64,000 nt of DNA, taken from the IMG/VR virus record IMGVR_UViG_3300044712_000810, positions 1-64,000 of that record. One strand, written 5' to 3'. The notes beneath the pieces were generated by a model. The model was not told the DNA's origin. It made no database searches and worked only from the letters and a program-made list of their open reading frames with translations. The translations under genes were made by a program, and so were the position numbers. Positions 1 through 64,000 of this stretch are shown one piece after another. How positions within the stretch are numbered: the stretch's first letter is position 1; each line of letters starts with the position of its first letter. Source of the stretch: a virus.

Positions 1-459
1 GTAAAAGATCAAAGTGCTAGTCCAACTTTAGCATCAAATATGGTAACAATTTATACTGACGGCGGTGCTAGAGGAAATCCAGGTCCTGGAGGATGTGGTG
101 CTGTTATTAAAGATGGTTCCGGTAAGACTATAAAAGAAATTAGTGAGTTTCTTGGACACACCACAAATAATGTTGCCGAATATATGGGACTTGTTCGATC
201 TTTAGAGTTTATTATGCGTAATAAACCAGATAATGTAATTATTTACACTGACAGTAACCTTGTTGTAAATCAAATTCAAGGTAAGTTTAAAGTCAAAGAT
301 AGAAAAATTCAACCATTGCATAAATACTGCACCGATATGCTTAAGAAATTAAAATCATATCAAATCATGCATGTTAAACGCGAAAAGAATCGTGAAGCTG
401 ACGCACTCGCAAATAAAGCAATGGATGAAGGAATGTCGAGACTTGAAAAGAAGGAATAG
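1..459 (+). CDS. rnhA: Ribonuclease HI (5' end may lie outside the window)
   Basis: RNase HI cleaves the RNA strand of RNA-DNA hybrids, in a phage usually to remove primers. Counting from the ATG at 40 (139 aa), the four catalytic acids are visible: D7 in YTDGG, E47 in NVAEY, D71 in YTDS and D121 in READALAN. The length matches a free-standing RNase HI. However, the ATG at 40 has no ribosome binding site, and the frame is open from base 1 without a stop. The real start may therefore be upstream, or this may be the C-terminal domain of a longer protein. It is followed after 2 bases by a GTG-start membrane protein gene. Confidence 0.88.
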   Translation, partial: VKDQSASPTLASNMVTIYTDGGARGNPGPGGCGAVIKDGSGKTIKEISEFLGHTTNNVAEYMGLVRSLEFIMRNKPDNVIIYTDSNLVVNQIQGKFKVKDRKIQPLHKYCTDMLKKLKSYQIMHVKREKNREADALANKAMDEGMSRLEKKE

Positions 460-461
460 TT

Positions 462-779
462 GTGAATTATAAATTCTATGCAATAATTTCAGTTTGTATT
501 ATTTTTGAAATTATTGGAGACTACTTATTTAAGAAATGGACTATGACTAATAAAACGTGGGAACTTATTGTAGGAACAACAGGTTACATAATAAGTTCCC
601 TTTTATGGTTATATAGTCTAAAATATGAAGATTTATCGAAAGCATCTGTGATATTTATTGTATTGTCATTAGTTGCATTAACACTAATAGGCGTTTACTG
701 TTTCGATGAAACACTTACAACTCTTAACTGGATTGGCGTTGTTTTAGCAACAATTGCCATAATCTTGGTATCGGTATAA
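462..779 (+). CDS. Small multidrug resistance (SMR/EmrE)-like membrane protein
   Basis: A 105-residue, very hydrophobic protein with four evenly spaced predicted membrane helices (about 4-20, 31-52, 58-77 and 84-104). Length, helix count and the motif FEIIGDYLFKKW near the first helix resemble the SMR/EmrE-type drug/metabolite transporter fold. The glutamate in helix 1 (E16) is at about the position of the SMR proton-coupling glutamate. Substrate is unknown. The start is GTG with AAGGA upstream, directly after the RNase H stop codon, so the two genes are translationally coupled. A generic four-helix phage membrane protein is the alternative. Confidence 0.55.
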   Translation: MNYKFYAIISVCIIFEIIGDYLFKKWTMTNKTWELIVGTTGYIISSLLWLYSLKYEDLSKASVIFIVLSLVALTLIGVYCFDETLTTLNWIGVVLATIAIILVSV

Positions 780-781
780 AT

Positions 782-1285
782 ATGGCAGAAGGAAAAACAA
801 ATAAAAACAAAGCTAAAGGCAACGCATATGAAAGAAAGGTTGCCAAAGAATTATCTTTGTGGATATTCGACGATGAACATATGTTAAAACGTGAGCCTAG
901 TTCAGGAGCACAAAAACATAGTTTCACCGGCGATATATTCCCATATAAACAAATACCATGGAAAAGATGGCCAATACATATTGAGACAAAGTCGGGGTAT
1001 GAAGATAGTATCCCGACTTTTCATAATTATAAAAAAGTCGAAAGTTGGTTTAGAAAAGCTCTTGAAGAATCTAAACTTAGTGGTCAACACTGCATATTAT
1101 TAATTTGTCAATTCAAACATCGCAACGCAATTGTTATTTCAAACACTTATCTAACCAACTTATTATTTTCAGTATGTTTTCCAATTAAGGTAGATAACGA
1201 TATAATGGCCGTATACGTATATGATTATAAAGAACTATTAAAATTAAACTTCGAAGACACTTTAAAATTCGAAGATTTAATTTAG
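782..1285 (+). CDS. PD-(D/E)XK nuclease, Holliday-junction-resolvase-like
   Basis: A 167-residue protein with the residue order of Hjc-like/VRR-type PD-(D/E)XK nucleases: E17 in a conserved ERKVAKEL helix, a serine/glycine-rich stretch (REPSSGA), D51 in FTGDI, and E67-x-K69 in HIETKSGYE. These form a plausible metal-binding active site for resolving branched DNA during replication or packaging. It is the last small gene before RNA polymerase beta and probably in the same unit. No clear promoter separates it from upstream genes. Exact substrate (junction or other DNA) is inferred from the family pattern only. Confidence 0.6.
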   Translation: MAEGKTNKNKAKGNAYERKVAKELSLWIFDDEHMLKREPSSGAQKHSFTGDIFPYKQIPWKRWPIHIETKSGYEDSIPTFHNYKKVESWFRKALEESKLSGQHCILLICQFKHRNAIVISNTYLTNLLFSVCFPIKVDNDIMAVYVYDYKELLKLNFEDTLKFEDLI

Positions 1286-1294
1286 GAGAATATA

Positions 1295-4200
1295 ATGAAT
1301 TATTCAACAATAACACCAAATAGTGTTATACGAAATCAATTTAGAATAGACCAACCAGCAGTATTGGTCATGTTATCTGATAATGCTACTGCGCCAAATG
1401 TACTTAATAACATTCACACATCAGGACTATTACTTACAAACTGTGATGGACTAGTTATACCAAATAAAATGTTTACTATTGGACGTAAGAAATTCAATGG
1501 TAAAATACACTTACTTGATGTTAAGAAATCAATGCTACAACAGAGTACTGATTTGGCATCAATGAAAAAATTAAAGATATTAGCATCAGTACCAACAGAA
1601 AAGGTAAAAGGTAAAGTCGGTGAAGTTGAAAGTAATAAGTATTATATTTATGATGCTACTGTTATAAGTCAAGCATTTGTCGGATTACAAGAATCGTTTC
1701 CGGCGAAGATCTTATTGCATGTTCTTTTAAGTGAATTAACCAATATTTATAATGAAATTAAAAGAAGTAAACCATCATTACAAGTCGATCCTATTATATT
1801 CATCTCAAATCCACAAAGTCCACTCGCACAAATGTTAAGAAATATCAGAATGATGATTCAAGAAAAAGAATTATCTGAAATGACATTTTTTGATAATTAC
1901 TTTCTTGTTAATGTTGGAAATCAAACTACAATACCAATTTTCTTTAAAGATAAATCAGTAACACATATTAATACAAATATGTTAAATAAAGTATTTGACA
2001 TACTTGATGCACTTCCATCACCAATGGAAAATCAATCTCCAGTACAAGCAGATACTGAAAATCTTTCAATAAAAGATAAACCAGAACCTTCAACGTTCTT
2101 ACAAGGTATTGTAAAAGATATCGGACAAAAGAATTTAATTAAAACCGATATTATCGACGATGAACTCAAAGTTGAAATCGATAAACGTGAATTATCAAAA
2201 ATCTTTAAGAAATATAAAATCGAAAACCCAGATATTATTGCAAACGTTAAATCGGCTATTGATGCGTATGTACAAAATAAAGGTGAAAAACTCACACAAG
2301 ATGAAGCCGAAAGAACAGTTCTTAAAGCTATTAACTTTACAATTCACGGAACCGATGAAGTATCTGAGGAATATCTAGCCAGACCAAGATTACTATTTAA
2401 CAAACTCAATGAAATCAAAACATATCAAGTTCCACTTAAATTCCCAAACATGGCATCTTACACAGTGAATCCAGCAGATGTCATCGATATCAAACATACA
2501 TGTGGACAAAACAGACAACAATTTGAGTTTACTGAAACTATTCATGAAAACATTGCAAAACTATTTAGTTCTATCGAAAACGTATCATCAAATCCAATTA
2601 AAGTTGTTAAAATTGAACATGATGTGCGCGATAACGATCTTGATAGATATATTTTATACAAGATTACACTTCAAAATATGACTGGTGAAAACAAACAACC
2701 ATATTCGGTCGAACTCAAAGTTCCAGCACCAGTTAATGAACGTTACTTTAAGCTTCGCGGCAACCACTATATTATTTCAACACAACAATACTTCAGACCA
2801 ATTACTAAAACCGATAAAACTGAAGTTCGTATTCTTACAAACTATGCCATGATTCGTATCGGCATCAAGAATATGAAGTTTAACCCAAGTGATGTTAACG
2901 ATATTATTAACTATATGAAAATTAAGTATCCACGCTTAATGTCTGAAGTACAAGATAACTTTGTATCTTTTAAAGATAATTCAGCAGTATTCTTTGATGG
3001 TAACTTAGTTTATAAACAAGGTCCATTTGAAGTGTTTATTGATGAAGAAACAAACAGACTAAAAGATACAAATGGAAATGAAATCAAGAATGGTCGTTTC
3101 GAATATATTTATGAAATATTAGCACAAAAGATTTTAATGGCCGATCCTAACGATAAATTAACCAAAACAAAACTTAGTATCCCATACTTCCAGATTCACA
3201 TCATGGGTATTAAACTTCCATTAATATTATATCTTTGGTCACAAAAAGGTCTTCTTGGTGCTCTTAATGATTTTGGTGTTGATTATAAAATCGAAGACGA
3301 ACCAAGTGGCGGAGTATCTGTTGCCACTGCAAATAATAAGTTTTTAAATATCTCACCAAAGAATATTCGTGAAAAACTATTAGTCAATGGTATTATCGCA
3401 GCAAGAATTAAAGAAGTTATAAATGATTTAACAGATAAAGAAGCAATTTATAACCACTTAGCACAAAACTATGGTTCACGCGCAATTATCAACTTTAATC
3501 TTGCTACTGAAAACCTTATTGACCCAATTACAAAAGAATTGTTAGAATTCGAAAACTTGCCAACTAACGTTCCTGCGCTTATTACTGGTCGTGCACTCGA
3601 TATGCTTCTTAACCAAAAACAAGATAACCTTGCAGATCTTAAAATCTATCGTGCAAGAATGAGTGAGCTTATTCTTAATGCTACTTATAAACTGATTAAA
3701 CAGGCACATAACCACTACACAACTAAAATATCATACGGTGACGCCAAAGCTAAAATCGAATTCTTCGATCCTGATTATATTATTACTAACATTTTAAGTG
3801 ATATCGGTGTTCTAACAAACACGGAACCTGTTAACCCAATTGACGAAATCATGCTTGCGTCGAAAGTTATTAAAACTGGTAAAGGTGGCGTTCCTAACAG
3901 ACGTGCATTCAAACCAGAGCAAAGAAATATACATGAATCAATGTATGGAATCATTGGCGCAAACAGTACATCTGAAACAACTAACGTTGGTCTTGTTGGT
4001 CACCATACACTTACGCCAGTTATTACAAACAAGTTCGGTTCATATGGTGCAAAAGATATTACCAGTCTTTCTGGTTGGAATATCCTTGCTCTTGATGAAT
4101 TACTTACACCATTTCAAAACTCTGTTGACGCGGGCCGTATGGTAATGGCAAGAACACACGCATCACAAATCACACCAGTAAACAACGCTGAAGCACCGTT

Positions 4201-5923
4201 AGTAGGTACTGGAGCACAATTTATCGTTGGACAATTAGCTAGCCCAAGATTCGTACATAGAGCTAAACGTGATGGTGTTGTTACTGCAATTGAAAAAGAT
4301 CGTACAATGACTGTAAAATATTCTGACGGTTCAATTGAAAGTTTAGATATACTTCCAAGATTAAGTAGAACTCGTCGTGGTTCATTCATTAGTCTTGAAA
4401 TGATTCCAGTCGAAGTCGGCCAAAAGTTCTTAAAGAATCAAATCATTGCTAGAAGTAAGAGTTTTAGTGAAGATGGTATTTATTGTTCCGGTAAAAACGT
4501 CAGTATTGCTGTAATGAACTATATGGGTTATTCGCATGAAGACGCATATGTAGTTTCACAAGACTGGGCAAAAGAAACAACAACTGATGTTATTAAAGAA
4601 GTTAGTGTTATTATTCCACCAGAGACTAAAATTCTTAATATGGTTAGAGAAAATAAATCAGTAAGCAACGGTGAAACACTTGTAGAATTCGTATATGAAG
4701 AAGCACTTGAAAACTATCTTGAAATGAATAACATTGCTCTTAGCGAAGATGATGAAGAAATTTCAAACTACGCTAAAGGTGATCATACAATTAAAACCAT
4801 TGCACCTCAAGGTGAAATTGTTGATATTAAAATATTCATAAACAATAAAAATAGTGTTGATAAATCATTACTCGGATTCCATGATGACATGACAAAACGC
4901 GATAGAAAAACACTTGCAACACTTACTAAAAATAGATCAGAAAACAAAGATATTATTAGTGCATCAGATAACATGCGTTTGAGTTATTTCACCATTGGAA
5001 ATCATAAACATAAAGGCGCAGACTTCCTAGGTGCCAAGATTGTTTATTATGTAAAACAAACAAAGATCATGAGAGAAGGTGATAAAATCGCCAATAGATA
5101 TGGAGCTAAAGGTGTTATTAGTAAAATCTTAACACAAGCACCAAAAGGTGAATTTACACCACGTATTGACTGTTTCATTAGTCCTGCCGGTGTATTCTCA
5201 AGAAAGAACGTATCATTTATTAAAGAACTTTATATCGGTAAAATCTTTAAACACTTAAATGATAAAATTATCGAAATGGCTAATGATCAAACAGTTAAAA
5301 CAGAAACTATTATTAAAACGATTGTTGAAACATATAAAATAATTAGTACACAAAAAATGGTTGATGCGATTAAAAGTAATATAAATACATATAATAGTTT
5401 AAATACATTAAGAAATAATATTAAAAATGGTAAGTTTAAGTTATATTACTTAATTGAACCATTTGACAATATTGGATTTGGAAAGATTAAATTATGTGCG
5501 GAGTTTTTAAATATCCCATTAGATGAAAAAGTTTACATTCCAGAATTAGGGACATGGACTGACGTACCAGTTCCAGTTGGAGTAAGTTATTATCAAGCAC
5601 TCGAACACTATTCTGACGTATATAGTAACGTTCGTGGAAGTGAAAAATATCAAAGTCTAACAAGACAACCAACACACGGTAAAAGCCGTCAAGGTGGTCA
5701 AGCATTAGGTAACCTCGACGTTCAAGCATTACTTTCACTTGAAGCACAAAACATACTTGAAGAATTGCTTGGCCCAAGATCTGACCAACATATTCCAAAA
5801 CGTGCTATTTACAACAATATCATCGAATATGGTGAAACTCCAAATATGCCTCGCACTGGTTATGGTGGAACAAAGGACTTGTTCGATATTTATATGGTCG
5901 GACTTGGACTTGAAATGAAATAA
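1295..5923 (+). CDS. DNA-directed RNA polymerase beta subunit (phage multisubunit RNAP)
   Basis: A 1542-residue protein carrying beta-subunit landmarks in the correct order: FKLRGNHYIISTQ (about 482, like the fork-loop region FxIxGxExVIxxQ), RNIHESMYGIIG (about 877, counterpart of RDVHPTHYGRICPIE), PLVGTGAQF (about 968), MGYSHEDAYVVS (about 1078, counterpart of GYNFEDSI), GDKIANRYGAKGVISKI (about 1262, active-site lysines) and HGKSRQGGQALGNLDVQAL (about 1458, the C-terminal clamp contact). Many jumbo phages split beta over two genes; here it is one polypeptide. The first 300 or so residues have no recognisable beta motif. Strong ribosome binding site (AGGAGAATATA). No beta-prime gene is in the window. 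Confidence 0.9.
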   Translation: MNYSTITPNSVIRNQFRIDQPAVLVMLSDNATAPNVLNNIHTSGLLLTNCDGLVIPNKMFTIGRKKFNGKIHLLDVKKSMLQQSTDLASMKKLKILASVPTEKVKGKVGEVESNKYYIYDATVISQAFVGLQESFPAKILLHVLLSELTNIYNEIKRSKPSLQVDPIIFISNPQSPLAQMLRNIRMMIQEKELSEMTFFDNYFLVNVGNQTTIPIFFKDKSVTHINTNMLNKVFDILDALPSPMENQSPVQADTENLSIKDKPEPSTFLQGIVKDIGQKNLIKTDIIDDELKVEIDKRELSKIFKKYKIENPDIIANVKSAIDAYVQNKGEKLTQDEAERTVLKAINFTIHGTDEVSEEYLARPRLLFNKLNEIKTYQVPLKFPNMASYTVNPADVIDIKHTCGQNRQQFEFTETIHENIAKLFSSIENVSSNPIKVVKIEHDVRDNDLDRYILYKITLQNMTGENKQPYSVELKVPAPVNERYFKLRGNHYIISTQQYFRPITKTDKTEVRILTNYAMIRIGIKNMKFNPSDVNDIINYMKIKYPRLMSEVQDNFVSFKDNSAVFFDGNLVYKQGPFEVFIDEETNRLKDTNGNEIKNGRFEYIYEILAQKILMADPNDKLTKTKLSIPYFQIHIMGIKLPLILYLWSQKGLLGALNDFGVDYKIEDEPSGGVSVATANNKFLNISPKNIREKLLVNGIIAARIKEVINDLTDKEAIYNHLAQNYGSRAIINFNLATENLIDPITKELLEFENLPTNVPALITGRALDMLLNQKQDNLADLKIYRARMSELILNATYKLIKQAHNHYTTKISYGDAKAKIEFFDPDYIITNILSDIGVLTNTEPVNPIDEIMLASKVIKTGKGGVPNRRAFKPEQRNIHESMYGIIGANSTSETTNVGLVGHHTLTPVITNKFGSYGAKDITSLSGWNILALDELLTPFQNSVDAGRMVMARTHASQITPVNNAEAPLVGTGAQFIVGQLASPRFVHRAKRDGVVTAIEKDRTMTVKYSDGSIESLDILPRLSRTRRGSFISLEMIPVEVGQKFLKNQIIARSKSFSEDGIYCSGKNVSIAVMNYMGYSHEDAYVVSQDWAKETTTDVIKEVSVIIPPETKILNMVRENKSVSNGETLVEFVYEEALENYLEMNNIALSEDDEEISNYAKGDHTIKTIAPQGEIVDIKIFINNKNSVDKSLLGFHDDMTKRDRKTLATLTKNRSENKDIISASDNMRLSYFTIGNHKHKGADFLGAKIVYYVKQTKIMREGDKIANRYGAKGVISKILTQAPKGEFTPRIDCFISPAGVFSRKNVSFIKELYIGKIFKHLNDKIIEMANDQTVKTETIIKTIVETYKIISTQKMVDAIKSNINTYNSLNTLRNNIKNGKFKLYYLIEPFDNIGFGKIKLCAEFLNIPLDEKVYIPELGTWTDVPVPVGVSYYQALEHYSDVYSNVRGSEKYQSLTRQPTHGKSRQGGQALGNLDVQALLSLEAQNILEELLGPRSDQHIPKRAIYNNIIEYGETPNMPRTGYGGTKDLFDIYMVGLGLEMK

Positions 5924-5939
5924 TTTAATAATGTCTAAA

Positions 5940-5959
5940 TTAATATAAAAATATTAACA
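5940..5959 (+). promoter_or_regulatory. Putative promoter, type A box
   Basis: TTAATATAAAAATATTAACA preceded by ATGTCTAAA. The same TCTAA-N-TTATA-AAAATA-TTA pattern recurs at 21442, 27430 and 34475. It lies between the RNAP beta stop codon and the unit at 6.1 kb. Confidence 0.45.
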
Positions 5960-5996
5960 GTATAACTCCGAAGTCGGTACATTTACTTTAGCATAT

Positions 5997-6034
5997 TCAT
6001 AGGGCCTTTACCCCGAGGCCCTATGAAATTTTTT
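5997..6034 (+). terminator. Hairpin terminator between tandem promoter boxes
   Basis: An 11-bp stem TTCATAGGGCC/GGCCCTATGAA closed by a short loop and followed by TTTTTTAA. It sits between a type A box upstream and a type B box downstream. Confidence 0.7.
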
Positions 6035-6049
6035 AATAATCTAATTTTT

Positions 6050-6064
6050 CGTATAGAAATAATA
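6050..6064 (+). promoter_or_regulatory. Putative promoter, type B box
   Basis: CGTATAGAAATAATA, 49 bases before the start of the G+C-rich gene at 6113. One of about 16 copies of the consensus CATATAGAAATAnTA in the window, nearly all just upstream of a gene and after a terminator. Confidence 0.6.
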
Positions 6065-6112
6065 AGTGTGCCAAGACCTAATTACTTTACTCAAACCTTT
6101 GGAGGATCCATC

Positions 6113-6685
6113 ATGCAGAAGATCGTTGTTTTTCTTTGTCCCAACCAGGACCCGGACGGCAAGGTTCAGTTCAACATGAACGGCGAAGTCTTCACCCTCG
6201 CGCACACCACCGACGAAAAGGGCAAGGGCGTGAAGATCGAAAAGGATGACCAGGAAAAGACCTGGATCATCGACGCCATCCACAAGGCCGCGCGCGACCT
6301 GGTGAACGAACACACGGACAACAACGCGATTCCTCGCGTGAAGTTCCTCCCGAGCTTCGTGATCCGCAAGCGGAACCAGGAAACCGGGGAGACCCACGTT
6401 TCCATGACGTTCCATCACCGGATCGCTACCCGTTTCGAGGCGGACCTCGAATCCAAGACCCTGAACAAGATCGGCAACGTGCTGGTCAACCTCGAGGTCA
6501 TGGAAGGCAACATCGACAAGTGGGCATCCTGCGAGTACGGCAACCGTCCTCCCATGAAGACCTTCCGTCGCAACACCGGTGCCAAGGTCGCCAGCTCCGG
6601 CGGCGAAGCCACCACCAACATGGGCGACGAGATCGCCAAGGCATCCGCCAAGAAAGGCAAGAAGGCCTCCGGCGGAGACGCGTAA
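6113..6685 (+). CDS. G+C-rich abundant-type protein of unknown function
   Basis: A 190-residue protein of unrecognised family. The start is the ATG at 6113 preceded by GGAGGATCCATC; the frame is open further upstream, but that part is A+T-rich and overlaps the promoter box. The N-terminal two thirds look globular with mixed strands and helices. The tail (from about residue 155) is low-complexity Gly/Ala/Ser/Lys, ending in a Lys-rich stretch and GGDA. Codons are strongly G+C-ending, unlike the neighbours, and the gene stands alone between a type B promoter box and a strong terminator. This suggests high expression, for example of a DNA-binding or structural protein. Function is not inferred further. 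Confidence 0.8.
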   Translation: MQKIVVFLCPNQDPDGKVQFNMNGEVFTLAHTTDEKGKGVKIEKDDQEKTWIIDAIHKAARDLVNEHTDNNAIPRVKFLPSFVIRKRNQETGETHVSMTFHHRIATRFEADLESKTLNKIGNVLVNLEVMEGNIDKWASCEYGNRPPMKTFRRNTGAKVASSGGEATTNMGDEIAKASAKKGKKASGGDA

Positions 6686-6702
6686 ACAAACCTCTACAAG
6701 GT

Positions 6703-6735
6703 GGGGGGTTCCTTTGGGACCCCCTACCCGTTTTT
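6703..6735 (+). terminator. Rho-independent terminator
   Basis: Nine-bp stem GGGGGTTCC/GGGACCCCC with loop TTT, then TTTTT shortly after. Confidence 0.8.
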
Positions 6736-6757
6736 ATTATTACAGGAGTAAACATGA

Positions 6758-7126
6758 ATGTTAAGGTTTCCACTAAATTGCTGGATTACTTTTTTAACAG
6801 ATGGTAAATTTTTTATTGGTCGTATAATAAATGCTGGCGAAAAGTTTTTAACTATCGTCGATTTAGTCGAAAGAGTAATGACGCCAACAGGCGAGTATTT
6901 ATATACTGATAATATTCTCGGTGGAAAATGGTATTTCGACCGTAATAAAATAAGCTGTTTTAAACGTCTTGATGAAAAAAGTATGTTTGCTGAAGAAAAT
7001 GAATATAATGAAAACATGCAAAAAACATATAAAGATGCAATAGCAGAAAGTAGAAGATCCGAATTTAGAATAATAAAGAAGATAGAACCGGTATTTGATG
7101 AACAGGAGATCAATAATGGCAAATAA
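6758..7126 (+). CDS. Hypothetical protein, possible small beta-barrel fold
   Basis: A 122-residue protein. Residues 10-60 (LTDGKFFIGRIINAGEKFLTI and following) alternate strands and turns in a way that recalls Sm/SH3-like small barrels, but this is only a visual impression. The C-terminal third is charged and helical. AGGAG at 6744 serves either this ATG (6758) or an overlapping ATG at 6754 that opens a 17-codon ORF; the longer frame is taken as the gene. It overlaps the start of the next gene by 11 bases. Confidence 0.6.
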   Translation: MLRFPLNCWITFLTDGKFFIGRIINAGEKFLTIVDLVERVMTPTGEYLYTDNILGGKWYFDRNKISCFKRLDEKSMFAEENEYNENMQKTYKDAIAESRRSEFRIIKKIEPVFDEQEINNGK

Positions 7127-7556
7127 GATTGTTATTGGTGCTGAAGATGGAATTAATATTAAAGATAAAAGTAATATGAATCCAGAACCACCAAGAGAAA
7201 AAGTTGAATTATTACATGAAAAATTATTCAGTCAATATGGTATAGATCCTACAGAATTATATAAAGATGGAAGAAAATTAAAAAATATTCCAAAAGATTG
7301 GATTAGAGATATTATTATTGAGAATGCGAAATCTACTGGATTTGAAATAATGAATCAAACATTTGATCCAGAAACCAGAATGGTTTCATTCGGTATTGGC
7401 CGTTTGTGTGAAGAATTCTACACACAATTTAATGTAAACTTATTTGAAAGCGTAAATAAATCACTCGAAGCAAAAGGTGAAAATCCTTACGATTACATGC
7501 GTGTAATCGTAATGAACATTACTGTCGATGAAGGTTACGTTAATATTAGATATTAA
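7116..7556 (+). CDS. Hypothetical protein
   Basis: A 146-residue acidic protein of unknown family. The start at 7116 (MANKIVIGAE) is favoured because AGGAGATCAATA precedes it, whereas an upstream in-frame ATG at 7095 lies before the ribosome binding site. It overlaps the previous gene by 11 bases and is followed after 11 bases by the clamp-like gene, so it probably belongs to that replication unit. Only a mixed alpha/beta composition can be seen. Confidence 0.7.
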   Translation: MANKIVIGAEDGINIKDKSNMNPEPPREKVELLHEKLFSQYGIDPTELYKDGRKLKNIPKDWIRDIIIENAKSTGFEIMNQTFDPETRMVSFGIGRLCEEFYTQFNVNLFESVNKSLEAKGENPYDYMRVIVMNITVDEGYVNIRY

Positions 7557-7567
7557 GGAGCTTAATA

Positions 7568-8425
7568 ATGGGTCTGGAATTGGAAAATATTTTACAACAA
7601 GCGGAATCCGTACTTGAAGCAGAAACTCCAATCGAGTCGTCTGAATCACCTCTTGATTCAGTTGCTGAAAAACCAGCTACCGTAGATGGAATGGTTGCAA
7701 AAATCTCACCTGCAAACTGGGATATGTTCAGTAAAGTACTAGGATTTCTTGAAAAATCTTCTATTATAATTAAAGATAGTGCGATTTCACAAAATATTAA
7801 TGGATCAATTGTAGTTGCCGATATCAGTAAGATTTTTGGCGGCGAAAAGATTAATCTTGAAATTATGAATCCAAAGAAAACAATTAAGTTATTTAAACAA
7901 TTTAGAAATAACTCTGATGTTTATATTTATAAAGATGATGAAAACAGTAGATTTGTTGTAACTAATGGCGAAATTCGCCTATTCATGCCACAACAAGTTG
8001 AAGCAATTACTGAAAGTGCAAAACTTCCAGAAGATCTCGCAAAATCTACATTATTGTATTCATTTACTTTGGATAAAATTCAATCTAAAGCAGTTCAAGA
8101 AATTACAAGTGATTCAAATTATATTGAATATATTGTACAAGATGATAAAGTAAAAGCTTTACATATTCCAGAAACCGCTATTTATATATTTAATGAATTC
8201 TTAAGTGATCCGAAAACCGCAAAACTAGATGAAACAAATGCCGATAAACTTTTAAGATCCGACGTATTTCTTCCAGTAAAATCCGACGAATACAAGATTA
8301 ATATCGGACAACTTCCTGATAAAACATATTTCAGTTATGTCGAATGTAATATCGGATACGAAGGCGTTAATGTTTCAATCTATGAGGACTTAAAAGATGC
8401 AACCGGCGGAAACTTGTTCGGATAA
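7568..8425 (+). CDS. Probable DNA sliding clamp (PCNA/gp45-like)
   Basis: A 285-residue acidic protein. After an acidic, Pro/Ser-rich N-terminal 40 residues, it shows repeating strand-helix-strand segments and internal pseudo-repeats (for example GSIVVADISKIFGGEKINLEI and NSDVYIYKDDENSRFVVTNGEIRLFM) typical of processivity clamps. Size and the presence of a clamp loader at 18.3 kb and a family B polymerase in the window fit. No diagnostic motif exists for clamps, so the call is structural inference. It could also be another beta-rich replication or virion protein. Ribosome binding site AAGGAGCTTAATA. Confidence 0.4.
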   Translation: MGLELENILQQAESVLEAETPIESSESPLDSVAEKPATVDGMVAKISPANWDMFSKVLGFLEKSSIIIKDSAISQNINGSIVVADISKIFGGEKINLEIMNPKKTIKLFKQFRNNSDVYIYKDDENSRFVVTNGEIRLFMPQQVEAITESAKLPEDLAKSTLLYSFTLDKIQSKAVQEITSDSNYIEYIVQDDKVKALHIPETAIYIFNEFLSDPKTAKLDETNADKLLRSDVFLPVKSDEYKINIGQLPDKTYFSYVECNIGYEGVNVSIYEDLKDATGGNLFG

Positions 8426-8558
8426 AGATATTAAAATATCCAAACGCCAATTTATTAAAATATGGGATATAGCAACTGAAGCTGAAAACTATGATAAATC
8501 GGTTTTTAGATATATTAGAGATAAACTAGTCAATCAAGGACTTCTTGAAAAAGATTAA
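8397..8558 (+). CDS. Small hypothetical protein overlapping the clamp-like gene
   Basis: A 53-residue ORF (starting MQPAETCSDKDI, ending NQGLLEKD) that begins inside the last 29 bases of the upstream gene in another frame and is preceded by GAGGA at a good distance. The composition is protein-like: charged, with a predicted helix-turn-helix-sized segment KISKRQFIKIWDIATEAE followed by FRYIRDKLVNQGLL. It may be a small DNA-binding or accessory protein, but nothing identifies it. Confidence 0.55.
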   Translation: MQPAETCSDKDIKISKRQFIKIWDIATEAENYDKSVFRYIRDKLVNQGLLEKD

Positions 8559-8583
8559 TAATAATATTTATTAGGAGTAATAA

Positions 8584-9225
8584 ATGGATATTACAACATT
8601 AGATTCTGCGGAACATGCAGTTGTCCTACAAGACAATTATATGGACCGCGATTTACTTAACACTTTTGAAGACGCTTTAAAACAACAATACATTAATTTA
8701 GATAACCTTGGTATCGATCTACTTGAAAATTTCAATATTTCAAATACTGACTACAAAGTAGAAATATATCAAAACATGCTAGACTATGTGAATGAAAATT
8801 ATGCAGCTATTGTCGACTTCGACGCAGCTATGACATCAGTACAAAAATTATTTGAAGTTGGTGATTACGTTTACAAATTTATATGTGTTGATTGTTTCAA
8901 TACTGTACTCCCTAAATTTATATCTAGTATAGACTGCATTGATATTTCTACTTTTGATTCCATAATTAGAACCAAGTTTAACTACACTTATTCTACAGTT
9001 AAAGCATCTTTGCTAAAGTGTGTAAAGTCTTCTTCGGAGGAGTTAATTAAACTCCAAAAAATAGACCCCACTGTAGTAAACGATGCGAAATATTTGAGGC
9101 TGGTCAATAGATACAGCTATTACATAGAGTTAGTTGATTTCGGGGATACCGAAAGATTCTTAAATAATTACATAAGACCAGTTCTCTCAAAGAATTTCGC
9201 ACAAATTCTTTGGAGGACCATGTAA
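8584..9225 (+). CDS. Hypothetical protein
   Basis: A 213-residue, largely alpha-helical protein with a good ribosome binding site (AGGAGTAATAA). The middle holds three cysteines in hydrophobic context (YKFICVDCFNTV). No family is recognised. Its stop overlaps the ribosome binding site of the next small ORF. Confidence 0.7.
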   Translation: MDITTLDSAEHAVVLQDNYMDRDLLNTFEDALKQQYINLDNLGIDLLENFNISNTDYKVEIYQNMLDYVNENYAAIVDFDAAMTSVQKLFEVGDYVYKFICVDCFNTVLPKFISSIDCIDISTFDSIIRTKFNYTYSTVKASLLKCVKSSSEELIKLQKIDPTVVNDAKYLRLVNRYSYYIELVDFGDTERFLNNYIRPVLSKNFAQILWRTM

Positions 9226-9227
9226 GC

Positions 9228-9356
9228 ATGGAGACAATCCTATTTTGCGCATTAATCTTTTGTGTACTTAAATTAAGAGAAAATCATACAAGTAAAACTT
9301 ATAGTCAAGCTTCTAAATCATACAGGACATATTATAGAGACCAATTCACAAAATAA
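9228..9356 (+). CDS. Small hypothetical protein
   Basis: A 42-residue ORF with a hydrophobic N-terminus (METILFCALIFCVLKL) and a polar, Tyr/Ser-rich tail. GGAGGA lies upstream, inside the end of the preceding gene. It could be a short membrane-anchored peptide. Coding status rests on the ribosome binding site, position and lack of overlap. Confidence 0.45.
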   Translation: METILFCALIFCVLKLRENHTSKTYSQASKSYRTYYRDQFTK

Positions 9357-9366
9357 CGGAGACAAC

Positions 9367-9747
9367 ATGTCAACTTTATACGATGCATTAATCAAACAAT
9401 ACATGGACCTTCGTGACCAAGAGAAAGAGTTTAAACAAAAGAAAGATGAAATACGTGAACAGATAGCCAGTTTGATGCACGATGAAGGCGTTTGTGATAA
9501 AATGCTTGAAATCGACGGTAAAGAATATTTGTGCACATACCAAGGTCGCGAAACACTCAAATGCAACTACGACGCATTACTTGAAACAGTCGGACAAAAC
9601 GTTTTCAACCAACTAGTATCCAAAAATGAAAGTGTAACACTATATATTAAAGAAGCACCGAAAGGCAAAGCTAAGGGAAAATCGTTTAGTTCACCAAAGC
9701 CATTGGATGATAACTTACCGAAACCACCCAAAGGCATTTTCAGTTAG
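9367..9747 (+). CDS. Hypothetical protein with N-terminal coiled coil
   Basis: A 126-residue protein. Residues 5-40 are a strongly charged heptad-like helix (IKQYMDLRDQEKEFKQKKDE), then a small domain with two cysteines, then a Lys/Pro-rich tail ending PKPPKGIFS. The layout resembles small phage proteins that bind DNA replication proteins through a flexible tail, but that is conjecture. Ribosome binding site CGGAGACAAC; a strong terminator follows. Confidence 0.7.
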   Translation: MSTLYDALIKQYMDLRDQEKEFKQKKDEIREQIASLMHDEGVCDKMLEIDGKEYLCTYQGRETLKCNYDALLETVGQNVFNQLVSKNESVTLYIKEAPKGKAKGKSFSSPKPLDDNLPKPPKGIFS

Positions 9748-9754
9748 TATAACC

Positions 9755-9777
9755 GGGGGTCGAAAGGCCCCCTTTTT
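9755..9777 (+). terminator. Rho-independent terminator
   Basis: Seven-bp stem GGGGGTC/GGCCCCC with a GAAA loop and TTTTT. Confidence 0.85.
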
Positions 9778-9789
9778 AAGGAGTTAAAA

Positions 9790-10242
9790 ATGCAATTCAC
9801 AGTTTATATTAGAACAACTACTGACGATTTTGTTGTTGATTTGGATGAAAAAGAAATCGGCCTAGCACTTGTTAATCAAATACGCACTCTAGTAAATTCA
9901 CCAACGGTTTCTATTGCAGATATTGAAGGAACTATTCCAAATTATTATGCAGAAACATATACAATTGAACTTACTGAAGATGAAGCCGCATTAACCGGAT
10001 TATTTAATAATTCTTGTTCAATCGATGTAATAACTAAACCACTTACACTGAATCGTTACTTTGAAGAAGCATTGAATATTGAAACAAAACCTTATGGAAT
10101 GATTCGTGTATTCAATAAAAAGAGATTCATTACTGATTGGGCAAATCAGAAATATGATACATTCTTCCGCGACCCTTCTATAATTGAAAGACGTGAAGAA
10201 TTCAACCCTATGCCAAAGAAGAACACTTACGATGGACAATAA
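9790..10242 (+). CDS. Hypothetical protein upstream of queC
   Basis: A 150-residue protein of unknown family, strand-rich in the first 80 residues. Ribosome binding site AAGGAGTTAAAA. Its last 11 bases contain the queC start codon, so the genes are translationally coupled and it may belong to the 7-deazaguanine unit. No motif suggests how. Confidence 0.7.
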   Translation: MQFTVYIRTTTDDFVVDLDEKEIGLALVNQIRTLVNSPTVSIADIEGTIPNYYAETYTIELTEDEAALTGLFNNSCSIDVITKPLTLNRYFEEALNIETKPYGMIRVFNKKRFITDWANQKYDTFFRDPSIIERREEFNPMPKKNTYDGQ

Positions 10243-10900
10243 ACATGTTGTAATGGCTCTCTCTGGAGGGCTTGACAGCACAGTAATGTTAGCGCATTAC
10301 TTATCTAACGGTTATACCGTTGATACTATGACATTTACATATGGAAGTAAACACAATTCTTATGAAAATGAAGCCGCAAAGAAAGTATGTGAGTATTATA
10401 ACTTGCAATTCAATCTTTGCGATTTAAGTAATATCATTGGAACATATTTTAAATCTAATTTATTAAAGTCCGGTGGAGCAATTCCTGAAGGACATTATAC
10501 AGATAAAAGTATGGAAACGACAGTAGTTCCTTCCAGAAACATCATATTCCTTAGTATATTATCGGGATTCGCTTGGTCGGTTGAAGCTAGTAAGGTTGCA
10601 ATCGGCATTCATGCAGGTGATCATGCTATATATCCTGATTGTCGTCCCGATTTTTATAAAGCGATGGACAATGCCATTTATCTTGGCACAGATCGTCGTG
10701 TAGAAATGGAAGCGCCTTTTGTCAATATTGATAAAGGTGATATATTTGATATAGGAATGAAATTAAATGCGCCGATTCATCTTACAAGAACTTGTTATAA
10801 AGATCAGCCACTTGCATGTGGCAAATGTGGTTCTTGTGTAGAACGAATTGAAGCAGCAGCAAAATTCGGACACATAGATCCGATCGAGTATGAAAAATAA
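10232..10900 (+). CDS. queC: 7-cyano-7-deazaguanine synthase
   Basis: QueC converts 7-carboxy-7-deazaguanine to preQ0 using ATP and ammonia. From the ATG at 10232 (222 aa, the usual QueC length) the PP-loop is SGGLDS at 10-15, and the zinc cluster with four cysteines is near the C-terminus (CYKDQPLACGKCGSCVER, about 188-205). The frame extends upstream to 10184, but that part overlaps the previous gene and adds nothing QueC-like. It is single-domain, not the Gat-QueC fusion of some Campylobacter phages. In phages the pathway usually feeds modification of genomic guanines. QueD is 0.3 kb downstream and FolE2 is at 50.8 kb. Confidence 0.93.
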   Translation: MDNKHVVMALSGGLDSTVMLAHYLSNGYTVDTMTFTYGSKHNSYENEAAKKVCEYYNLQFNLCDLSNIIGTYFKSNLLKSGGAIPEGHYTDKSMETTVVPSRNIIFLSILSGFAWSVEASKVAIGIHAGDHAIYPDCRPDFYKAMDNAIYLGTDRRVEMEAPFVNIDKGDIFDIGMKLNAPIHLTRTCYKDQPLACGKCGSCVERIEAAAKFGHIDPIEYEK

Positions 10901-11174
10901 AGTACTACTCATCGACGATTTAGTCTTTAAACTTCCACCGAAGTTTAATGGTGATATTATCGATGCACTTGAAGTATTTATTAAATACATGCGAGTAATA
11001 AAAAAGAAAGATGGTGGAAAACCAATCTTTCCAAAAGAAGGGACATTTGTAATGTCCGAATTCATAAATGACGCACTTAAAGAAATGGACGAAACACAAA
11101 AGAAAGTATTTGGACAGTTTCTAATTGCGGAACAAATCGATGATGATAAATGGAAAACTATAAATGGAGAATAA
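10890..11174 (+). CDS. Hypothetical protein between queC and queD
   Basis: A 94-residue charged protein of unknown family. It overlaps queC by 11 bases and ends 1 base before the queD start, so it is tightly inserted in the same operon. It has no cysteines and no radical-SAM motif, so it cannot be the missing QueE. Confidence 0.7.
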   Translation: MKNKVLLIDDLVFKLPPKFNGDIIDALEVFIKYMRVIKKKDGGKPIFPKEGTFVMSEFINDALKEMDETQKKVFGQFLIAEQIDDDKWKTINGE

Positions 11175-11175
11175 T

Positions 11176-11607
11176 ATGTGTTTATATTTCATTGAAAAAA
11201 CCTTTGATTTTGAAGCATCACATAGATTGCGTGGATTGATTAAATGTCATCCATGCAGTTCACTACACGGTCACTCATACAAAGTCAAAGTATATGTTGA
11301 AAAACAACATCTGGATGCAAAAGGAATGGTTATTGATTTTGGTGATCTAAAACCATTCGGAATGTGGTTAAAAGAGAATTTTGATCATGCAGTAGTTGTA
11401 TCTCCTGATGATGACGAACTCATTGAGTTTTTAGAAAAACAAGGACAAAAAATTTTCATCATGCCTAATACACTCAATGTAACCGCTGAAAACATGGCAC
11501 GACTATTTGCAGAAAAAGTTAAAGAAATGTTTCCTGATTTACTGGAAAGAAGTATTAGAATTTCAGTTCAAGAAACTGAAAACAATATTGCGGGATATAT
11601 AATGTAA
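11176..11607 (+). CDS. queD: 6-carboxy-5,6,7,8-tetrahydropterin synthase
   Basis: QueD makes 6-carboxytetrahydropterin from dihydroneopterin triphosphate, the second step to preQ0. From the ATG at 11176 (143 aa, with GGAG 6 bases upstream) the zinc histidines are H16 (FEASHRLRG), H31 and H33 (LHGHSYKV), and the catalytic cysteine region is CHPCSSLHG (about 24-32). The family signatures GMVIDFGDLK, NFDHAV, NVTAENMARL and VQETENNIAGY follow. An in-frame ATG at 11164 precedes the ribosome binding site and is less likely. Confidence 0.93.
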   Translation: MCLYFIEKTFDFEASHRLRGLIKCHPCSSLHGHSYKVKVYVEKQHLDAKGMVIDFGDLKPFGMWLKENFDHAVVVSPDDDELIEFLEKQGQKIFIMPNTLNVTAENMARLFAEKVKEMFPDLLERSIRISVQETENNIAGYIM

Positions 11608-11614
11608 ATCAATT

Positions 11615-11648
11615 GGGGTGGGCCAAGATCTGGTTCACCCCACTTTTT
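11615..11648 (+). terminator. Rho-independent terminator
   Basis: Stem GGGGTG/CACCCC with an inner CCA/TGG extension, followed by TTTTT. Confidence 0.8.
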
Positions 11649-11659
11649 AGGAGGTTACT

Positions 11660-11845
11660 ATGGATGATCAAGAAATGATGAAAACAATGGCATTAGAAAA
11701 AATCATCGACTTTCAAGCATTATATGGTACAAATGATATAATTGGATATGTTAAAGATTTAAATACTAAAATTAAAGAATTAAAAGAAAAAAATCAAGAT
11801 CTTCATGATGAAATATCATTTATGATACAAACATCTAACGACTAG
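11660..11845 (+). CDS. Small coiled-coil protein
   Basis: A 61-residue acidic protein. Residues 28-55 form a heptad-like helix (DLNTKIKELKEKNQDLHDEI). Excellent ribosome binding site (AGGAGGTTACT). Function unknown. Confidence 0.65.
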   Translation: MDDQEMMKTMALEKIIDFQALYGTNDIIGYVKDLNTKIKELKEKNQDLHDEISFMIQTSND

Positions 11846-11854
11846 GAGGTCACA

Positions 11855-12289
11855 ATGGCATCTGAAGTTGAAAAAGTAGCAGAGTTTAAAGACGCAAATC
11901 ATTATCGCACATCTTGTAGATGTGGATCGTCAGATCATTGCCTCGATATGTATATCGAGTATGATAAAGATGCCGATTGGGTTACTGTTGATATGTCTAT
12001 TGAAATGGCACGTCATGAAGAATTTTATGATTCCTTGCCATATGTAATTTCTGATCTACTTGATCGTGATTATAAAGGTCGCACTCCAAAGCGTGAACTT
12101 CTCACTGATTGGATTTGGAATACATATCATTGTATTGCTCGTCGTATTTCAGATGCTTGTAAGATCTTATTTACTGGTCGGGTAGAAACTTCGGGAGATT
12201 TTATCTTCCGTGGAAAAGAACAAATTCAAGAACTCGTAGACGCACTTTATGAAAGCGCTAATCGAATTGAAGGACGAAATAAACGTTAA
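11855..12289 (+). CDS. Hypothetical protein with CxCGxxDHC motif
   Basis: A 144-residue protein with a cysteine/histidine motif at about 22-31 (CRCGSSDHC) followed by strand-rich sequence and a helical C-terminal half. The motif could bind a metal. Ribosome binding site AGGAGGTCACA; a terminator follows immediately. The family is not recognised. Confidence 0.75.
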   Translation: MASEVEKVAEFKDANHYRTSCRCGSSDHCLDMYIEYDKDADWVTVDMSIEMARHEEFYDSLPYVISDLLDRDYKGRTPKRELLTDWIWNTYHCIARRISDACKILFTGRVETSGDFIFRGKEQIQELVDALYESANRIEGRNKR

Positions 12290-12295
12290 ATTATA

Positions 12296-12318
12296 GGGCC
12301 GAGAGGCCCATTTTTATT
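12296..12318 (+). terminator. Rho-independent terminator
   Basis: GGGCC-GAGA-GGCCC followed by ATTTTTATT. Confidence 0.85.
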
Positions 12319-12329
12319 ATTTAACATTT

Positions 12330-12344
12330 CATATAGAAATTGCA
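12330..12344 (+). promoter_or_regulatory. Putative promoter, type B box
   Basis: CATATAGAAATTGCA, between a terminator and the gene starting at 12370. Confidence 0.6.
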
Positions 12345-12369
12345 TAGTAAACTACCAAAGGAGCCTTTT

Positions 12370-12771
12370 ATGTTTGAACCGCAGATGAGCAAAGAAGATA
12401 TGATGTATGTTGTTGGAGCAATGGTTACGTCTTCATGTTTGATCGACATGACTCCCGAAGAAATCGAAGCAACAACTAAGATTGCAAAAGAATTGGCAGA
12501 GAAAGAAGAATGGCAAATCGATGAAAGATTTGTCATTAATATGGATACAGGTGCAAAACATTTGATCGATAAAATCAATGCAGGTGATAGACAGCTTTTT
12601 ATTGAAATGACTGGATATAACATGGGTCATTTCATGCACAATATGTCCAAAGAAAAATGGGATACTTTTATTGAAATGTCTAAATCAATGGTTACAGATA
12701 TTACTCCGGATATGAGATTTCTTGCAATGAATGATGAATTTCTTTTAAAGCCTGAGATTGAAATAAAGTAA
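12370..12771 (+). CDS. Hypothetical protein
   Basis: A 133-residue, methionine-rich, acidic, helical protein. The ATG at 12370 has AAAGGAGCCTTTT upstream; an in-frame ATG at 12340 lies too close to the promoter box to be the start. It forms a one-gene unit bounded by a type B box and a terminator. No family recognised. Confidence 0.7.
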   Translation: MFEPQMSKEDMMYVVGAMVTSSCLIDMTPEEIEATTKIAKELAEKEEWQIDERFVINMDTGAKHLIDKINAGDRQLFIEMTGYNMGHFMHNMSKEKWDTFIEMSKSMVTDITPDMRFLAMNDEFLLKPEIEIK

Positions 12772-12777
12772 AATACA

Positions 12778-12798
12778 GGGCCGAAAGGCCCTTTTATT
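12778..12798 (+). terminator. Rho-independent terminator
   Basis: GGGCC-GAAA-GGCCC followed by TTTTATT. Confidence 0.85.
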
Positions 12799-12810
12799 AT
12801 TGCCGATTTT

Positions 12811-12825
12811 ATATAGAAATAGTAT
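12811..12825 (+). promoter_or_regulatory. Putative promoter, type B box
   Basis: ATATAGAAATAGTAT preceded by TTTT, just after a terminator and before the HicB-like pair. Confidence 0.55.
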
Positions 12826-12853
12826 TACTGAGTGCATAGCTGAGAAATGGGAG

Positions 12854-13069
12854 ATGTCCGAAGCTTTCCCACACAGGCTTAGTTTATTGAAGCGGATGAA
12901 AGAAATGGGGTTTAGGCCAAACCGGTGGAGCCACCCAGAAGTGTATCATTGCGCAGAGATAAATGAAAAATATGGAGTCCGAGTCTCTCGGAAGAATTAC
13001 AAAGATTCCATATACGGGAGGGGTAGTGTCCTTTCTGCACTCAACATTTACAACAAGGAGGCAACATGA
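12854..13069 (+). CDS. Hypothetical protein upstream of HicB-like gene
   Basis: About 71 residues from the ATG at 12854, basic, with the motif MKEMGFRPNRWSHPEVYHC. The start is uncertain: the frame is open from 12800, but that part overlaps the promoter box, and GGGAG is very close to the 12854 ATG. Base composition is less A+T-rich than its surroundings. It overlaps the next gene by 4 bases. Its position suggests a HicA partner, but its sequence lacks the HicA GSHH signature, so no function is assigned. Confidence 0.5.
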   Translation: MSEAFPHRLSLLKRMKEMGFRPNRWSHPEVYHCAEINEKYGVRVSRKNYKDSIYGRGSVLSALNIYNKEAT

Positions 13070-13296
13070 CAAAGTATTTGGCAATAGCTGAAGAATGCGT
13101 TGATGGCGGCTATCAGATTTCGTTCCCGGATTTTCCAAATCTGGCAACGGAGTGTGATAACTTCAGAGACATTTATCCGATGGCAAAGGATTGCATCACC
13201 GGGTATCTTGAGGGTGAAGAACCCTTGTCCGATCCACAAAATAAAGAGGTGTTGGAACCTCTTCCAGGTCAACTGGTCTTCGTCGTATTTGTGTAA
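13066..13296 (+). CDS. HicB-like antitoxin-fold protein
   Basis: A 76-residue protein with the HicB partial RNase-H-fold pattern: YLAIAEECVDGGYQISFPDFPNL, then a threonine and acidic residues, then AKDCITGYLEGEE. HicB normally neutralises the HicA mRNA interferase. This copy lacks the C-terminal DNA-binding helix-turn-helix of full-length HicB. Ribosome binding site AAGGAGGCAAC. It could counter a host HicA or be a stand-alone HicB-fold protein. Confidence 0.65.
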   Translation: MTKYLAIAEECVDGGYQISFPDFPNLATECDNFRDIYPMAKDCITGYLEGEEPLSDPQNKEVLEPLPGQLVFVVFV

Positions 13297-13300
13297 TATA

Positions 13301-13320
13301 TGGGGCTTCGGCCCCATTTT
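13301..13320 (+). terminator. Rho-independent terminator
   Basis: TGGGGC-TTCG-GCCCCA followed by TTTT. Confidence 0.85.
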
Positions 13321-13335
13321 AACTTTTTCTGGTTT

Positions 13336-13350
13336 CATATAGAAATAGTG
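13336..13350 (+). promoter_or_regulatory. Putative promoter, type B box
   Basis: CATATAGAAATAGTG between a terminator and the primase gene. Confidence 0.6.
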
Positions 13351-13393
13351 TACATGGACCAACATATGGTCTACATATTATTTAGGAGGCATT

Positions 13394-14317
13394 ATGTTTA
13401 ATATATTGTCTTATAATGGGATAGTAAATCACTTAAACAGAATTTCTCCAAATATGTTTAAACAAACATCTGGAGAAATAGTAATACATTGTCCTTATTG
13501 TGGTGATGCAGATAGATCAAATGCAGGAAGTCATGGCCACTTATATTTGGCAAAAGATTCTCCAGTATTTCATTGTTTTAGATGTGATGAATCTGGAACT
13601 CTTGTTCGATTATTATCGGAAACAGGTTTTACAGATGCAGAAACTTTAAGTCATTTAAAGCGAACCACTAAATTTTATTATTCAAAAGATTATTATGATA
13701 TTGATAACAACAAGAAAACAAAAATTAAAGATTTTAAATTAAAGTATAATCAGAGGATCATTGAGTTTGAAAAAACTAAACCTCAAGATTATCAGTTTTT
13801 TAGTAATTACATACACTCACGTATAGGGAGAGTTGAATTCAGTGATTTCCTGTTATATCCAAATGAACATTGGAAGAAACCAATATGTGAGTTTTATAAC
13901 TTAGATGGAGAATGTTCAGTTAAAAGATATACAACTGGAGATCTTCGATATTTTGAAAAGAAAAGTATTTATTATTTTCAAAATTTTGATAATGCGAAAA
14001 AAATCGTATTAGCAGAAGGTCCTTTCGATATTATTAACTTATACTTATATAATAATAAATTTAAAGATTGCCATTTCATTTCAATAAATGGTAAATCATA
14101 CACTTCTGTATTAGAAAAACTAATACAATCAACATTATTATTAGGTGAATATGAAATACATTTAGTTTATGATACTGATAACCCTAGATATAAACAATCA
14201 ACATACGGATGTAAAGCATTAGCAAAAATATATAATAAGAATATCAGTATTAGAAGTTGGCTACCATGTTTATCAAAAGATACCGGTGACATACCATTTG
14301 TCGAGGAGACCTCATGA
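13394..14317 (+). CDS. DnaG-type DNA primase
   Basis: A 307-residue primase that would synthesise RNA primers for lagging-strand replication. The N-terminal zinc ribbon has C33-x2-C36 (CPYCGD) and C61-x2-C64 (HCFRCDESG). The TOPRIM core is seen as LAEGPFDI (glutamate about 208) and LVYDTDN (acidic pair about 259-261). It is shorter than bacterial DnaG and lacks a helicase-binding C-terminal domain, as in many phage primases. Ribosome binding site AGGAGGCATT; its stop overlaps the start of the next gene. No replicative helicase was recognised in the window. Confidence 0.85.
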   Translation: MFNILSYNGIVNHLNRISPNMFKQTSGEIVIHCPYCGDADRSNAGSHGHLYLAKDSPVFHCFRCDESGTLVRLLSETGFTDAETLSHLKRTTKFYYSKDYYDIDNNKKTKIKDFKLKYNQRIIEFEKTKPQDYQFFSNYIHSRIGRVEFSDFLLYPNEHWKKPICEFYNLDGECSVKRYTTGDLRYFEKKSIYYFQNFDNAKKIVLAEGPFDIINLYLYNNKFKDCHFISINGKSYTSVLEKLIQSTLLLGEYEIHLVYDTDNPRYKQSTYGCKALAKIYNKNISIRSWLPCLSKDTGDIPFVEETS

Positions 14318-15162
14318 TTAAATCAGTTCCGATAACGACGCCAGTATGGGGAATAGTCGGTGCATGTATTAGATGCATCGAAAAAGGTTCCGTCGTTTCT
14401 AGCGTTATTAAAACAACAGATGAATATCAAATTGAATTCGTCGATAAGACTGCCGAAATACAAAAAAGCAGATATTTAAGATTATTTCCAATTAATATAG
14501 AACATGATAAAAGTTCATATGAAATAAATGGAACAGCAAATTATATTTCATTAACAGCGAAAGGTGTAACACCTCCAGTTGAACCATGGGTTGATTTGGC
14601 AAATACATTAAGTGAATATCCATTAGATCCAGGAAGAGCAATCACATATGAATCAAGAAATGTAATTCATTCATTTTTTGACGATGAAAAAGATCATTTC
14701 GTAATTGAAGACAGTGATAACTTATTAGTTAAATTAAAATTCTTTCATGAAAATATTAACAATATGTTATCATTCTTTTCAACTATCACTAGAACACATA
14801 GTGTAAGTGACAAACACGAAGTTAAACTTAGTCAACTGTGGAAAGCAAATCGTTTTATGGGATTATTCGATCAAATCGAAAAACCATCGAAAGAGTCGCT
14901 ACACGGTTTAATTCTATTATTAAAAACCTTTTATGCATCAAGTGTGAAAAACATTAAAGTTATGAACTACAGTCTAACAAAAGAAAATCCATATATTGTT
15001 GTTAAATTTATGGGTTTCACAATAGTTCGTGAACAAATATTAGATCCGTTTAAATATTTAAACCATCCTGGTATTAATTTCATGGCATTACATTTAGAAA
15101 AATCTGGTAAATTTGTTGACTACATGATTAAAGCCAACAAAGAAATGATAAAGGTTCTCTAA
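14314..15162 (+). CDS. Hypothetical protein in the replication cluster
   Basis: A 282-residue protein of unknown family with no Walker motif or cysteine cluster. It is coupled at both ends (ATGA overlap with primase, TAATG overlap with the next gene). Its conserved place between primase and topoisomerase A suggests a replication or recombination role, but the sequence itself gives no clue. Confidence 0.75.
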   Translation: MIKSVPITTPVWGIVGACIRCIEKGSVVSSVIKTTDEYQIEFVDKTAEIQKSRYLRLFPINIEHDKSSYEINGTANYISLTAKGVTPPVEPWVDLANTLSEYPLDPGRAITYESRNVIHSFFDDEKDHFVIEDSDNLLVKLKFFHENINNMLSFFSTITRTHSVSDKHEVKLSQLWKANRFMGLFDQIEKPSKESLHGLILLLKTFYASSVKNIKVMNYSLTKENPYIVVKFMGFTIVREQILDPFKYLNHPGINFMALHLEKSGKFVDYMIKANKEMIKVL

Positions 15163-15938
15163 TGGAAACTTCATTTAGCAGACAAGTAAGAATAAGTAAA
15201 GATCAATTAGTTCAATCTGAACTAGCAGATTTAATAACTTATACCAGAGGTTCATATTATAAACTCGATAGTATTGAAGAATTTGATGATCATCACATGA
15301 TCACATTTTCAGAAGGAAGATCGAGATTATATGAGAACAAAGATGTTAACAAGTGGTTAACTATCATAACTGGTGGAATTCGTGTTGCACATGAAATAGT
15401 TTTAAATCCATATGAATTTAAAGATGTTTTAACATTCATTGAAAGAGAAGTTCCATATATACATGAATATATTAAAGATAATAAATTATCAGATATAACA
15501 ATATATAGTGAACTAACCGCACATAGCGATATTGATCTTGTCAATTTGGTTGACAAGTTTGGACATCGTTCAGATATTTTAAATAATCATAAAGATAAAC
15601 TTGGCCATTTAGTATTAGTTAATATAATGCGTCAATTTTATCAAGGTGATAACTTTGAACCTGAAAGCAAATTAGTAGCCGGAAAATCAACATTCCATCA
15701 TGTCGAAAGACTTATTGCTGGTAACATTGATTTTGAAGGACTCATTGAATATTATTCATCTAAAATAAGAGGCAAAAACATCTATATTACAAATCAAACA
15801 ACGTTAGCTTATGAATCGACTCATGGTTCATATTTTGACTATGATGGTAATAGAATTTACACTGGTAAAAGATTTAAAAACTTCTTTAGATATGCACCAG
15901 AATTTGGAATACTTGAGACACTTAATTTAATATATTAG
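15162..15938 (+). CDS. Hypothetical protein in the replication cluster
   Basis: A 258-residue protein, mixed alpha/beta, family not recognised. Start overlaps the upstream stop codon. The topoisomerase A gene follows after 8 bases with AGGAGAATTC between them, so these genes are one operon. Confidence 0.75.
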   Translation: METSFSRQVRISKDQLVQSELADLITYTRGSYYKLDSIEEFDDHHMITFSEGRSRLYENKDVNKWLTIITGGIRVAHEIVLNPYEFKDVLTFIEREVPYIHEYIKDNKLSDITIYSELTAHSDIDLVNLVDKFGHRSDILNNHKDKLGHLVLVNIMRQFYQGDNFEPESKLVAGKSTFHHVERLIAGNIDFEGLIEYYSSKIRGKNIYITNQTTLAYESTHGSYFDYDGNRIYTGKRFKNFFRYAPEFGILETLNLIY

Positions 15939-15946
15939 GAGAATTC

Positions 15947-17386
15947 ATGCAAAAGATACTACCTATATTCTATGGTTCTTACGGTCGCTATATTACAAGA
16001 TTTAGAGCTATTCCATATTACATTGATTGTTTGAAACCAGTTGAAAGACGACTACTAGTTGGACTTTATGATAGAGCAAGAACAAAACTTACTAAGAATG
16101 CAACAACTGTTGGTCACGTTATGGGTACAACACACCCACACGGTGACTCTAGTTTAGCTGAATCACTGGTCAACCTAGCAAACGCCGGATACTGTGACTC
16201 TAAAGGAAACTTTGGTTCCCCTGGTCTTAATGATGCTCGCCCAGCACATATGCGTTACATTGAGTGTAAACTTAAAAAATGGGTGGCAGACTTAGCATTT
16301 GAATATATTAAATTTGTACCTTGGGACCGACTCGAACTAGAACCAGAACCACTATACTTACCTTCACCAATCCCCGTTGGACTAATCGGTTCTGGTGTTA
16401 TCTCCGGTATTGCGTTTCACAGACCATTAATTCCGAAGTATAGTTTAAAAGATTTAACTAATAGACTTAAATGGATATTAGAAAATTGGAAAGCATATCA
16501 CGAACTCGACAAGAGTAAAATCGATTATACGCAAGATATGCCAGAAAATATATATGGTCCTAAGATTGCACCTGCAACAGATGATATCTGGTGTAGATGT
16601 GATGTGGCCGAAAGTGCTAAAAACGAATATTATAAAATACTATTTACCGGCCAAGGATCTGTAACTTATATTCCGAAAGGCGAAATCAAAGGAAATAAAA
16701 TCCATATCTATGGTCGTGCACCAAACTCTTCATTTAGTAGTCTAATTAAGGATTCTAGTGAAGCAAATAAGGACAGACCATTAGAAGTAAGATTAGTAGA
16801 TATTTCCGGTGAATTTATCAATATTGAAATCATTCCAGCAAAACGCTCAGCTGATTTAAATCAACTCGCGAAAACAATCTGGAGTGAATATTTAATTAAA
16901 AATATTAACTTTACATCAATTGTTTGTACAGATGATGGTAAAGCAAATGATATTGGCATTGATGACTTATTAATAAATAGTTATAAGTTTTGGAGAGACG
17001 CTGTACTTAATAGTCGTCTCGAAGTATTTAAAAAAGCAAATGAAAATAAATTCGAAATGATTGTTGTCGGACTTGTAAGACAATTATTTGAAAAATATAA
17101 ATCTGTAAAAATCGATGATATCATCGATAAATTTAAACAAGATATACTTCCACAAAACCCAGAAGTAACACTTGAAGATTTAAATAAAGATGACTTGACG
17201 TATTCTAATTTTAAACGTCAAGTCAACGAAGAACACATCCGAAAAGTTTGTAGTCAAAAGTCTATTCAGAAACTAATTGAAATGAATGTTGAAGTTGCAT
17301 CGGCAAATCAAAAGATTCAAGATGCGAAAAACAACATCGCTACTGTTGATAATGATTGTTACGCCTTTGTAAGTAAGTTGTGTTAG
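15947..17386 (+). CDS. Type IIA DNA topoisomerase, subunit A (GyrA/ParC, T4 gp52-like)
   Basis: A 479-residue cleavage-religation subunit. The winged-helix signature is clear: LKPVERRLLVGLYD, ATTVGHVMGTTHPHGDSSL and GNFGSPGLNDARPAHMRYIECKL, which places the catalytic tyrosine at Y104 after the conserved arginine. The length matches the short phage form (T4 gp52) that lacks the gyrase C-terminal DNA-wrapping domain. The partner ATPase subunit is at 21.6 kb, separated by seven genes. The complex would relieve replication supercoils and decatenate DNA. Confidence 0.92.
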   Translation: MQKILPIFYGSYGRYITRFRAIPYYIDCLKPVERRLLVGLYDRARTKLTKNATTVGHVMGTTHPHGDSSLAESLVNLANAGYCDSKGNFGSPGLNDARPAHMRYIECKLKKWVADLAFEYIKFVPWDRLELEPEPLYLPSPIPVGLIGSGVISGIAFHRPLIPKYSLKDLTNRLKWILENWKAYHELDKSKIDYTQDMPENIYGPKIAPATDDIWCRCDVAESAKNEYYKILFTGQGSVTYIPKGEIKGNKIHIYGRAPNSSFSSLIKDSSEANKDRPLEVRLVDISGEFINIEIIPAKRSADLNQLAKTIWSEYLIKNINFTSIVCTDDGKANDIGIDDLLINSYKFWRDAVLNSRLEVFKKANENKFEMIVVGLVRQLFEKYKSVKIDDIIDKFKQDILPQNPEVTLEDLNKDDLTYSNFKRQVNEEHIRKVCSQKSIQKLIEMNVEVASANQKIQDAKNNIATVDNDCYAFVSKLC

Positions 17387-17543
17387 TAAAATGAAGTAAC
17401 ATTATTTTAGTAAATGTAGTACCCAATTACGAAACTATTATAAATGTCGTAAAAAATAATGTATCAATGTTGTACCCAATTATAGGATCTGTGGGGTAAG
17501 AAAATACTTACCCCACGTACTATTCTTTAATCTTGGAGGAACT
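17387..17543 (+). promoter_or_regulatory. Intergenic region with short repeats and a strong hairpin
   Basis: A+T-rich spacer with two copies of TGTnGTACCCAATTA (about 17417 and 17470) and a related AATGTCGTA between them. The same motif recurs at 35699. A 10-bp hairpin, GTGGGGTAAG/CTTACCCCAC with loop AAAATA, lies at 17491-17516. It lacks a long T run, so it is a weak terminator or an mRNA 5' structure for the next gene. Confidence 0.45.
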
Positions 17544-18092
17544 GTGAAAGCAGTAATTAATTTTTTCGGAGGCCCAGGAACGGGCAAAAGTACACTTGCT
17601 TCAAATCTATTTGTAGAAATGAAAAAGCGAGCAATGAGTTGTGAACTCATCAATGAATATGCGAAAGAACTGACATGGGAATCAAGACATAATATTTTGA
17701 AACATGATCAGCTTTATATATTTGCAAAACAACATAGAAAAATATATCGTGTTGCAGAAAATGTTGACTATGCAATATGCGATAGTCCACTATTATTATC
17801 TGCAATGTATTATGATAAACAATACAATGTTTATGATGAAGATATATTCGATTCTTTAGTTGTTGATACATTTAACAAGTATCCCAATTTAAATTTCTAT
17901 ATTAAAAGATCTACATTATACGATCCTATTGGACGCAATCAAACTGAAGACGAAGCAAAAGAAATCGACGAACGGATTTTAAGATATCTTGACAAACATC
18001 GCATCGAGTGTAATGTTATTGGTTTAAATTTTGATTATAATATTAATCACATTTTAGACACAATAAGGAAACAAAATGTCAATAGTAGATGA
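17544..18092 (+). CDS. P-loop nucleotide kinase-like ATPase
   Basis: A 182-residue protein with a Walker A motif GGPGTGKST (9-17) and a DSP motif in a Walker-B-like position (YAICDSPLLL, about 80). An arginine-bearing lid region follows (YDPIGRNQTEDEA). The pattern resembles AAA-type small kinases related to NadR and phage nucleotide kinases. Start is GTG with TTGGAGGAAC. Likely substrate is a nucleoside, nucleotide or cofactor; this is not decided by the sequence. Confidence 0.7.
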   Translation: MKAVINFFGGPGTGKSTLASNLFVEMKKRAMSCELINEYAKELTWESRHNILKHDQLYIFAKQHRKIYRVAENVDYAICDSPLLLSAMYYDKQYNVYDEDIFDSLVVDTFNKYPNLNFYIKRSTLYDPIGRNQTEDEAKEIDERILRYLDKHRIECNVIGLNFDYNINHILDTIRKQNVNSR

Positions 18093-18330
18093 TATTAATG
18101 AATTTGATATGCAAATTGAATCTCATTTAAAAGAAATTGACAGACTAAAGAAAGCAAAACAAATACTTATTGATAAGTGGCAAGAAACATGTCCACATCC
18201 ATCACAGACATCAAAAAGTACATATTATGAAGGATCTTATTTAGATAGATCCAGATCAATTGAAACGATTTATTGTGCTATATGTGGAAAAAAATTAGGT
18301 GAACAAACACATATTGGATGGTATGCATAG
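18076..18330 (+). CDS. Small zinc-ribbon protein with coiled coil
   Basis: An 84-residue protein. The first half is a charged heptad helix (DMQIESHLKEIDRLKKAKQ), the second a probable zinc site formed by CPH and CAICGKK. It overlaps the previous gene by 17 bases and leads directly into the clamp loader gene. Confidence 0.65.
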   Translation: MSIVDDINEFDMQIESHLKEIDRLKKAKQILIDKWQETCPHPSQTSKSTYYEGSYLDRSRSIETIYCAICGKKLGEQTHIGWYA

Positions 18331-18338
18331 GAGGATAA

Positions 18339-19346
18339 ATGGCAGATCTTAGTCCGAATATTGCGTGGTATCAAAAATATAGACCTAAGACAATAAATGA
18401 CTTAGTTTTTGAAAATGATAACCATAAAACGTTAGTAGAGAATTGGTTAATTCAAGGTTCTATTGATGGTAACGTTTTGTTATATGGACCTCACGGCAAA
18501 GGCAAAACTACTCTTTCACGTATATTAATCACTGAAATCATTAAAAACCAAAACGACTTATATCGCATGATGTCTCGTTCTGTTAAAGAAATTGACGAAA
18601 TTGCGGTATGGATTAAAAAGAAACCCGTTGGCAGTAAAAAGAAAATAGTATATATCGAAGAATTCGATAAACTATCAGGTCAAGCATTAGGTACAATGAA
18701 AGATACTCTCATGGAAGATTATCAATCTCATGCGAGTTTTATATGTACCACAAACCACTATAATTCAATTCCTGGTGCAGTACTCGATAGATTCAATCAT
18801 CAATTAGCATTCGATGGTAAAAATATCGAAGGTGTAAAAAGAAGACTTACCAGTATTCTTGAAGCTGAAGGTGCTAAATTTGATACTGATGAATTCGATA
18901 AATTCATTACTACAAATAGTGGTAGAAGTTTTAGAAAAATCATTAGTTATTTACAAGAATCTTTTGTAAGTAATAATGGCATTATAAATTTCGCACAACT
19001 CGAAAAAGCATTAAATATTGAACAAAACGTTACAAATCTATTTGTAGGTATGATCAATCAAGTAATGCGAATGACTAATCCAAAAGATAAGAAACAATCA
19101 ATGACTTATCCATTGGAAAGTCCAATTGCAAAAGAATATCAACAGTTTGTGACGATACTTCATAATAACTATGATTTGAACTATGGAAGTATATTTGAAA
19201 AGATATATGATAACATCAAGTTCATTCCGATCAAACTAATACTATCGCATTACTTCGAAACTAGCGATCATAAGAAATGGGCACATGCTCATATGATTGG
19301 TTGTTGGTACGAATGTATGAAATGTGCAACTGAAATAACAATGTAG
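18339..19346 (+). CDS. Clamp loader ATPase subunit (RFC/T4 gp44-like)
   Basis: A 335-residue AAA+ protein that would open and load the sliding clamp. The N-terminal WYQKYRPKTINDLVF is the RFC-family signature. Walker A is GPHGKGKTT (50-58), Walker B is VYIEEFDKL (about 104-112, with EE instead of DE), sensor 1 is CTTNHYNSI, and the arginine-finger region is VLDRFNHQL. Ribosome binding site AGGAGGATAA. No small subunit (gp62-like) was recognised; one of the unknown neighbours may fill that role. Confidence 0.88.
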   Translation: MADLSPNIAWYQKYRPKTINDLVFENDNHKTLVENWLIQGSIDGNVLLYGPHGKGKTTLSRILITEIIKNQNDLYRMMSRSVKEIDEIAVWIKKKPVGSKKKIVYIEEFDKLSGQALGTMKDTLMEDYQSHASFICTTNHYNSIPGAVLDRFNHQLAFDGKNIEGVKRRLTSILEAEGAKFDTDEFDKFITTNSGRSFRKIISYLQESFVSNNGIINFAQLEKALNIEQNVTNLFVGMINQVMRMTNPKDKKQSMTYPLESPIAKEYQQFVTILHNNYDLNYGSIFEKIYDNIKFIPIKLILSHYFETSDHKKWAHAHMIGCWYECMKCATEITM

Positions 19347-19353
19347 GTGAAAT

Positions 19354-19743
19354 ATGAAAATCGTTTGTGATTTAATTCAAGCAGATGTTCCAACACTAAA
19401 TGGAAGAATATATTCAAAAAAAATAATGGAACAGTGTATTGAAAATACGCAAGAAAAAATAAAAAATAGGCAGTTATTTATAACACAAACAGATAAACCA
19501 TCACCAAAAGGTATTGTAAATTTAGAAGACTGTTGTGCAGTCATTACAGAATTGAAATTAAATGAAAATAATAAATTTGAAATTACGGTAGAATCATTAT
19601 CCGGTTTCAAAGGTCCAATGTTTGATAAATTTATTAAATATTGCGATGTTAGTCCTTTTGGTATTGGTACTGTCGATCAGAACAATAATATCGGTGAAGA
19701 TTATAAATTAATTTCATTTAATCTTTATCCAAAACAAAAGTAA
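19354..19743 (+). CDS. Hypothetical protein with prohead-protease-like N-terminus
   Basis: A 129-residue protein. The N-terminal NGRIYSKKIMEQCIE and a later SFNLYPKQK recall phage prohead proteases (gp21-like), which often begin with NGRIYP. The catalytic His/Ser pattern is not evident and the protein is short. It may be a relative that has lost activity, or unrelated. It sits between clamp loader and polymerase-like genes, an unexpected place for a head protein. Confidence 0.35.
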   Translation: MKIVCDLIQADVPTLNGRIYSKKIMEQCIENTQEKIKNRQLFITQTDKPSPKGIVNLEDCCAVITELKLNENNKFEITVESLSGFKGPMFDKFIKYCDVSPFGIGTVDQNNNIGEDYKLISFNLYPKQK

Positions 19744-19744
19744 T

Positions 19745-20659
19745 ATGGCATTCTTTGAAGAATTAATGGAAAAATATTATAAAATTACTTTTCCAGAAAA
19801 TGTAAAAGAAATTGCAAAAATAGGAGGCCGAGAAGCATATTACTTAGCGAATGATAAATCCGCATTTGTAAGTGCAAAAACAAAACATGATCGAAATGTA
19901 ATTGAACTCGACATGAAATCGGCATATCCTACACTTTGTAAGATTATTTACAAAGATAATCCACCGGTTCCAGAATTTGTGGAAAAAATATTCTTAATAC
20001 AAGATAAATTAGCAAGAAACGCATTTATTACAACTACACTTGCACATAATCCTGACACAGCAGACGAAATTAAAAGACTTAACCAAATGTGCAAACTAAC
20101 TATTTTCGGTTTTATGTTTGATAATATTGCGACCGGTGACGATGTTGAAATTCTTGAATTCAAGAAAGACGGCATCGTTGCCGTCGTAAATGATGAAACA
20201 AAACAGCTTTTAGAATACGCCATTAATGGCCAAGTTTTAGAACAAGAGTTTACATCATTTATCATTTCAAATGATATCAAATTTCATATCGAAACATATA
20301 ATATATATGCAAGAAGTAACAGAACTTCAATTTTTGTTACAGATGATAAAATTAAACTCAAAGGGCAACATACAAAAATTCCACCATATCTTCATAAATG
20401 TTTGGATGATGTTGCCCGTGGTAATGAATTAAGTACAGATATATATAAATATTATAATAAGACATACTTTGAAATACTAAGATATAATAATTTATCAAAT
20501 GAATTACATGATAAATATATAACATTTGAAAATAAAGTTTTAAATTCAGAAGGACAGTATGAATTACTTACACATCGTACTGTCGTTGATCCTAAGTTAT
20601 ATATCAAAACATTTTTATATCCAACAATCTTAGCACATAAAATTGGAGACTTATCTTGA
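19745..20659 (+). CDS. DNA polymerase B palm-like protein, probably inactive
   Basis: A 304-residue protein with echoes of family B polymerase motifs in order. VIELDMKSAYPTLCK (D56, S59, Y61, P62) matches motif A (DxxSLYPS). NQMCKLTIFGFMFD (about 113-126) resembles motif B (KxxxNxxYG), and EFKKDGIVAVV (D142) resembles motif C but with only one of the two aspartates. It lacks an exonuclease domain. It could be a diverged polymerase-like accessory protein. The intact catalytic motifs of the replicative enzyme are in two other genes (47.6 and 33.1 kb). Confidence 0.45.
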   Translation: MAFFEELMEKYYKITFPENVKEIAKIGGREAYYLANDKSAFVSAKTKHDRNVIELDMKSAYPTLCKIIYKDNPPVPEFVEKIFLIQDKLARNAFITTTLAHNPDTADEIKRLNQMCKLTIFGFMFDNIATGDDVEILEFKKDGIVAVVNDETKQLLEYAINGQVLEQEFTSFIISNDIKFHIETYNIYARSNRTSIFVTDDKIKLKGQHTKIPPYLHKCLDDVARGNELSTDIYKYYNKTYFEILRYNNLSNELHDKYITFENKVLNSEGQYELLTHRTVVDPKLYIKTFLYPTILAHKIGDLS

Positions 20660-20880
20660 AGTTAAATATATCTAAAGAAAAATATATGGCCGCTATTACT
20701 TACTTTACTATAATGGAAGAAAGGCGACCTGACGAAAGAGAATTACTATCAAAAGCAATGGCAATGACAGATGAAGATGTCGAAAGTGTTAAATCATTTG
20801 CTGAAAATTTCACAAAAGATGAAATTGAAGAAATGGTAAAAAGAGCAAAGAAAAATATAACAACGAGTACAACACAATGA
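20656..20880 (+). CDS. Small hypothetical protein
   Basis: A 74-residue acidic helical protein with a TTG start overlapping the upstream stop codon; GGAGAC is 6 bases upstream. It overlaps the HD-domain gene by 4 bases. Function unknown. Confidence 0.6.
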   Translation: MKLNISKEKYMAAITYFTIMEERRPDERELLSKAMAMTDEDVESVKSFAENFTKDEIEEMVKRAKKNITTSTTQ

Positions 20881-21431
20881 CAGAATACTATTTAGAAACG
20901 TATTCAGGAATTAAGTTTTATTATAATGATATTAAACTTGAATATATTAACATTGTTGATATTGCCCATGCTATTGCAATGCAAGCAAGATGTAATGGAC
21001 ACACCGAAAGATTTTATGGAATCGCTGAACATTGTTTAAATGTTTCAGAAATCGTTCCTGATTATTTAAAACTTCCGGCACTCTTACATGATGCTGCTGA
21101 AGCATATGTTGGTGACCTTGTCGGACCTGTTAAATATCAACCCGGACTAGAACGATACCGGGAAATTGAAGATAGAATAACAGGTGCAATATATAAAAAA
21201 TTCGACATAACTGTTTCGGCCGAAGATCGCAAGATTATTAAACTTGCTGATTTACGAATGTTAAAAACTGAAGGTTTGCAGTTATTTAAATATCCAAAAG
21301 AATGGTCATTAATTGCGCCTGATATCACTCCTATTGAAGGTTTTCAGATTCTTGGACTTAATTGGGAACGGGCAAAAGAGTATTATTTAGATGAATTCAA
21401 TCGTCTTATGAGTCTACGAACAAAAATTTAA
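20877..21431 (+). CDS. HD-domain nucleotidase (YfbR-like)
   Basis: A 184-residue HD phosphohydrolase. Metal ligands appear as H in RFYGIAEHCLNVSE, the HD pair in ALLHDAAEAYVGDL and a late aspartate in IKLADLRML. The segment HDAAEAYVGDLVGPVK is typical of YfbR-type 5'-deoxynucleotidases that convert dNMPs to deoxynucleosides. In a phage this would adjust nucleotide pools. It ends the primase-topoisomerase-clamp loader operon. Confidence 0.75.
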   Translation: MTEYYLETYSGIKFYYNDIKLEYINIVDIAHAIAMQARCNGHTERFYGIAEHCLNVSEIVPDYLKLPALLHDAAEAYVGDLVGPVKYQPGLERYREIEDRITGAIYKKFDITVSAEDRKIIKLADLRMLKTEGLQLFKYPKEWSLIAPDITPIEGFQILGLNWERAKEYYLDEFNRLMSLRTKI

Positions 21432-21441
21432 TTTTGTCTAA

Positions 21442-21460
21442 GTTTATATAAATATAATAC
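21442..21460 (+). promoter_or_regulatory. Putative promoter, type A box
   Basis: GTTTATATAAATATAATAC preceded by TTTTGTCTAA. Followed by a hairpin and then a type B box, the same arrangement as at 5940-6064 and 34475-34550. Confidence 0.45.
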
Positions 21461-21516
21461 CCGTGTTCGGGAGTACATTTGGGAACCAACCCAACCCCGA
21501 AAACGTCGAAATTTTA
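21461..21516 (+). terminator. Hairpin between tandem promoter boxes
   Basis: Imperfect long stem: CGTGTTCGGG pairs with CCCGAAAACG with one mismatch, and TTGGG pairs with CCCAA inside. Followed by ATTTTAATATT. Confidence 0.5.
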
Positions 21517-21530
21517 ATATTCTCTAATTT

Positions 21531-21546
21531 CATATAGAAATATTAG
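21531..21546 (+). promoter_or_regulatory. Putative promoter, type B box
   Basis: CATATAGAAATATTAG preceded by TCTCTAATTT, 50 bases before the topoisomerase B start codon. Confidence 0.6.
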
Positions 21547-21596
21547 AAGTACGCGAAACGCGTTTATTTTCTTCTTCAATGTTTTTTGGAGGATTG

Positions 21597-23408
21597 ATGG
21601 AATCATCATATCAAGCATTAGATTCGATTACGATGGTTCGTACACGACCCGGCATGTTTATCGGTGATACTTCAACTCCAAACCATTTGGTAGAAGAAGT
21701 AGTCGACAACATGTTCGACGAAGTTGCGAACGGATTTGCCAGCATTGGATCAGTTTATTTTAATGAAGATGATGGTTCTGTTTGGATCACGGACAATGGA
21801 CGTGGTATCAAAGTAGAATCTATGAAAATCCCATCTGGCGAAATCAAAGATTCTATTGAAGTTTTGTGTACAAAACTTTTCTCAGGATCTAAATTCGATT
21901 TAAAAGATTATGAAACATTAATTGGTATGCACGGCGTTGGTCTGGTAGCTGTTAACGCACTATCAGATTGGCTGTCAATTAGAACTAGAGATAGAACTAA
22001 TAAAAATCAAGTACATGTTTATAATTTTGTTGATGCAAAGTTAGTATCGAAAGAGACAGTCGAAGACAATGACTTAACTAAATCCACAATCGTAGGATTT
22101 AAACCTAGTAATAGGTATTTTGATGACGTTGAGTTCAACGTCAGGTATTTTGCGTCTAGACTTTTATTAACGCAGTCTCAGTTCGAAAATTGTCAATTTT
22201 ATTTTAACAATAAAGAGATCCCAAAAATTTCTTTTGACCAATATGTTAAACGCATGTTAGGTCTTAAGGATGATCATAAAATATATCAATTAAAACATGA
22301 TAAATCAAAGAATGAATCGATTAAAGTATTTATTACTTATGTTGATGACGTTGATACTAATATCTTGAGTGATGTTAATCTAAGATCCTGCGAAGGAACT
22401 TTTATGACATCATTTCAAACACTATTAAAAAATACTTTAAAAGAAAAAATTGACAAAAAATTTAAAAACATTAACTTAAATGATCTATTAACTGGACTAC
22501 GTTTATACGTCTCATTAAGAGTTCCCGAACCTAAGTTTGACTCTCAAACTAAAGTTCGAATGGTTCTCGATGTGAGAAAAAGTCTGATTAAACCTTTAGA
22601 GCAACAAGTTGAATGGTTTTGTTCTCAAAAGGAGATTGTGGATTTAGTTAATCAATTACTTGAACGAAAACTCAATAAGAAATTTACAGCTAAATCAGAT
22701 AAAACAAAGAAATATGTAGATGCCGAAAATAAATTGCGCGACTGTGAAAAGAAACCTGGAGATGTACTATACATCTGTGAAGGTGATAGCGCTGACGGTA
22801 CTCTCAAAAAAATCAAAAATCATCAAGTAGAAGCATCATATCCACTTCGTGGTAAGATGTTAAATATTGAAAAAGCATCATTTGAGAAAATCGAGAAGAA
22901 CAAAGAAATAACCGATCTTAAAGAAGCTTTAGGATCCAAAAACAATAGACGATATCAGAAAATCAAAGTCTTGGCAGACGCAGATTTAGACGGTGCTCAC
23001 ATCGTGACACTATGTCTATTAGTTCTTCAAAAATTAGCTCCGGATATGATACAAGAAGGTAGAGTAAGCGTAATTTTACCACCACTCTACGGTGCCACTA
23101 AAGGCAAACAATTTTATCCGATATATGATGTGAAACATGTTGATTATTATATTAACAATGGCTTTGAAGTATCACGCTTCAAAGGTTTGGGGGAAATGGA
23201 CCCCCATGAATTATCTGCAACAGTCCGATCTGGTGTTGAATATGTCGTTCAATATCCTCAAGATGCAAAAGTTCGTGAAAATCTCGTAAGAATGATAACT
23301 GATACTCAAATCAAACGGGCAATCATGAACGATGACCGTTGCCAAATGGATAGAATACTGCAAGAAGTCTTGCAAAACTTACAACAAAAATCAAAAAACC
23401 CTGATTAG
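21597..23408 (+). CDS. Type IIA DNA topoisomerase, subunit B (GyrB/ParE, T4 gp39-like)
   Basis: A 603-residue ATPase subunit starting at the ATG at 21597, with GGAGG just upstream. The GHKL ATP site shows EEVVDNMFDEVANG (about 33-46), TDNGRGI (65-71) and GMHGVGLVAVNALS (about 110-123). The TOPRIM domain has YICEGDSADGT (about 391-401) and ADADLDGAH (about 460-468), followed by the FKGLGEM motif. It is full-length in a single gene, unlike T4, where this subunit and the TOPRIM part can be split. It partners subunit A at 15.9 kb. Confidence 0.93.
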   Translation: MESSYQALDSITMVRTRPGMFIGDTSTPNHLVEEVVDNMFDEVANGFASIGSVYFNEDDGSVWITDNGRGIKVESMKIPSGEIKDSIEVLCTKLFSGSKFDLKDYETLIGMHGVGLVAVNALSDWLSIRTRDRTNKNQVHVYNFVDAKLVSKETVEDNDLTKSTIVGFKPSNRYFDDVEFNVRYFASRLLLTQSQFENCQFYFNNKEIPKISFDQYVKRMLGLKDDHKIYQLKHDKSKNESIKVFITYVDDVDTNILSDVNLRSCEGTFMTSFQTLLKNTLKEKIDKKFKNINLNDLLTGLRLYVSLRVPEPKFDSQTKVRMVLDVRKSLIKPLEQQVEWFCSQKEIVDLVNQLLERKLNKKFTAKSDKTKKYVDAENKLRDCEKKPGDVLYICEGDSADGTLKKIKNHQVEASYPLRGKMLNIEKASFEKIEKNKEITDLKEALGSKNNRRYQKIKVLADADLDGAHIVTLCLLVLQKLAPDMIQEGRVSVILPPLYGATKGKQFYPIYDVKHVDYYINNGFEVSRFKGLGEMDPHELSATVRSGVEYVVQYPQDAKVRENLVRMITDTQIKRAIMNDDRCQMDRILQEVLQNLQQKSKNPD

Positions 23409-23418
23409 GAGAATTATT

Positions 23419-23841
23419 ATGTCTAATGCACCTTTCGTTCCTCCATTCGCCGGTGGTCCCGTTACTGCTCCTGAAACCCCTTCTGTTGAAGGTGTTGAAA
23501 AGAAAGCCCGCAAGAAAGGCGGAGAGCGTAAGACCCCCAATGCCCCAATGAGCAAGGAAGACATTCAGTTCGTAGTTAAGAATGTAAAGACTATGTCTTA
23601 CAAAGAAATCGCTGATGCCCGTAATCTTACTAAGCATCAAGTTAACCGTGCACTCATGGAAGCCAAGAAAATGCTTCGTGATGGCGCTGGTGAAGATGAA
23701 GCAAAGAAAGCAAAGGTTGAAGCATACATTAAAGATTATCTTAGCCGTCCTGAAGATACCCTTCCTGGCGCTGGCGGACGTAAGTCTGAAGTTAAAGCCG
23801 CTATCAATGACGTTGTTGGTGACATCCTAAGCAGCCTTTAA
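23419..23841 (+). CDS. Helix-turn-helix DNA-binding protein
   Basis: A 140-residue protein. Residues 1-40 are Pro/Gly/Lys-rich and disordered. A helix-turn-helix follows (MSYKEIADARNLTKHQVNRALMEAKKML, about 58-86), similar to sigma-region-4 and transposase-type HTHs. The C-terminal half is a helical domain. Codon use is more G+C-ending than in neighbouring genes, suggesting strong expression. Ribosome binding site AGGAGAATTATT. It may be a transcription factor or nucleoid-type protein. Confidence 0.65.
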   Translation: MSNAPFVPPFAGGPVTAPETPSVEGVEKKARKKGGERKTPNAPMSKEDIQFVVKNVKTMSYKEIADARNLTKHQVNRALMEAKKMLRDGAGEDEAKKAKVEAYIKDYLSRPEDTLPGAGGRKSEVKAAINDVVGDILSSL

Positions 23842-23910
23842 TCAATAGTTTGACGATACACAAATATTAGCTTTTTTCTCAAACTTAATATTCGACGAGA
23901 GTCTTTTCCC

Positions 23911-23946
23911 AAGGTCCGGTCGAAAGACCGGCCTTGGATATTTTAT
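23911..23946 (+). terminator. Hairpin terminator
   Basis: AAGGtCCGGTC-GAAA-GACCGGcCTT stem followed by a T-rich tail (ATATTTTATTT). Confidence 0.7.
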
Positions 23947-23980
23947 TTCACACTCAAAGATATTATGCAAGGAGCTTAGA

Positions 23981-24358
23981 ATGTCTTTCACACTAAACGA
24001 AGTCACTTTAGTCGGACGAATTGGTAAGAAGCCCGAACTAAATAAGACTAAGACTGATATCCCCGTAACAAACTTTTATATTGCTACCGACGAACTCTTA
24101 GCTGAAACCGACGCCAATGGCAGAAAGATGAAGAAAACAGAATGGCACCGTATCGTTGCATGGAAGAAAACTGCCGAGTTTGTTGCAAATCATTTGTCAA
24201 CTGGAACTCTAATCTGTGTCAAAGGCAAGCTCAAATCCCGCGAATGGAAAGACCAAACTGGTCAAGACCGTCGCGTTGTTGAAATTGTTGCAGACAAGAT
24301 TGATGTAGTAACCTGGCCGCCTAAGAAGGACGAAGTTCCTTCTGCAGCCAGCGCTTAA
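23981..24358 (+). CDS. ssb: Single-stranded DNA-binding protein, first copy
   Basis: A 125-residue OB-fold SSB. LNEVTLVGRIGKKPEL, VTNFYIATDE, EWHRIVAWKKTAEFVANHL, GTLICVKGKLKSREW and a final EIVADKIDVV are in SSB order. The C-terminus (EVPSAASA) lacks the acidic DDxPF-like tail used to recruit partners, unlike the second copy at 50.5 kb. Ribosome binding site AAGGAGCTTAGA. Bounded by terminators, so probably its own unit. Confidence 0.92.
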   Translation: MSFTLNEVTLVGRIGKKPELNKTKTDIPVTNFYIATDELLAETDANGRKMKKTEWHRIVAWKKTAEFVANHLSTGTLICVKGKLKSREWKDQTGQDRRVVEIVADKIDVVTWPPKKDEVPSAASA

Positions 24359-24379
24359 ATCCATCCCCCGTATTAACTT

Positions 24380-24404
24380 GGGCCTGATTGTCAGGCCCAT
24401 TTTT
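24380..24404 (+). terminator. Rho-independent terminator
   Basis: GGGCCTGA-TTG-TCAGGCCC followed by ATTTTTAG. Confidence 0.85.
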
Positions 24405-24426
24405 AGTTTTTTTACATGAGGAATAC

Positions 24427-24630
24427 ATGGCTAATAAACCAGGAAACGAATATACAAAACATGAATATATAAAAGCTGAATGTAATAAAAGTGATTGTAT
24501 CCATCACAGCACTGGAATATTCTCTGCAAGATGGGGACATACATACGGAACAGTATTACAACCTTGTATTGCATGTATTCACTTCAACAAAATTGATCTA
24601 TATGTGAAAAAGGAAGAAACGGATGGCTAA
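24427..24630 (+). CDS. Small cysteine-rich protein
   Basis: A 67-residue protein with four cysteines (AECNKSDC and PCIACIH) likely to bind zinc. The ATG at 24427 has GAGGAATAC upstream; the longer frame from 24388 overlaps the terminator. It overlaps the next gene by 8 bases. Confidence 0.65.
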   Translation: MANKPGNEYTKHEYIKAECNKSDCIHHSTGIFSARWGHTYGTVLQPCIACIHFNKIDLYVKKEETDG

Positions 24631-25423
24631 AGCATTAGTTCCTATTTATGAATGTGATCTTTGTGGACATATATCAAAGAATCCATTTGATGTTCGTGTA
24701 TTTAACGGATTAGTATCTGATGGTGAAAATTATATTTTCTCTGACGATTCAATCATGGTAGGTGTGCCTTGTGGATGTATTATAGGACACTTACAGCTTG
24801 GTGAAAAACCAAAACAAAAACAAATCCAGATTCGTAAACCGGCACCAAAACCGGAACCGGAAACCATTTCGGAACACGAAATTTTGGAACCACCTGTCGA
24901 AGTTGTGGAAGATGATCCTATCTACCCCGACTTAGATGCGCCAGATATCGACGACCCAGTTGATACTGGTGAAAGTTTAGGTCTAACAAATCCGGATGAT
25001 ATTTTCGATAGAATTATCGAAGAAAAACAAGAAGATTTAAAACCAGTCCTTCGTGAAGACCAAGAAGGCAAATATTTTGTGTTAAGAAAAATTAATACAG
25101 AAAATGATGAATCTGAATTGATTGCTTCATTAGGTCACGTATCTATTGAATCATTCAAAAAGAATGCATATGACAAATCTTTAGTTGGCGTTTATGTAGC
25201 AGTAATGCTATCCGCCGATGAAATTATAGAAAAAGTTAGAAAGAAAACTGTATCATTTATTGATAACATTATCATGGGTGGAATTCCACATATCACTGAA
25301 AGTGAACTTGATGTATCATTAGATGGTCAACGTGCATATATAACACAGGATGATTATAACAACGCAAGACGTTATTTTACAAAACCTAAATCTTTACAGG
25401 ATATTCTGAAAGAAAAAGAATGA
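24623..25423 (+). CDS. Zinc-ribbon protein with Pro/acidic linker
   Basis: A 266-residue protein with three parts. The N-terminus has a probable zinc site (YECDLCGHI about 8-16 and VPCGCII about 49-55). A Pro/Lys then Pro/Asp/Glu-rich linker follows (about 63-125). The C-terminal domain of about 110 residues is mixed alpha/beta. Family not recognised. The stop overlaps the SemiSWEET start codon. Confidence 0.65.
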   Translation: MAKALVPIYECDLCGHISKNPFDVRVFNGLVSDGENYIFSDDSIMVGVPCGCIIGHLQLGEKPKQKQIQIRKPAPKPEPETISEHEILEPPVEVVEDDPIYPDLDAPDIDDPVDTGESLGLTNPDDIFDRIIEEKQEDLKPVLREDQEGKYFVLRKINTENDESELIASLGHVSIESFKKNAYDKSLVGVYVAVMLSADEIIEKVRKKTVSFIDNIIMGGIPHITESELDVSLDGQRAYITQDDYNNARRYFTKPKSLQDILKEKE

Positions 25424-25686
25424 ATAACATATTAGTAGAGTTGCTAGGATTTATAGCTGGTTCATTAACAACATTCTCAGCAATACCACAAGTACTACGA
25501 GTATATAAAACTAAATCGACAAAAGATCTTAGTGCATTAACATATTTATCAATATGTATCGGCGCGATACTATGGGTAATATATGGAGCAATTGTAGGCT
25601 CATTATCTGTAACTATCATGAGTATTATAAGCGCCATATTAAATGGTTCTATTCTAATCATGAAGTTAAAAGACCTTCAAAAGTAG
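25420..25686 (+). CDS. SemiSWEET (PQ-loop) sugar transporter-like protein
   Basis: An 88-residue membrane protein with three helices (about 5-23, 40-60, 64-83), the exact size of a bacterial SemiSWEET. The PQ-loop signature is TTFSAIPQVLRVYKTKST, followed by the conserved DLSALTYL. SemiSWEETs are homodimers that allow sugars down their gradient. Coupled to the upstream gene by a 4-base overlap and followed by a terminator. A phage copy may alter host sugar flux or envelope permeability; the substrate is not known. Confidence 0.82.
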   Translation: MNNILVELLGFIAGSLTTFSAIPQVLRVYKTKSTKDLSALTYLSICIGAILWVIYGAIVGSLSVTIMSIISAILNGSILIMKLKDLQK

Positions 25687-25692
25687 TAGGTC

Positions 25693-25722
25693 GGGGACGT
25701 TTAAAGCGTCCCCAAAATTTTT
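25693..25722 (+). terminator. Hairpin terminator
   Basis: GGGGACG/CGTCCCC stem with an A/T-rich loop, followed by AAAATTTTTATTTTT. Confidence 0.75.
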
Positions 25723-25736
25723 ATTTTTAACTGAAT

Positions 25737-25751
25737 CATATAGAAATAATA
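25737..25751 (+). promoter_or_regulatory. Putative promoter, type B box
   Basis: CATATAGAAATAATA directly before the ribosome binding site of the membrane-protein pair at 25771. Confidence 0.6.
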
Positions 25752-25770
25752 TGATCGGGAGGTTAACCTT

Positions 25771-26046
25771 ATGTGGGCACTAGTTGAATTTCTTGTTTTC
25801 GTTATGGCGTGTGCTTTTGTTGTTACGCAACTTTTGTTGCCAGCAATAAGAAACACACCATATTTTCCGGTTTTCAGAAAAACTGGAAAACAGGTGACAA
25901 AGACCGAATGTGAAATCAAAACACTCAACGAACTCGAACAAATACAAACACTGGAGGAGACACGCGATGAACTTGCTGGACGAATTGAAAGAAAGGTTCG
26001 AAAAGGATCCGAGGAGATCGTCGATGGGACAGTCGATGGAAAGTAA
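25771..26046 (+). CDS. Single-pass membrane protein upstream of SPFH gene
   Basis: A 91-residue protein with one N-terminal membrane helix (about 3-25) followed by a charged helical tail. GGGAGGTTAACCTT lies upstream. It overlaps the SPFH gene by 80 bases in another frame, so the two are probably translated together and may interact at the membrane. Confidence 0.65.
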   Translation: MWALVEFLVFVMACAFVVTQLLLPAIRNTPYFPVFRKTGKQVTKTECEIKTLNELEQIQTLEETRDELAGRIERKVRKGSEEIVDGTVDGK

Positions 26047-27382
26047 CACGCCCAAAACCGGGGGAATCAAACGTTGGTTCGTGATCCTCGGCAGCATCAT
26101 TCTTCTGATCGTTCTTCTGCAAATGTCTTCACGTCTCATCGAGATCGTGGACGCCGAAGAATACGCCGTCGTGCAGTACCCCAACGGCACGTTGGAAGTG
26201 TGGCATGAACCCGGCCTGCACCTGCAGTGGCTCGGCAAAGTCACCGCCTACAAGAAATCCAACCAGTTCTGGTTCAGCAGACACAAAGACCAGGGCAAAA
26301 CCGGCGATGAAAGCATCGACACCAGATTCAACGACGCCGGTACAGCGAAAGTTTCCGGCGGCATTCGTTACGATCTGCCTGTTCCCAAGGGTCACGAAAA
26401 GAAAGATCTTGAAGCATTTCAACAGCAAATCATCAACATCCACACCAGATACGGATCAACGGCAAGAATCGAGTCGGAACTCATCCGCCCGATCATGCAG
26501 CGTTCCGTCTTTCTGTCCGGCCAGTTGAAATCTTCCAAGGAAGTCTTCTCAACCGCCGCTGGCAGATTCCAACAGGATATCGAAGACCAGGCAACCAACG
26601 GCATCTATCGTACCATCACCGAGAATGTTCGCGTAAAAGACGAACTCACCGGCGAGACAAAGATGATGACCCTCGAAAAGGTCGTTGCAGACAAAGAAGG
26701 TCCGAACGGCATCGCCCGTATCGACGTTTCTCCTGTCGCATATTTCGGTATGCGTCTGTACAGTCTGTCCATCGACAGCATCGAACCTGACGGGGCTGTG
26801 AAAGGCCAGATTGCCGAACAGCAAAAGATTACCATGGAAGTTCAGACCTCCATGGCTCGCGCTAAACAGGCAGAACAGCAAGCTTTGACTGCGGTCAAAG
26901 AAGGCGAAGCCAAAGCAGCGGCAACCAAATGGGAACAGGAAGCGATCAAGGCTCGCGAAGTTACCAAGGCCCAACAGGAAAAACAGGTTGCTGAAACCAA
27001 CGCCGAAAAGGACAAGAAAGTTGCTGAAACCAAAGCAGAGCAGATGAAACAGGTTGCAATGCTTGGTGCCGAAGCAGCAAAGTTCTACAAACAGGAACAA
27101 GACTTGCGTGCTGAAGCTGACGCTAACTACAAAACCAAAATCTTGTACGCCGACGGCGCTCTTGCGCAGAAACTCGACGCATACGTGAAGGTAAGCCAGA
27201 TGTATGCCGATGCAATGCGCGACTACAAGGGCGCCTGGGTTCCGCAACTCGTCATGGGCGGCGGACAAAGTGGATCGAATTCCAGTGTTCAGGACTTGAT
27301 GTCTTTGCTTTCCGCAAAGGCAGCCAAGGATCTGTCGTTGGATCTGTCGATCACCGGACCTCAAGGCAAAAAGAACAACTAA
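25967..27382 (+). CDS. SPFH/prohibitin-family membrane protein
   Basis: A 471-residue protein starting at ATG 25967 (GGAGGAGACACGCG). One membrane helix (about 37-53) is followed by an SPFH-like domain (VDAEEYAVVQYPNGTLEVWHEPG and following) and a long Ala/Lys/Glu/Gln coiled coil (about 280-390), ending in Gly/Ser-rich sequence. This order matches HflK/prohibitin/band-7 proteins, which form large membrane rings and scaffold proteases or lipid domains. Codons are G+C-rich, unlike flanking genes. It stands between a type B box and a strong terminator with the small membrane protein upstream. Function in infection is unknown. Confidence 0.8.
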   Translation: MNLLDELKERFEKDPRRSSMGQSMESNTPKTGGIKRWFVILGSIILLIVLLQMSSRLIEIVDAEEYAVVQYPNGTLEVWHEPGLHLQWLGKVTAYKKSNQFWFSRHKDQGKTGDESIDTRFNDAGTAKVSGGIRYDLPVPKGHEKKDLEAFQQQIINIHTRYGSTARIESELIRPIMQRSVFLSGQLKSSKEVFSTAAGRFQQDIEDQATNGIYRTITENVRVKDELTGETKMMTLEKVVADKEGPNGIARIDVSPVAYFGMRLYSLSIDSIEPDGAVKGQIAEQQKITMEVQTSMARAKQAEQQALTAVKEGEAKAAATKWEQEAIKAREVTKAQQEKQVAETNAEKDKKVAETKAEQMKQVAMLGAEAAKFYKQEQDLRAEADANYKTKILYADGALAQKLDAYVKVSQMYADAMRDYKGAWVPQLVMGGGQSGSNSSVQDLMSLLSAKAAKDLSLDLSITGPQGKKNN

Positions 27383-27389
27383 CAAAAGA

Positions 27390-27415
27390 GGGGGACTTCG
27401 GTCCCCCGATTTTAA
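27390..27415 (+). terminator. Rho-independent terminator
   Basis: GGGGGAC-TTCG-GTCCCCC followed by GATTTTAAATATTTTT. Confidence 0.85.
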
Positions 27416-27429
27416 ATATTTTTTCTAAT

Positions 27430-27450
27430 GTTATAAAAAAATTATTAACA
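27430..27450 (+). promoter_or_regulatory. Putative promoter, type A box
   Basis: GTTATAAAAAAATTATTAAC preceded by TTTTTTCTAAT, 33 bases before the glycosylase gene. Confidence 0.5.
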
Positions 27451-27482
27451 TGTGACGAAAATTAAAAAAGGAGATCTAGCTA

Positions 27483-29021
27483 GTGGCAAGAAAAACAACT
27501 AGCAATATCAAGAAAAAACAAAAGAATTTTATGGATTTCCTTAAGTCAATAACCAAATGGCTTGGAAATAAATCTAGATCAGCAAATCAATTGGATTATC
27601 TTATTAATGCATATGATGTTGATAAGATGGTATTTAAAAGACTTTTGAGTTATGTTTATTCATTTCCTCATTTGATTTACTATTATAATAAATATATGAA
27701 CAAATTATTTGACTATAATAGTATGGATATTAAAGAGTGGATTTATTCATTAGCATTCTTAATTGATGCAAATAATGTCCAACAAAAGAAATTCATGTAT
27801 ATTAAGTCAAATGAATTCAAAGAAGAAACACAAAAACAGATTACTGATTTACTACGTGAATATTTTAATACTGTATATGATCAACAAATGAATGATGAAG
27901 ATCTCGAAGTATACTATCGTCTTTTCAACTTAAATGTTATAAAAGACGAAGATATTATGATGGCAGATAAATTAATAAATAATGAATCTACCATTAAAAT
28001 TGAGCGCGATGATTTTATTGATACTTCACCTGAAGAGGATGATGTGGCAAGAAAACAACCTAGTTTTGAAATCACGAAATTAAGTCAATCATTAATTGAT
28101 TTAAGTAATGAAATTAAGCTCTCTGCCCAAAGTCGGGATGAATGTAAAAGTTGTCCAATGTTTGGTAAACCTATTGTTACATTCGATAGTAATATTGAAG
28201 AACCTGGAGAAGTCGATGTCATTTTCATAGGACTGAATCCGGGGACAGATGAAGCATTAGTTGATAGACCATTTGTTGGAGATTCTGGTAAACAATTAAG
28301 ACGTGAATTGATACATCCAATGACAATGGCAGGAAAGACTTGGACTATATTCAATTCAATATTATGTAGTAGTGCAAACAAAGAAAACATTCCAGAATTT
28401 GATAAAGTCAGTGCAAACTGTAAAGGATTAGTTTGGAATTTGGCCGGAAAGTTTCCAACGAAATTATATATTCCAGTTGGAAGTGATGCATTAGCATTAT
28501 TTGGTATTAAAGATAAGATTACAAAAGCATCCGGAAATGAATATGATATGGGTAATGGAATTAAAGTTATTCCGCTTGTTCATCCATCGGCAGTAGCAAA
28601 AGCTAGAACAAAGATGGAACCAATATATAAAGAATCATGTGAAAAGATTCTAAAATATATGAATATTACAAAACAAGCAATTCAACCAGTTCCACCAAAA
28701 GCGCAAGAAAAGAAACAATATAACAAAGATAACTTTAATATACCAGAACATCTATTAATCAAAGAAGTTACAACAAACTTAACATTCTTTGATGTTAAAG
28801 AATTAAACGCATATAAAGTTCTTATGATATTTATTGATGAAAATGGTGATAAGAAATATTTAATAAAAGATCATCAACTTCCAATTTACATCAAACAAAA
28901 AGAATTTAATGAACTTGATAATATCAATGGCAACTTTGAAGCAATGTCGTTAATCCCAGGTGGAAGACGATATCAAGTAACTAAATTAATCAGAGAAAAA
29001 TTAAACGAGATGAGAGGATAA
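27483..29021 (+). CDS. Uracil-DNA glycosylase superfamily protein with long extensions
   Basis: A 512-residue protein. The central domain (about 215-395) has glycosylase family 4/5 hallmarks: CKSCPMFG (about 221, like the first iron-sulfur cysteines), FIGLNPGTDEALVDRPFVGDSG (about 248-269; family 4 has GEAPGxxEdxxGxPFVGxaG) and VHPSA (about 363). The 200-residue N-terminal helical extension and 110-residue C-terminal part are not typical. GTG start with AAAGGAGATCTAGCTA. Likely removes uracil or recognises modified bases; activity is not certain because motif I lacks the family 4 acidic residue pattern. Confidence 0.72.
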   Translation: MARKTTSNIKKKQKNFMDFLKSITKWLGNKSRSANQLDYLINAYDVDKMVFKRLLSYVYSFPHLIYYYNKYMNKLFDYNSMDIKEWIYSLAFLIDANNVQQKKFMYIKSNEFKEETQKQITDLLREYFNTVYDQQMNDEDLEVYYRLFNLNVIKDEDIMMADKLINNESTIKIERDDFIDTSPEEDDVARKQPSFEITKLSQSLIDLSNEIKLSAQSRDECKSCPMFGKPIVTFDSNIEEPGEVDVIFIGLNPGTDEALVDRPFVGDSGKQLRRELIHPMTMAGKTWTIFNSILCSSANKENIPEFDKVSANCKGLVWNLAGKFPTKLYIPVGSDALALFGIKDKITKASGNEYDMGNGIKVIPLVHPSAVAKARTKMEPIYKESCEKILKYMNITKQAIQPVPPKAQEKKQYNKDNFNIPEHLLIKEVTTNLTFFDVKELNAYKVLMIFIDENGDKKYLIKDHQLPIYIKQKEFNELDNINGNFEAMSLIPGGRRYQVTKLIREKLNEMRG

Positions 29022-29022
29022 T

Positions 29023-29346
29023 ATGAGCACAGTATATAAAAAAGTTGAAACCGATGCAACAGAAGCAGAAAGATCTGTAACTGCAATACAACTCCCAGTA
29101 GATGAATTAGTCAATGGCTATTTTGCTAAATTGAAAGAAGAAGGCATGAATGAAAAGTTAGAACGACTTAAAATGGCTAATGAATACCTTCTTGATGAAA
29201 ATCGCAGACTTACAAATGAACTAAGTAAATTTAAAGTAAAAGCAAATCGTGGATCTATTGGTTTATGGTTAATGAAACATGTTACAGAACTAACTGATAA
29301 AGTTTCTAATAAACTTAAAAACAAATTAAATAAAATGGAGAAATAA
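29023..29346 (+). CDS. Coiled-coil protein
   Basis: A 107-residue protein dominated by heptad helices (about 30-70 and 80-105). Ribosome binding site AGAGGATAAT. One base from the upstream stop and one from the next start. No family recognised. Confidence 0.65.
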   Translation: MSTVYKKVETDATEAERSVTAIQLPVDELVNGYFAKLKEEGMNEKLERLKMANEYLLDENRRLTNELSKFKVKANRGSIGLWLMKHVTELTDKVSNKLKNKLNKMEK

Positions 29347-29347
29347 T

Positions 29348-29884
29348 ATGTCAATCGCTTATAGTAATTGGGTCAATAACAAAAGTTTAAAAACAGCAGA
29401 TGTTCTAATTACAGAAATGATGTATGAAAAAGAACTAATCACTCAACATAATTTTGAACTTAAGAAGATTAATAAACAACTCGAAGATGAAAACATTCGA
29501 ATTAATGCTAGAATTAGTATTGTCGAATCAAAAATTAATAAGTTCATTAGTCAAATGCAAGGTTCTGATAGTTTTAAAAATATAATTTCAATGTTAGAAA
29601 AACAACTTGCTGAAATTCAAAAGATTAAAGAATTTATTGAAACTGGTTTTGACGATATTGATCTCAAATCAGAAGAAGAAAAAGAAGTTATTAAGCGTAG
29701 AACTGCTGGTAGTTTAAAGAAAAAAGCACCAAACATTGATCAAAAGATGACAGAATGTCAAAATGAAATCATTGAAAGTATGCGTCCAGGAATGATGGTA
29801 AGAAATATTGCCACTGGTAAAATGCTTACTATTAATGAGTTTCGTGAACTGTTAGAACAACAGCTCGATAAAATGGATGAGTAA
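29348..29884 (+). CDS. Coiled-coil protein
   Basis: A 178-residue protein with a long N-terminal coiled coil (about 20-100) and a small C-terminal domain. Coupled to the helicase gene by a 1-base overlap of stop and start (TAATG). May be a structural partner of the upstream coiled-coil protein. Confidence 0.65.
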   Translation: MSIAYSNWVNNKSLKTADVLITEMMYEKELITQHNFELKKINKQLEDENIRINARISIVESKINKFISQMQGSDSFKNIISMLEKQLAEIQKIKEFIETGFDDIDLKSEEEKEVIKRRTAGSLKKKAPNIDQKMTECQNEIIESMRPGMMVRNIATGKMLTINEFRELLEQQLDKMDE

Positions 29885-31218
29885 TGTGGGTTTATCTAAA
29901 TAAAGAACACATTGACGAGTATTTAAATAAGTATACGGATTTGGCCGAAGGTTTTAATTCTTATATTTTAGTCGAGACTAAGGACGCCGTGTTTTTACCA
30001 CGACTATTTTATAAAAATTATCCTGATAATAACTTAAAGATTCATTACGGCCAAAAACAGGTAACACCAGAAGAAGTACAATTTAAGTTTACCGGAAAAC
30101 TAAGACCAGATCAAGTTCCAATCGTTAATACAATTATCGATGAATTTAAAAGAACTGGAAAAGTTAATGGTATTATAAAAGCAAGACCTGGAATTGGCAA
30201 AACCGTAATGTCCGTTTATATTGCATCAAAACTTGGTCTAAAACCATGTGTTGTTGTAGATAATGATAATCTGATGAAACAATGGATAAGAGCATTTCTA
30301 GATTTTACAGATTTAGAAATTGGTGATATCGGAATTGGTCGTCAAAAATCATTCGGAATTGATAAGAAAGTATGTATCTTCATGGTTCAAACTTTACTTG
30401 GCCGCATTAAAAAAGACACTACACAAGCTTTCGCAACAGTTGATAGTGGCAGATTCGGAGTAGTATTCTACGACGAAGTTCACAACACAAGCGCATCCGA
30501 GAAATATTCAAAATCTTCCGTTCTCTTTAGAACACTAAACATTCTCGGACTATCTGCCACACCATTTCATTGCGGCCCCGCAGAAATTCTCATGAAGAAC
30601 ACCATTGGTGAAATACTTTATGAAACCAATGTTTATGATCTTAAACCTAAATTTAAATTGATTTATTATAATTCGGGATTAAGTAAATACACATACATGA
30701 TTGGTAAAGTCGGTGACTATTTACGCAAAAAAGCAATGTACAATTCAATTGTGCAAAAGAGTCAAGTATATCTTGATCTCATCACTGACACTACCAAAAA
30801 ACTATTAGAAGAAAAACATAAAACGATGATATTATGCTTTACTGAAAAACAAGTACAAGCAATATCAGAAGCATTAACTAAAGCGGGTATTGAAAACTTA
30901 CGATTCTATGGTAAAGAACGTGAGATTCAATATACTGAAGATGTAATCGTTGCAACCTATTCCTTTTGCGGAAAAGGTTTCGATTATAAAGATCTAAGTG
31001 CATTAATACTCGCATGTCCACTTGCTGGTAAAAAGAGTTTAATACAAAGTTGTGGAAGAATTGTAAGACTAGCAGAAAATAAGATGACTCCAATAGTCAT
31101 AAGTCTAGTTGATCTTTGCTTCCCGACAATGTTTGTTCCTGATATACAGAAACAAAAGAAAATAATCAAAGAAGAATTTAACTGCGACATAGAAGAAATC
31201 AAGTGGGGAATTGAATAA
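29884..31218 (+). CDS. UvsW-like superfamily 2 DNA/RNA helicase
   Basis: A 444-residue SF2 helicase. Motif I is ARPGIGKTV (about 101-109), motif II is FYDEVHNT (DEVH, about 196), motif III is GLSATPF (about 221) and motif VI is QSCGRIVR (about 387). Order, length and the N-terminal substrate domain match T4 UvsW/RadD-like enzymes that unwind branched DNA and R-loops, linking recombination to replication. Next to glycosylase and coiled-coil genes in one operon. Confidence 0.85.
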   Translation: MWVYLNKEHIDEYLNKYTDLAEGFNSYILVETKDAVFLPRLFYKNYPDNNLKIHYGQKQVTPEEVQFKFTGKLRPDQVPIVNTIIDEFKRTGKVNGIIKARPGIGKTVMSVYIASKLGLKPCVVVDNDNLMKQWIRAFLDFTDLEIGDIGIGRQKSFGIDKKVCIFMVQTLLGRIKKDTTQAFATVDSGRFGVVFYDEVHNTSASEKYSKSSVLFRTLNILGLSATPFHCGPAEILMKNTIGEILYETNVYDLKPKFKLIYYNSGLSKYTYMIGKVGDYLRKKAMYNSIVQKSQVYLDLITDTTKKLLEEKHKTMILCFTEKQVQAISEALTKAGIENLRFYGKEREIQYTEDVIVATYSFCGKGFDYKDLSALILACPLAGKKSLIQSCGRIVRLAENKMTPIVISLVDLCFPTMFVPDIQKQKKIIKEEFNCDIEEIKWGIE

Positions 31219-31493
31219 TGGGTTGGTTACGGTACGAATTCTATGACGACAACACAATGTTTAAAGCATTTTATTATACAAATGATGAAAAACAAGCAGA
31301 AATACTAAAAGAACTTTATTTAATGTTAAAAGATTGCAGTGAATGTAAAATACTTTTCATTGATTGTAATCCACTAGAATATAAATATATGTTCAAATAT
31401 AAAAGTGCCGTTAACCAACAATCTGAAATGATCAGAAGAATCTTAGAAAAACTAGTTGTAAATAATCTTCCGGAGCAAGATCATGTCGAATGA
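31218..31493 (+). CDS. Hypothetical protein
   Basis: A 91-residue mixed alpha/beta protein, coupled at both ends (1-base overlap upstream, 11-base overlap downstream). Family unknown. Confidence 0.65.
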   Translation: MGWLRYEFYDDNTMFKAFYYTNDEKQAEILKELYLMLKDCSECKILFIDCNPLEYKYMFKYKSAVNQQSEMIRRILEKLVVNNLPEQDHVE

Positions 31494-31737
31494 TAATCGT
31501 CCAAAAGATTATCCAAAGGTTTCAATGCAAATTGAAATCAAAATGTCTGACAAAAAATTTTATAAACCACTAATCGATTATCTTTATGCTCATGATTATT
31601 GGCCTGAATTTGAAGTCGAAACTATCATGCGAGATAATTATACTGCGGTTATTATAAATTTATATCCGAGATATGATGAAATGATTTATATCCATAAAAT
31701 ACTTATGGATATCCACGCCGAGTTAGAACAAAACTAA
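31483..31737 (+). CDS. Hypothetical protein
   Basis: An 84-residue protein, beta-alpha-beta-like, with CGGAGC upstream of the ATG. Overlaps the previous gene. Family unknown. Confidence 0.65.
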   Translation: MSNDNRPKDYPKVSMQIEIKMSDKKFYKPLIDYLYAHDYWPEFEVETIMRDNYTAVIINLYPRYDEMIYIHKILMDIHAELEQN

Positions 31738-31747
31738 GAGGACTAAA

Positions 31748-32530
31748 ATGGCTGATACAGAGCTGTCAAAGTACCTGGACGTTAGTCATCCACTCATGGA
31801 GCTTTTCAAAAAGACTGCTCCGGGTACACAGAAGCATTGTCTTAACGTGGCCGCTTTTTGCGAAAGTATCGCAAGAGATTTGAATTTAAAAAATCCAGAT
31901 ATGTTAAAGTGTGCAGCACTGTATCATGATATCGGTAAAACCGTCAATCCGATGTATTTTACCGAAAATCAATCCGGTGTTAATCCACATGATGATATTA
32001 AGAATCCACATTTAAGTTTTCAATTGATATCGCGACATATCCCAGATACTGTATTCATATTACATCAATACAAATTTCCAATAGAAATTATTGATATAGC
32101 CAGTGAACACCACGGTGATTCTGTCTTATCATACTTCTATAATATTGCAAAGAAACAACAGTCAAACGATTTACATCCAACAGAATTGATTAAACAATTC
32201 AGATATAGATCGCCGCGTCCAAAAACTGCGGAAAGTGCAATACTCATGATTTGTGATCGTGTGGAAGCAACCGCTAGAAGCAAATTCATGAATGCACCAA
32301 AAGATGTTCAAGTCGATTTTGCAGAGTTTGTTCATGGAATCATCAACGAACTTAAAGAAGATGGTCAATTAGACAATATGAAGATTGGTACTTGTCGCAA
32401 AGTTGAAATAATACTTTCGCGTGAACTTGCATCAATCTATCATAGTCGAATTGCATATCCGGCTGAACCGGAAGATGAAGATGACCAAACAATTGGTGAA
32501 ACAAGACCCAAAGACGTGACAGACGCGTAG
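31748..32530 (+). CDS. PgpH/YqfF-type HD phosphodiesterase domain (possible c-di-AMP hydrolase)
   Basis: A 260-residue soluble HD protein whose sequence follows the HD domain of the bacterial membrane c-di-AMP phosphodiesterase PgpH: HCLNVAAFCES (H30), ALYHDIGKTVNPMYFTENQ (H60-D61), NPHDDIKNPHLS, IASEHHGDSVLSYFY (H121-H122), FRYRSPRPKTAESAILMICDRVEA (D about 170). The host enzyme has an extracellular domain and seven membrane helices before this domain; the phage copy has only the HD domain. Family knowledge suggests hydrolysis of c-di-AMP or another cyclic dinucleotide. This might interfere with host signalling or a nucleotide-triggered defence, but that is inference. Confidence 0.8.
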   Translation: MADTELSKYLDVSHPLMELFKKTAPGTQKHCLNVAAFCESIARDLNLKNPDMLKCAALYHDIGKTVNPMYFTENQSGVNPHDDIKNPHLSFQLISRHIPDTVFILHQYKFPIEIIDIASEHHGDSVLSYFYNIAKKQQSNDLHPTELIKQFRYRSPRPKTAESAILMICDRVEATARSKFMNAPKDVQVDFAEFVHGIINELKEDGQLDNMKIGTCRKVEIILSRELASIYHSRIAYPAEPEDEDDQTIGETRPKDVTDA

Positions 32531-32537
32531 TAACAAT

Positions 32538-32560
32538 GGGCGGGGAAACCCGCCCTTTTT
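32538..32560 (+). terminator. Rho-independent terminator
   Basis: GGGCGGG-GAAA-CCCGCCC followed by TTTTT. Confidence 0.85.
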
Positions 32561-32575
32561 AAAGGAGACTCAAAC

Positions 32576-32764
32576 ATGCTAATTACAATTTTAACTGGAA
32601 TCGCAACATTTCTATGGGCATTCTGTGGTGGAATGGGTCTAGCAATAGAAGAAATTGCATTTAAACGAAATATAAGATTAATCGATTATGTTGGTGCATA
32701 TATATGTGGACCGATAGCCCTACTAATAACAGTATTAAGATTGAGAGATAAATACAATGGATGA
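32576..32764 (+). CDS. Small membrane protein
   Basis: A 62-residue protein with two hydrophobic stretches (about 3-24 and 39-54). Ribosome binding site AAAGGAGACTCAAAC. Its end overlaps the clpS start by 8 bases. Family unknown. Confidence 0.6.
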   Translation: MLITILTGIATFLWAFCGGMGLAIEEIAFKRNIRLIDYVGAYICGPIALLITVLRLRDKYNG

Positions 32765-33059
32765 ATTAGAAATAGAACAAATAAATGAACAAAAAGAAGA
32801 TCTACAAGAACCACCAAGATTCAAAGTAATATTCTTTAACGATGACTTTACAACAACTGATTTTGTAACTGACGTTGTTCAAAGTGTTTTCAAAAGAACA
32901 ATCGAAGAAGCAGAAAGAATAACAAATGTTATTCATACAACAGGTCATGCAGTTGTCGGAACATATACAAAAGAAATAGCTGAAACAAAAAGAGCACAAG
33001 TAATAAACAAAGCAAGAGCACAGGAGTTCCCGCTTCGGGTTGAATGTGAACTAGATTAA
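32757..33059 (+). CDS. clpS: ClpS protease adaptor
   Basis: A 100-residue ClpS homologue. After an acidic disordered N-terminus (about 1-18) the family core is clear: PPRFKVIFFNDDFTTTDFVTDVV, then HTTGHAVVGTYTKEIAETK and PLRVECELD. ClpS binds ClpA and delivers N-degron substrates to ClpAP. The substrate-pocket residues NDD and H (of IHTTGHA) are present. A phage copy could redirect host proteolysis or compete with host ClpS. It overlaps a small membrane protein gene upstream and precedes the polymerase C-fragment. Confidence 0.9.
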   Translation: MDELEIEQINEQKEDLQEPPRFKVIFFNDDFTTTDFVTDVVQSVFKRTIEEAERITNVIHTTGHAVVGTYTKEIAETKRAQVINKARAQEFPLRVECELD

Positions 33060-33072
33060 ATGAGGATATTCT

Positions 33073-33963
33073 ATGCTTAATGATGGATTTTATAAAAAAG
33101 TTGAAGATCCAAAATATTTAAAAAACATACTTTACGGCGATACAGACTCTTTGTTCCTTTGTATCCCAACTAAAACATCAGCAAAACAAATGTCAATTGA
33201 CGAAATTATTAAAATTTCAAAAGATACTGGTAAGAATATAAATGATTTAATTCAACAGTATATGGTTAAATATTTGTTTCCAAAAGCAAATATTGATCCT
33301 AATTTTAATAAGACTCAATTTAAAAACGAAATGATTATGTCGAGTATCATGTTCCTCGACGTTAAAAAACAGTATGCATATAAACTACTAGTAAAAGAAG
33401 GTGTTGTACTAACAGAACCTGAAACCAAATATACCGGTATTCAGATTGTTAGAACCAATACTGCAAAAATTACTAGTAAACTTTTAAGAGAAATGATTGA
33501 GGATGTTATTCTTAATCCACAAATTACAAGAAAACAACGTATTCCAAAACTTATTGAACTCGTTGATGCAAAACACAAAGTATTTAATGATTTTGCAGAC
33601 GCATGTGATTTTACCGAAATAGGTATTCCATGTAAATGGCAAAAACAAGATCAACATATTATGGGAATGAAATTATATAATTTCATAATGGAGAAAGAGA
33701 CATTTAACTTAGGATCTTCCGGAAGATTCATCTATTGCAAATTTCATGATACTAGAACATTAAATCTTTCCGGTATAGATACTGATAAATTAAACGGTAT
33801 AGTCGTACCATATTCATATGATAAAGATAAACTTCGTGATGCAATGGCTAAATATAAAATCATCATCGATAGACAAACACAATGGGACACACTGTACTCC
33901 AAGACTTGTCAACGCTTAACTGAACTAGTAAAACTGATCGATAAGAGATCAGAAGGGAAGTAA
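33073..33963 (+). CDS. Family B DNA polymerase, C-terminal fragment (motif C and thumb)
   Basis: A 296-residue protein that begins just before motif C: ILYGDTDSLFL at about 19-29 carries the two catalytic aspartates. Downstream, MFLDVKKQYAYKL matches the KKRY-type motif that grips template DNA, and the rest resembles a thumb domain. The exonuclease, motif A and motif B are absent; they are in the gene at 47.6 kb, which stops just before motif C. It has its own ribosome binding site (GAGGATATTCT) and intact reading frame, so it is a separate functional subunit rather than a degraded copy. Confidence 0.88.
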   Translation: MLNDGFYKKVEDPKYLKNILYGDTDSLFLCIPTKTSAKQMSIDEIIKISKDTGKNINDLIQQYMVKYLFPKANIDPNFNKTQFKNEMIMSSIMFLDVKKQYAYKLLVKEGVVLTEPETKYTGIQIVRTNTAKITSKLLREMIEDVILNPQITRKQRIPKLIELVDAKHKVFNDFADACDFTEIGIPCKWQKQDQHIMGMKLYNFIMEKETFNLGSSGRFIYCKFHDTRTLNLSGIDTDKLNGIVVPYSYDKDKLRDAMAKYKIIIDRQTQWDTLYSKTCQRLTELVKLIDKRSEGK

Positions 33964-33964
33964 G

Positions 33965-34450
33965 ATGAATTTTTACGTAGTATTCAAGTGCAAAAACGAA
34001 AACGATTGTGTTCTTAATAGAAAATGTAATAAATTCGGTCTTAATGACTATGATGATGCAGTAAAAGAATTTGGTCCATTTGATATTTATCATTTTGAAA
34101 ATTCATGCAATGTATGTCAATCAAAAGTATCAATTCATTTCACTCCAGACGAAGCAAGACAAGTTGGAGTATTTAAAGAAGAATGTTATTTGGAAATTAT
34201 TGTTCCGGCTAATTACTTAAATAAATACTTAGTGAAAAAATTTACTGCAAATTTATATGATGAGCGCGAAGATGTAGAAATTGATATTACTCCATGGTGG
34301 CATTTCGGATTATGCAAGAAGTATAAAACCGAAAGAAGAACCGTCAAAGAAAATTTATTATATGGAGTAACAATGCGTTATTCATATGATGATGACGAAA
34401 TTAAAAAAGATTGGATTGAAATGGGTTGTCCATTAGAAATCAAAGAGTAA
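33965..34450 (+). CDS. Hypothetical protein
   Basis: A 161-residue protein with several cysteines (KCKNENDCVLNRKC and CNVCQSK) that might form a metal site. Ribosome binding site GAAGGGAAGTAAG. Family unknown. Last gene before a promoter module. Confidence 0.65.
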   Translation: MNFYVVFKCKNENDCVLNRKCNKFGLNDYDDAVKEFGPFDIYHFENSCNVCQSKVSIHFTPDEARQVGVFKEECYLEIIVPANYLNKYLVKKFTANLYDEREDVEIDITPWWHFGLCKKYKTERRTVKENLLYGVTMRYSYDDDEIKKDWIEMGCPLEIKE

Positions 34451-34474
34451 GATAAAAATTGAATTTTGTCTTAA

Positions 34475-34493
34475 GTTATAAAAAAATAGTACC
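34475..34493 (+). promoter_or_regulatory. Putative promoter, type A box
   Basis: GTTATAAAAAAATAGTACC preceded by TTTTGTCTTAA, followed by a hairpin and a type B box. Confidence 0.5.
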
Positions 34494-34494
34494 A

Positions 34495-34520
34495 TTGTCG
34501 TCGGGACGGACGGCAATTTT
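34495..34520 (+). terminator. Hairpin between tandem promoter boxes
   Basis: TTGTCGTC/GACGGCAA stem followed by TTTTAATAA. Confidence 0.55.
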
Positions 34521-34535
34521 AATAATCTCAAAAAT

Positions 34536-34550
34536 CGTATAGAAATATTG
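34536..34550 (+). promoter_or_regulatory. Putative promoter, type B box
   Basis: CGTATAGAAATATTG, about 80 bases upstream of tRNA-Asn. Confidence 0.55.
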
Positions 34551-34581
34551 AAAATATAGGGTCCATAGTAGGTACCCTGAC

Positions 34582-34605
34582 CTGAGGGCTCATTCGAGCC
34601 CTCTG
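34582..34605 (+). other. Hairpin in the tRNA-Asn leader
   Basis: GAGGGCTC-ATTC-GAGCCCTC, an 8-bp stem in the leader of the tRNA transcript. Not followed by a T run; possibly an RNA processing structure. Confidence 0.5.
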
Positions 34606-34626
34606 GTTTCAATTTACTTTTAGTAC

Positions 34627-34701
34627 TCTGGGTTAGTTCAGTGGCAGAACGTCTGGCTGTTAACCAGAATGTCGGGAGTTCGAACCTCTCACCCAGAGCC
34701 A
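34627..34701 (+). tRNA. tRNA-Asn (GUU)
   Basis: Full cloverleaf of 75 nt: acceptor TCTGGGT/ACCCAGA, anticodon GTT in loop CTGTTAA with stem TCTGG/CCAGA, T-arm loop TTCGAAC. Discriminator G and encoded CCA. It stands alone, 4.7 kb before the main tRNA cluster. Confidence 0.95.
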
Positions 34702-34720
34702 TTTTTATTTTGGAGAATTC

Positions 34721-34906
34721 ATGGAAAATAAACAAGACCATGCAACAATCTCAATCGGATTTAATTCCGACGTAGAATTTTTTGTTATGAAAAACAATGG
34801 AAGAATACTAACAACACTTTCATCCAAAGACAACCATTTACTCAAAATTGAATTACCCGTCGAGGTAATGCGACAGTTAGTTGAAGAATACAAGCACTAC
34901 CTGTAG
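34721..34906 (+). CDS. Small hypothetical protein
   Basis: A 61-residue protein starting after TTTGGAGAATTC, directly behind tRNA-Asn. Family unknown. Confidence 0.6.
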   Translation: MENKQDHATISIGFNSDVEFFVMKNNGRILTTLSSKDNHLLKIELPVEVMRQLVEEYKHYL

Positions 34907-34927
34907 TACCAATTTTTTAATTTGATT

Positions 34928-35410
34928 ATGAACACATACATTATAGCAGATACACATTTTGGACATGCCAACATTATCAAATACTGTAATAGACCATTTA
35001 CCGATTTTATCGAAATGGACTATATCCTAAAACGAAACTGGAATTCAACAGTAGGAATTAATGATACTGTATGGCATCTTGGCGATTTTGCAATGTTACC
35101 AAAACAAAACATTCAACAGCTTATTCCTCAGCTTAATGGTAGGAAAAAAATAGTACTCGGAAATCATGATAGATATGAGAAACAATTCTATTTAGATTCC
35201 GGATTTGAAGAAGTATATGAACACAATGAAGTATTCTTTGAGAAGTACTCAATGTCTCATCATCCTCTCCCGAATCCTACGATCCTAAATATTCACGGTC
35301 ACGTTCACAATACAAGTTTCGACTTTAAAAGTGAATTGCACGTCTGTGTATGTGTCGAACTACATGATTACAAACCGATACTACTCAACAGTATAATACC
35401 GCAAATTTAA
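34928..35410 (+). CDS. Calcineurin-like metallophosphoesterase
   Basis: A 160-residue phosphoesterase with the family metal motifs: IADTHFGH (D-x-H), HLGDF (GD), VLGNHDRYE (GNHD), MSHHPLP (H) and NIHGHVHN (GHxH). The compact size and THFGH motif match phage and bacterial single-domain enzymes that act on nucleotides, 2',3'-cyclic phosphates or phosphoproteins. Exact substrate unknown. The ATG at 34928 has no good ribosome binding site; a TTG at 34922 in the same frame is possible. Confidence 0.85.
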   Translation: MNTYIIADTHFGHANIIKYCNRPFTDFIEMDYILKRNWNSTVGINDTVWHLGDFAMLPKQNIQQLIPQLNGRKKIVLGNHDRYEKQFYLDSGFEEVYEHNEVFFEKYSMSHHPLPNPTILNIHGHVHNTSFDFKSELHVCVCVELHDYKPILLNSIIPQI

Positions 35411-35452
35411 CATCGCGGTCATTATAGAATAAGAATATGGGAGATTGGATTT

Positions 35453-35653
35453 ATGGAAAGTGGTACAGTTAAGTGGTTTGATGAGAAGAAAGGTTACGGT
35501 TTTATTAGCAGCAATGGTGATGATCTATTCGTGCATTTCAGTGATATCCAAGCAAAGGGATTCAGAAAGCTCACAGAAGGTCAGGAAGTAAAGTTCAAAG
35601 TAGCTAAAGGACAAAACGGAAAGAAAAAGGCAGTCGAAGTAACTGCTGCTTAA
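35453..35653 (+). CDS. cspA: Cold-shock-domain protein
   Basis: A 66-residue CspA-type protein with RNA-binding motifs KGYGFIS (RNP1) and DLFVHFS (RNP2) after the start [11 protein letters not shown]. It would bind single-stranded RNA or DNA and melt mRNA structure, or act as an antiterminator. Ribosome binding site GGGAGATTGGATTT. Its presence near the RNA island may be relevant but is not proof of a link. Confidence 0.93.
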
Positions 35654-35879
35654 TTTTAAGATTTACGGCCTTGATTAATTAAGATTCTAAAAATTTAAAA
35701 TGTCGTACCCAAATTATATTAAAAATGTCGTGCAAAAATTATAAATTATTTATTAGATAATTCTAACGATGGGACACTCGCTGTGTCCCATTTTTTAGTT
35801 TTTTTTTATTTTAATATTCAATTTACTCATATAGAAATATTATAATAGGCACTAACGCCTAAACATACAAGGAGGCATT
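35654..35879 (+). promoter_or_regulatory. Intergenic region: repeats, terminator, promoter box
   Basis: Contains AATGTCGTACCCAAATTAT (35699) and AATGTCGTGCAAAAATTAT (35727), related to repeats at 17.4 kb. A terminator (GGGACAC-TCGCT-GTGTCCC, 35771-35789, then TTTTTT) and a type B box CATATAGAAATATTATA (35828) follow. No ORF seen. Confidence 0.65.
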
Positions 35880-36317
35880 ATGAAACGCAAAGACAAAGAT
35901 GACTTGAGGCTCATCGTCAAAGACGGTGAGATACATGTGAACGCCGATCTGACCATCCGCATGTTCGACAGAACTCGCGGAGGAAAGGCTGATCCTCTGT
36001 TCCCGCTGTGCGATATCGCACACTGGCTGAACAAGAATCGGCACAGCACACCACAGTTAGCAAGAGCAATCGAACGACTGGCAGAAGATCATCGGTGCAA
36101 GTCCAAAGTGTTCTGTGACAAGAACACAATGGGCATGTACTGCACCAACCTCGCCGGTTTGAAGTTGTTGAATGCGACGGATCACAGCACCGAGGTTTTC
36201 AGTAATCTCCTGCTGAAGATGATGTTGCACTTCGACGCCGATTTCGCCGCGAACTTCAAAGCGGCTGCAGGCATCAACAACAACAAGAGCGGAAAAGTCG
36301 TGCAAATGGCCGGCTAA
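35880..36317 (+). CDS. G+C-rich hypothetical protein
   Basis: A 145-residue protein with G+C-ending codons, flanked by a type B promoter box and a terminator as a single-gene unit. Sequence features: an N-terminal strand-rich part (RLIVKDGEIHVNADLTIRMFD), then helices. Central HWLNKNRHSTPQLARAIERL could be a DNA-binding helix pair. Family not recognised. Ribosome binding site AAGGAGGCATT. Its codon use suggests a highly expressed or recently acquired gene. Confidence 0.7.
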   Translation: MKRKDKDDLRLIVKDGEIHVNADLTIRMFDRTRGGKADPLFPLCDIAHWLNKNRHSTPQLARAIERLAEDHRCKSKVFCDKNTMGMYCTNLAGLKLLNATDHSTEVFSNLLLKMMLHFDADFAANFKAAAGINNNKSGKVVQMAG

Positions 36318-36321
36318 CAAG

Positions 36322-36345
36322 CGGGGGCTTCGGCCCCCGTTTCTA
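36322..36345 (+). terminator. Hairpin terminator
   Basis: CGGGGGC-TTCG-GCCCCCG followed by TTTC; short T run. Confidence 0.75.
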
Positions 36346-36361
36346 CTCATAGGAGAAACAT

Positions 36362-37174
36362 ATGGAAATGCCTTCTGAAGTACAAGACATGGTTGACAAT
36401 CTTCTTAAATTCGATGGCATTGACATTGCCGAAAGGATAACTGGAAAAACATGCAACAACGATGAAGCAACCGAAGCACTTGGTGTTGCATTATCAATTG
36501 AACATAACCATCACAAGAACGAACAACTGAAAAAAATCAATGATACCTACATGGGTATTTCATTTGATGATTTTTTAATAATTGCTAAAAATCTCGGATT
36601 CGAAGCAATCTATGAATACGAATTCGAGTACACATCGCAAGAATACGAGTTCCGCGATGAAAAACAAATCGAGATGTTCAATTACGAACACTCGATACTC
36701 TTGATCGCCAACAGTTTCAGTGGACGGTTAAACCGCGCTGAGATGTATTACAACTGGAAGCCACATGTTTTAAAAGGTACTTTCGGAATTGCGTCGTCCG
36801 GCGGAATGATTTCCAAATACAAAGTGCCACAACACTTAATTGACTTGGATCTCAAAGAAGAAACATACAAATATTTCCGTGGCTATATGCCATGGGATAT
36901 CTGGTGCGGGCATCATGATGTTCGCGAAGCATTTATGTTCAAATTTAACAGATTGCTCGAACATGGTAAGTTTGTCAAGTTATGGTTGGAAAAACCATTT
37001 CTATGGCTTCATGACTATGTCGAACAAACAATATTTGCAGGTTCATATTCAAATGAAAGTGAATACCTGCGTAATAAACTAACACAGATCAATCACATTG
37101 ATCACTGGCCGGATGAAGTTAAGATGAGAGTTATTCCAATAGTCGATCAACGCGACTATTTTCGTCAAGTGTAA
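36362..37174 (+). CDS. Hypothetical protein
   Basis: A 270-residue acidic protein rich in aromatic residues (many Tyr, Phe and Trp) of unknown family. Ribosome binding site AGGAGAAACAT. Codon use is intermediate between the A+T-rich and G+C-rich genes. It lies directly upstream of the rsr unit and is closed by a terminator. Confidence 0.7.
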   Translation: MEMPSEVQDMVDNLLKFDGIDIAERITGKTCNNDEATEALGVALSIEHNHHKNEQLKKINDTYMGISFDDFLIIAKNLGFEAIYEYEFEYTSQEYEFRDEKQIEMFNYEHSILLIANSFSGRLNRAEMYYNWKPHVLKGTFGIASSGGMISKYKVPQHLIDLDLKEETYKYFRGYMPWDIWCGHHDVREAFMFKFNRLLEHGKFVKLWLEKPFLWLHDYVEQTIFAGSYSNESEYLRNKLTQINHIDHWPDEVKMRVIPIVDQRDYFRQV

Positions 37175-37183
37175 CACAAGAAT

Positions 37184-37207
37184 GGGGGTGGAAACACCCC
37201 CATTTTT
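37184..37207 (+). terminator. Rho-independent terminator
   Basis: GGGGGTG-GAAA-CACCCCC followed by ATTTTT. Confidence 0.85.
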
Positions 37208-37222
37208 AATATTCTCTTTTTT

Positions 37223-37237
37223 CATATAGAAATAATA
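37223..37237 (+). promoter_or_regulatory. Putative promoter, type B box (rsr unit)
   Basis: CATATAGAAATAATA preceded by TTCTCTTTTTT; the only promoter-like box seen before the rsr and RNA-element region. Confidence 0.6.
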
Positions 37238-37244
37238 CCAATGC

Positions 37245-37359
37245 GCGAGTAACCGTGTCGCCAACTTTTGGTTACATGCGTAAACCATTGATGTGCAAAC
37301 ATCGATGGTTTTATTGCACAGTCCTCCTGTTTAATTTTAACAACCTTTGGGAGGTTTAA
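37245..37359 (+). promoter_or_regulatory. Structured 5' leader of the rsr gene
   Basis: About 115 bases of leader. A 12-bp hairpin AACCATTGATGT/ACATCGATGGTT is capped by a GCAA tetraloop (37283-37310), and GTAACC/GGTTAC form another stem upstream. CCTCC at about 37322 is complementary to the GGAGG ribosome binding site. Near the start codon AACCT/AGGTT pair around the GGGAGG sequence. This looks like a translational control leader, possibly bound by Rsr itself. Confidence 0.45.
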
Positions 37360-38982
37360 ATGAAGAAAGTCGTAAAATCAGTGGAAAAGGCAATTTACAA
37401 AAACCCAACAGCGACAGCAGACACTGTCAACAAACACGGCACAAAAGCTTGGACTCAGTCCGATAGCACTCGTGTCGATCAGATCATGATGACAGGTACA
37501 TTTGGAAACTCGTTCTACGCCTCCGGCGACGAACTTGTGAAAGATGCTATCGAAGTCATCGAACGCGTGGCAAAGAAAGATCCTGCGCTGCTTGCATCAA
37601 CCATCGTGAAGGGTCGTAATGACGGCTTCATCAGAACTGCACCGTTAATCGGTCTAACAGTTCTATCGATGCACGCTCCAGCTGAATTTCGTAAAATCTT
37701 CAACGATACCGTGAAAACCGGTAACGACCTTGAAGACTTCATGAAGTTCGCATCAACCATGCGTAAAGGATTCGGAACTGCAATCAAGAAAGCTATGTGG
37801 GGATGGCTGTTTGAAAAGGTAACACCTTTCTACGCAACCAAATACACAAAGCAAATCGCGAACGCAATTTCCGTTTCGCATCCAAGAACACTCGATCCTA
37901 TCTTCGATTACATCATGCAGCACACTGCTGGTAAATCGAGAAACTATGCGGCTGCTCTCAAAAAGTATCCTGCCCTTCGTGGTATGGAAGAAGCAAAGGT
38001 AGCAGTTCAAAACAAAGACTGGAAGAAAGCCCAGAAACTAATCGACGAGCACAGACTCGATCCGACTACTTTTCTTGGCATGGGAACAATGACAAAAGAT
38101 GTGTGGAAATCACTTTCTGCACAATTTGGTGTCATGGCATATCTCAAATACCTTAACAAGATCGTCCGCGAGGATGCTCTTGATCCTAAGGTAATGAGAG
38201 AAAAGCTAAAACCTGAAGTCCTGAACAAGGCAAAGGTTTTCCCATTCCGTCTTTACATCGCAAGAGAAAACATCCAGAACGCAACAGTTCGTGATCATCT
38301 CGCCCAAGTCCTCGACGACTACGGCAAGATTTACAACTGGGAATCTTGGGGTGACAAGCAATTTGTCATCGCACCAGACGTTTCTGGATCAATGGTTCAA
38401 GCTGTACGTGGATCTAAACTAACTCCAGCCACAGTTGCTGGTATGTTCAGTGGATTCCTGTACAAATTCATTCCAGGAAGTATTCTTCTTCCTTGGAGCA
38501 CTGAAGTTCGTCCGAACCTCGTGCGTCCTCGTCAGGACTCTGTTCTGACACATATCGAAAGTATTGCCCGTGCAAACGGCGGTGGAACAGCAATGGCTTC
38601 ACCGATCGATCACATGATCCGCAATAAGATCAAGTGTGACTACTTCATCGGAATCACCGATTCTGAAGAATGGTCTGCACCTGTGACCAGATATGCTTGG
38701 GGCGGACGTAGATCCGATGAAAGACAGTGGATTGATGCTTGGACTGAATACAGAAATAAAGTCAACAAGAATGCGAAAGCAATTCTTCTTCGTGTGGATG
38801 GATACCCAACACAGCCATTCGATGACAAAACAGCTAAAGAAAATGGAATTTACCAGATCTTCGGTTGGTCCGACAACGTACTCAAATACGTTGATTACGT
38901 GATCAATTCTGAAAAATATGTGGTAAAAGAAAAAGAAAAGAAAGTTGAAAAACTTGATAAATATGTAACTATCGAAAGATAG
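37360..38982 (+). CDS. rsr: Ro60 orthologue (Rsr): TROVE plus vWA domain RNA-binding protein
   Basis: A 540-residue Ro60/Rsr-type protein. The N-terminal TROVE module (about 20-320) has the family-like GNSFYASGDELVKDAIEVIE and helical HEAT-like repeats. The C-terminal von Willebrand A domain has a complete MIDAS site: D340-x-S342-x-S344 (APDVSGSM), T410 (GGGTAM) and D434 (GITDSEE). Ro60 proteins form rings that bind misfolded RNAs and Y RNAs; bacterial Rsr works with PNPase and is often encoded beside Y RNA and RtcB genes. Here an array of structured RNA elements, some tRNA-like, follows at once and rtcB lies 3.5 kb downstream. Codon use is fairly G+C-rich. Confidence 0.88.
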   Translation: MKKVVKSVEKAIYKNPTATADTVNKHGTKAWTQSDSTRVDQIMMTGTFGNSFYASGDELVKDAIEVIERVAKKDPALLASTIVKGRNDGFIRTAPLIGLTVLSMHAPAEFRKIFNDTVKTGNDLEDFMKFASTMRKGFGTAIKKAMWGWLFEKVTPFYATKYTKQIANAISVSHPRTLDPIFDYIMQHTAGKSRNYAAALKKYPALRGMEEAKVAVQNKDWKKAQKLIDEHRLDPTTFLGMGTMTKDVWKSLSAQFGVMAYLKYLNKIVREDALDPKVMREKLKPEVLNKAKVFPFRLYIARENIQNATVRDHLAQVLDDYGKIYNWESWGDKQFVIAPDVSGSMVQAVRGSKLTPATVAGMFSGFLYKFIPGSILLPWSTEVRPNLVRPRQDSVLTHIESIARANGGGTAMASPIDHMIRNKIKCDYFIGITDSEEWSAPVTRYAWGGRRSDERQWIDAWTEYRNKVNKNAKAILLRVDGYPTQPFDDKTAKENGIYQIFGWSDNVLKYVDYVINSEKYVVKEKEKKVEKLDKYVTIER

Positions 38983-38988
38983 TTTTCA

Positions 38989-39012
38989 GGTGGGAGTTAT
39001 TACACTCCCACC
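38989..39012 (+). terminator. Hairpin after rsr, no T run
   Basis: GGTGGGAGT/ACTCCCACC, 9-bp stem with loop TATTAC, 7 bases after the rsr stop codon. The missing T run means transcription may continue into the RNA array; it may instead be a processing or stability hairpin. Confidence 0.6.
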
Positions 39013-39032
39013 AACTACAAATTTCTAAATTT

Positions 39033-39099
39033 GCAAGGTATCAGTAATAAGTTTCAACGCACTGTTAAAGCCAAAAAGGCTTATTACATTAGTCCTTGC
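39033..39099 (+). ncRNA. Y-like RNA element E1
   Basis: First of ten related elements. Outer stem GCAAGG/CCTTGC, internal loop TATCA opposite ATTAGT, inner stem GTAATAAG/CTTATTAC, conserved TTCAACG after the inner 5' strand, short variable insert. Flanked by TT upstream and GCTT downstream. Described as Y-like because it follows the Ro60 gene; no match to a known RNA family is claimed. Confidence 0.7.
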
Positions 39100-39115
39100 G
39101 CTTCTTTCAAATTTT

Positions 39116-39338
39116 GGAAGGTATCAGAAAAACGTTCAACGCACATGAAATGCACCCGAGTTAACACTCGTGTAGGTTCGAGTCCTACCCTTGGCACCAA
39201 TCATGGGGACCATCTAGAGAGAAAGTCGAAAGACCGCTTCAAAAGATAGCAATTAAATTTGCAGGTACCCTCCAAATTTTGCCGAGGTGGCGGAATTGGT
39301 AGACGCAGGTAAAAACAATGTTTTTCATCAGTCCTTCC
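39116..39338 (+). ncRNA. Y-like RNA element E2 with permuted tRNA-like insert
   Basis: Outer stem GGAAGG/CCTTCC, internal loop TATCA opposite ATCAGT, inner stem GAAAAAC (39127)/GTTTTTC (39320), TTCAACG at 39135. The insert is a circularly permuted tRNA-like sequence of 170 bases including an 81-base spacer, annotated separately. AAAAACAAT separates its end from the inner stem, exactly as in E5. Confidence 0.75.
39141..39310 (+). tRNA. Circularly permuted tRNA-Leu-like gene (3' half first)
   Basis: The 3' half (39141-39199) has a long variable arm (CGAG/CTCG stem), T-arm GTAGG-TTCGAGT-CCTAC, acceptor strand CCTTGGC, discriminator A and encoded CCA. The 5' half (39281-39310) follows 81 bases later and starts GCCGAGG, pairing with CCTTGGC, then a D-arm (GCGG...GACGC) and AGGT. 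Joining AGGT to GCACATG restores an anticodon-like stem GGTGCA/TGCACC with loop CATGAAA. Acceptor and long variable arm look like tRNA-Leu, but no Leu anticodon is present and position 33 would be A, so it may be a tRNA mimic. Confidence 0.72.
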
Positions 39339-39347
39339 GACTTATTT

Positions 39348-39425
39348 TGTGGAGTAGAGTAGTCTGGTCTAACTCGTAGGTCTCATAAGCCTAGTACACA
39401 GGTTCAAATCCTGTCTCCGCAACCA
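39348..39425 (+). tRNA. tRNA with CAU anticodon (Met, or Ile2)
   Basis: 78-nt cloverleaf: acceptor TGTGGAG/CTCCGCA, anticodon stem TAGGT/GCCTA with loop CTCATAA, T-arm ACAGG-TTCAAAT-CCTGT, discriminator A, encoded CCA. The CAU anticodon could be elongator Met or, if modified to lysidine, Ile. Lies 9 bases after element E2. Confidence 0.88.
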
Positions 39426-39430
39426 CTTTT

Positions 39431-39522
39431 GAAAGGTAATCCGACAAGATTCAACGTTACCATTATACGTCTATCGGGCAACTCGACGCCCGATCGAAAC
39501 CGTCTTGTCATCTAGTCCTTTC
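39431..39522 (+). ncRNA. Y-like RNA element E3
   Basis: Outer stem GAAAGG/CCTTTC, internal loop TAATCC opposite ATCTAGT, inner stem GACAAGA/TCTTGTC, conserved TTCAACG. The insert carries its own 7-bp hairpin ATCGGGC/GCCCGAT. No tRNA similarity. Confidence 0.7.
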
Positions 39523-39530
39523 ACCCTTTT

Positions 39531-39591
39531 GCAAGGTAAATGAATCTGGATTCAACGGAAAACTGAAAACACCAGATTTAACAGTCCTTGC
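39531..39591 (+). ncRNA. Y-like RNA element E4
   Basis: Shortest copy (61 bases). Outer stem GCAAGG/CCTTGC, inner stem AATCTGG/CCAGATT, conserved TTCAACG and AGTCC, insert only about 16 bases. Confidence 0.7.
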
Positions 39592-39614
39592 ACTTAAAAT
39601 TTCTCACAACTTTT

Positions 39615-39755
39615 GAGAGGTAACCCCGAGTAGGTTCAACGCTATATGGAAGCCGGTGTCATCGGTTCGAATCCGATCTCCTCCATCACAAATCTTTTGG
39701 GGGAGTAGCTCAGTCTGGTAGAGCACGAAAAACAATCTGCTCAATTAGTCCTCTC
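39615..39755 (+). ncRNA. Y-like RNA element E5 with permuted tRNA-like insert
   Basis: Outer stem GAGAGG/CCTCTC, internal loop TAACCCC opposite AATTAGT, inner stem GAGTAG (39628)/CTGCTC (39737), TTCAACG at 39635. The insert is a permuted tRNA-like domain; AAAAACAAT (39728) precedes the inner 3' strand as in E2. Confidence 0.75.
39641..39727 (+). tRNA. Circularly permuted tRNA-like gene (3' half first), identity unclear
   Basis: The 3' half (39641-39685) has T-arm ATCGG-TTCGAAT-CCGAT, acceptor strand CTCCTCC and discriminator A, then TCA instead of CCA. After 13 bases the 5' half (39699-39727) starts GGGGGAG, pairing with CTCCTCC (one G-U), then TA and D-arm GCTC...GAGC. Joining CACG to GCTATATGG gives a perfect anticodon-like stem CGGCT/AGCCG with 7-base loop ATATGGA. 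The triplet in anticodon position (ATG) would be unusual, so amino-acid identity is left open; a tRNA mimic is possible. Confidence 0.7.
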
Positions 39756-39771
39756 AACTTTTAAAAATTTT

Positions 39772-39846
39772 GGTCTAGTAGCTTAATGGTAGAGCACCTG
39801 CCTGTCGAGCAGCAAGATGTCGGTTCAAATCCGATCTAGATCGCCA
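39772..39846 (+). tRNA. tRNA-Asp (GUC)
   Basis: 75-nt cloverleaf: acceptor GGTCTAG/CTAGATC, D-arm GCTT...GAGC, anticodon loop CTGTCGA (GTC), T-arm loop TTCAAAT, discriminator G typical of Asp, encoded CCA. One C-C mismatch at the top of the anticodon stem. Confidence 0.9.
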
Positions 39847-39852
39847 TCTTTT

Positions 39853-39969
39853 GCAAGGTAACCCCGTGTGGTTTCAACGGAAACTAACAAGTCATCAAAA
39901 CTGGTTACAGTAGGATTCGAAGCCTACAACACCTTCGGGTGAAACGAGCCACACAAACCATGTCCTTGC
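39853..39969 (+). ncRNA. Y-like RNA element E6
   Basis: Outer stem GCAAGG/CCTTGC, inner stem GTGTGG/CCACAC, TTCAACG, 3' core ends ATGTCC rather than AGTCC. The insert has a T-arm-like hairpin GTAGG/CCTAC with ATTCGAAG between and a CACC-TTCG-GGTG hairpin, but no matching D-arm or acceptor strands, so it is not called a tRNA. Confidence 0.65.
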
Positions 39970-39981
39970 ACTTAAAATTTT

Positions 39982-40067
39982 GGGGATGTTACACAAGCGG
40001 CAACGTGACCTGGCTGTAACCCAGGTGCCTTCGGGCTTCAGAGGTTCGAGTCCTCTCTTCCCCACCA
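39982..40067 (+). tRNA. tRNA-Tyr (GUA)
   Basis: 86-nt cloverleaf with long variable arm (TGCCTTCGGGCTTC): acceptor GGGGATG/CTTCCCC with one T-T mismatch, anticodon loop CTGTAAC in stem CCTGG/CCAGG, T-arm AGAGG-TTCGAGT-CCTCT, discriminator A, encoded CCA. Confidence 0.92.
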
Positions 40068-40085
40068 TTATAATTTGGAGATATT

Positions 40086-40481
40086 ATGTTTGATTTCAAT
40101 AAATGCGACAATCCAAAAAAGCAAGGTAATATTGGAATTGGTATCGCAATCGCATGGTTCGTAAAAAATGGTTGTACCGTATCTATTCCATTAACAGATT
40201 GTCAAGAATATGATCTTGTCATCGATGATATTAATGGAAAATTATACAAAGTTCAAGTTAAAACTACAACATTTAAAGAATTTAATACTTATAAAATTAA
40301 CTTAAAAACCTGTGGTGGCAATCAAAGTTTTAATACAATTAAAAAATTCGATAAAACGAAAGTAGATTTATTATTCATTGTTACCTGTGAAGGTGATATG
40401 TATTTAATTCCAACAAATAAAATAACACAAACAAATTGTTTAAAACTTGGTGAAAAATATCAAGACTGTAAAGTTACTTAA
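40086..40481 (+). CDS. PD-(D/E)XK homing endonuclease, I-Ssp6803I-like
   Basis: A 131-residue protein with the I-Ssp6803I-type core: GNIGIGIAIAWFVKNGCTVSIPL (helix then strand), YDLVIDD (catalytic D about 44) and VQVKTTT (Q-x-K, about 57-61). I-Ssp6803I is a tetrameric homing endonuclease of a tRNA-fMet group I intron, so a relative inside a tRNA and structured-RNA array is telling. Ribosome binding site TTTGGAGATATT. It may have helped spread or rearrange the array. An A+T-rich insert between elements E6/tRNA-Tyr and E7. Confidence 0.75.
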   Translation: MFDFNKCDNPKKQGNIGIGIAIAWFVKNGCTVSIPLTDCQEYDLVIDDINGKLYKVQVKTTTFKEFNTYKINLKTCGGNQSFNTIKKFDKTKVDLLFIVTCEGDMYLIPTNKITQTNCLKLGEKYQDCKVT

Positions 40482-40496
40482 AATTTCCACTTATTT

Positions 40497-40575
40497 GAAG
40501 GGTAAACCGACAAGTTTCAACGCTCATAACGTATTCGCGCCATCTTGCGAATCTAACTTGTCACGCAGTCCCTTC
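40497..40575 (+). ncRNA. Y-like RNA element E7
   Basis: Outer stem GAAGGG/CCCTTC, inner stem GACAAGT/ACTTGTC, conserved TTCAACG and AGTCC. The insert includes a short TTCGCG.../...CGCGAA-like hairpin but no tRNA parts. Confidence 0.7.
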
Positions 40576-40584
40576 AACTTTTTT

Positions 40585-40653
40585 GTGAGGTATCAGTAAT
40601 AAGTTTCAACGCCCCTTGCACGAGCCTAAAACGCTTATTACACAAGTCCTCAC
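40585..40653 (+). ncRNA. Y-like RNA element E8
   Basis: Outer stem GTGAGG/CCTCAC; inner stem GTAATAAG/CTTATTAC and loop TATCA are identical to E1 although outer stem and insert differ. TTCAACG and AGTCC conserved. Confidence 0.7.
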
Positions 40654-40672
40654 ATTTAAATTTCCAAATTTT

Positions 40673-40804
40673 GGAAGGTATCAAGAAACATCCAACGTTA
40701 ACTCCAAACCGGGGGTTATGGTTCAAGTCCATACATTTTGCCAAATAAGGCAGTGTAATGTAATGTAGCATACCGGTTCAACGCAGTTTCTTAAAAGTCC
40801 TTCC
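40673..40804 (+). ncRNA. Y-like RNA element E9 with degenerate permuted tRNA-like insert
   Basis: Outer stem GGAAGG/CCTTCC, inner stem AGAAAC/GTTTCT, 5' core motif ATCCAACG (variant of TTCAACG) and a TTCAACG copy on the 3' side. The insert has a T-arm TATGG-TTCAAGT-CCATA followed by a D-arm-like GTGTAATG...TAGCAT and ACCGG, again 3' half first, with CCGG complementary to AACCGG. Acceptor strands do not pair well, so the tRNA-like part is probably decayed. Confidence 0.6.
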
Positions 40805-40813
40805 ACATTTTTT

Positions 40814-40879
40814 GCGAGGTATTCTTCCAGGATTCAACGATCCTCTAAATCGAAAACGACCCTGGATATCAGTCCTCGC
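40814..40879 (+). ncRNA. Y-like RNA element E10
   Basis: Outer stem GCGAGG/CCTCGC, inner stem CCAGG/CCTGG, conserved TTCAACG and AGTCC. Last copy, 21 bases before the small zinc-protein gene at 40901. Confidence 0.7.
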
Positions 40880-40900
40880 GACTTTTTTAAGGAGAACCAC

Positions 40901-41077
40901 ATGTGTAAAGATGAATGCACTTGCGAAGTCAAGTGTCCAATCTGTCAAGAATTGATAGATAAACATGGTGGATTATATCCAAACCAAGAAACAATCAAAG
41001 CCATCGAAGAAGTTCGAAACGGCAAAACAAAAACATTTAATTCAGTTGAAGAGTTATTTAACGAATTACACAAATAA
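40901..41077 (+). CDS. Small zinc-finger protein with RelB-like tail
   Basis: A 58-residue ORF (TTAAGGAGAACCAC before ATG). The N-terminus has four or five closely spaced cysteines (MCKDECTCEVKCPICQE), a probable zinc site. The C-terminus NQETIKAIEEVRNGKTKTF plus NSVEELFNELHK strongly resembles the toxin-binding tail of RelB/DinJ-type antitoxins. No adjacent toxin gene is seen. It could neutralise a host toxin or be a regulator reusing the same tail. Confidence 0.65.
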   Translation: MCKDECTCEVKCPICQELIDKHGGLYPNQETIKAIEEVRNGKTKTFNSVEELFNELHK

Positions 41078-41079
41078 CC

Positions 41080-41100
41080 GGGTCTTCGGACCCAATTTTT
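41080..41100 (+). terminator. Rho-independent terminator
   Basis: GGGTC-TTCG-GACCC followed by AATTTTTATTTTT. Confidence 0.85.
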
Positions 41101-41115
41101 ATTTTTACCTAAAGT

Positions 41116-41130
41116 CATATAGAAATAGTA
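41116..41130 (+). promoter_or_regulatory. Putative promoter, type B box
   Basis: CATATAGAAATAGTA preceded by ACCTAAAGT; first of two boxes before the gene at 41283. Confidence 0.6.
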
Positions 41131-41168
41131 CAAATACCGAACTTTTTGTTTTTAATATTTGCAGTTTT

Positions 41169-41185
41169 TACATAGAAATATTTTA
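41169..41185 (+). promoter_or_regulatory. Putative promoter, second type B-like box
   Basis: TACATAGAAATATTTTA, 39 bases downstream of the previous box start-to-start spacing 53. Confidence 0.4.
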
Positions 41186-41282
41186 TTAGAAGTATTGATT
41201 TATCAATACGACAAGATATGTAGTTCTTTGGATTTTGGCTCTCTCAAGGCGCATATCTTGTTGTTTTACTTTAGGAGGATTC

Positions 41283-41552
41283 ATGTCAATTACGCGTAGA
41301 GAAGTAACAAAAACTGTTATTGAGATGACGGATGTAACTTGTGATATTTGTGGTAAAACATATACTTTTGATGCAGATAAAAAACATGAAAATGATGATT
41401 GGATTGAAACGCAAGAATTTCATTATATAAGTTTTCGAGGCGGCTACGGCTCCATATTTGGAGACGGTGATACTGTAACCTGTGATATCTGTCAACATTG
41501 TTTAAAAGACAAGTTGGGAGAATATCTCAAAATCAATGAGGGAGATCTTTAA
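41283..41552 (+). CDS. Small two-CxxC zinc protein
   Basis: An 89-residue protein from the ATG at 41283 (AGGAGGATTC upstream). CDICGK (about 19-24) and TCDICQHC (about 70-77) form a probable zinc-binding pair around a strand-rich middle. A similar architecture (CDVCGK and LCTEHC) is found at 53893. Function unknown. Confidence 0.7.
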   Translation: MSITRREVTKTVIEMTDVTCDICGKTYTFDADKKHENDDWIETQEFHYISFRGGYGSIFGDGDTVTCDICQHCLKDKLGEYLKINEGDL

Positions 41553-41579
41553 TTGAAAAAACTAAACCTGCCAGATCCC

Positions 41580-41645
41580 GGAGTCTAGGTCCTATCAGGA
41601 CAGGACTCCTCTGCGTCCAACAACTCAGATAGGAGATACCGTCCT
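41580..41645 (+). promoter_or_regulatory. Structured leader of the HNH gene (possible RBS switch)
   Basis: Nested hairpin GGAGTC/GACTCC around GTCCT-ATC-AGGAC. The sequence TCCTATC at 41590-41596 is a perfect complement to GATAGGA at 41628-41634, which includes the ribosome binding site. ATAGGA can also pair with TCCTAT at the start codon (7-base loop). The alternatives would hide or free the start site. Confidence 0.5.
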
Positions 41646-42173
41646 ATGAATTTCGTAATTGTATTAAACGCTAACTACGAAATACACCAGAAGGTTAGCG
41701 TAAAACAATGTCTAAGTATGATCAGGCGTCAAGTTGTTGAAGTTATTAAATACTCTGACAAAGTTATTACTACATGCAAAGAGAAGATTCAAATTCCTCT
41801 TATAGTACGTTTAATAACTGTAGTTAGAAAAGTATTTAAAAACAAGATACAATTCACAAAGAAAAACCTTTTTGTACGCGACCAATACATGTGTGCGTAC
41901 TGTGCCCAAAAATTCGAAAGTAAACAACTTTCGGTCGATCATATCCTTCCGGAATCGAGAGGAGGTCCGACTTCTTGGGAAAACTGTGTAACAGCCTGTG
42001 TCAAGTGTAACAACAAGAAAGACAACAAGACACCAAGAGAAGCCGGAATGTTTCTCAAATTCAAACCATTCGAACCAACCATAGCCGAATTCGTGAAACT
42101 AAAAGTAACACAAGACGGACTTGAAAAGTTTGTTAAAGAAATATTTGACCAACTTATGGACGAATGCAAATAA
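41646..42173 (+). CDS. HNH endonuclease
   Basis: A 175-residue protein. The C-terminal half is a classic HNH nuclease: FVRDQYMCAYCAQKF (zinc CxxC), LSVDHILPESRGG (catalytic H), WENCVTACVKCNNKK (N and CxxC). The N-terminal 70 residues are strand/helix mixed and unrecognised. Ribosome binding site TAGGAGATACCGTCCT within the structured leader. Could be a free-standing homing endonuclease. Confidence 0.88.
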   Translation: MNFVIVLNANYEIHQKVSVKQCLSMIRRQVVEVIKYSDKVITTCKEKIQIPLIVRLITVVRKVFKNKIQFTKKNLFVRDQYMCAYCAQKFESKQLSVDHILPESRGGPTSWENCVTACVKCNNKKDNKTPREAGMFLKFKPFEPTIAEFVKLKVTQDGLEKFVKEIFDQLMDECK

Positions 42174-42179
42174 CAACGT

Positions 42180-42201
42180 GGGGGCGAAAGCCCCCATTTT
42201 T
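42180..42201 (+). terminator. Rho-independent terminator
   Basis: GGGGGC-GAAA-GCCCCC followed by ATTTTTAG. Confidence 0.85.
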
Positions 42202-42217
42202 AGCTGGAGACAAAATC

Positions 42218-42511
42218 ATGTCAAAAACACTAAGTTTTAACAAACCCGAAGATTCAATTTACATTGATGATGTAAAAAGTGAAGATTTTATAACATGTCA
42301 TAATTATGTATTATGCATACAGGATGACACTAAAAAATATATATGGTTTGATGTAGAATCAGCATCTGTTAGTCCTAGAACATTTAATACTATCGAAGAT
42401 GCCGTAATATTTTTAAAAAATAAACATGTTGATGATGAAGAAAAAGTTCTCGTGCATAATAAGCATGATGAATATTTCAGCGAATTAATAAGAATTATAG
42501 AATCACTATAA
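42218..42511 (+). CDS. Hypothetical protein upstream of rtcB
   Basis: A 97-residue acidic protein, starting at the ATG at 42218 after TGGAGACAAAATC; the longer frame crosses the terminator and is rejected. Family unknown. 14 bases before rtcB. Confidence 0.65.
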   Translation: MSKTLSFNKPEDSIYIDDVKSEDFITCHNYVLCIQDDTKKYIWFDVESASVSPRTFNTIEDAVIFLKNKHVDDEEKVLVHNKHDEYFSELIRIIESL

Positions 42512-42525
42512 ACTTGGAGTCAACC

Positions 42526-43629
42526 ATGTCGTGTCTGGATAAATGCGCATTTCTTATTCCATATACTCAAATAGAGGCAGGTGCACAAACACAATTGTGC
42601 AACTATTTAAAAGAACCATTTTGCCTCCGCGCAGCTGTAATGCCAGACATCCATACCGGATATGCGTTACCAGTTGGTGCGGTTGTATTGCTCGAAGGAG
42701 TAATATCACCAGCAGCAGTTGGTGTTGATATAGGTTGCGGAATGTGTTGTATTCGTACAGATGTTCCGATCAAACATATCAAAGGAAAAGAAGAAAAACT
42801 ATTTAAACAAATATATTCTACTATTCCAGTTGGATTTGGTAGTCATGCAAAAAAAAGAGACTATCCTGATTTCAAATCAGCAATACTGGATAAAAAACTG
42901 GATGCAGCAATAAATTTAAAATTAAAAGAACAACTTGGAACTCTCGGTGGTGGGAATCACTTTATTGAAATTGGTGAAACACGAGAAGGAAATATAGGAA
43001 TTACTATTCATAGTGGATCACGTAATGCTGGAAAGCAAATATGTGATCATTACTGTGCATTAGCTAAAAAAATTCATACTGAATTAAAAGGTGACTTTCT
43101 ATTCTTCGATCGTGATGAAGGAAAGGCATACTTTCAAGATATGAACTTTATGTTATCATATGCATTAGAAAATCGTTTAAATATGATGGTTGACATTCTT
43201 GATATACTTGGGTTGGATCAAAATCTACTCAAGGAAATCATTAATGAGAATCATAATCATGCCGAAGATCTAGATGGAAAGATTCTGCATCGTAAAGGTG
43301 CAACACCAGCAGCAAAAGACCAATTGGGTGTTATCCCAGGTAATATGCGCGACGGTGTATATATAACTAAAGGTCTTGGCAACGACAAATATCTGTCAAG
43401 TGCAAGTCATGGAGCCGGTCGTAAAGGTTCTAGAACTTGGGCAAAACAAAAAGATACAGTCGAAACATTTGCAAAACTAATGAATGGTATTGTCGCGAAA
43501 GTTGACAAACATACATTGGATGAAGCACCTTGGGCATATAAAAAGATCGAGGATGTAATTAAAGCACAAGAAGGAATTGTGGTTGATATTATCGATCACA
43601 TTAGACCAATCATTAACATCAAAGGATAG
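42526..43629 (+). CDS. rtcB: RNA-splicing ligase RtcB
   Basis: A 367-residue RtcB: joins RNA 3'-phosphate or 2',3'-cyclic phosphate ends to 5'-OH ends using GTP and manganese. Signatures are MPDIHTGYALPVGAV, VGVDIGCGMC (metal-binding), GTLGGGNHFIE, HSGSRNAGK, HRKGATPA and SASHGAGRKGSR, the last carrying the histidine that is guanylylated. Start ATG at 42526 with TTGGAGTCAACC. It lies 1.6 kb after the permuted tRNA-like elements and near rsr; this gene grouping parallels bacterial rsr-Y RNA-rtcBA operons. No RtcA or archease is seen. Confidence 0.94.
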   Translation: MSCLDKCAFLIPYTQIEAGAQTQLCNYLKEPFCLRAAVMPDIHTGYALPVGAVVLLEGVISPAAVGVDIGCGMCCIRTDVPIKHIKGKEEKLFKQIYSTIPVGFGSHAKKRDYPDFKSAILDKKLDAAINLKLKEQLGTLGGGNHFIEIGETREGNIGITIHSGSRNAGKQICDHYCALAKKIHTELKGDFLFFDRDEGKAYFQDMNFMLSYALENRLNMMVDILDILGLDQNLLKEIINENHNHAEDLDGKILHRKGATPAAKDQLGVIPGNMRDGVYITKGLGNDKYLSSASHGAGRKGSRTWAKQKDTVETFAKLMNGIVAKVDKHTLDEAPWAYKKIEDVIKAQEGIVVDIIDHIRPIINIKG

Positions 43630-43632
43630 CAT

Positions 43633-43947
43633 ATGATTCTCTACTTTGACAGTAATGAGTTTAATGAAGTTAAAAAGATTTGGGCAAGAGAAGCAATCGA
43701 ACTTGATAAGTTTGATTACGATATTGAAAATCCAAAATATGATGAAGTTATTGCAAAATCTCTTTATGATGTTGCAAAGATTTGTCCTGAACTCGGTGAT
43801 CGTCAAATTTGGGAAGATTTCGTTACTGAAATGTTTGAGAATTGTAACGATTGTGAACCTGAAGATGTCGAAGGTATTGATGTGACAAAATTTATTGCAT
43901 CGTATGATGACATTGATATTGATCCTCTTATCAAACGCGCAGCTTAA
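43633..43947 (+). CDS. Hypothetical acidic protein downstream of rtcB
   Basis: A 104-residue, very acidic protein rich in Asp and Glu, 3 bases after rtcB stop and with AAAGGATAGC upstream, so co-translated with rtcB. Acidity recalls archease, the RtcB activator, but the archease motif is not visible. Function unknown. Confidence 0.65.
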   Translation: MILYFDSNEFNEVKKIWAREAIELDKFDYDIENPKYDEVIAKSLYDVAKICPELGDRQIWEDFVTEMFENCNDCEPEDVEGIDVTKFIASYDDIDIDPLIKRAA

Positions 43948-44073
43948 AATATGAAGAAACTATCGAAATCTAAATTGAAAAATAGGGCATCAAGATTGAA
44001 AGCAGTAGTAGGCAGTCCAATGTCTATTGATATGGAATATTATGAGGACACTGTAAAATATCAAGGAGACAAA

Positions 44074-45204
44074 ATGGATCAGGGCGAAGATCTGAATGTT
44101 GGTCTTACGTTTGGCGCTGACTTCGGTTATCCTGTTTATGGCGTTGTTGCCAAAGGTAAAACTGAAGAACTTCTGCGTCATGCAAACAAGACCGGTCTTT
44201 CCGAACACGAAGAATTCAACATGGTCATTGATGGAAAGAAACGTAGTGACGTATTTGAGATTTTTCGCAAATATGGTCGTTGCATGGACTTCCAAAAAAG
44301 AACTTTCGTCTGTATGGCGGAAGATGCTTACATCGGTGTTAACTTCACCGATCGTGATTCCTATAGTGGAATCTATGTTTCCTTTGACGGAAACGATAAA
44401 AACAAATTGATTGAACTTCGCAATCAAATTTATGCAGAACTTAAAGAATTTAAAAAAGTGTGCATTAACTGTGAAGTCAATTGGTATTATGCCAAAGGAT
44501 GCAATCAAGAACTTCAGTCTCAACAGATTCAGGAAGTTCTTGATGATAATGTTTATCCCGAAGCATATCCTTATATTGAAAATCTTGATGAATTCATCAA
44601 TGATTATCTTGCCGGTGATGAACAAGTTCTCATCTTCCTGGGTCCTCCCGGAACCGGTAAAACTCGTTTGATCCGCTACATTCTTAATCGTATGGTCGTC
44701 AAACAAATTGAAAAACAAGGAGTAGGTCTTAGCCGTTATGGCGATGCCTATTTCGAAGATGACGATGATGTAAATATCATGTATACTACCGATGCGAAAG
44801 TATTGGAACATGAAGAGTTCATTGTGGATTTCCTTACCAATAGGCACTCCGCAATGGTTCTTGAAGATATTGACTTTAACCTTCGTCCTCGCATGGATAA
44901 CAACACTTCCATGTATAAACTTCTTGCCTCCAGTGATGGTCTTCTGACCAACCGTGGACGTAAGATGATTATTAGTACCAACGTTGATAGCGTTGCGAAA
45001 ATCGACGAAGCTCTTATTCGTCCCGGACGTTGCTACGGCATCGTTCAATTCCAGAAACTTAATCCCGAACAGGCAAATACGTTTCTGAAAGTTATTGGCA
45101 GTGACGAAACTGTTACTGTTGAAAAAACCATTGCCGAACTTTACGCTATGAAGAAACATACTCGTAGCGGTTCTGGCAACAATATTCGCAAAATCGGATT
45201 CTAG
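44074..45204 (+). CDS. AAA+ ATPase, BCS1/FtsH-like
   Basis: About 376 residues from the ATG at 44074, which has AAGGAGACAAA; the frame is open to an ATG at 43951 without a ribosome binding site, and those 41 codons are A+T-rich whereas the rest is more G+C-rich. Walker A is GPPGTGKTR (about 189), Walker B MVLEDIDF, sensor 1 ISTNVDS, arginine region ALIRPGRC. The RPGRC motif places it with classical AAA proteins such as BCS1. The N-terminal half is unknown. Next but one is a vWA protein gene. Confidence 0.8.
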   Translation: MDQGEDLNVGLTFGADFGYPVYGVVAKGKTEELLRHANKTGLSEHEEFNMVIDGKKRSDVFEIFRKYGRCMDFQKRTFVCMAEDAYIGVNFTDRDSYSGIYVSFDGNDKNKLIELRNQIYAELKEFKKVCINCEVNWYYAKGCNQELQSQQIQEVLDDNVYPEAYPYIENLDEFINDYLAGDEQVLIFLGPPGTGKTRLIRYILNRMVVKQIEKQGVGLSRYGDAYFEDDDDVNIMYTTDAKVLEHEEFIVDFLTNRHSAMVLEDIDFNLRPRMDNNTSMYKLLASSDGLLTNRGRKMIISTNVDSVAKIDEALIRPGRCYGIVQFQKLNPEQANTFLKVIGSDETVTVEKTIAELYAMKKHTRSGSGNNIRKIGF

Positions 45205-45210
45205 ATTATA

Positions 45211-45237
45211 GCGGCCCATATACTGGGCCGCATTTTT
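45211..45237 (+). terminator. Rho-independent terminator
   Basis: GCGGCCCA/TGGGCCGC with loop TATAC, followed by ATTTTTATTT. Confidence 0.8.
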
Positions 45238-45251
45238 ATTTTTATATGTTT

Positions 45252-45266
45252 CATATAGAAATAATC
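45252..45266 (+). promoter_or_regulatory. Putative promoter, type B box
   Basis: CATATAGAAATAATC before the gene at 45285. Confidence 0.6.
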
Positions 45267-45284
45267 ATGTTATGAGGAGGCATT

Positions 45285-45497
45285 ATGAGAACAATAACCA
45301 TGGAAAATGGAAGCATGTACTATGATGAAGAATTTAATTCACTAATCATAGCCAAAAATCTTGAAAATGGCAATGTTTCCGTTTTTACACCATGTACAGA
45401 CTGGGATATAACGTTTAGGTTAGGGCGTCCACAATTTTTTACAACTGTAATAACACGAGAACAATTTAACACGTACATTAGCATGGAGGACTCATGA
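45285..45497 (+). CDS. Small hypothetical protein
   Basis: A 70-residue protein with A+T-rich codons, GAGGAGGCATT upstream, coupled by a 4-base overlap to the G+C-rich vWA gene. Family unknown. Confidence 0.65.
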   Translation: MRTITMENGSMYYDEEFNSLIIAKNLENGNVSVFTPCTDWDITFRLGRPQFFTTVITREQFNTYISMEDS

Positions 45498-46903
45498 CAG
45501 CAAGAGACTGGATTGACGTTTGCATCTCGTTTGACACAACAGGAAGCATGTATCCCTGCCTGGGCGAAGTTCGCTCCAAGATCACCAAAATGGTGGACAC
45601 CCTGTTTTCGAAGATCCCGAATCTTCGTATCGCAATCATCGCTCATGGCGACTACTGCGATGCAGGCCGTCCTTACACCGTTAAGGTGATGGATTTCACC
45701 AACGAAAAGAACACCATCGTCAACTTCGTGAACAAGGTCGAACCGACCGGCGGCGGTGATGCACCTGAATGCTACGAACTGGTTCTCAAAACTGCGAGAA
45801 CTCTTCTCTCGTGGCGTTCCGGCACCTCCAAGTCCATCGTCATGATTGGCGACGACAATCCGCACGGACCTACCTATCCGCAGAACGTCGACAAGATCGA
45901 CTGGCAGAACGAATGCGGCCTGCTGAAAGAAGCCAACGTCAAGGTCTATGGCATTCATGCCATGCCTGGTTGCCGTCGTCACAGCGAAACCTTTTACAGG
46001 GCAATCGCTGCAAGAACCGAAGGCACCTATCTGACCCTGGACCAGTTCGCAGCGATCGAACAGCTCATTCTCGGCATCTGCTACAAACAGGACAGCGTCG
46101 AGAAACTCAACGAATACGTCGAAGTCATCAAGGTCGGTGCCGGTCGTAGCACCCTGCGTAACATCGCAGCACTCACCGGAACCACCTTCGACGAGGCCGA
46201 CTATTCAAAGAAGCACATGCCCAAGGGCCTCGTGCCGGTTCCTTCCGGCCGCTTCCAGGTCTTCACCGTTCCATCGAAGATGGCAATCAAACAGTTCGTC
46301 GTCGATCGCGGAATCCTTTTCAAGAAGGGCCGTGGCTTCTACGAGCTCACCAAGTCCGAAACCGTCCAGCAGTACAAAGAAGTCATTCTGCAGGACAAGA
46401 TCACTGGCGAATTCTACGCCGGTGCTGCCGCTCGCGAAATGCTCGGCCTGCGCCCGCAGATCGAAGGAACTTCTGGTGGCATCCACGAGAAGCTTCGTCC
46501 TGTCGATCTGGACAAATACCGCGTGTTCATCCAGAGCACCTCGGTAAACCGCGCTCTCGTCGCCGGATCTGGCTTCCTTTACGAAGTCGAAGACTGGGAC
46601 AAGAAGGGAGAGACTCTCGAAGTCAAGGAAACCATTCCTGTCGTGGTCGGAAAAACTGCCAAAGCAACCGCCAAGGCTCCGACCAAGGCGACCACCAAGA
46701 CCCCTGCCAAGGCCCCGGCCAAAAGCAGAACGAAACCCACCGTGGTTCACGCCAAGATCACCGGCTTCGTGGTCAAGATCGAAGACGACGGCAAGATCAA
46801 CATCGCAAACGCCTCCGGCGAAAAGCCTTTCATGACCATCGCCGCCGAACACAACTTGGCATCCGCTCTGCGCAAGATCGCAGAAGTCGGAGAATTCAAG
46901 TAA
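45494..46903 (+). CDS. von Willebrand A-domain protein, G+C-rich
   Basis: A 469-residue protein. The N-terminal vWA domain has a MIDAS motif DTTGSM (about 14-19) with PTGGGDAPE and IGDDNPHG at the other metal-site positions. A middle domain of unknown type follows. An Ala/Lys/Pro/Thr-repeat linker (about 378-415) leads to a short C-terminal domain. Codons are strongly G+C-ending and contrast with the gene it overlaps. vWA domains mediate metal-dependent protein contacts, often beside AAA+ ATPases as in MoxR/RavA systems; an AAA+ gene lies just upstream. Confidence 0.8.
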   Translation: MTARDWIDVCISFDTTGSMYPCLGEVRSKITKMVDTLFSKIPNLRIAIIAHGDYCDAGRPYTVKVMDFTNEKNTIVNFVNKVEPTGGGDAPECYELVLKTARTLLSWRSGTSKSIVMIGDDNPHGPTYPQNVDKIDWQNECGLLKEANVKVYGIHAMPGCRRHSETFYRAIAARTEGTYLTLDQFAAIEQLILGICYKQDSVEKLNEYVEVIKVGAGRSTLRNIAALTGTTFDEADYSKKHMPKGLVPVPSGRFQVFTVPSKMAIKQFVVDRGILFKKGRGFYELTKSETVQQYKEVILQDKITGEFYAGAAAREMLGLRPQIEGTSGGIHEKLRPVDLDKYRVFIQSTSVNRALVAGSGFLYEVEDWDKKGETLEVKETIPVVVGKTAKATAKAPTKATTKTPAKAPAKSRTKPTVVHAKITGFVVKIEDDGKINIANASGEKPFMTIAAEHNLASALRKIAEVGEFK

Positions 46904-46910
46904 ACCCAAC

Positions 46911-46938
46911 GGGCGGGCCGAAAGGTCCGCCCAATTTT
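46911..46938 (+). terminator. Rho-independent terminator
   Basis: GGGCGGGCC-GAAA-GGTCCGCCC followed by AATTTTATTTT. Confidence 0.85.
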
Positions 46939-46951
46939 ATTTTCTCTTAAC

Positions 46952-46967
46952 TTATATAGAAATAGTA
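46952..46967 (+). promoter_or_regulatory. Putative promoter, type B box
   Basis: TTATATAGAAATAGTA preceded by TCTCTTAAC, before the membrane protein at 46992. Confidence 0.6.
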
Positions 46968-46991
46968 CAATAACAAACAAAGGAGGCAAAC

Positions 46992-47468
46992 ATGTCTTTA
47001 AAAGGAGTTGTTCCACCTGTTGAAGTAAGAAACAAGATTATAAGAGCCATTAAACTGGCTCTCATCGTGATTGCCGGAATCTTATCATTCCTTTTAGGAG
47101 TGACATATTCCATCACTCATGCAGCAGTTGCTGACAAAATGTCAAAAAAGTACAACGTTGAACTAACATTGAACAATCTAACTGAAAACATCATCAGGTT
47201 CGAAAAGTCGGACATCGTTCCAAACATCGCAGTAATGCGTAAACAAATTCCGACATTTGACAAGACTTACGAAACCTACATCAAATCGCAACCTGTACAA
47301 AGTCGACTTCGCATGGTCGTTGACTGGATGTTGACGAACTTGTCAGAGTCGCAACTCAAAAAACTAGAAGACCCAAATGAAGATTTTGGCAATATGTTGC
47401 CAAAAAGATTTCAAGAAGAAATCATCGAGATTATTAGCACGGGTCTTCAACTGGCGAAAAACCAATGA
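46992..47468 (+). CDS. Single-pass membrane protein
   Basis: A 158-residue protein with one membrane helix (about 20-42, LALIVIAGILSFLLGVTY) and a charged helical domain after it. Ribosome binding site AGGAGGCAAAC. The N-in, anchored-helix layout would fit an inner-membrane accessory protein; a spanin role is possible but unsupported. Confidence 0.65.
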   Translation: MSLKGVVPPVEVRNKIIRAIKLALIVIAGILSFLLGVTYSITHAAVADKMSKKYNVELTLNNLTENIIRFEKSDIVPNIAVMRKQIPTFDKTYETYIKSQPVQSRLRMVVDWMLTNLSESQLKKLEDPNEDFGNMLPKRFQEEIIEIISTGLQLAKNQ

Positions 47469-47479
47469 CAAAAATTAAA

Positions 47480-47504
47480 GTGGGGGATGGCTTACGTCCC
47501 CCAC
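47480..47504 (+). terminator. Hairpin terminator, weak T run
   Basis: GTGGGGGA/TCCCCCAC with interior ATGGCTTACG-type loop, followed by GCAATTTGATTT. Confidence 0.65.
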
Positions 47505-47526
47505 GCAATTTGATTTCCCTTCTAAA

Positions 47527-47543
47527 GTTATAAAGAAATAGTT
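47527..47543 (+). promoter_or_regulatory. Putative promoter, intermediate A/B box
   Basis: GTTATAAAGAAATAGTT preceded by CTTCTAAA, about 35 bases before the polymerase start codon. It shares features of both box types. Confidence 0.55.
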
Positions 47544-47578
47544 TTATAGTATAAAATCCTTGGGAATTGGGGGTAAGA

Positions 47579-49681
47579 GTGCAACAAATCCAATGTGACG
47601 ATTTAATTGACATGATTAAGTCCGACAAAATTTCTCCCTATCAATTTTATTCTACGGATATTGATTATCCACAGTATTACAGTGTTGAATATTTTTTAAA
47701 TCATCCTCATGATACTATTGAAAAAAATCAAAAGCTTAAAATCCTGTTTTTAGACATCGAAGTTTATATGCAAGGATCTACGAAATTCCCAAAACCAGAA
47801 GAAGGGGAATTTCCAGTAAGCGCAATTACAACATATTTAAATACAAAAAACAAGTTTACATCTTATTTTTTATTATTGAATAAAAACATACAAAAATTTC
47901 CAGTAGAAGATCTTGAAAAACAAAAACAAGATTATTTAAACACACTGTTACAAAATAAATATATAACAGACAAAGATACACTGGAAATTAAAATTTTTAC
48001 GAATGAAACAGAACTGTTAAAAACATTTTGGGAAGATGTAAAAACAGATGATCCAGCATGTTTAACAGGATGGAACAGCGATCAATTCGACTTACCGTAT
48101 CTATATTACAGAACGGTTAATGTATTAAATGGTGATGAAAAACGTGCTCATAAGTTAATGTCTAAATTTGGACAAGTTAAAGTTAGAGCATATGGTGGAA
48201 AAATAGTAATAGATTTTCCAGAATTTATTAATATGGATTTATATTACTTATATAAACCACGAGCAGAAGGTGGACTTGCACAAGGTAAAACTATGGCAAG
48301 TTATTCACTAGATTTCGTGTCAGAACAAATTTTAAAATTAAAGAAATTAGAATATAAAAATGAAGGTATGAGTCTGGATATGTTTTATGAAGCAGATCCA
48401 GTTGGATACTTATTATATAACATAATGGACTGTTGCCTAGTTAATTTACTTAACAATAAACTAGGACACCCAGACCGATATAACATGTTACGTCGTCTTA
48501 TGAAGACACCATTAGGTATTGCACTAAGAGGTCCTTCCGCATTATTTGATACATTCGTTTTACATGAATTGACAAGAAATGGTCAGGGCCCAAGATTTGG
48601 AATACTAGACGAAACAAGTGTAGAAATTCCAGAACATGAGATTAGACAAATACCTACACAAAAAACAAGTAAGAAAATTAAATGGGGAATTACTGAAATT
48701 TCCCAAGAAACTTATAGAGCGATAACTTGTAGATATCCTGGCGCATATGTTAAGGATTCTCCAGGTTTAATTTATGACTTGGATGATGGAATTCTAATTG
48801 ACTTAGATGCAACATCACTGTATCCAAGTATGATCTGTCAATATAATATCAGTTTCGATACATTCCATGGAAGAGTAATTGATCCTATTGTAACTAAATC
48901 ATTAGTAACAATTGATAATATTATTAAATCAAATGGACCAATTGCAGATAATATCTATATTGGTCTTTGTGACATGGCATCAAAATATGTATATAGAGAA
49001 GAATTTACAAATAAAAACGATTATACACAACAAGTGTATTATATCACATGTTATCTTATTAAGAAAATAAAAGAACATGGAAAAGAACTTGATAAGTTAT
49101 TTCATCCAAAAGACTATAAAGATTATATCGTACTTAAACGTTACTTGTTACCACTTATTGACTTACTTGAAGACTTATCATCAAACTCTGAAGAATATAA
49201 TACATTCGCCCATGACTATTTATTAATGGACAAAACTGATCCAGAAGTAAAAAGTTTATTAATAGTTGAAAATATAACGAAACCAACAATATGTGTTAAT
49301 CGTATTTTGGTCGAAGATTTTCCAAATTATCTAAAACAACAAAAACTAGTATTTACTCTAACCGGATGTTTATTCAATGAACACAATGACAAAATAAGTA
49401 TCTTTTATGAATTCCTTACAAACATGAAAAATATGCGCGATCAATATAAAAGAGATCGCGACAGTAATGAAGAAGGAAGCGAAAAGTATCGTTATTTTGA
49501 CATGATGCAGAATGCCACCAAAGTAACAATGAACTCAACATATGGTCTATATGGCATGAGTTTATTCAGATATAGTAATAAATGGTTGGCGAAAACTATT
49601 ACAATTTCCGGAAGATTAACACTAAAACTAGCACAAAGATTATCTGATGTATATATAAGTTCTCTCAAGGAAAATAATTAA
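47579..49681 (+). CDS. Family B DNA polymerase, N-terminal fragment (exonuclease, motifs A and B)
   Basis: About 700 residues from a GTG at 47579 with GGGGGT upstream (TTG at 47567 is the alternative). Proofreading exonuclease: FLDIEVY (Exo I, about 58), GWNSDQFD (Exo II, about 164) and YNIMD (Exo III, about 281). Polymerase motif A is IDLDATSLYPS (about 406) and motif B KVTMNSTYG (about 647). It stops (LKENN) where motif C should follow; motif C and thumb are in the gene at 33.1 kb. The last residues show no intein motifs. The two proteins together (about 996 aa) match a full polymerase. Confidence 0.92.
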   Translation: MQQIQCDDLIDMIKSDKISPYQFYSTDIDYPQYYSVEYFLNHPHDTIEKNQKLKILFLDIEVYMQGSTKFPKPEEGEFPVSAITTYLNTKNKFTSYFLLLNKNIQKFPVEDLEKQKQDYLNTLLQNKYITDKDTLEIKIFTNETELLKTFWEDVKTDDPACLTGWNSDQFDLPYLYYRTVNVLNGDEKRAHKLMSKFGQVKVRAYGGKIVIDFPEFINMDLYYLYKPRAEGGLAQGKTMASYSLDFVSEQILKLKKLEYKNEGMSLDMFYEADPVGYLLYNIMDCCLVNLLNNKLGHPDRYNMLRRLMKTPLGIALRGPSALFDTFVLHELTRNGQGPRFGILDETSVEIPEHEIRQIPTQKTSKKIKWGITEISQETYRAITCRYPGAYVKDSPGLIYDLDDGILIDLDATSLYPSMICQYNISFDTFHGRVIDPIVTKSLVTIDNIIKSNGPIADNIYIGLCDMASKYVYREEFTNKNDYTQQVYYITCYLIKKIKEHGKELDKLFHPKDYKDYIVLKRYLLPLIDLLEDLSSNSEEYNTFAHDYLLMDKTDPEVKSLLIVENITKPTICVNRILVEDFPNYLKQQKLVFTLTGCLFNEHNDKISIFYEFLTNMKNMRDQYKRDRDSNEEGSEKYRYFDMMQNATKVTMNSTYGLYGMSLFRYSNKWLAKTITISGRLTLKLAQRLSDVYISSLKENN

Positions 49682-50409
49682 TGTATGAACAAGAAAATAT
49701 ACCTCTTGCGAATTTGTTCCAATTAGGAAGTAGAAAACCAATATATCAAATAAGAGACGGTGGAACAATAATGGAGAAACCAGCTTTAGTAAATCTGGAT
49801 GGTCATGCAATGTTTGGTGGTTCTGATATTGAAAACATGGAAATAACACCAGAAGAACCAAAGATTGAACCTGTAGAACTTGTTGGTGAAATTGAAGAAG
49901 AACCAACATTAACACAAACAAAGAAAGGTTATAATATTATCAATCTGTTTTGGTTATATAATCAAAAACTATTTGATAAAAAACCATTACTCGATAATGA
50001 AACACATTTTGCAACAATTAGTTTTAATTGTAATTTTGGAAATCTCCGAGTTGACTTATTTGAAATACCACCTGAAGCCATAAAAGGACACGTAGTATTT
50101 CTTAATTTGTTAAAACGAAAGATCTCCGGCACAATATATCCTGGATCATTATTTCGCTTATTATACGAACCATCAATCAATATGACTTGTATGGAACAAT
50201 TAGTTACATACACTGGTGAAGACTGGCAAAGTCAAAGACCCGTATGTAAGTTTATGAAAAATGATCATGGTATATTACTAACTATAGACGATCATATGAA
50301 AAATAGTCACTTATACAACTTTACCGGATGGCAACGTGAAGCATTTATATATGCAGCAAAGTTTGCTTTAAATCAAGGATTTCAATTAGTAGCACAAAAT
50401 AACATGTAA
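49681..50409 (+). CDS. Hypothetical protein after polymerase N-fragment
   Basis: A 242-residue protein whose start overlaps the polymerase stop codon by one base. N-terminal 80 residues are acidic and low in predicted structure; the rest is mixed alpha/beta. It shows no polymerase motif C, so it is not the missing domain. Family unknown. Confidence 0.7.
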   Translation: MYEQENIPLANLFQLGSRKPIYQIRDGGTIMEKPALVNLDGHAMFGGSDIENMEITPEEPKIEPVELVGEIEEEPTLTQTKKGYNIINLFWLYNQKLFDKKPLLDNETHFATISFNCNFGNLRVDLFEIPPEAIKGHVVFLNLLKRKISGTIYPGSLFRLLYEPSINMTCMEQLVTYTGEDWQSQRPVCKFMKNDHGILLTIDDHMKNSHLYNFTGWQREAFIYAAKFALNQGFQLVAQNNM

Positions 50410-50420
50410 TTAAGTTTCTT

Positions 50421-50442
50421 AAAAAATAAAAAAATTATAACC
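50421..50442 (+). promoter_or_regulatory. Possible weak type A promoter box
   Basis: AAAAAATAAAAAAATTATAA preceded by TTTCTTA, 40 bases before the second ssb; a poor match. Confidence 0.25.
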
Positions 50443-50481
50443 ATGAACCCGAATTGTATTGATTTTTAAGGAGAAAGTATC

Positions 50482-50853
50482 ATGCGTAATTTAAACAAAG
50501 TAATTCTTATCGGTAATGTTGGAAACACACCAGAGCTTAGACAAACAAAGAATAACATTCCAGTTACTAACTTTAATTTGGCTACTACTGATTATTGGAA
50601 AGATCGTAACACAGGTGAAAGTAAGAAAAACACAAAATGGCACAAAATCGTACTTTGGGGCGATGCGGCCGAAAGAGCTTGTAACTTTGTTAAAAAAGGA
50701 ATGTTAGTACTAGTTGAAGGCAGTATTTCATATCGTGAACATACTGATGATGCTGGTGTAAAACGTACGATTGCAGAAATCAAAGCAGAAAAAGTAAGAA
50801 AGCAATCATCCCCAAGATTTAGACAGAATGAGGATGATGCTTCCGATGAGTAA
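50482..50853 (+). CDS. ssb: Single-stranded DNA-binding protein, second copy
   Basis: A 123-residue SSB: LNKVILIGNVGNTPEL, VTNFNLATTDYWKD, KWHKIVLWGDAAERACNFV, GMLVLVEGSISYRE and a final AEIKAEKV. It ends in an acidic tail (QNEDDASDE), which typically recruits replication partners; the first copy at 24.0 kb lacks this. Ribosome binding site AAGGAGAAAGTATC. The two copies are clearly diverged, so they may have different roles. Confidence 0.93.
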   Translation: MRNLNKVILIGNVGNTPELRQTKNNIPVTNFNLATTDYWKDRNTGESKKNTKWHKIVLWGDAAERACNFVKKGMLVLVEGSISYREHTDDAGVKRTIAEIKAEKVRKQSSPRFRQNEDDASDE

Positions 50854-51628
50854 TTTACCTGATATCCAAAATAGTTGTCCCGATATTAAAGTAAAACTTA
50901 ATCGAGTTGGTATTGAAGACTTTAGACTTCCAATCACTATTCTCGAAAAAGAAAATGGATATCAGAAAACAGTTGCAAGTATTAACTGTTATGTTGATTT
51001 AGATTGTAATAACAGAGGAGTCAATATGTCTAGACTCCCATTAGTATTACATGAATATAATGAAAAAATATTTAATATGAATTTACTTGCAGAAATTGCA
51101 AAAACAATTCGCGAGAATTGTGAAGCAGAAGAATCTCAAGTAATTTATAAATTTCCATATTTCATTAAAAAGAAAGCGCCAGTTACAGGATATGAAGGAT
51201 ATGTATTCTATGATGTAACTTTTGACATGACATCAAATAAGACTGGTCAAACATTCAAATTTCAAGTTAAAACTTACGCAACCAGTCTCTGTCCTTGTAG
51301 CAAAGAAATATCTGAAGATGGCGCACATAATCAGAAATGCCTCATTCAAATCGATGTAGTTCCAAAGAAAGACTCATGGATTTGGATTGAAGATATTATT
51401 AAAGTCGCTGAAAGTTCTGCATCTTGTGAAATTTTCAGCGTACTAAAACGCCCAGATGAAAAGTATGTTACAGAAAATGCATATAATAATGCGGCGTTTG
51501 TTGAAGATATAACTCGAAATGTATATGAAAAATTAACAAATATCGAAGGTATTGATACATTCAATATTGTTGTTATCTCGGATGAAAGTATTCATCTACA
51601 TAAAGCATATGCTAGATTGCATGTTTAA
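50846..51628 (+). CDS. folE2: GTP cyclohydrolase IB
   Basis: A 260-residue FolE2-type enzyme that turns GTP into dihydroneopterin triphosphate, the first step to both folate and preQ0. Signatures: VGIEDFRLPI, VASINCYVDLDCNNRGVNMSRLP and TSLCPCSKEISEDGAHNQK (catalytic cysteines about 148-151). The start chosen overlaps the ssb stop; in-frame ATGs at 50828-50837 are alternatives. With QueD and QueC (11 and 10 kb) it provides three of the four steps to preQ0. Confidence 0.92.
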   Translation: MSNLPDIQNSCPDIKVKLNRVGIEDFRLPITILEKENGYQKTVASINCYVDLDCNNRGVNMSRLPLVLHEYNEKIFNMNLLAEIAKTIRENCEAEESQVIYKFPYFIKKKAPVTGYEGYVFYDVTFDMTSNKTGQTFKFQVKTYATSLCPCSKEISEDGAHNQKCLIQIDVVPKKDSWIWIEDIIKVAESSASCEIFSVLKRPDEKYVTENAYNNAAFVEDITRNVYEKLTNIEGIDTFNIVVISDESIHLHKAYARLHV

Positions 51629-51643
51629 TACGGAGTTTAAAAC

Positions 51644-51838
51644 ATGCATCGTGATCCCAATAGCACATTTGTAGAAATATATGAAACTTGCACTTGGTGC
51701 AAAGGACGAGGACATTTCTCTAAAGATGAAAGTCCAGATGAAAGTCAATATTGTCCAGTATGTAATGGTCTTGGAAAAATTGGTGAACACATATCACTAA
51801 AAGACTTTAGAGAATTACTAATAAATATGAAAAGGTAA
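51644..51838 (+). CDS. DnaJ-type zinc-finger small protein
   Basis: A 64-residue protein with two CxxCxGxG repeats (CTWCKGRG and CPVCNGLG) as in the zinc-binding domain of DnaJ, binding one zinc. It lacks a J domain. May bind unfolded protein or nucleic acid. Confidence 0.75.
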   Translation: MHRDPNSTFVEIYETCTWCKGRGHFSKDESPDESQYCPVCNGLGKIGEHISLKDFRELLINMKR

Positions 51839-51841
51839 AGT

Positions 51842-52144
51842 ATGAGCGAACCAAAAACATATAATTTAGAAGAATTTCTAAATTCAAAACAAGATAAACT
51901 AGCAGTAATAGATGATCATAGATTACGTATTACAGATCACGTACTAGCTATTATCAGAAAAGCAACAGACAGAGATCAAATGCTAACGGATGTTGAAGCG
52001 TATCTAGAAATTGAAAAAACGAAAAGCGTTTTGTTCTGGCACTCTGTTGATTATGATGAAGTTTGTTTCGAAGGTGAAAATGTAGTTTTCACTAGATTGG
52101 GCTTATCCATGCCCGTAGAAGAAACGTCGGAAGAAAATAATTAA
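51842..52144 (+). CDS. Hypothetical protein
   Basis: A 100-residue acidic protein, 3 bases after the zinc-finger gene. Family unknown. Followed by a terminator. Confidence 0.65.
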   Translation: MSEPKTYNLEEFLNSKQDKLAVIDDHRLRITDHVLAIIRKATDRDQMLTDVEAYLEIEKTKSVLFWHSVDYDEVCFEGENVVFTRLGLSMPVEETSEENN

Positions 52145-52149
52145 AATAA

Positions 52150-52177
52150 GGGTGGGAGAAATCCCACCCAGTTTTAA
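52150..52177 (+). terminator. Hairpin terminator
   Basis: GGGTGGGA/TCCCACCC with loop GAAA, followed by AGTTTTAAG. Confidence 0.75.
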
Positions 52178-52198
52178 GAATCATGTACGAGGAAAAAG

Positions 52199-52534
52199 AT
52201 GCATATAGAAAACATAAAATTCGATGAAGACAGTTTAACTATCGATTTCATGTACGAAGACAATATCATATACCAGCTCGATTTAGAAAGATGTAAAACT
52301 TCAAGTGAATTACTCGACTGGATTCTCCAAATCAATGACAAATCTTGGTGTACTCCGAACGTATTAAAAGAATTATTTCGAATATTAGATGAAGCAAGTA
52401 ACATTGTCTTTTATGATAGTATTCAGATGATTTATTGTCCCTTTGGAAATAATAAACATGTAGATTGGACAAATGGAAAAGTCGAGGATTTAATATGCAA
52501 GTCAAAATCATCTCAGGAACAACAGATCCAATAA
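52199..52534 (+). CDS. Hypothetical protein upstream of thyX
   Basis: A 111-residue acidic protein overlapping thyX by 40 bases. Ribosome binding site GAGGAAAAAG. Family unknown. Confidence 0.65.
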   Translation: MHIENIKFDEDSLTIDFMYEDNIIYQLDLERCKTSSELLDWILQINDKSWCTPNVLKELFRILDEASNIVFYDSIQMIYCPFGNNKHVDWTNGKVEDLICKSKSSQEQQIQ

Positions 52535-53247
52535 ATTTACTTTATATCTCTGCTAGACAATGCTATAGTCCTGGTTCAATTGTTGATTGTTTTGACGAAC
52601 TAATGCTAATTAGTAAAAATGATAAACTCAAACTAATTAACCATGTAATGTCATCAGGACATCTGAGTGTTCTTGAACACGCGTCATTCACGTTTGCGAT
52701 TAAAGAAATATCAAGAGCGTGTAGTCACCAACTGGTACGTCATCGTATAGCCAGTTATTCACATCAATCTCAAAGATATGCTGGTGCCGGCGATGAAGGC
52801 GTTTTCACCGACAGGTATGTCATTCCAAAAACAATGTATAATCCAGAAATTACATGTTCTGGAAAATATTTTGCAACACTCGAGAAAATCGAGGAATGTT
52901 ACAAAGAAATGGTAAAAGAAATTCCTAAAGAAGATGCACGATTTATATTACCTAATGCAACAAAAACAAATATCATAGTCACAATGAACTTTAGAAGTTT
53001 ATTTCACTTCTTCGAAGAACGTTGTTGTAACTGTGCACAATGGGAAATTCGAAACATGGCAAATACTATGTTACAACTATGTAAAGAAAAAGAACCCGAA
53101 TTATTTGCCAATTCTGGCGCAAAATGTTTGCGTTTAGGTTATTGCAACGAATCGATAAAAAGATCTTGTGGCCGTAGACCAACAAGGGATTTAATATATA
53201 AGAAAGTTGGTGAAAATTATGTTCCATTATTTATTAAAAAGTCTTAA
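52495..53247 (+). CDS. thyX: Flavin-dependent thymidylate synthase
   Basis: A 250-residue ThyX that methylates dUMP to dTMP using methylene-tetrahydrofolate and FAD. The family signature RHRxxSxxxxSxRY is RHRIASYSHQSQRY (about 82-95). Other blocks: SARQCYSPGS, SSGHLSVLEHASFTFAIKE, LPNATKTNIIVTMNFRSLFHFFEERC and CAQWEIR. The ATG at 52495 has GAGGA 6 bases upstream; the frame is open to 52465. Confidence 0.95.
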   Translation: MQVKIISGTTDPINLLYISARQCYSPGSIVDCFDELMLISKNDKLKLINHVMSSGHLSVLEHASFTFAIKEISRACSHQLVRHRIASYSHQSQRYAGAGDEGVFTDRYVIPKTMYNPEITCSGKYFATLEKIEECYKEMVKEIPKEDARFILPNATKTNIIVTMNFRSLFHFFEERCCNCAQWEIRNMANTMLQLCKEKEPELFANSGAKCLRLGYCNESIKRSCGRRPTRDLIYKKVGENYVPLFIKKS

Positions 53248-53884
53248 AGGATTAGCAGATAGAGTATTAACAAACTGCGTTTATTTACCCGATGAAGAAG
53301 AATACGAAGACCTTTCATATTGGAGAAAAAAAGACATGTTGACTGTGATTGATGAAAATACACCGCCTGATGAGTTCGAAGTAATTGATGCCACCAAGTC
53401 CATAGTTATGGTTGTCAAATCTGATGGACATTTTATCAGGTCAAAAGAAGATGGTTCATTTGATCTTGTTGCCGATCAAAATTATTCCTTGAATGGCGCA
53501 AGAGTTGTTGGAAATTTCATAGAGTTTCCATATAAACCAAGAATTAAAATGACAATTCCAAAAGGACTTAAAATTCATTTTGATTCGCCATTTGATAATC
53601 AAACAATAAATAAAATCTATACTGATTTTGATGTACAATGTAAAGAAGAAGAGAGAAACATTGTCGCATCATACATCATGTATAATAAAATGCACTTTTA
53701 TCTGCATTTAGATAACACGCGAGTTATGACACTAAGTAAACCTTTCTCATACCCACTTGGAACTCCAATACTCAACTTCCACTTTCAGTATATTTATGTG
53801 GCCGAAGAGCTTCCAACTTATAACAAAATATACTTAGTCAAAAACGACGAAGTTTTTAACAACTTCGAAAACTATTACAAATAA
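53219..53884 (+). CDS. Hypothetical protein
   Basis: A 221-residue protein overlapping the end of thyX; the start is the ATG at 53219 or a TTG at 53207. Strand-rich middle, family unknown. Confidence 0.65.
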   Translation: MFHYLLKSLKGLADRVLTNCVYLPDEEEYEDLSYWRKKDMLTVIDENTPPDEFEVIDATKSIVMVVKSDGHFIRSKEDGSFDLVADQNYSLNGARVVGNFIEFPYKPRIKMTIPKGLKIHFDSPFDNQTINKIYTDFDVQCKEEERNIVASYIMYNKMHFYLHLDNTRVMTLSKPFSYPLGTPILNFHFQYIYVAEELPTYNKIYLVKNDEVFNNFENYYK

Positions 53885-53892
53885 GGACTAAA

Positions 53893-54168
53893 ATGGCAAC
53901 ACGCGAAATAACAGTTTGTGATGTTTGCGGTAAAGAAATATTCGGTTCCGAACTTCATGTAATAAAAGTAAACATTGGCCATTCTAGTGATGGTCATCGC
54001 AACTCCGATGATTATGAACATCTGGATTTGTGTACTGAGCATTGTAATCAAATGCAATGGGATATAGATAAAATTACTAGAAAACATGCACAGGCATATA
54101 GTCATGTGAATGAACAACAAGCTGCTATTGCTTGGGTAATTATTCATAAAGATAAATACAAAAAATAA
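53893..54168 (+). CDS. Small two-cluster zinc protein
   Basis: A 91-residue protein with CDVCGK (about 9-14) and LCTEHC (about 47-52), a probable zinc site like that of the protein at 41283. Followed by a helical tail. Function unknown. Confidence 0.7.
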   Translation: MATREITVCDVCGKEIFGSELHVIKVNIGHSSDGHRNSDDYEHLDLCTEHCNQMQWDIDKITRKHAQAYSHVNEQQAAIAWVIIHKDKYKK

Positions 54169-54174
54169 CAACAC

Positions 54175-54199
54175 AGGCCCTTCGGGGCCTATTTTTTAT
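54175..54199 (+). terminator. Rho-independent terminator
   Basis: AGGCCC-TTCG-GGGCCT followed by ATTTTTTATTT. Confidence 0.85.
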
Positions 54200-54211
54200 T
54201 TATACGTTTTT

Positions 54212-54226
54212 CATATAGAAATAGTG
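54212..54226 (+). promoter_or_regulatory. Putative promoter, type B box
   Basis: CATATAGAAATAGTG preceded by TTTT, before the gene at 54243. Confidence 0.6.
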
Positions 54227-54242
54227 TTGTTGGAGGACATTT

Positions 54243-54761
54243 ATGGCAAAACGTCAGTATGTTTTATCAGATCGATTTTTTATATCTGTTAACGTTTTTG
54301 ATAATGGGCACCAAACAACGTCAAGAATAAATGGAACTAAAATATTTCACCATGAATCATTAAGAATAAATGAATCTGGTGATGTTTTTTATAATTTTAC
54401 ACCAAAACAAATATATCAACTATATAAAAAGCACTGTGATTGTCCTTCTGGTAACCTTATTGGATGGAAATTCGCTGGAATTGGTGGAAGAATAAAAATG
54501 AAAATACTAATTCCAAATAGTGCACAAAGACTAAACGTTATGTTTACAAATGAATGCAGAGCTGATAAAATTCAAATAATAAGTATGTGGGATCAAAAAT
54601 TTAGAAAAATAACAGAATGCACAAGTTGGTTCGACAAAAAAATTAAATACAAATGTGGAAATTCATATTACTGTAATGATTTTAACAATAACCCATTAAA
54701 TCAATATTATGCAAAAGGATTTCACTTCTATTTAACATTAAGAGATCTTTTGGAGGCATAG
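54243..54761 (+). CDS. Hypothetical protein
   Basis: A 172-residue basic protein with scattered cysteines, ribosome binding site TTGGAGGACATTT, coupled by 1 base to the next gene. Family unknown. Confidence 0.7.
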   Translation: MAKRQYVLSDRFFISVNVFDNGHQTTSRINGTKIFHHESLRINESGDVFYNFTPKQIYQLYKKHCDCPSGNLIGWKFAGIGGRIKMKILIPNSAQRLNVMFTNECRADKIQIISMWDQKFRKITECTSWFDKKIKYKCGNSYYCNDFNNNPLNQYYAKGFHFYLTLRDLLEA

Positions 54762-55102
54762 TGTCTTATTTAATGTTTCTCGATGATGAAAGATTTCCAA
54801 AGACAGATCGAGATTGGATACTTGCTCGATCTTTTAAAGATGCCATATATTATATGGAACGAAAAGGTTGTCCTTCTTACATTTCATTTGATAATGATCT
54901 TGGAGAAGGCAAATTTGAAGGGATTCATTTAGCACATTGGATGGTTGAAAAAGACATGAATGAGAATCAAACATTTTTTCCTCCAGATTTCGACTTCAAC
55001 GTCCATTCGGCCAACACTCAGGCCGGACCCAGAATTGAATCACTGCTTCGTCAATATTTGACGTATAGAAAACAACTGCTTCATCCGGAGGACCCAAAAT
55101 GA
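54761..55102 (+). CDS. cREC-like (cyclic-phosphate processing receiver) domain protein
   Basis: A 113-residue protein matching the small receiver-like family named cyclic-phosphate processing receiver domain: MFLDDERFPK, SFKDAIYYMERKGCPSYISFDNDLGEGKFEG, then FDFNVHSANTQAGPRIESLL. Acidic residues in LDDER and FDNDLG mimic the receiver active site. The family is predicted (not proven here) to act on 2',3'-cyclic phosphate ends in RNA repair, which would suit a phage with RtcB. GTG start with GGAGGCATA. Confidence 0.65.
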   Translation: MSYLMFLDDERFPKTDRDWILARSFKDAIYYMERKGCPSYISFDNDLGEGKFEGIHLAHWMVEKDMNENQTFFPPDFDFNVHSANTQAGPRIESLLRQYLTYRKQLLHPEDPK

Positions 55103-55293
55103 TCGGGGATTTTATAATTTTTATAAAAAATATGATCAAATGGTTAAAAGAAATAATTCCACAAATAATCAAACAAGACATAATGTGTCTTAATCATAAT
55201 TATATATCCGCCGAAGATTACACAGGCGATGCTGATGGTGCAAAAAAAATATGTACAAAATGTAAAAAGAAAAAATATGCTTATTATATGTAG
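55099..55293 (+). CDS. Small hypothetical protein with zinc-like tail
   Basis: A 64-residue basic protein: a hydrophobic N-terminal half, then CLNHNY and CTKCKKKK, a possible CxxH/CxxC site. Overlaps the previous gene by 4 bases. Confidence 0.55.
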   Translation: MIGDFIIFIKNMIKWLKEIIPQIIKQDIMCLNHNYISAEDYTGDADGAKKICTKCKKKKYAYYM

Positions 55294-55301
55294 CTAAAAA
55301 A

Positions 55302-55331
55302 GCCCCTGGTATATCCAGGGGCAATTTTTAT
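55302..55331 (+). terminator. Rho-independent terminator
   Basis: GCCCCTGG/CCAGGGGC with loop TATAT, followed by AATTTTTATTT. Confidence 0.85.
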
Positions 55332-55343
55332 TTATAGACTTTT

Positions 55344-55360
55344 GATATAGAAATTGTATA
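55344..55360 (+). promoter_or_regulatory. Putative promoter, type B box
   Basis: GATATAGAAATTGTATA before the gene at 55376. Confidence 0.5.
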
Positions 55361-55375
55361 TGCAGGAGGATAAAA

Positions 55376-55678
55376 ATGAGAAGAAGACTACAACCAAAGC
55401 GTTCAAATTTCTTGTCGTATGATGACCATAAACAATTTCACAAAGAAATCGATGCACTCGAAGAGAGATTAACACGATTAATCTCTAATCAATTCGAAGC
55501 AGAGTGTCATGGGAAAGACTGTTTTAATCGTGTCATCTGGGGTATTCGTTTCTGGCCAGGAAGCAATCCTGCAATTCCATTTCCTTTCATTGAAGGCGAC
55601 TTTGAAGAGCTTAATGCTCTTTGCGACTACATTGAAGGAAAGCGATATACCGTAAAGATGGAAACACCAAAAAGCTAA
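55376..55678 (+). CDS. Hypothetical protein, last plus-strand gene
   Basis: A 100-residue protein with basic N-terminus and a helical first half. Ribosome binding site GCAGGAGGATAAAA. Family unknown. Ends at the bidirectional terminator. Confidence 0.65.
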   Translation: MRRRLQPKRSNFLSYDDHKQFHKEIDALEERLTRLISNQFEAECHGKDCFNRVIWGIRFWPGSNPAIPFPFIEGDFEELNALCDYIEGKRYTVKMETPKS

Positions 55679-55683
55679 AAAGA

Positions 55684-55710
55684 GGGTCCCCGAAGGGACC
55701 CCTTTTTTTA
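55684..55710. terminator. Bidirectional terminator at convergent gene ends
   Basis: GGGTCCC-CGAA-GGGACCC flanked by AAAA on the left and TTTTTTT on the right, so it works on both strands. It lies between the last plus-strand gene and the minus-strand tail tube gene. Confidence 0.85.
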
Positions 55711-56454
55711 TTTTACAAAAGCAGCATACTTGTCGAAAGTATCAAGATACTTCATGTTATTAAACATTTGTAATACACGTTCTTTAACACGATCTTCGGC
55801 ACTTGTTAATGGAGCACCGTCGAAACTCCAAGTTACAGATAATTGTGCAACATCATTTGCTGTTACATCACTGCTAAATGTATCAATTGGTACTGACTTT
55901 GGAAATACACCTTGATAGATATAACATTCTTCAATGTCATCTAATTGCAATGGATTTCCAACTCTGGCACCCGTTGGCTTTGTCTGAATAACTGCTGCCC
56001 AACCTTTATAGCTGGTAGGAATCATTTCAGCACCTTTAAATGGACTTACTCCAACAAACTCATCGAAGAATCCAGACCAAAGACGAATGATATTAATCAA
56101 TGGTAAGTTTTGATATTCACGATGCGCTGTTGTAAACTCACGAGTAATGGTCTTTGATGTTGGGAATGTTGCACCCACACCACCTTGACCGATTACATCA
56201 GCTGTGTTAATAGTAATACCGTGAGGTTGAAAACTTTCACAGCTACTATGTAACCAAGTTACTGCCGTTGATGCTTCCTGTTTGAAAATCTTATCAGGAA
56301 CACCAAACATTACTTGGAAGTAACCACTGATGTAAGGTTGGTTTGTTCTAAAGTGACCACCAATGTCGCGAGTGAGATAATCCGGGTTTTCACGATCTTT
56401 ATAAGCATTGCCAAATCTATTAATTAATCTACTGATGATATCAGTTGTAGCCAT
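55708..56454 (-). CDS. Tail tube protein
   Basis: A 248-residue protein next to the sheath gene. The strand-rich sequence, including SPFKGAEMIPTSYKGWAAVIQTKPTG and a C-terminal AQLSVTWSFDGAPLTSAEDRV, fits a T4 gp19-like inner tube protein that polymerises within the sheath. Family-level confidence comes from position, size and beta content more than from a motif. Confidence 0.7.
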   Translation of the reverse strand: MATTDIISRLINRFGNAYKDRENPDYLTRDIGGHFRTNQPYISGYFQVMFGVPDKIFKQEASTAVTWLHSSCESFQPHGITINTADVIGQGGVGATFPTSKTITREFTTAHREYQNLPLINIIRLWSGFFDEFVGVSPFKGAEMIPTSYKGWAAVIQTKPTGARVGNPLQLDDIEECYIYQGVFPKSVPIDTFSSDVTANDVAQLSVTWSFDGAPLTSAEDRVKERVLQMFNNMKYLDTFDKYAAFVK

Positions 56455-56472
56455 TTTCTATATCCCCCTCGA

Positions 56473-58473
56473 TTAGTGGACGATGATAAATACGTTAATG
56501 CGTTCGATGGCTCTGATTGGTGTAATGTCAATGTATACGTTTAATTCAGAACGAACATCATCGAACTTAACGTTTGTTGTAAATGATTTAAGTACAGAAT
56601 ATCTTTCAAGAGCAGGGTTTTCAAGGAATGCTGCAAGGAAGTTATCAACACGGAATTTAGCTTGATTGATCCAGTATTGTGTTGCCTTTCTTTGTAAGAT
56701 ATCTTTAAGTAATGTTGGAATTACTTTACGAATATAAGCAACGAATTTAGCAACGTGAGCACGTTTCAGAATAGACAGACGTTTCCATGTTGTAAGTTGT
56801 GTAAGGAAGTATTTACCTTGTGGTTCAACGATTGTGAAGTTAAGTTCACGATCTTGTAAATCACCACGTTCTGTATGGTTCGCACGATATGCGAGTTCAA
56901 TTGGCTCTTGAATTGCACCTTTTTCGATACCTGCAACTGGTTCAGCAATAAAGTATGCGCCGTCACAATATAAGTGTCTTTCAATAGCATGATAGATAGG
57001 AGTCATGTAAATGTATTCACCAGTGTAAATATCGAAAATCTTTCTATATTGAACATATAACATAGATGTCCAAACGTTCCAATCGTACTCATTTAAACGA
57101 GCATCAAGGTCTTGTTTGTATTTCTTGTGCATTGGATAAATGTCACCAAGATGAATACAATCTTGACGATAGTCAGCTAATGCTCTAGCTGAATTTTGTA
57201 CTGCTGGTGGGAAACCACCGGATACAATATAGTCTGGTTCATACCATGGGTATACGGCTTCACCAAGCTGTTCGATAGAACCGTCAATACTTGTACCATC
57301 AGAATATGGACCAACACCTTGATATGCTTGTGCAACAAGTTTAAATACAGTATCACTTGGAGCATATGTACCAGAACCTGACATATAAAGTCCAGTACCA
57401 TCGGTACCATTTTCAAGTTGTACTCCACCTTTAGCAACGTTGTTTGTTCCTAATGGAGAAACTGTACTAAGGGCAAGCATAACTTGTAAACGACGATCTT
57501 CGGCATCTGTACTTGTAATAAGTTCATCAGCCGCAGCAGCGGACTTACAACGCATAAGTTCTGATTCTTCATTAATAACATCTTCGATATAAAGAATACG
57601 TCCAGAACTAATGTCACGAATGACTTCGTTCTTTGGTGTTCTACGAATTAATGATACTTCCCATGGACCTTCAACTAATGATTCAGTTCCATCATCATTG
57701 ATTTGGGAAACCCAAATATCCATGAAACAGTACTTATAAAGGACTTCACCTTTGTCATCTGTAAACATTCTTTCAAGTTGAGTGTTACGAACACCCTTAA
57801 CTTTAAGTCTGTTATAATATGCACCAGCACCATTTGCATAGAAATAGTAAACAACGTTTTGTTCAATTTCTGGCAAATCTTGATCTGGTTGATCGATATG
57901 TAATCCCCATGGTAATGCTTGATAAGGAACTACTTTGTTAATTGGTGAAGTTGTTGATGGATTAGTATATTTACGATCAAGAGTAAGTATATAACCTGAA
58001 GTATCATCCTTTGAAACTACTTGGACTGCTTCTGCCATACTTACAGTTGGTGGGTAAATCCAATCACCAATGTCAACTGCACTATAACCGTTAAAAGTTT
58101 GACAATTCACGGTGTTACTATTTTGTGTGAAAATGAAATCTTCTGTAACTGTTTGGAAGTTTGTATTCTTTTGAATTGCGGTATTAGCTAAATAAGAGTC
58201 TTCTGGAGTAATACGAATAGCAAGAACTTTTCCAGTATATTCTAACGCTTTGTCCAAACAATAATGTGAAGGACTTGTACGTCTATAGTTTGGTTTACCA
58301 AACAGTTTTTGGAATTGTGCTCTTGAATTTACTTGAACGACTCTATTATGTGGACCTCTATCGCAAAGAATAACACCAAAAACAGTACGACCGATTTCTA
58401 AAGTAGGAGCAACATAAGAAGCATCTTCAATAGTAACATATACTGCCGGTTCTCTTCTATCTGTTACTGGCAT
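56473..58473 (-). CDS. Contractile tail sheath protein
   Basis: A 666-residue sheath protein, showing that the phage is a myovirus. The N-terminus REPAVYVTIEDASYVAPTLEIGRTVFGVI and NSRAQFQKLFGKPNYRRTSPSHYCLDKALEYTGKVLAIRI is typical. The C-terminal YIRKVIPTLLKDILQRKATQYWINQAKFRVDNFLAAFL and final DVRSELNVYIDITPIRAIERINVFI match the conserved sheath end domain. The 666-residue length suggests an added variable outer domain. Confidence 0.93.
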   Translation of the reverse strand: MPVTDRREPAVYVTIEDASYVAPTLEIGRTVFGVILCDRGPHNRVVQVNSRAQFQKLFGKPNYRRTSPSHYCLDKALEYTGKVLAIRITPEDSYLANTAIQKNTNFQTVTEDFIFTQNSNTVNCQTFNGYSAVDIGDWIYPPTVSMAEAVQVVSKDDTSGYILTLDRKYTNPSTTSPINKVVPYQALPWGLHIDQPDQDLPEIEQNVVYYFYANGAGAYYNRLKVKGVRNTQLERMFTDDKGEVLYKYCFMDIWVSQINDDGTESLVEGPWEVSLIRRTPKNEVIRDISSGRILYIEDVINEESELMRCKSAAAADELITSTDAEDRRLQVMLALSTVSPLGTNNVAKGGVQLENGTDGTGLYMSGSGTYAPSDTVFKLVAQAYQGVGPYSDGTSIDGSIEQLGEAVYPWYEPDYIVSGGFPPAVQNSARALADYRQDCIHLGDIYPMHKKYKQDLDARLNEYDWNVWTSMLYVQYRKIFDIYTGEYIYMTPIYHAIERHLYCDGAYFIAEPVAGIEKGAIQEPIELAYRANHTERGDLQDRELNFTIVEPQGKYFLTQLTTWKRLSILKRAHVAKFVAYIRKVIPTLLKDILQRKATQYWINQAKFRVDNFLAAFLENPALERYSVLKSFTTNVKFDDVRSELNVYIDITPIRAIERINVFIIVH

Positions 58474-58500
58474 ATTTTATCTCCTATCATTGTAAATAAT

Positions 58501-58983
58501 TTATACGTAATAATTATCATCACTATCAATGTTTGTTGGGCTTGTATTACCATTATTTAGCTGATACCATTCTATTAAACGATTACGCTTTATTTCTGCT
58601 TCTTCATATGTATCTGAATAATTTGAAAAGAATATCGATGTGGTTCCCATCATTACTTGAAATCCATAAAATCTTCCGGATTCTACTATTGGAAATATCA
58701 TCGAAATCAATGGAATTGACATATGACCTTCAAACATTTCAAAAAGTGGATGTGGAACATTTAAAGCAGCACCTAATCGTTGTAGTAATTCAGCTCTTTT
58801 TTGTTCTACAAGTGTTAGATTTTCATCCGAATACATAAAAACAGTGCCGTTTGCAACAGTTATAAAAAATCTGTATTCGGCACCATTTTCTTCAATAACA
58901 CCAACACATGTGATTTGATTTAAACATAAAAGTCCTTCATGTACAGTATCGATAAATAATGAAGGATCAATTGTTAGTGGCAT
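58501..58983 (-). CDS. Hypothetical virion-associated protein
   Basis: A 160-residue protein between sheath and the 544-residue structural gene, with one base between its end and its neighbour. Beta-rich first two thirds, helical C-terminus. Family unknown; position suggests a virion part. Confidence 0.6.
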   Translation of the reverse strand: MPLTIDPSLFIDTVHEGLLCLNQITCVGVIEENGAEYRFFITVANGTVFMYSDENLTLVEQKRAELLQRLGAALNVPHPLFEMFEGHMSIPLISMIFPIVESGRFYGFQVMMGTTSIFFSNYSDTYEEAEIKRNRLIEWYQLNNGNTSPTNIDSDDNYYV

Positions 58984-58984
58984 A

Positions 58985-60619
58985 TTACACCACCTTTGTA
59001 TAATCTTTGAAGTAATTAGATGTTAAGAGTTCTTCAAGTCCAAGGACTTTTAAACATCCAGTTGCTTCTGGTCTAAATAATTCCATTGTTTTTCTGGATC
59101 TAAAATTAATTCGTCTTACTGAATCTGTTACTTCTTCCAGTGTGTATAATGGTTTATAAATAATATTTGCTAATACTGAATTTTCAAGTTTTTCATCATC
59201 TGGTTTATAAATGACATAAATCTTATCATCATGAATAGCAGGACAAGTTAAAATCATTTGTTTTAAGAAAACGTTAACTTGAATATTCATAGCATGTAAA
59301 TTATCAAAACCTGCAATACCTTCACGGAAAGTTGGTAAACTTGTAGCGTATTCTTGTAAGTTTTCAAGTAAACATGCAGTTCTAATACCTGTCAGAAGAT
59401 ATTGTGGGACTGCACGATAATTTAAATAAATATAACGGTTTATAACTGATATACGTGGTACTATTGATTGATAGATCGCAGAAACGAATCCAGATGATAC
59501 AATACTCATTTCGTCACGGAATAATTGTAAATTAATTGTTTCATATGTATTGTATTCTTTCATCTTCTTTTCATTATTAGAAAGAAGATATGCAATGTCA
59601 TGATCTTTATTTAACAGAATTTGATTCTTAATACCTTCACTGATCATTTGAACCAGTTTAATATTATAAATAGAATTGAAATCTTGAAGGATTTCTGCTG
59701 TTAATTCAAAATCAAAATCGTCTCTTGGATCGATATCAATATCCCAACCAGATTGTTCAACCGATACTCTTACACGTCCAACTTCACCACTTTTCGGTCT
59801 AAACACAACACTGATTTTTAAAGATTCAACTTTATAATCTTTAGTAGGATCGCCATCGGTTATCACGCCTGAATATTGGAAGAAACCACTATCCAAATCA
59901 AGAAAACCGTTTAATTTCAAAGCGGGTTCATAATTGCCGTCTGTCCAAGTCTCTTCAATTAATATCTGTCTTCTCGCGTCAGGTTTAATTGCAACTGGAA
60001 TTTTAACAGTTGTTATATTACTACTAGAATCTGTTACTTTAATAGTTACTTCTTCAGCAATAAAATATCGTCTATTAATAGTTGCAAGTTTATCATTAAT
60101 ATGTTCCGGATAACTTACACTCTTACTAAAGACATTTTCTGCTTTGTTTGGAAGTAATATAAAATACTCAGGCTTTGTACGGATAAGGGCGCGAGGTCTA
60201 GGAATTGGAAGGACTTCCTTAGTACCATCAGTATTATTAATATGTGCTTTTAATCCAATTTTTGGAACAGTTAGAATTGGAGTATCAACAAAATAATTAG
60301 TAATAGCTTTACTAAGGATATCACTTGTATAAATATCAGTTAAAATTGGAAATGAAATAATAGCATAACCAATAGCATTACCAGTCTGACTGATATTTGC
60401 ACTTTCTTCAAGAATTGAAGCTCGTTGACGTTTAAATATATCTTCGAGTAATGTTAATGTTTCTTTATCATCAATTCCTTCTAATAAATATGATTTATAT
60501 TTATTAAAAAGTTCTGTATCGAAGATAACAGGCTCGGCGGCTTTCGGACCACTTTTCATTGGCGCATGATCATTAATAAAACGAGAGTAGTTTGCAAAAA
60601 TTCTATCTTGTAATCTCAT
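58985..60619 (-). CDS. Virion structural protein, possibly major capsid protein
   Basis: A 544-residue protein. The first 90 residues are helical and could be a scaffold-like delta region. Further features recall HK97-fold capsid proteins of large phages: SFPILTDIYTSDILSKAITNYFVDTPILTVPKIG, LLTGIRTACLLENLQEYA, then KIYVIYKPDDEKLENSVLANIIYKPLYTLEEV and PEATGCLKVLGLEELL near the end. No single motif proves this, and the neighbours are tail genes, so baseplate or neck protein remains possible. Confidence 0.45.
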   Translation of the reverse strand: MRLQDRIFANYSRFINDHAPMKSGPKAAEPVIFDTELFNKYKSYLLEGIDDKETLTLLEDIFKRQRASILEESANISQTGNAIGYAIISFPILTDIYTSDILSKAITNYFVDTPILTVPKIGLKAHINNTDGTKEVLPIPRPRALIRTKPEYFILLPNKAENVFSKSVSYPEHINDKLATINRRYFIAEEVTIKVTDSSSNITTVKIPVAIKPDARRQILIEETWTDGNYEPALKLNGFLDLDSGFFQYSGVITDGDPTKDYKVESLKISVVFRPKSGEVGRVRVSVEQSGWDIDIDPRDDFDFELTAEILQDFNSIYNIKLVQMISEGIKNQILLNKDHDIAYLLSNNEKKMKEYNTYETINLQLFRDEMSIVSSGFVSAIYQSIVPRISVINRYIYLNYRAVPQYLLTGIRTACLLENLQEYATSLPTFREGIAGFDNLHAMNIQVNVFLKQMILTCPAIHDDKIYVIYKPDDEKLENSVLANIIYKPLYTLEEVTDSVRRINFRSRKTMELFRPEATGCLKVLGLEELLTSNYFKDYTKVV

Positions 60620-60634
60620 AGTCCGACCCTATAT

Positions 60635-60952
60635 TTAAAGGATTTTTTCACCAAATACTTTATTAAAACTTTGTATCGATTCTTTTCTTTGTTTTATTTG
60701 TTCACCGGTTGATGGGACATCTTTTTGTTGCGGTCTTCCAACTGCGCCAGCAATACCACCAACACTTTGTGAAGTTTTATCAAGAGCAGCAGCCATACCA
60801 GCAGGCATAGCTTTAGATCTTGCAATATGCTTCATTGTTGATGTTGTTGCTTTATCCATACTGTCTTCATCTGCATTCTTTATAATATTCAAAACTTTAG
60901 AATCACTTTTAATTTCATTAAACTCTGTTAGAACATTAAGTATACTAATCAT
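60635..60952 (-). CDS. Small virion-region protein
   Basis: A 105-residue protein; the start is the ATG whose complement is at 60950-60952, with AAGGAG upstream on the minus strand. A longer frame overlaps the previous gene. Contains an Ala/Gly/Met-rich middle (MPAGMAAALDKTSQSVGGIAGAV). Could be a scaffold or tail accessory protein. Confidence 0.6.
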   Translation of the reverse strand: MISILNVLTEFNEIKSDSKVLNIIKNADEDSMDKATTSTMKHIARSKAMPAGMAAALDKTSQSVGGIAGAVGRPQQKDVPSTGEQIKQRKESIQSFNKVFGEKIL

Positions 60953-60962
60953 TACACTCTCC

Positions 60963-61664
60963 TTAACAGAGAATGTACCAAACAATAATTAGCTCACTCT
61001 CTTTCTCTTTAAACTTAGGAGAAAAACAAATGTGTGAAAACATTTGTACGTTCTGACCACTAGTAAAATATAAACCAGCTTCAGAAATTTGTACACTTGC
61101 ACCACTTTGCAAACCTGACGGTTCACCTTGTGGAACCACACATTGGCATTTAACTTTTGTATATGCAGTACAATCAGGTGTTGGATCACCTTCAGGATAT
61201 TGTACTGACTCTAATGTAATTGATCCATCAATTGTAATCGGTTTAACGGCATCAACATATCTATAAAGACTTGTTTCGCCTGAATCATAACCAGATGTAT
61301 CATTTAAATATGCATTGTTACCAAGTGTGATTGGTCTATACATACCAGCATCACAAATGGCAGGACCTTGTAATGTGAATAAATCACCATCAGCAACAGC
61401 GCCACCTCCACCAACACCGAAGTGCGATATAGTATATCCTCTCCAGTCTGGTCTTACACCTGATGAAAATGTATTAACATTGAATATTTTTTGTGCGACG
61501 AATTCACGACCTTTTGCTACAACAAGGTTGAACTTTTCTTCAACTAATTGGCGGTTCATATAAAGTTGAACAAATCCAACCGGACCATAATTCAATTTAC
61601 GTTTCGCTGTTTCTTGTTGTAATTTATCCCAAATCTTATATTCATCATTCATTTCAATTAACAC
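60963..61664 (-). CDS. Virion-region protein, baseplate-like
   Basis: A 233-residue protein with GTG start preceded by GGAGGTTCAGC on the minus strand. Contains YGPVGFVQLYMNRQLVEEKFNLVVAKGREFVAQKIF, then a Gly-rich stretch ISHFGVGGGGAV. Beta-rich. Likely a tail or baseplate component by position; family not established. Confidence 0.6.
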   Translation of the reverse strand: MLIEMNDEYKIWDKLQQETAKRKLNYGPVGFVQLYMNRQLVEEKFNLVVAKGREFVAQKIFNVNTFSSGVRPDWRGYTISHFGVGGGGAVADGDLFTLQGPAICDAGMYRPITLGNNAYLNDTSGYDSGETSLYRYVDAVKPITIDGSITLESVQYPEGDPTPDCTAYTKVKCQCVVPQGEPSGLQSGASVQISEAGLYFTSGQNVQMFSHICFSPKFKEKESELIIVWYILC

Positions 61665-61679
61665 GCTGAACCTCCATTT

Positions 61680-63536
61680 CTATGGATAAAGTACTTCATA
61701 AGTTTCACCTAATGAATAAGTATCGCCATATTTACTAGCTTTTATTTGAGAGTTAGTTGGTACGGGAGCTCCAAATGAAGAACTAGAAAACACGGGTCTA
61801 GATACCATTTCAATACTATCAAATTTGTCTAATTTTGGTTTATATTCATAATTATCAGAAACAGATTTAAGACTTGCAAATACTCGACGTATATTTGTTG
61901 CAAGTTCATCTTTTATTTTACTACTATCTTTATTATTAAATGACTTTTGATATGTTGAAAATATACTTAATAATGTAGCATCGGATTCTTTATCAAGATA
62001 CAGTTTAAATCTATCAATATCAGATAAATTAATAACTGAACCCCAACTTGTTCTCATAAAGATTTTATGAGTATCTCTACCGACTAATCCTAATGCTAAT
62101 TGATCCGAAATAATATGTTTAATTATACAACGTACATATGATAATAATTGCGCATTATCAGAATATTTGGAAGTCATTTTAAATAAATAATCTATACCCA
62201 TATCAACAAAATCAAATCTGAATAATGTAAAGATGAAACTGTAAGGATCATCAATCATTACGTCATTAAATTTATCGTCAACAATTATGGATGATGTTGA
62301 CTTTGTTACAAGTTCGACGTGATATGGTTTTAAATTATAAATGATTTTATAAGTAACTGTATCTTCCACATGTAATGTTAATTTAGGTAAGAAATCCATA
62401 AAATAAGAAAAATACTTTTTAAAGTGAATATCAGTTGTTGTATGTTCATACAACATTAATGAATTATAAATATCATTCATTATTTGTCTGTAGTCTTCTT
62501 TTACATTTGAACTGTTTCCAATACGTTGTTGTAAATAATAAAAGAATACAGGGTCAATTATTTCAATAATATCAAGCATATTATCCGGAGTATAATCTTT
62601 ATCAGTTGAATAAAACTGATTGAAAAATATAGATATCTTTTCATTAAAGAACTTATCAAGTGCTGTTCTTGTTTTGATTTCATTGTATTCACTAATAAGT
62701 CCATCTAAATCTGATACAGAATATGGATTATTATAATCTATCCAACTTAATATACGTTTAAGATCAAAATGTTCCCAACTAATATTATGATAAACAGATG
62801 CCAAATAAACCCATATGTAAACTATATTTCCCAGTGTCATCGAAAAGTTTTGACCATCGCTGAAATACATAGTGAAAAGATTATCTCTATATTCTTTAAT
62901 AAATGTGCATGTTATTAAATCACGCATTAAAGATACTTTGGTTGTAATATTATAATCAAGTAATAACATGTTAGTCTTACTTGGTAATATAATATTTTCA
63001 GAGTCTTTTAATTCGGACAAATGTTCCGGACTAATAAGTAATGTAGGAACTTGATTGTAAATTTGAAGATAATCAAGTGGAGTATCTTTTATATCTACTT
63101 GATCATTCTTATAAATTAAAACAGGTTTTAAAACCCATTTCGATTGATTATTATCCCAGTCCGCATATAATTCATAAATGTTCATTTGATCATCAAACGA
63201 GTTACCGACTTTATCAAGGAATTGAATAGTTCCTTTATAACGCATAAAATCAGATAACGCTTTTAGAAAAATAACTTTTGAATTGTATGTAAACTCATCT
63301 GCTAATTCTTGTGGTACACCAACCGCGACTAATAACTGATCGTAAATGTTTTCAAGTATATCACTATTTTCATATAGTGTCTTTAATTCAATAGGATCAA
63401 TATTATATGCATTATTAAAATATGTATTTTCTAAAGTTGTAAGTATGGCTTGATATAAATTTTCATCTTTAAAAGGTGTATACGTTTTCAAATAATCATT
63501 AAAATACGTTTTAAGTTGATCAATTGTGATCGCCAT
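61680..63536 (-). CDS. Large tail/baseplate-like protein
   Basis: A 618-residue protein. The N-terminal 150 residues include FLKALSDFMRYKGTIQFLDKVGNSFDDQMNIYELYADW, resembling the RYKGTxxxLxxxL motif seen in phage tail protein I/baseplate wedge proteins. Most of the rest is helical and Asp/Tyr-rich. It overlaps the next gene by 17 bases. Baseplate role inferred. Confidence 0.6.
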   Translation of the reverse strand: MAITIDQLKTYFNDYLKTYTPFKDENLYQAILTTLENTYFNNAYNIDPIELKTLYENSDILENIYDQLLVAVGVPQELADEFTYNSKVIFLKALSDFMRYKGTIQFLDKVGNSFDDQMNIYELYADWDNNQSKWVLKPVLIYKNDQVDIKDTPLDYLQIYNQVPTLLISPEHLSELKDSENIILPSKTNMLLLDYNITTKVSLMRDLITCTFIKEYRDNLFTMYFSDGQNFSMTLGNIVYIWVYLASVYHNISWEHFDLKRILSWIDYNNPYSVSDLDGLISEYNEIKTRTALDKFFNEKISIFFNQFYSTDKDYTPDNMLDIIEIIDPVFFYYLQQRIGNSSNVKEDYRQIMNDIYNSLMLYEHTTTDIHFKKYFSYFMDFLPKLTLHVEDTVTYKIIYNLKPYHVELVTKSTSSIIVDDKFNDVMIDDPYSFIFTLFRFDFVDMGIDYLFKMTSKYSDNAQLLSYVRCIIKHIISDQLALGLVGRDTHKIFMRTSWGSVINLSDIDRFKLYLDKESDATLLSIFSTYQKSFNNKDSSKIKDELATNIRRVFASLKSVSDNYEYKPKLDKFDSIEMVSRPVFSSSSFGAPVPTNSQIKASKYGDTYSLGETYEVLYP

Positions 63537-64000
63537 TTTTTACTATCTCCGTATAAAACTCATGTGCCAAAGTAATTAGTTTATTAATGCCATAACTATT
63601 ATTGTCGTGATGTATATTAAACTTACAAATATCGATACGTTTAGATTTCAAATTTAAACATTCATATTCATACGTCTTTAAAATATCAAATGGGATTTCA
63701 CCTATTGTTTGATATTTTAAGTTTGGAAAGTTATCTATGTATCCGTATGGACTTGGATAACTTTCAAAAATACGAACGAATTCTTTATTAAATTTACGTT
63801 TAAAAAGAATTACTAGTTCATTGACGATGATTGGCGCGAGATCTCCAACTTTATAGAAATCGTTGTATGGTTCATAAAACTCAAAGAGTTGTTTTAAGAA
63901 ATCCTCATATCTAGCATACTTTTCCATTTGCAATTTATAATCATTGTATTCTAAATATTTTTCAACGGATAAATCATATATAAAGTGTTTAAATATTTTA
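63520..64000 (-). CDS. Virion-region protein, truncated by the window edge
   Basis: The frame stays open to base 64000, so the gene continues beyond the window. The shortest likely start would be at about 63933 (TTG) or 63927 (ATG), but neither has a ribosome binding site. Visible part: YEPYNDFYKVGDLAPIIVNELVILFKRKF and following, helical then strand-rich. The layout resembles short phage baseplate proteins (gp53/gp25 class) but no motif confirms this. Confidence 0.55.
   Translation of the reverse strand, partial: KIFKHFIYDLSVEKYLEYNDYKLQMEKYARYEDFLKQLFEFYEPYNDFYKVGDLAPIIVNELVILFKRKFNKEFVRIFESYPSPYGYIDNFPNLKYQTIGEIPFDILKTYEYECLNLKSKRIDICKFNIHHDNNSYGINKLITLAHEFYTEIVKNGDHN

What the first reader, a model, noticed from the sequence alone, without database searches (positions are those of the whole stretch)
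37223..43629. Phage RNA-repair island: Rsr, Y-like RNAs, tRNAs and RtcB
Rsr (TROVE plus vWA with intact MIDAS), the RNA array and RtcB lie in one 6.4 kb stretch on one strand. In Salmonella and other bacteria rsr, yrlBA and rtcBA form an RNA-repair operon, so the phage arrangement is a compact parallel. Inference: the phage protects, degrades or repairs tRNAs, for example against host anticodon nucleases, or uses RtcB to mature permuted tRNAs. The cREC-like protein (54761) and phosphoesterase (34928), families that may act on cyclic phosphates, could assist.
Basis: partly seen in the sequence, partly recalled or inferred. Interest (0 to 1): 0.85.

Follow-up and report, generated by a model that had tools for sequence, protein, structure and literature searches.

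The report
Phage Ro60 protein with Y-RNA array
A very large phage carries its own Ro60-like RNA-binding ring protein followed directly by ten related small "Y RNA" genes (two of them enclosing a rearranged tRNA) mixed with tRNA genes, with a separate RNA-repair ligase gene nearby: a known kind of RNA-handling system, here with an unusually large and varied set of RNA adaptors.

Summary
In a 314.8-kb IMG/VR phage record, rsr (37360-38982) is a full-length TROVE ring plus vWA protein with intact MIDAS. From 49 nt downstream, 39032-40881 holds ten Y-RNA units, interleaved with tRNA-Met, -Asp, -Tyr and a PD-(D/E)XK gene. Every unit forms the same two-stem head; 110/110 tested pairs are kept through extensive compensatory change. 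The head motif occurs nowhere else in the genome. Units B and E enclose circularly permuted tRNAs; E matches Rfam YrlA full length (36 bits, below cut-off). RtcB (42526-43629) keeps its active-site residues.

The 'RNA-repair operon' reading is only partly supported. Terminator-like hairpins separate rtcB from rsr plus array, RtcA was not found, and of 80 phage rsr loci none has rtcB within 5 kb. What is conserved is rsr with same-strand YrlA-type RNAs, usually just upstream (47/80 phage, 50/80 bacterial loci). The permuted tRNAs are best read as YrlA-type tRNA mimics, not RtcB substrates. Best explanation: a phage Ro60-Y RNA ribonucleoprotein with an expanded adaptor set, acting in RNA quality control or tRNA defence, RtcB acting in parallel. 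Kind known; variant apparently new.

The parts
37178..37207 (+). terminator-like hairpin upstream of rsr (13 pairs plus T tract)
37360..38982 (+). rsr: Ro60/TROVE ring plus vWA domain, MIDAS intact
39032..39100 (+). Y-RNA unit A (simple loop)
39114..39340 (+). Y-RNA unit B, loop holds a circularly permuted class II (Leu-like) tRNA body
39141..39199 (+). unit B: 3' part of the permuted tRNA (anticodon-arm-like hairpin, variable arm, T arm, acceptor, ACCA)
39281..39310 (+). unit B: 5' part of the permuted tRNA (acceptor, D arm); acceptor strands joined by an 85-nt loop
39348..39425 (+). tRNA-Met(CAT)
39430..39523 (+). Y-RNA unit C (loop with strong hairpin)
39530..39592 (+). Y-RNA unit D (simple loop)
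39613..39757 (+). Y-RNA unit E, holds a permuted class I tRNA body; Rfam RF02553 YrlA match at 39627-39746
39641..39688 (+). unit E: 3' part of the permuted tRNA (loop ATATGGA; ends ATCA, CCA lost)
39699..39727 (+). unit E: 5' part of the permuted tRNA
39772..39846 (+). tRNA-Asp(GTC)
39852..39970 (+). Y-RNA unit F; T-arm-like hairpin (39910-39927) and UUCG-capped helix, no full tRNA body
39982..40067 (+). tRNA-Tyr(GTA)
40086..40481 (+). PD-(D/E)XK endonuclease family gene inside the array
   Evidence: PF11645, E 6e-18
40495..40577 (+). Y-RNA unit G
40584..40654 (+). Y-RNA unit H (close paralogue of A)
40671..40805 (+). Y-RNA unit I; T-arm-like hairpin and closed acceptor-like helix, no full tRNA body
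40812..40881 (+). Y-RNA unit J
41080..41093 (+). terminator-like hairpin after the array
41646..42173 (+). HNH endonuclease gene between array and rtcB
42178..42197 (+). terminator-like hairpin upstream of rtcB
42526..43629 (+). rtcB: RNA-splicing ligase; DIGCG, GGGNHF, IHSGSR, NHNHAE and SHGAGR motifs present

Best explanation
The locus encodes a phage Ro60-Y RNA ribonucleoprotein with an expanded adaptor set. Shown by sequence: a Ro60-fold protein and, directly downstream on the same strand and bounded by terminator-like hairpins, ten RNAs with one conserved two-stem head and different distal modules. Six distal modules are simple loops or hairpins, two (B, E) are whole permuted tRNA bodies, two (F, I) are reduced T-arm-like modules. 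Inferred from Ro60/Rsr biology: Rsr binds the shared head, and the Y RNA gates the ring and tethers an effector. The tRNA-like modules would recruit tRNA-binding or PNPase-type host enzymes, as YrlA does, or act as tRNA decoys; the other modules would recruit other partners. During infection the particle would survey and remodel structured RNA, tRNA above all. RtcB, in a separate apparent transcription unit, would reseal tRNAs cut to 2',3'-cyclic-phosphate and 5'-OH ends, acting in the same battle but not as part of the Rsr particle and not to splice the permuted tRNAs.
For: Rsr fold and family. Residues aligned to Ro60 K170 and H187, known to me as Y-RNA contacts, are conserved. Ten units with covarying heads, present only here in the genome. 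Unit E matches YrlA along its full length; YrlA is a known circular permutation of tRNA (PMC11472068). YrlA-type permuted bodies lie on the rsr strand, mostly just upstream of rsr: 82 in 47/80 viral loci (0 on the other strand, 0 in shuffles) and 77 in 50/80 bacterial loci. Terminator-like hairpins bound rsr plus array and exclude rtcB. RYPER and tether roles of YrlA: PMC8394870. In Listeria phage CKA15 an Rsr-like protein occurs in purified virions, and three highly transcribed nearby regions were suggested to be Y RNAs (PMC12282133).
Against: No RNA or binding data exist for this phage, and its host is unknown. The Y-head sequence differs from RF02553 and nine of ten units reach no Rfam match, so binding to this Rsr is inferred from linkage and structure. 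The third Y-contact residue of Ro60 (R174, from memory) is not clearly aligned. No effector partner is identified.
Confidence: 0.62

Rival explanations
1. Integrated tRNA-repair island: Rsr and Y RNAs hold or sort cleaved tRNAs and RtcB reseals them, defeating host anticodon nucleases.
For: rsr and rtcB lie 3.5 kb apart here; P100 has a Ro-like gene 1.3 kb from rtcB plus an Rnl-type ligase and phosphoesterase; Pumpernickel has both among tRNAs. The rsr-yrlBA-rtcBA operon responds to tRNA fragments (PMC7790460). Phage tRNAs rescue phages from tRNA-cutting defences (PMC11555353).
Against: rtcB lies behind two terminator-like hairpins. Most TROVE-bearing phages examined lack RtcB, and 0/80 viral loci have it within 5 kb. 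RtcA not found.
Confidence: 0.25
2. tRNA decoys: the permuted tRNA modules present a tRNA body with an anticodon-like arm to host tRNA-cutting toxins and sequester them.
For: A complete composite anticodon arm (5-bp stem, 7-nt loop) can be formed in unit E, with U33 and purine 37, and in many phage YrlA-type RNAs. PMC7790460 proposes that YrlA's tRNA-like domain may competitively inhibit the anticodon nuclease.
Against: The same arm is found in bacterial YrlA-type RNAs (48/94 bodies), so it is not a phage counter-measure as such. Only two of ten units carry a tRNA body. Unit B's loop lacks U33 in its best fold.
Confidence: 0.2
3. Permuted tRNA genes: the Y head joins the two ends, the head is cut out, RtcB ligates positions 28^29, and RNase P plus 3' processing release a functional tRNA.
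For: Re-joining the halves gives cloverleafs that ARAGORN calls (B: Ser-TGA, E: His-ATG; native order 0, shuffles 0/300). B keeps an encoded CCA and an 85-nt spacer. RtcB is encoded nearby.
Against: With free choice of junction ARAGORN also calls many spurious tRNAs, so that test is not specific. B's best loop (CATGAAA) lacks U33 and its body is Leu-like; E has lost CCA (ATCA) and has A34. Similar RNAs exist in phages without RtcB. The genome already has a broad tRNA set including three Leu tRNAs.
Confidence: 0.04
4. Passive clutter: tRNA-cluster repeats spread by recombination and homing nucleases, with no Rsr-linked function.
For: PD-(D/E)XK and HNH genes interrupt the region; phage tRNA clusters are recombinogenic (general knowledge).
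Against: Heads are kept by compensatory changes in all ten units, and the array sits directly beside rsr and nowhere else.
Confidence: 0.03

Closest known systems
Bacterial Rsr-YrlA systems (Rfam RF02553; Salmonella YrlA structure 6CU1; RYPER with PNPase)
   Same: Ro60-type ring protein beside RNAs made of a two-stem head plus a circularly permuted tRNA-like module; E aligns to YrlA over its full length
   Different: ten units in one locus, most without a tRNA module; divergent head sequence (GGUA / AGUCC with UUCAACG and GAAAAC-like flanks) that Rfam misses; array downstream of rsr
Salmonella rsr-yrlBA-rtcBA RNA repair operon
   Same: the rsr, Y RNA and rtcB parts occur together on one strand
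   Different: no RtcA found; rtcB behind terminator-like hairpins and an HNH gene; RtcR not tested; interleaved tRNA genes
Listeria Pecentumvirus (P100, CKA15) Ro-like / RtcB / tRNA region
   Same: Ro-like gene, rtcB and tRNA cluster within about 10 kb; abundant ncRNAs suggested to be Y RNAs
   Different: the protein belongs to the DUF2828/DUF7788 branch (15% identity); no units with this head motif were recognised there
Actinophage Ro-like genes in tRNA clusters (Magritte, Trina, Mareelih, Sparky, GMA2, Comrade)
   Same: TROVE rsr beside YrlA-type RNAs and tRNAs; several Y RNAs per locus in Magritte and Trina
   Different: RtcB absent; fewer recognised units; different head sequences
Thermus phage phiLo Ro60 (PDB 9l5y)
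   Same: phage Ro60-fold protein with solved structure
   Different: no YrlA hit or RtcB found in that genome

Membership tests
Ro60/Rsr (TROVE) proteins | TROVE HEAT-repeat ring plus vWA domain | tested here: met
Ro60/Rsr (TROVE) proteins | MIDAS motif | tested here: met
   D340, S342, S344, T410, D434 invariant in 21 sequences
Ro60/Rsr (TROVE) proteins | Y-RNA-contact residues (Ro60 K170, R174, H187; from memory) | tested here: inconclusive
   K and H positions conserved, R174 not clearly aligned
Y RNAs | long stem from pairing of the ends, interrupted by a conserved internal loop | tested here: met
   ten units, 110/110 pairs with compensatory change
Y RNAs | genomic linkage to rsr | tested here: met
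   49 nt between the rsr stop and unit A
Y RNAs | binding to Rsr | not testable with these tools
   needs pull-down or gel shift
YrlA (RF02553) | score at or above the Rfam gathering cut-off | tested here: not met
   E scores 36.2 bits against 69; no other unit matches
YrlA (RF02553) | T arm, closed acceptor helix and D arm in permuted order inside the Y loop | tested here: met
   units B and E only
RtcB ligases | catalytic Cys, Asp, Asn and His motifs | tested here: met
   DIGCG 72-76, GGGNHF 145, IHSGSR 165, NHNHAE 246, SHGAGR 298
rsr-yrl-rtcBA RNA repair operon | single transcription unit with rtcB | tested here: not met
   two terminator-like hairpins between array and rtcB (consensus scan only)
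rsr-yrl-rtcBA RNA repair operon | RtcA cyclase | tested here: not met
   no PF01137 match in the 315-kb record, which may be incomplete
rsr-yrl-rtcBA RNA repair operon | RtcR sigma-54 activator | not tested
   -
Circularly permuted tRNA genes (red algal / archaeal type) | 3' half before 5' half with pairing acceptor strands | tested here: met
   units B and E
Circularly permuted tRNA genes (red algal / archaeal type) | functional anticodon loop and CCA end after rejoining | tested here: not met
   B lacks U33 in its best fold; E lacks CCA and has A34

The most novel reading that the evidence does not exclude
The Y head is a splicing scaffold: units B and E (and similar RNAs elsewhere) are permuted pre-tRNAs whose ends are brought together by the Rsr-bound Y stem, cut, and ligated at 28^29 by the phage RtcB, making YrlA-type RNAs a missing link between tRNA splicing and Y RNAs.
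Probability: 0.04. Interest if true: 0.92.

Novelty: new variant of a known kind. Interest (0 to 1): 0.6.

Why it matters
Ro60-Y RNA particles are conserved from bacteria to humans, yet what phages use them for is unknown. This locus offers ten natural adaptor variants for one ring protein, including whole tRNA modules next to reduced ones. That makes it a test bed for how Y RNAs choose effectors and how tRNA-like modules are gained and reduced. It also shows that Rfam misses divergent phage Y RNAs, and that some phage 'tRNA' annotations overlap Y RNAs.

Tried and rejected
- Tight rsr-array-rtcB synteny as a general rule: rejected.
- Permuted tRNAs as functional tRNAs: disfavoured. The ARAGORN de-permutation test proved non-specific once junctions were free, so it is not used as proof.
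- The anticodon arm as a phage-specific feature: rejected after bacterial loci showed it too.
- Exact-pattern scan of IMG/VR for the head motif: two chance hits in coding sequence.
- Searching IMG/VR with the window's own Rsr: no relatives. A mixed nine-protein alignment was too divergent to search with.
- Generic two-stem scan in P100 and in GC-rich actinobacterial loci: too noisy to count arrays.
- T4 Rnl1 family search: uninformative, its control rang nowhere.
- Plain MAFFT alignment of the units shifts the 3' arm, so arms were aligned by structure in a script instead.
Full report
WHAT IS THERE. The window is bases 1-64000 of a 314,837-bp IMG/VR virus record. rsr (37360-38982) encodes a 540-aa protein whose best solved relatives are human and Xenopus Ro60. 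An AlphaFold model built on 21 relatives (pLDDT 77.5, pTM 0.76) matches Ro60 1yvp with TM-score 0.79-0.81, and also D. radiodurans Rsr 2nvo and the Ro60 of Thermus phage phiLo 9l5y. MIDAS residues D340, S342, S344, T410 and D434 are invariant in the alignment.

THE ARRAY. Between 39032 and 40881 lie ten units with a common head: outer stem ending in GG, internal loop starting UA, inner stem of 6-11 bp, then (U)UCAACG (UCCAACG in I), a variable distal module, usually a GAAAAC-like stretch, the inner stem's other strand, and AGUCC (UGUCC in F) closing the outer stem. An unbiased two-stem search returns exactly ten units sharing this motif, against at most five in shuffled loci. The motif occurs nine times in the 315-kb genome, all here and all forward. 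Each unit's arms pair with themselves at 110 of 110 tested positions, while arms of different units pair at 7.0 of 11; inner-stem positions show three or four pair types. The inner stem was chosen as best of several offsets, so the outer stem is the cleaner evidence; it too covaries. Nine units folded alone have z-scores of -2.4 to -5.8. Three ordinary tRNAs (Met, Asp, Tyr) and a PD-(D/E)XK gene are interleaved. Asp, Tyr and Met also have copies in the main tRNA cluster at 275-306 kb.

THE tRNA-LIKE UNITS. Unit E matches Rfam YrlA across positions 1-114 with 36.2 bits, E 1e-5 in a 2.1-kb search; this is below the gathering score of 69. Its loop contains T arm, acceptor strand, short loop, acceptor strand and D arm, the circular permutation of tRNA already established for YrlA (PMC11472068). 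Unit B has the same order with a Leu-like class II body, an encoded ACCA and an 85-nt acceptor loop. A scan for such bodies finds only B and E in the window (one weak hit in the main tRNA cluster). F and I keep only a T-arm-like hairpin and a capped helix. In E, two bases after the D arm plus a three-pair hairpin give a perfect five-pair anticodon-like stem with a seven-base loop, U33 and a purine at 37. The same rule fits many YrlA-type RNAs near rsr in other phages (56 of 91 bodies, U33 in 45 of the 56) and in bacteria (48 of 94, U33 in 39 of the 48). So this arm is not phage-specific. RF02553 does not model it: in E it falls in an insert. I could not read the primary YrlA papers, so I do not claim it is unreported.

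RtcB AND ITS LINKAGE. RtcB is intact by its motifs. A consensus scan finds terminator-like hairpins upstream of rsr (37178-37207), after the array (41080-41093) and before rtcB (42178-42197); such matches are not proof, but the region has 14 against 6.0 +/- 2.6 in shuffles. RtcA was not found in the record. Nine named phages with TROVE proteins were checked: only Pumpernickel has RtcB. In 80 IMG/VR rsr loci no RtcB ORF lies within 5 kb, and in 80 bacterial loci two do. The IMG/VR phage with the closest RtcB found (56% identity) has 22 tRNAs around rtcB, and its rsr lies about 23.5 kb away on the other strand. In Listeria phage P100 a Ro-like protein of the DUF2828/DUF7788 branch lies 1.3 kb from rtcB beside the tRNA cluster; homologues of that protein occur in 671 phage records. 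So the neighbourhood recurs, but it is not a fixed module.

WHAT IS CONSERVED. rsr with YrlA-type RNAs on the same strand. Short-loop permuted bodies number 82 in 47 of 80 viral loci, with none on the opposite strand and none in shuffles; 69 of them fall in the 4-5 kb bin, i.e. within 1 kb upstream of rsr in most loci. Bacterial loci give 77 in 50 of 80. Several phages have more than one Y RNA beside rsr: Trina by the unbiased scan, Magritte by motif and folding, and IMG/VR locus L072 with about five by reading plus two YrlA matches. Ten, with a shared divergent head, is the largest set seen here, but I could not count arrays reliably in GC-rich genomes.

MECHANISM. From Ro60/Rsr biology (PMC8394870; PMC7790460), the head should bind Rsr and the distal module should tether an effector. 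I infer interchangeable adaptors for one ring protein, two of them full tRNA mimics. RtcB plausibly repairs tRNAs cut by host nucleases in parallel; phage tRNAs themselves can rescue phages from such nucleases (PMC11555353). The splicing idea for B and E is disfavoured: B has lost U33 in its best fold, E has lost CCA, similar RNAs exist without RtcB, and the de-permutation test is not specific.

VERDICT. Observation confirmed and enlarged; interpretation partly supported. A phage TROVE protein in an RNA-repair context is published (PMC7824862), and Y RNAs in mycobacteriophages are cited as known (PMC12282133). The new part is the large, diversified, covarying Y-RNA array with a head that Rfam does not recognise.

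Noticed in passing
L053 4347-4423 (Magritte) and L054 7652-7740 (Mareelih): Annotated phage tRNAs (Arg-tct, Leu-gag) overlap YrlA-type Y RNAs, so they are probably misannotated.
   Followed up: partly
L072 9693-10396: About five Y RNAs in tandem directly downstream of an Mx1-like rsr; one (9771-9905) seems to enclose a tRNA in normal order (9812-9883).
   Followed up: partly
viral loci L085-L164 and bacterial loci L165-L244: Many YrlA-type RNAs can form a complete anticodon-like arm with U33, which RF02553 does not model.
   Followed up: partly
L067 127-3674: In the IMG/VR phage with the closest RtcB, rsr sits beside a JAB-like gene (sub-threshold) and a ThiF/E1-like gene.
   Followed up: no
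window 43951-46903: AAA+ ATPase gene followed by a vWA-domain gene, resembling MoxR-vWA chaperone pairs described in jumbo phages.
   Followed up: no
window 54761-55102: cREC (cyclic-phosphate processing receiver) gene confirmed by Pfam, E 8e-20.
   Followed up: partly
window 40901-41077: 58-aa ORF at the array's end with a weak RelB-antitoxin match (E 3e-4, just below the cut-off).
   Followed up: no
L048 16748-16822 (genome 290747): Suppressor-type tRNA with anticodon CTA in the main tRNA cluster; possible amber recoding in this phage.
   Followed up: no
L058 6419-6475: Pistol ribozyme match (56.8 bits, above cut-off) inside the tRNA cluster of Gordonia phage GMA2.
   Followed up: no
L073 9801-9923: tRNA match with about 50 extra bases, possibly an intron-containing tRNA, next to an rsr gene.
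   Followed up: no
window 57729-57824: ARAGORN tRNA-Thr call lies on the minus strand inside a 666-aa ORF and is absent from the Rfam scan; probably spurious.
   Followed up: partly

Follow-up and report, generated by a model that had tools for sequence, protein, structure and literature searches.

An array of ten probable Y RNAs beside a phage Ro60 gene carries anticodon-loop-like sequences, suggesting a set of tRNA decoys

The published architecture of the bacterial Y RNA YrlA is a tRNA-like domain, consisting of D, T, and acceptor arms, set on a basal stem (PMC8394870), and the Deinococcus RYPER represents the established role of bacterial Y RNAs (PMC8394870, PMC4726728). For Salmonella, it has been suggested as a possibility, as yet untested, that the tRNA-like domain of YrlA acts as a decoy or competitive inhibitor (PMC7790460). 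Vertebrate Y RNAs have two stems, an asymmetric internal loop bound by Ro60, and a short conserved loop motif, which in vertebrates and nematodes is UUAUC (PMC4726728). Among phages, abundant putative Y RNA transcripts have been reported less than 2 kb from an Rsr-like gene in Listeria phage CKA15 (PMC12282133). In the P100 genome, inspection revealed three stem elements in tandem upstream of gp165, a gene that matches the Ro60 profile. The array described here shares with the putative Y RNAs of CKA15 and P100 a place close to an Rsr-like gene, but it differs from them in core sequence and in its anticodon-like loops, no clear anticodon loop being seen in the Listeria phage elements.

The analyzed window comprises 64,000 nucleotides, positions 1 to 64,000 of the 314,837-base record of a giant phage (IMGVR_UViG_3300044712_000810); the features located within it below are all on the + strand. 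A gene at 37360..38982 encodes a 540-residue Ro60/Rsr protein with TROVE and vWA domains (Pfam vWA_Ro60, 3e-13; TROVE, 2e-6) that matches RO60 in the PDB (4e-16), and most of its length resembles the Ro60 structures of human, Xenopus, and Deinococcus. Histidine H174 of the phage protein aligns with vertebrate H187 (numbering counted by hand on the alignment), and its equivalent is nearly invariant in ten phages, suggesting that the Y RNA-binding histidine is kept in the phage partner. In mouse Ro60, the H187S mutant has lost binding of Y3 RNA (PMC11277228). A ten-sequence Ro60 alignment was too diverse for use; no relatives of this Ro60 were found in viral_contigs, nor was Ro60 detected by profile in genomes carrying relatives of the neighboring RtcB (L064-L068).

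The promoter-like motif CATATAGAAATA, which has 79 genome matches with at most one mismatch versus 14 for its reversed control, occurs upstream of Ro60 at 37223..37234, after a terminator; its next + strand copy is at 41116, after a terminator-like hairpin with a T tract (41080..41093) that marks the end of the unit. Because no copy of CATATAGAAATA lies between 37223 and 41116, a single transcript probably carries Ro60 together with all ten elements, three tRNAs, and two small genes. The three tRNAs, all ordinary, are tRNA-Met (CAT; 39348..39425), tRNA-Asp (GTC; 39772..39846), and tRNA-Tyr (GTA; 39982..40067), and a PD-(D/E)XK nuclease-like gene (40086..40481; Pfam PDDEXK_5, 6e-18) is also located inside the array. 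An RtcB RNA ligase gene (42514..43629; Pfam RtcB, 3e-80) belongs to the next transcription unit. Directly 5′ of all ten elements, of tRNA-Asp and tRNA-Tyr, and of the acceptor 5′ strands inside elements 2 and 5, the sequence reads TTT followed by G, which hints at a common processing signal. The phage genome contains 31 tRNAs over the Rfam threshold, most of them clustered at 275-306 kb; a reading of TAG as a sense codon, prompted by the CUA tRNA, was unsupported, with most of the TAG stops checked soon preceding another stop.

A descriptor composed of six paired bases ending in GG, followed by GGTA, TTCAACG or TCCAACG, and GTCC, identified ten elements at 39033-40879 and none elsewhere in the window on either strand, exactly the ten related structured copies after the Ro60 gene that the preliminary description had reported. 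A pattern search of the whole phage record found no further copies, and 1,000 dinucleotide shuffles of the region yielded no elements by the same descriptor. The outer stem forms six of six pairs in every element, its arms pairing in all ten cognate combinations versus 19 of 90 non-cognate ones, while the inner stems, which are six to nine pairs long, pair in 10/10 cognate and 4/90 non-cognate combinations. Across 11 pairs in ten sequences (110 cells), pairing is 100% versus 72% after shuffling; both-sided changes occur in eight of the 11 pairs, and the covariation score, which compares ten paralogues of one genome rather than different genomes, is 0.794 versus 0.194 for shuffled sequences and no more than 0.11 for slid structures. 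Free-energy folding recovered both stems in all ten elements (z-scores -2.2 to -4.8). The earlier claim that both stems pair despite changes in their letters is therefore confirmed, as is that of nearly fixed GGTA, TTCAACG, and GTCC letters around variable inserts of roughly 16 to 175 bases: these letters vary little (TCCAACG in element 9), and the inserts measure 14-177 nt.

The elements differ mainly in the module carried within this frame. Elements 1 (39033..39099), 4 (39531..39591), 8 (40585..40653), and 10 (40814..40879) are short, and element 3 (39431..39522) carries a hairpin. Element 6 (39853..39969) combines a T-arm-like part with a second hairpin. Elements 2 (39116..39338) and 5 (39615..39755) possess permuted tRNA-like modules in the order T arm, acceptor 3′ strand, acceptor 5′ strand, and D arm, with seven of seven acceptor pairs; the module of element 2 has a class II variable arm, CCA, and an acceptor 5′ strand at 39281, and that of element 5 has a G3:U70 pair and an acceptor 5′ strand at 39699. 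A similar, less regular module is present in element 9 (40673..40804), which has a T arm together with an irregular acceptor and D-like parts. Element 7 lies at 40497..40575.

Comparison with Rfam matched element 5 to YrlA (RF02553; 36.2 bits, E 9.4e-6), below the gathering score of 69, which no array element reaches; phage elements elsewhere score alike. Neither vertebrate Y RNA (RF00019) nor any Rfam ribozyme family was matched at E 5. The array shows three features of bacterial Y RNAs, namely adjacency to Ro60, a stem, internal loop, and second stem, and a tRNA-like domain in one copy or more, and it is filed here as Y RNA by context and structure, its core being divergent. On these grounds, the array very probably consists of phage Y RNAs. 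With YrlA it shares the Ro60 neighbor, the paired ends with an internal loop, and the permuted tRNA-like domain (elements 2 and 5, and less clearly 9), but it differs in its TTCAACG core, its internal loops, its ten copies, its sub-threshold Rfam scores, and an anticodon-like loop that the Rfam YrlA consensus lacks. The two stems, asymmetric internal loop, and short loop motif are likewise those of vertebrate Y RNAs, and the vertebrate UUAUC may correspond to TTATC of actinophages, TTACTTC of other phages, and TTCAACG here. Permuted (two-piece) tmRNA resembles the array in having the halves of its tRNA-like domain in reversed gene order, but the array elements have no tag reading frame, and the match of element 5 is sub-threshold.

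Similar unannotated elements, usually several together, were found in most of the other Ro60 phages examined and in several alphaproteobacteria. Phages of Rhizobium, Brevundimonas, Caulobacter, Microcystis, Microbacterium, and Thermus, as well as crAss-like phages, carry elements of the same anatomy next to Ro60, with an outer stem, an internal loop, an inner stem, a short motif as core, and a module. The core letters differ: they read TTACTTC in phages of Rhizobium, Xanthomonas, Brevundimonas, Caulobacter, Microcystis, and Thermus and in crAss-like phages, and in actinophages the inner stem is followed closely by TTATC. Arrays in other phages, counted by reading their sequences, hold two to about eight copies. 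Alphaproteobacterial relatives of this Ro60 have YrlA clusters downstream, some above the Rfam threshold, with the core TACATC. Not all copies elsewhere pass a strict two-stem test, and the Xanthomonas copies in particular fail it. When two stems of strict geometry were sought blindly, the scan succeeded for the window only; elsewhere, looser scans with core motifs were needed, whose random-position rates are 1-12%, and weak single hits (Mx1, Forza, Daubenski) were left out of the Y RNA counts. A DNA pattern search for TTCAACG elements in viral_contigs returned 47 contigs, none true on pairing and inspection. Since similar multi-element sets exist in other Ro60 genomes, the array is not unique; what is unusual is its ten copies and its TTCAACG core. 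Thus, of the preliminary proposal of a possibly new Y-RNA-like family with interchangeable modules, the family and its modules are supported by the identity of the Ro60 gene, the YrlA match of element 5, and the occurrence of this anatomy next to Ro60 in other phages and in bacteria, but novelty is not, such arrays being no new kind.

The new point is the anticodon-loop-like sequence that follows the core, a segment that the preliminary description had overlooked. Within seven positions of TTCAACG, five of the ten elements contain the exact seven-base anticodon loop of a tRNA of the phage itself: CTGTTAA (Asn) at 39062-39068 in element 1, CTCATAA (Met) at 40523-40529 in element 7, where it is closed as ACG[CTCATAA]CGT, CTTGCAC (Ala) at 40615-40621 in element 8, CTCCAAA (Trp) at 40702-40708 in element 9, and CTCTAAA (CUA suppressor) at 40843-40849 in element 10. 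Shuffled sequences gave 0.30 such elements on average; with one mismatch allowed, the count is nine of ten versus 2.81, and neither value was reached in 5000 shuffles. The less exact segments include CATGAAA, one off Ser UGA, at 39144-39150 in element 2, CTGAAAA, Phe-like, at 39563-39569 in element 4, and CTAACAA, one off Val UAC, at 39884-39890 in element 6, where AAC is not a usual anticodon; elements 2, 3, and 5 are without U33. The looser form CT...AA occurs within six positions of the core in six elements (0.75 after shuffling). The stems under the loops in the window are short, 0-4 pairs, and weaker than in other phages.

Because the CU-NNN-AA pattern was noticed after looking, it was later tested with externally defined loops, a set of 80 anticodon loops from 138 tRNAs outside arrays. 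Exact external loops were present in four of the ten window elements versus 0.53 expected from shuffling (P 0.001) and in 13/50 elements of other phages versus 2.00 (0 of 2000 shuffles), including 9/31 versus 1.49 among those without a nearby T arm, while reversed loops gave 0 in the window and 3 in the other phages. Bacterial elements showed a weaker signal than phages (7/38 exact versus 1.13, P 0.0005), and the looser CT...AA pattern alone was not significant there. The tests on other phages and bacteria are independent of the window, but their elements were found with hand-tuned motifs, and related phages are not fully independent of one another. In other phages, where the anticodon stem-loop score has a mean z of 7.0, the loop is often closed by a well-paired stem to which the core contributes, as in UUCGA[CUUGUAA]UCGAG of a Xanthomonas phage and UUCGA[CUGUUAA]UCGAG of a Caulobacter phage; crAss001 has AAUAAU[CUUCUAA]AUUAU, and the related cr106_1 carries CUUUUAA. 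In a Microbacterium phage element, the anticodon-like loop was placed by cmscan as an insertion. For places drawn at random within the array, where tRNAs and repeated spacers also occur, the mean is 0.81 exact loops per ten. Taken together, the display of anticodon loops is probably real, and no report of anticodon-like loops in Y RNAs was found in the openly available papers searched.

In most array elements, a segment matches the anticodon loop of one tRNA or another exactly or almost exactly, which points to a set of tRNA decoys. The explanation favored here, with somewhat better than even confidence, is that the array consists of Y RNAs whose tRNA-mimic modules are held on a Ro60 handle and used as decoys for anticodon nucleases. 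The paired ends, formed by the outer stem, asymmetric internal loop, inner stem, and TTCAACG core, would be the handle bound by the Ro60 encoded upstream, while the loop would carry an interchangeable module imitating tRNA, from a bare anticodon-like loop up to a permuted body of T, acceptor, and D parts. Ro60 and the array would probably share a transcript that is divided at AU-rich spacers, and the resulting RNPs, in their most likely use, would present different anticodon loops to keep host anticodon nucleases occupied, in addition to the 30-odd tRNAs and the RtcB ligase of the phage. For a phage that has RtcB and numerous tRNAs, anticodon nucleases would be the most obvious target, although the decoy role, taken by itself, is judged less likely than not. 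More doubtful still is the generalization that phage and some bacterial Y RNAs are modular anticodon stem-loop decoys, each loop on the one Ro60 handle presenting the anticodon of another tRNA as part of a broad shield against host anticodon nucleases; the acceptor loops of elements 2 and 5 may also be cut, which would yield RNAs in two pieces whose acceptor end is tRNA-like.

The alternative that survives best, though it is judged rather unlikely, is that these are Y RNAs of the ordinary sort, linking Ro60 to the host exonuclease PNPase, as in the Deinococcus RYPER, and gating the Ro60 ring, with the tRNA-like parts as docking surfaces and the loops as remnants of tRNA genes. No PNPase gene was found in the phage genome, so that a host partner would be needed, and in modules of several phages CCA, a mark of tRNA ancestry, follows the acceptor strand (six of the 12 candidates listed, two or three of which look spurious). 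The loop matches could accordingly be unselected leftovers of descent from tRNA genes. This leaves unexplained why short modules without a tRNA body keep a seven-base loop, and why the loop flanks in elements 1, 7, 8, and 10 are, by eye, unlike those of the matching tRNAs, the latter being a mild argument against tRNA leftovers.

Far less probable is that the elements are circularly permuted tRNA genes, cut and joined into working tRNAs, RtcB being encoded nearby. Such genes would account for the reversed acceptor strands of elements 2 and 5, for the CCA of element 2, and for the TTT|G preceding the acceptor 5′ strands as it precedes the elements and tRNAs, but in elements 2 and 5 the anticodon stem either lacks its 5′ strand (positions 27-31) or has only two or three pairs, a complete tRNA body is absent from seven elements, and the phage already has its ordinary tRNAs; in the same anticodon-stem test, element 9 keeps CCGG/CCGG. 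The main alternative in the preliminary description, a small ribozyme that cleaves itself or a processing element, here recurring between tRNAs, would fit the compact pairing and the fixed core letters of units placed among processed RNAs, but it is highly improbable given the absence of Rfam ribozyme matches, the inserts of 14-177 nt inside the core, and the like anatomy found next to Ro60 in other genomes. Mobile or recombination repeats acting at the DNA level would explain the tandem units but hardly pairing kept through both-sided changes, differing flanks and modules, and confinement to one strand, and are just as improbable. A group I intron reading was considered and set aside.

If the loop display by these Y RNAs is true, it would point to a testable counter-defense against tRNA-cutting immunity (PrrC, PARIS, Cas13a) and to a possible role of bacterial Y RNAs besides tethering PNPase. 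In public phage genomes, Y RNA arrays are largely unannotated or are annotated as tRNAs.

Parts of the Y RNAs of other phages carry tRNA annotations in GenBank, namely tRNA-Thr, tRNA-Gln and tRNA-Ser (positions 2816-2883, 3143-3210 and 3781-3855 of the phage sequence stretches L011, L014 and L012). In the Listeria phage P100 (L075 32100-32450, minus strand), three small stem elements of the TAACAGCAATTACT type lie in tandem upstream of gp165, a gene whose product is a match to the Ro60 profile. Farther upstream is a ROOL-like RNA. Abundant transcripts that lack an explanation have been reported for phage CKA15, and these RNAs may be some of them. In four alphaproteobacterial genomes (L080, L082, L091, and L102), YrlA copies, approximately three to five in tandem, are found downstream of Ro60. 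A TROVE protein with recent PDB structures (9kop and 9l5y) appears, from its sequence, to be the one from Thermus phage phiLo (L010).

The Y RNA array also contains a PD-(D/E)XK-like gene (window 40086-40481), and a similar-looking gene is present in the phage tRNA cluster (stretch L002, 1367-1790); both are possibly homing-type elements. The record further encodes an amber suppressor-type tRNA with anticodon CUA, called as Pyl by ARAGORN (L077 15748-15822, about position 290,748 of the whole record); several genes in the window still use TAG as a normal stop codon.

A phage promoter-like motif, CATATAGAAATA, occurs throughout the record (e.g., window positions 37223, 41116, and 45252) and is usually preceded by a terminator T tract. 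By eye, an RpoB-like subunit seems to be phage-encoded (window 1295-5923). DNA polymerase B looks split over two genes: one with the exonuclease and DATSLYPSMI part (window 47567-49681), and another, 14 kb upstream, with the YGDTDSL part (window 33073-33963).
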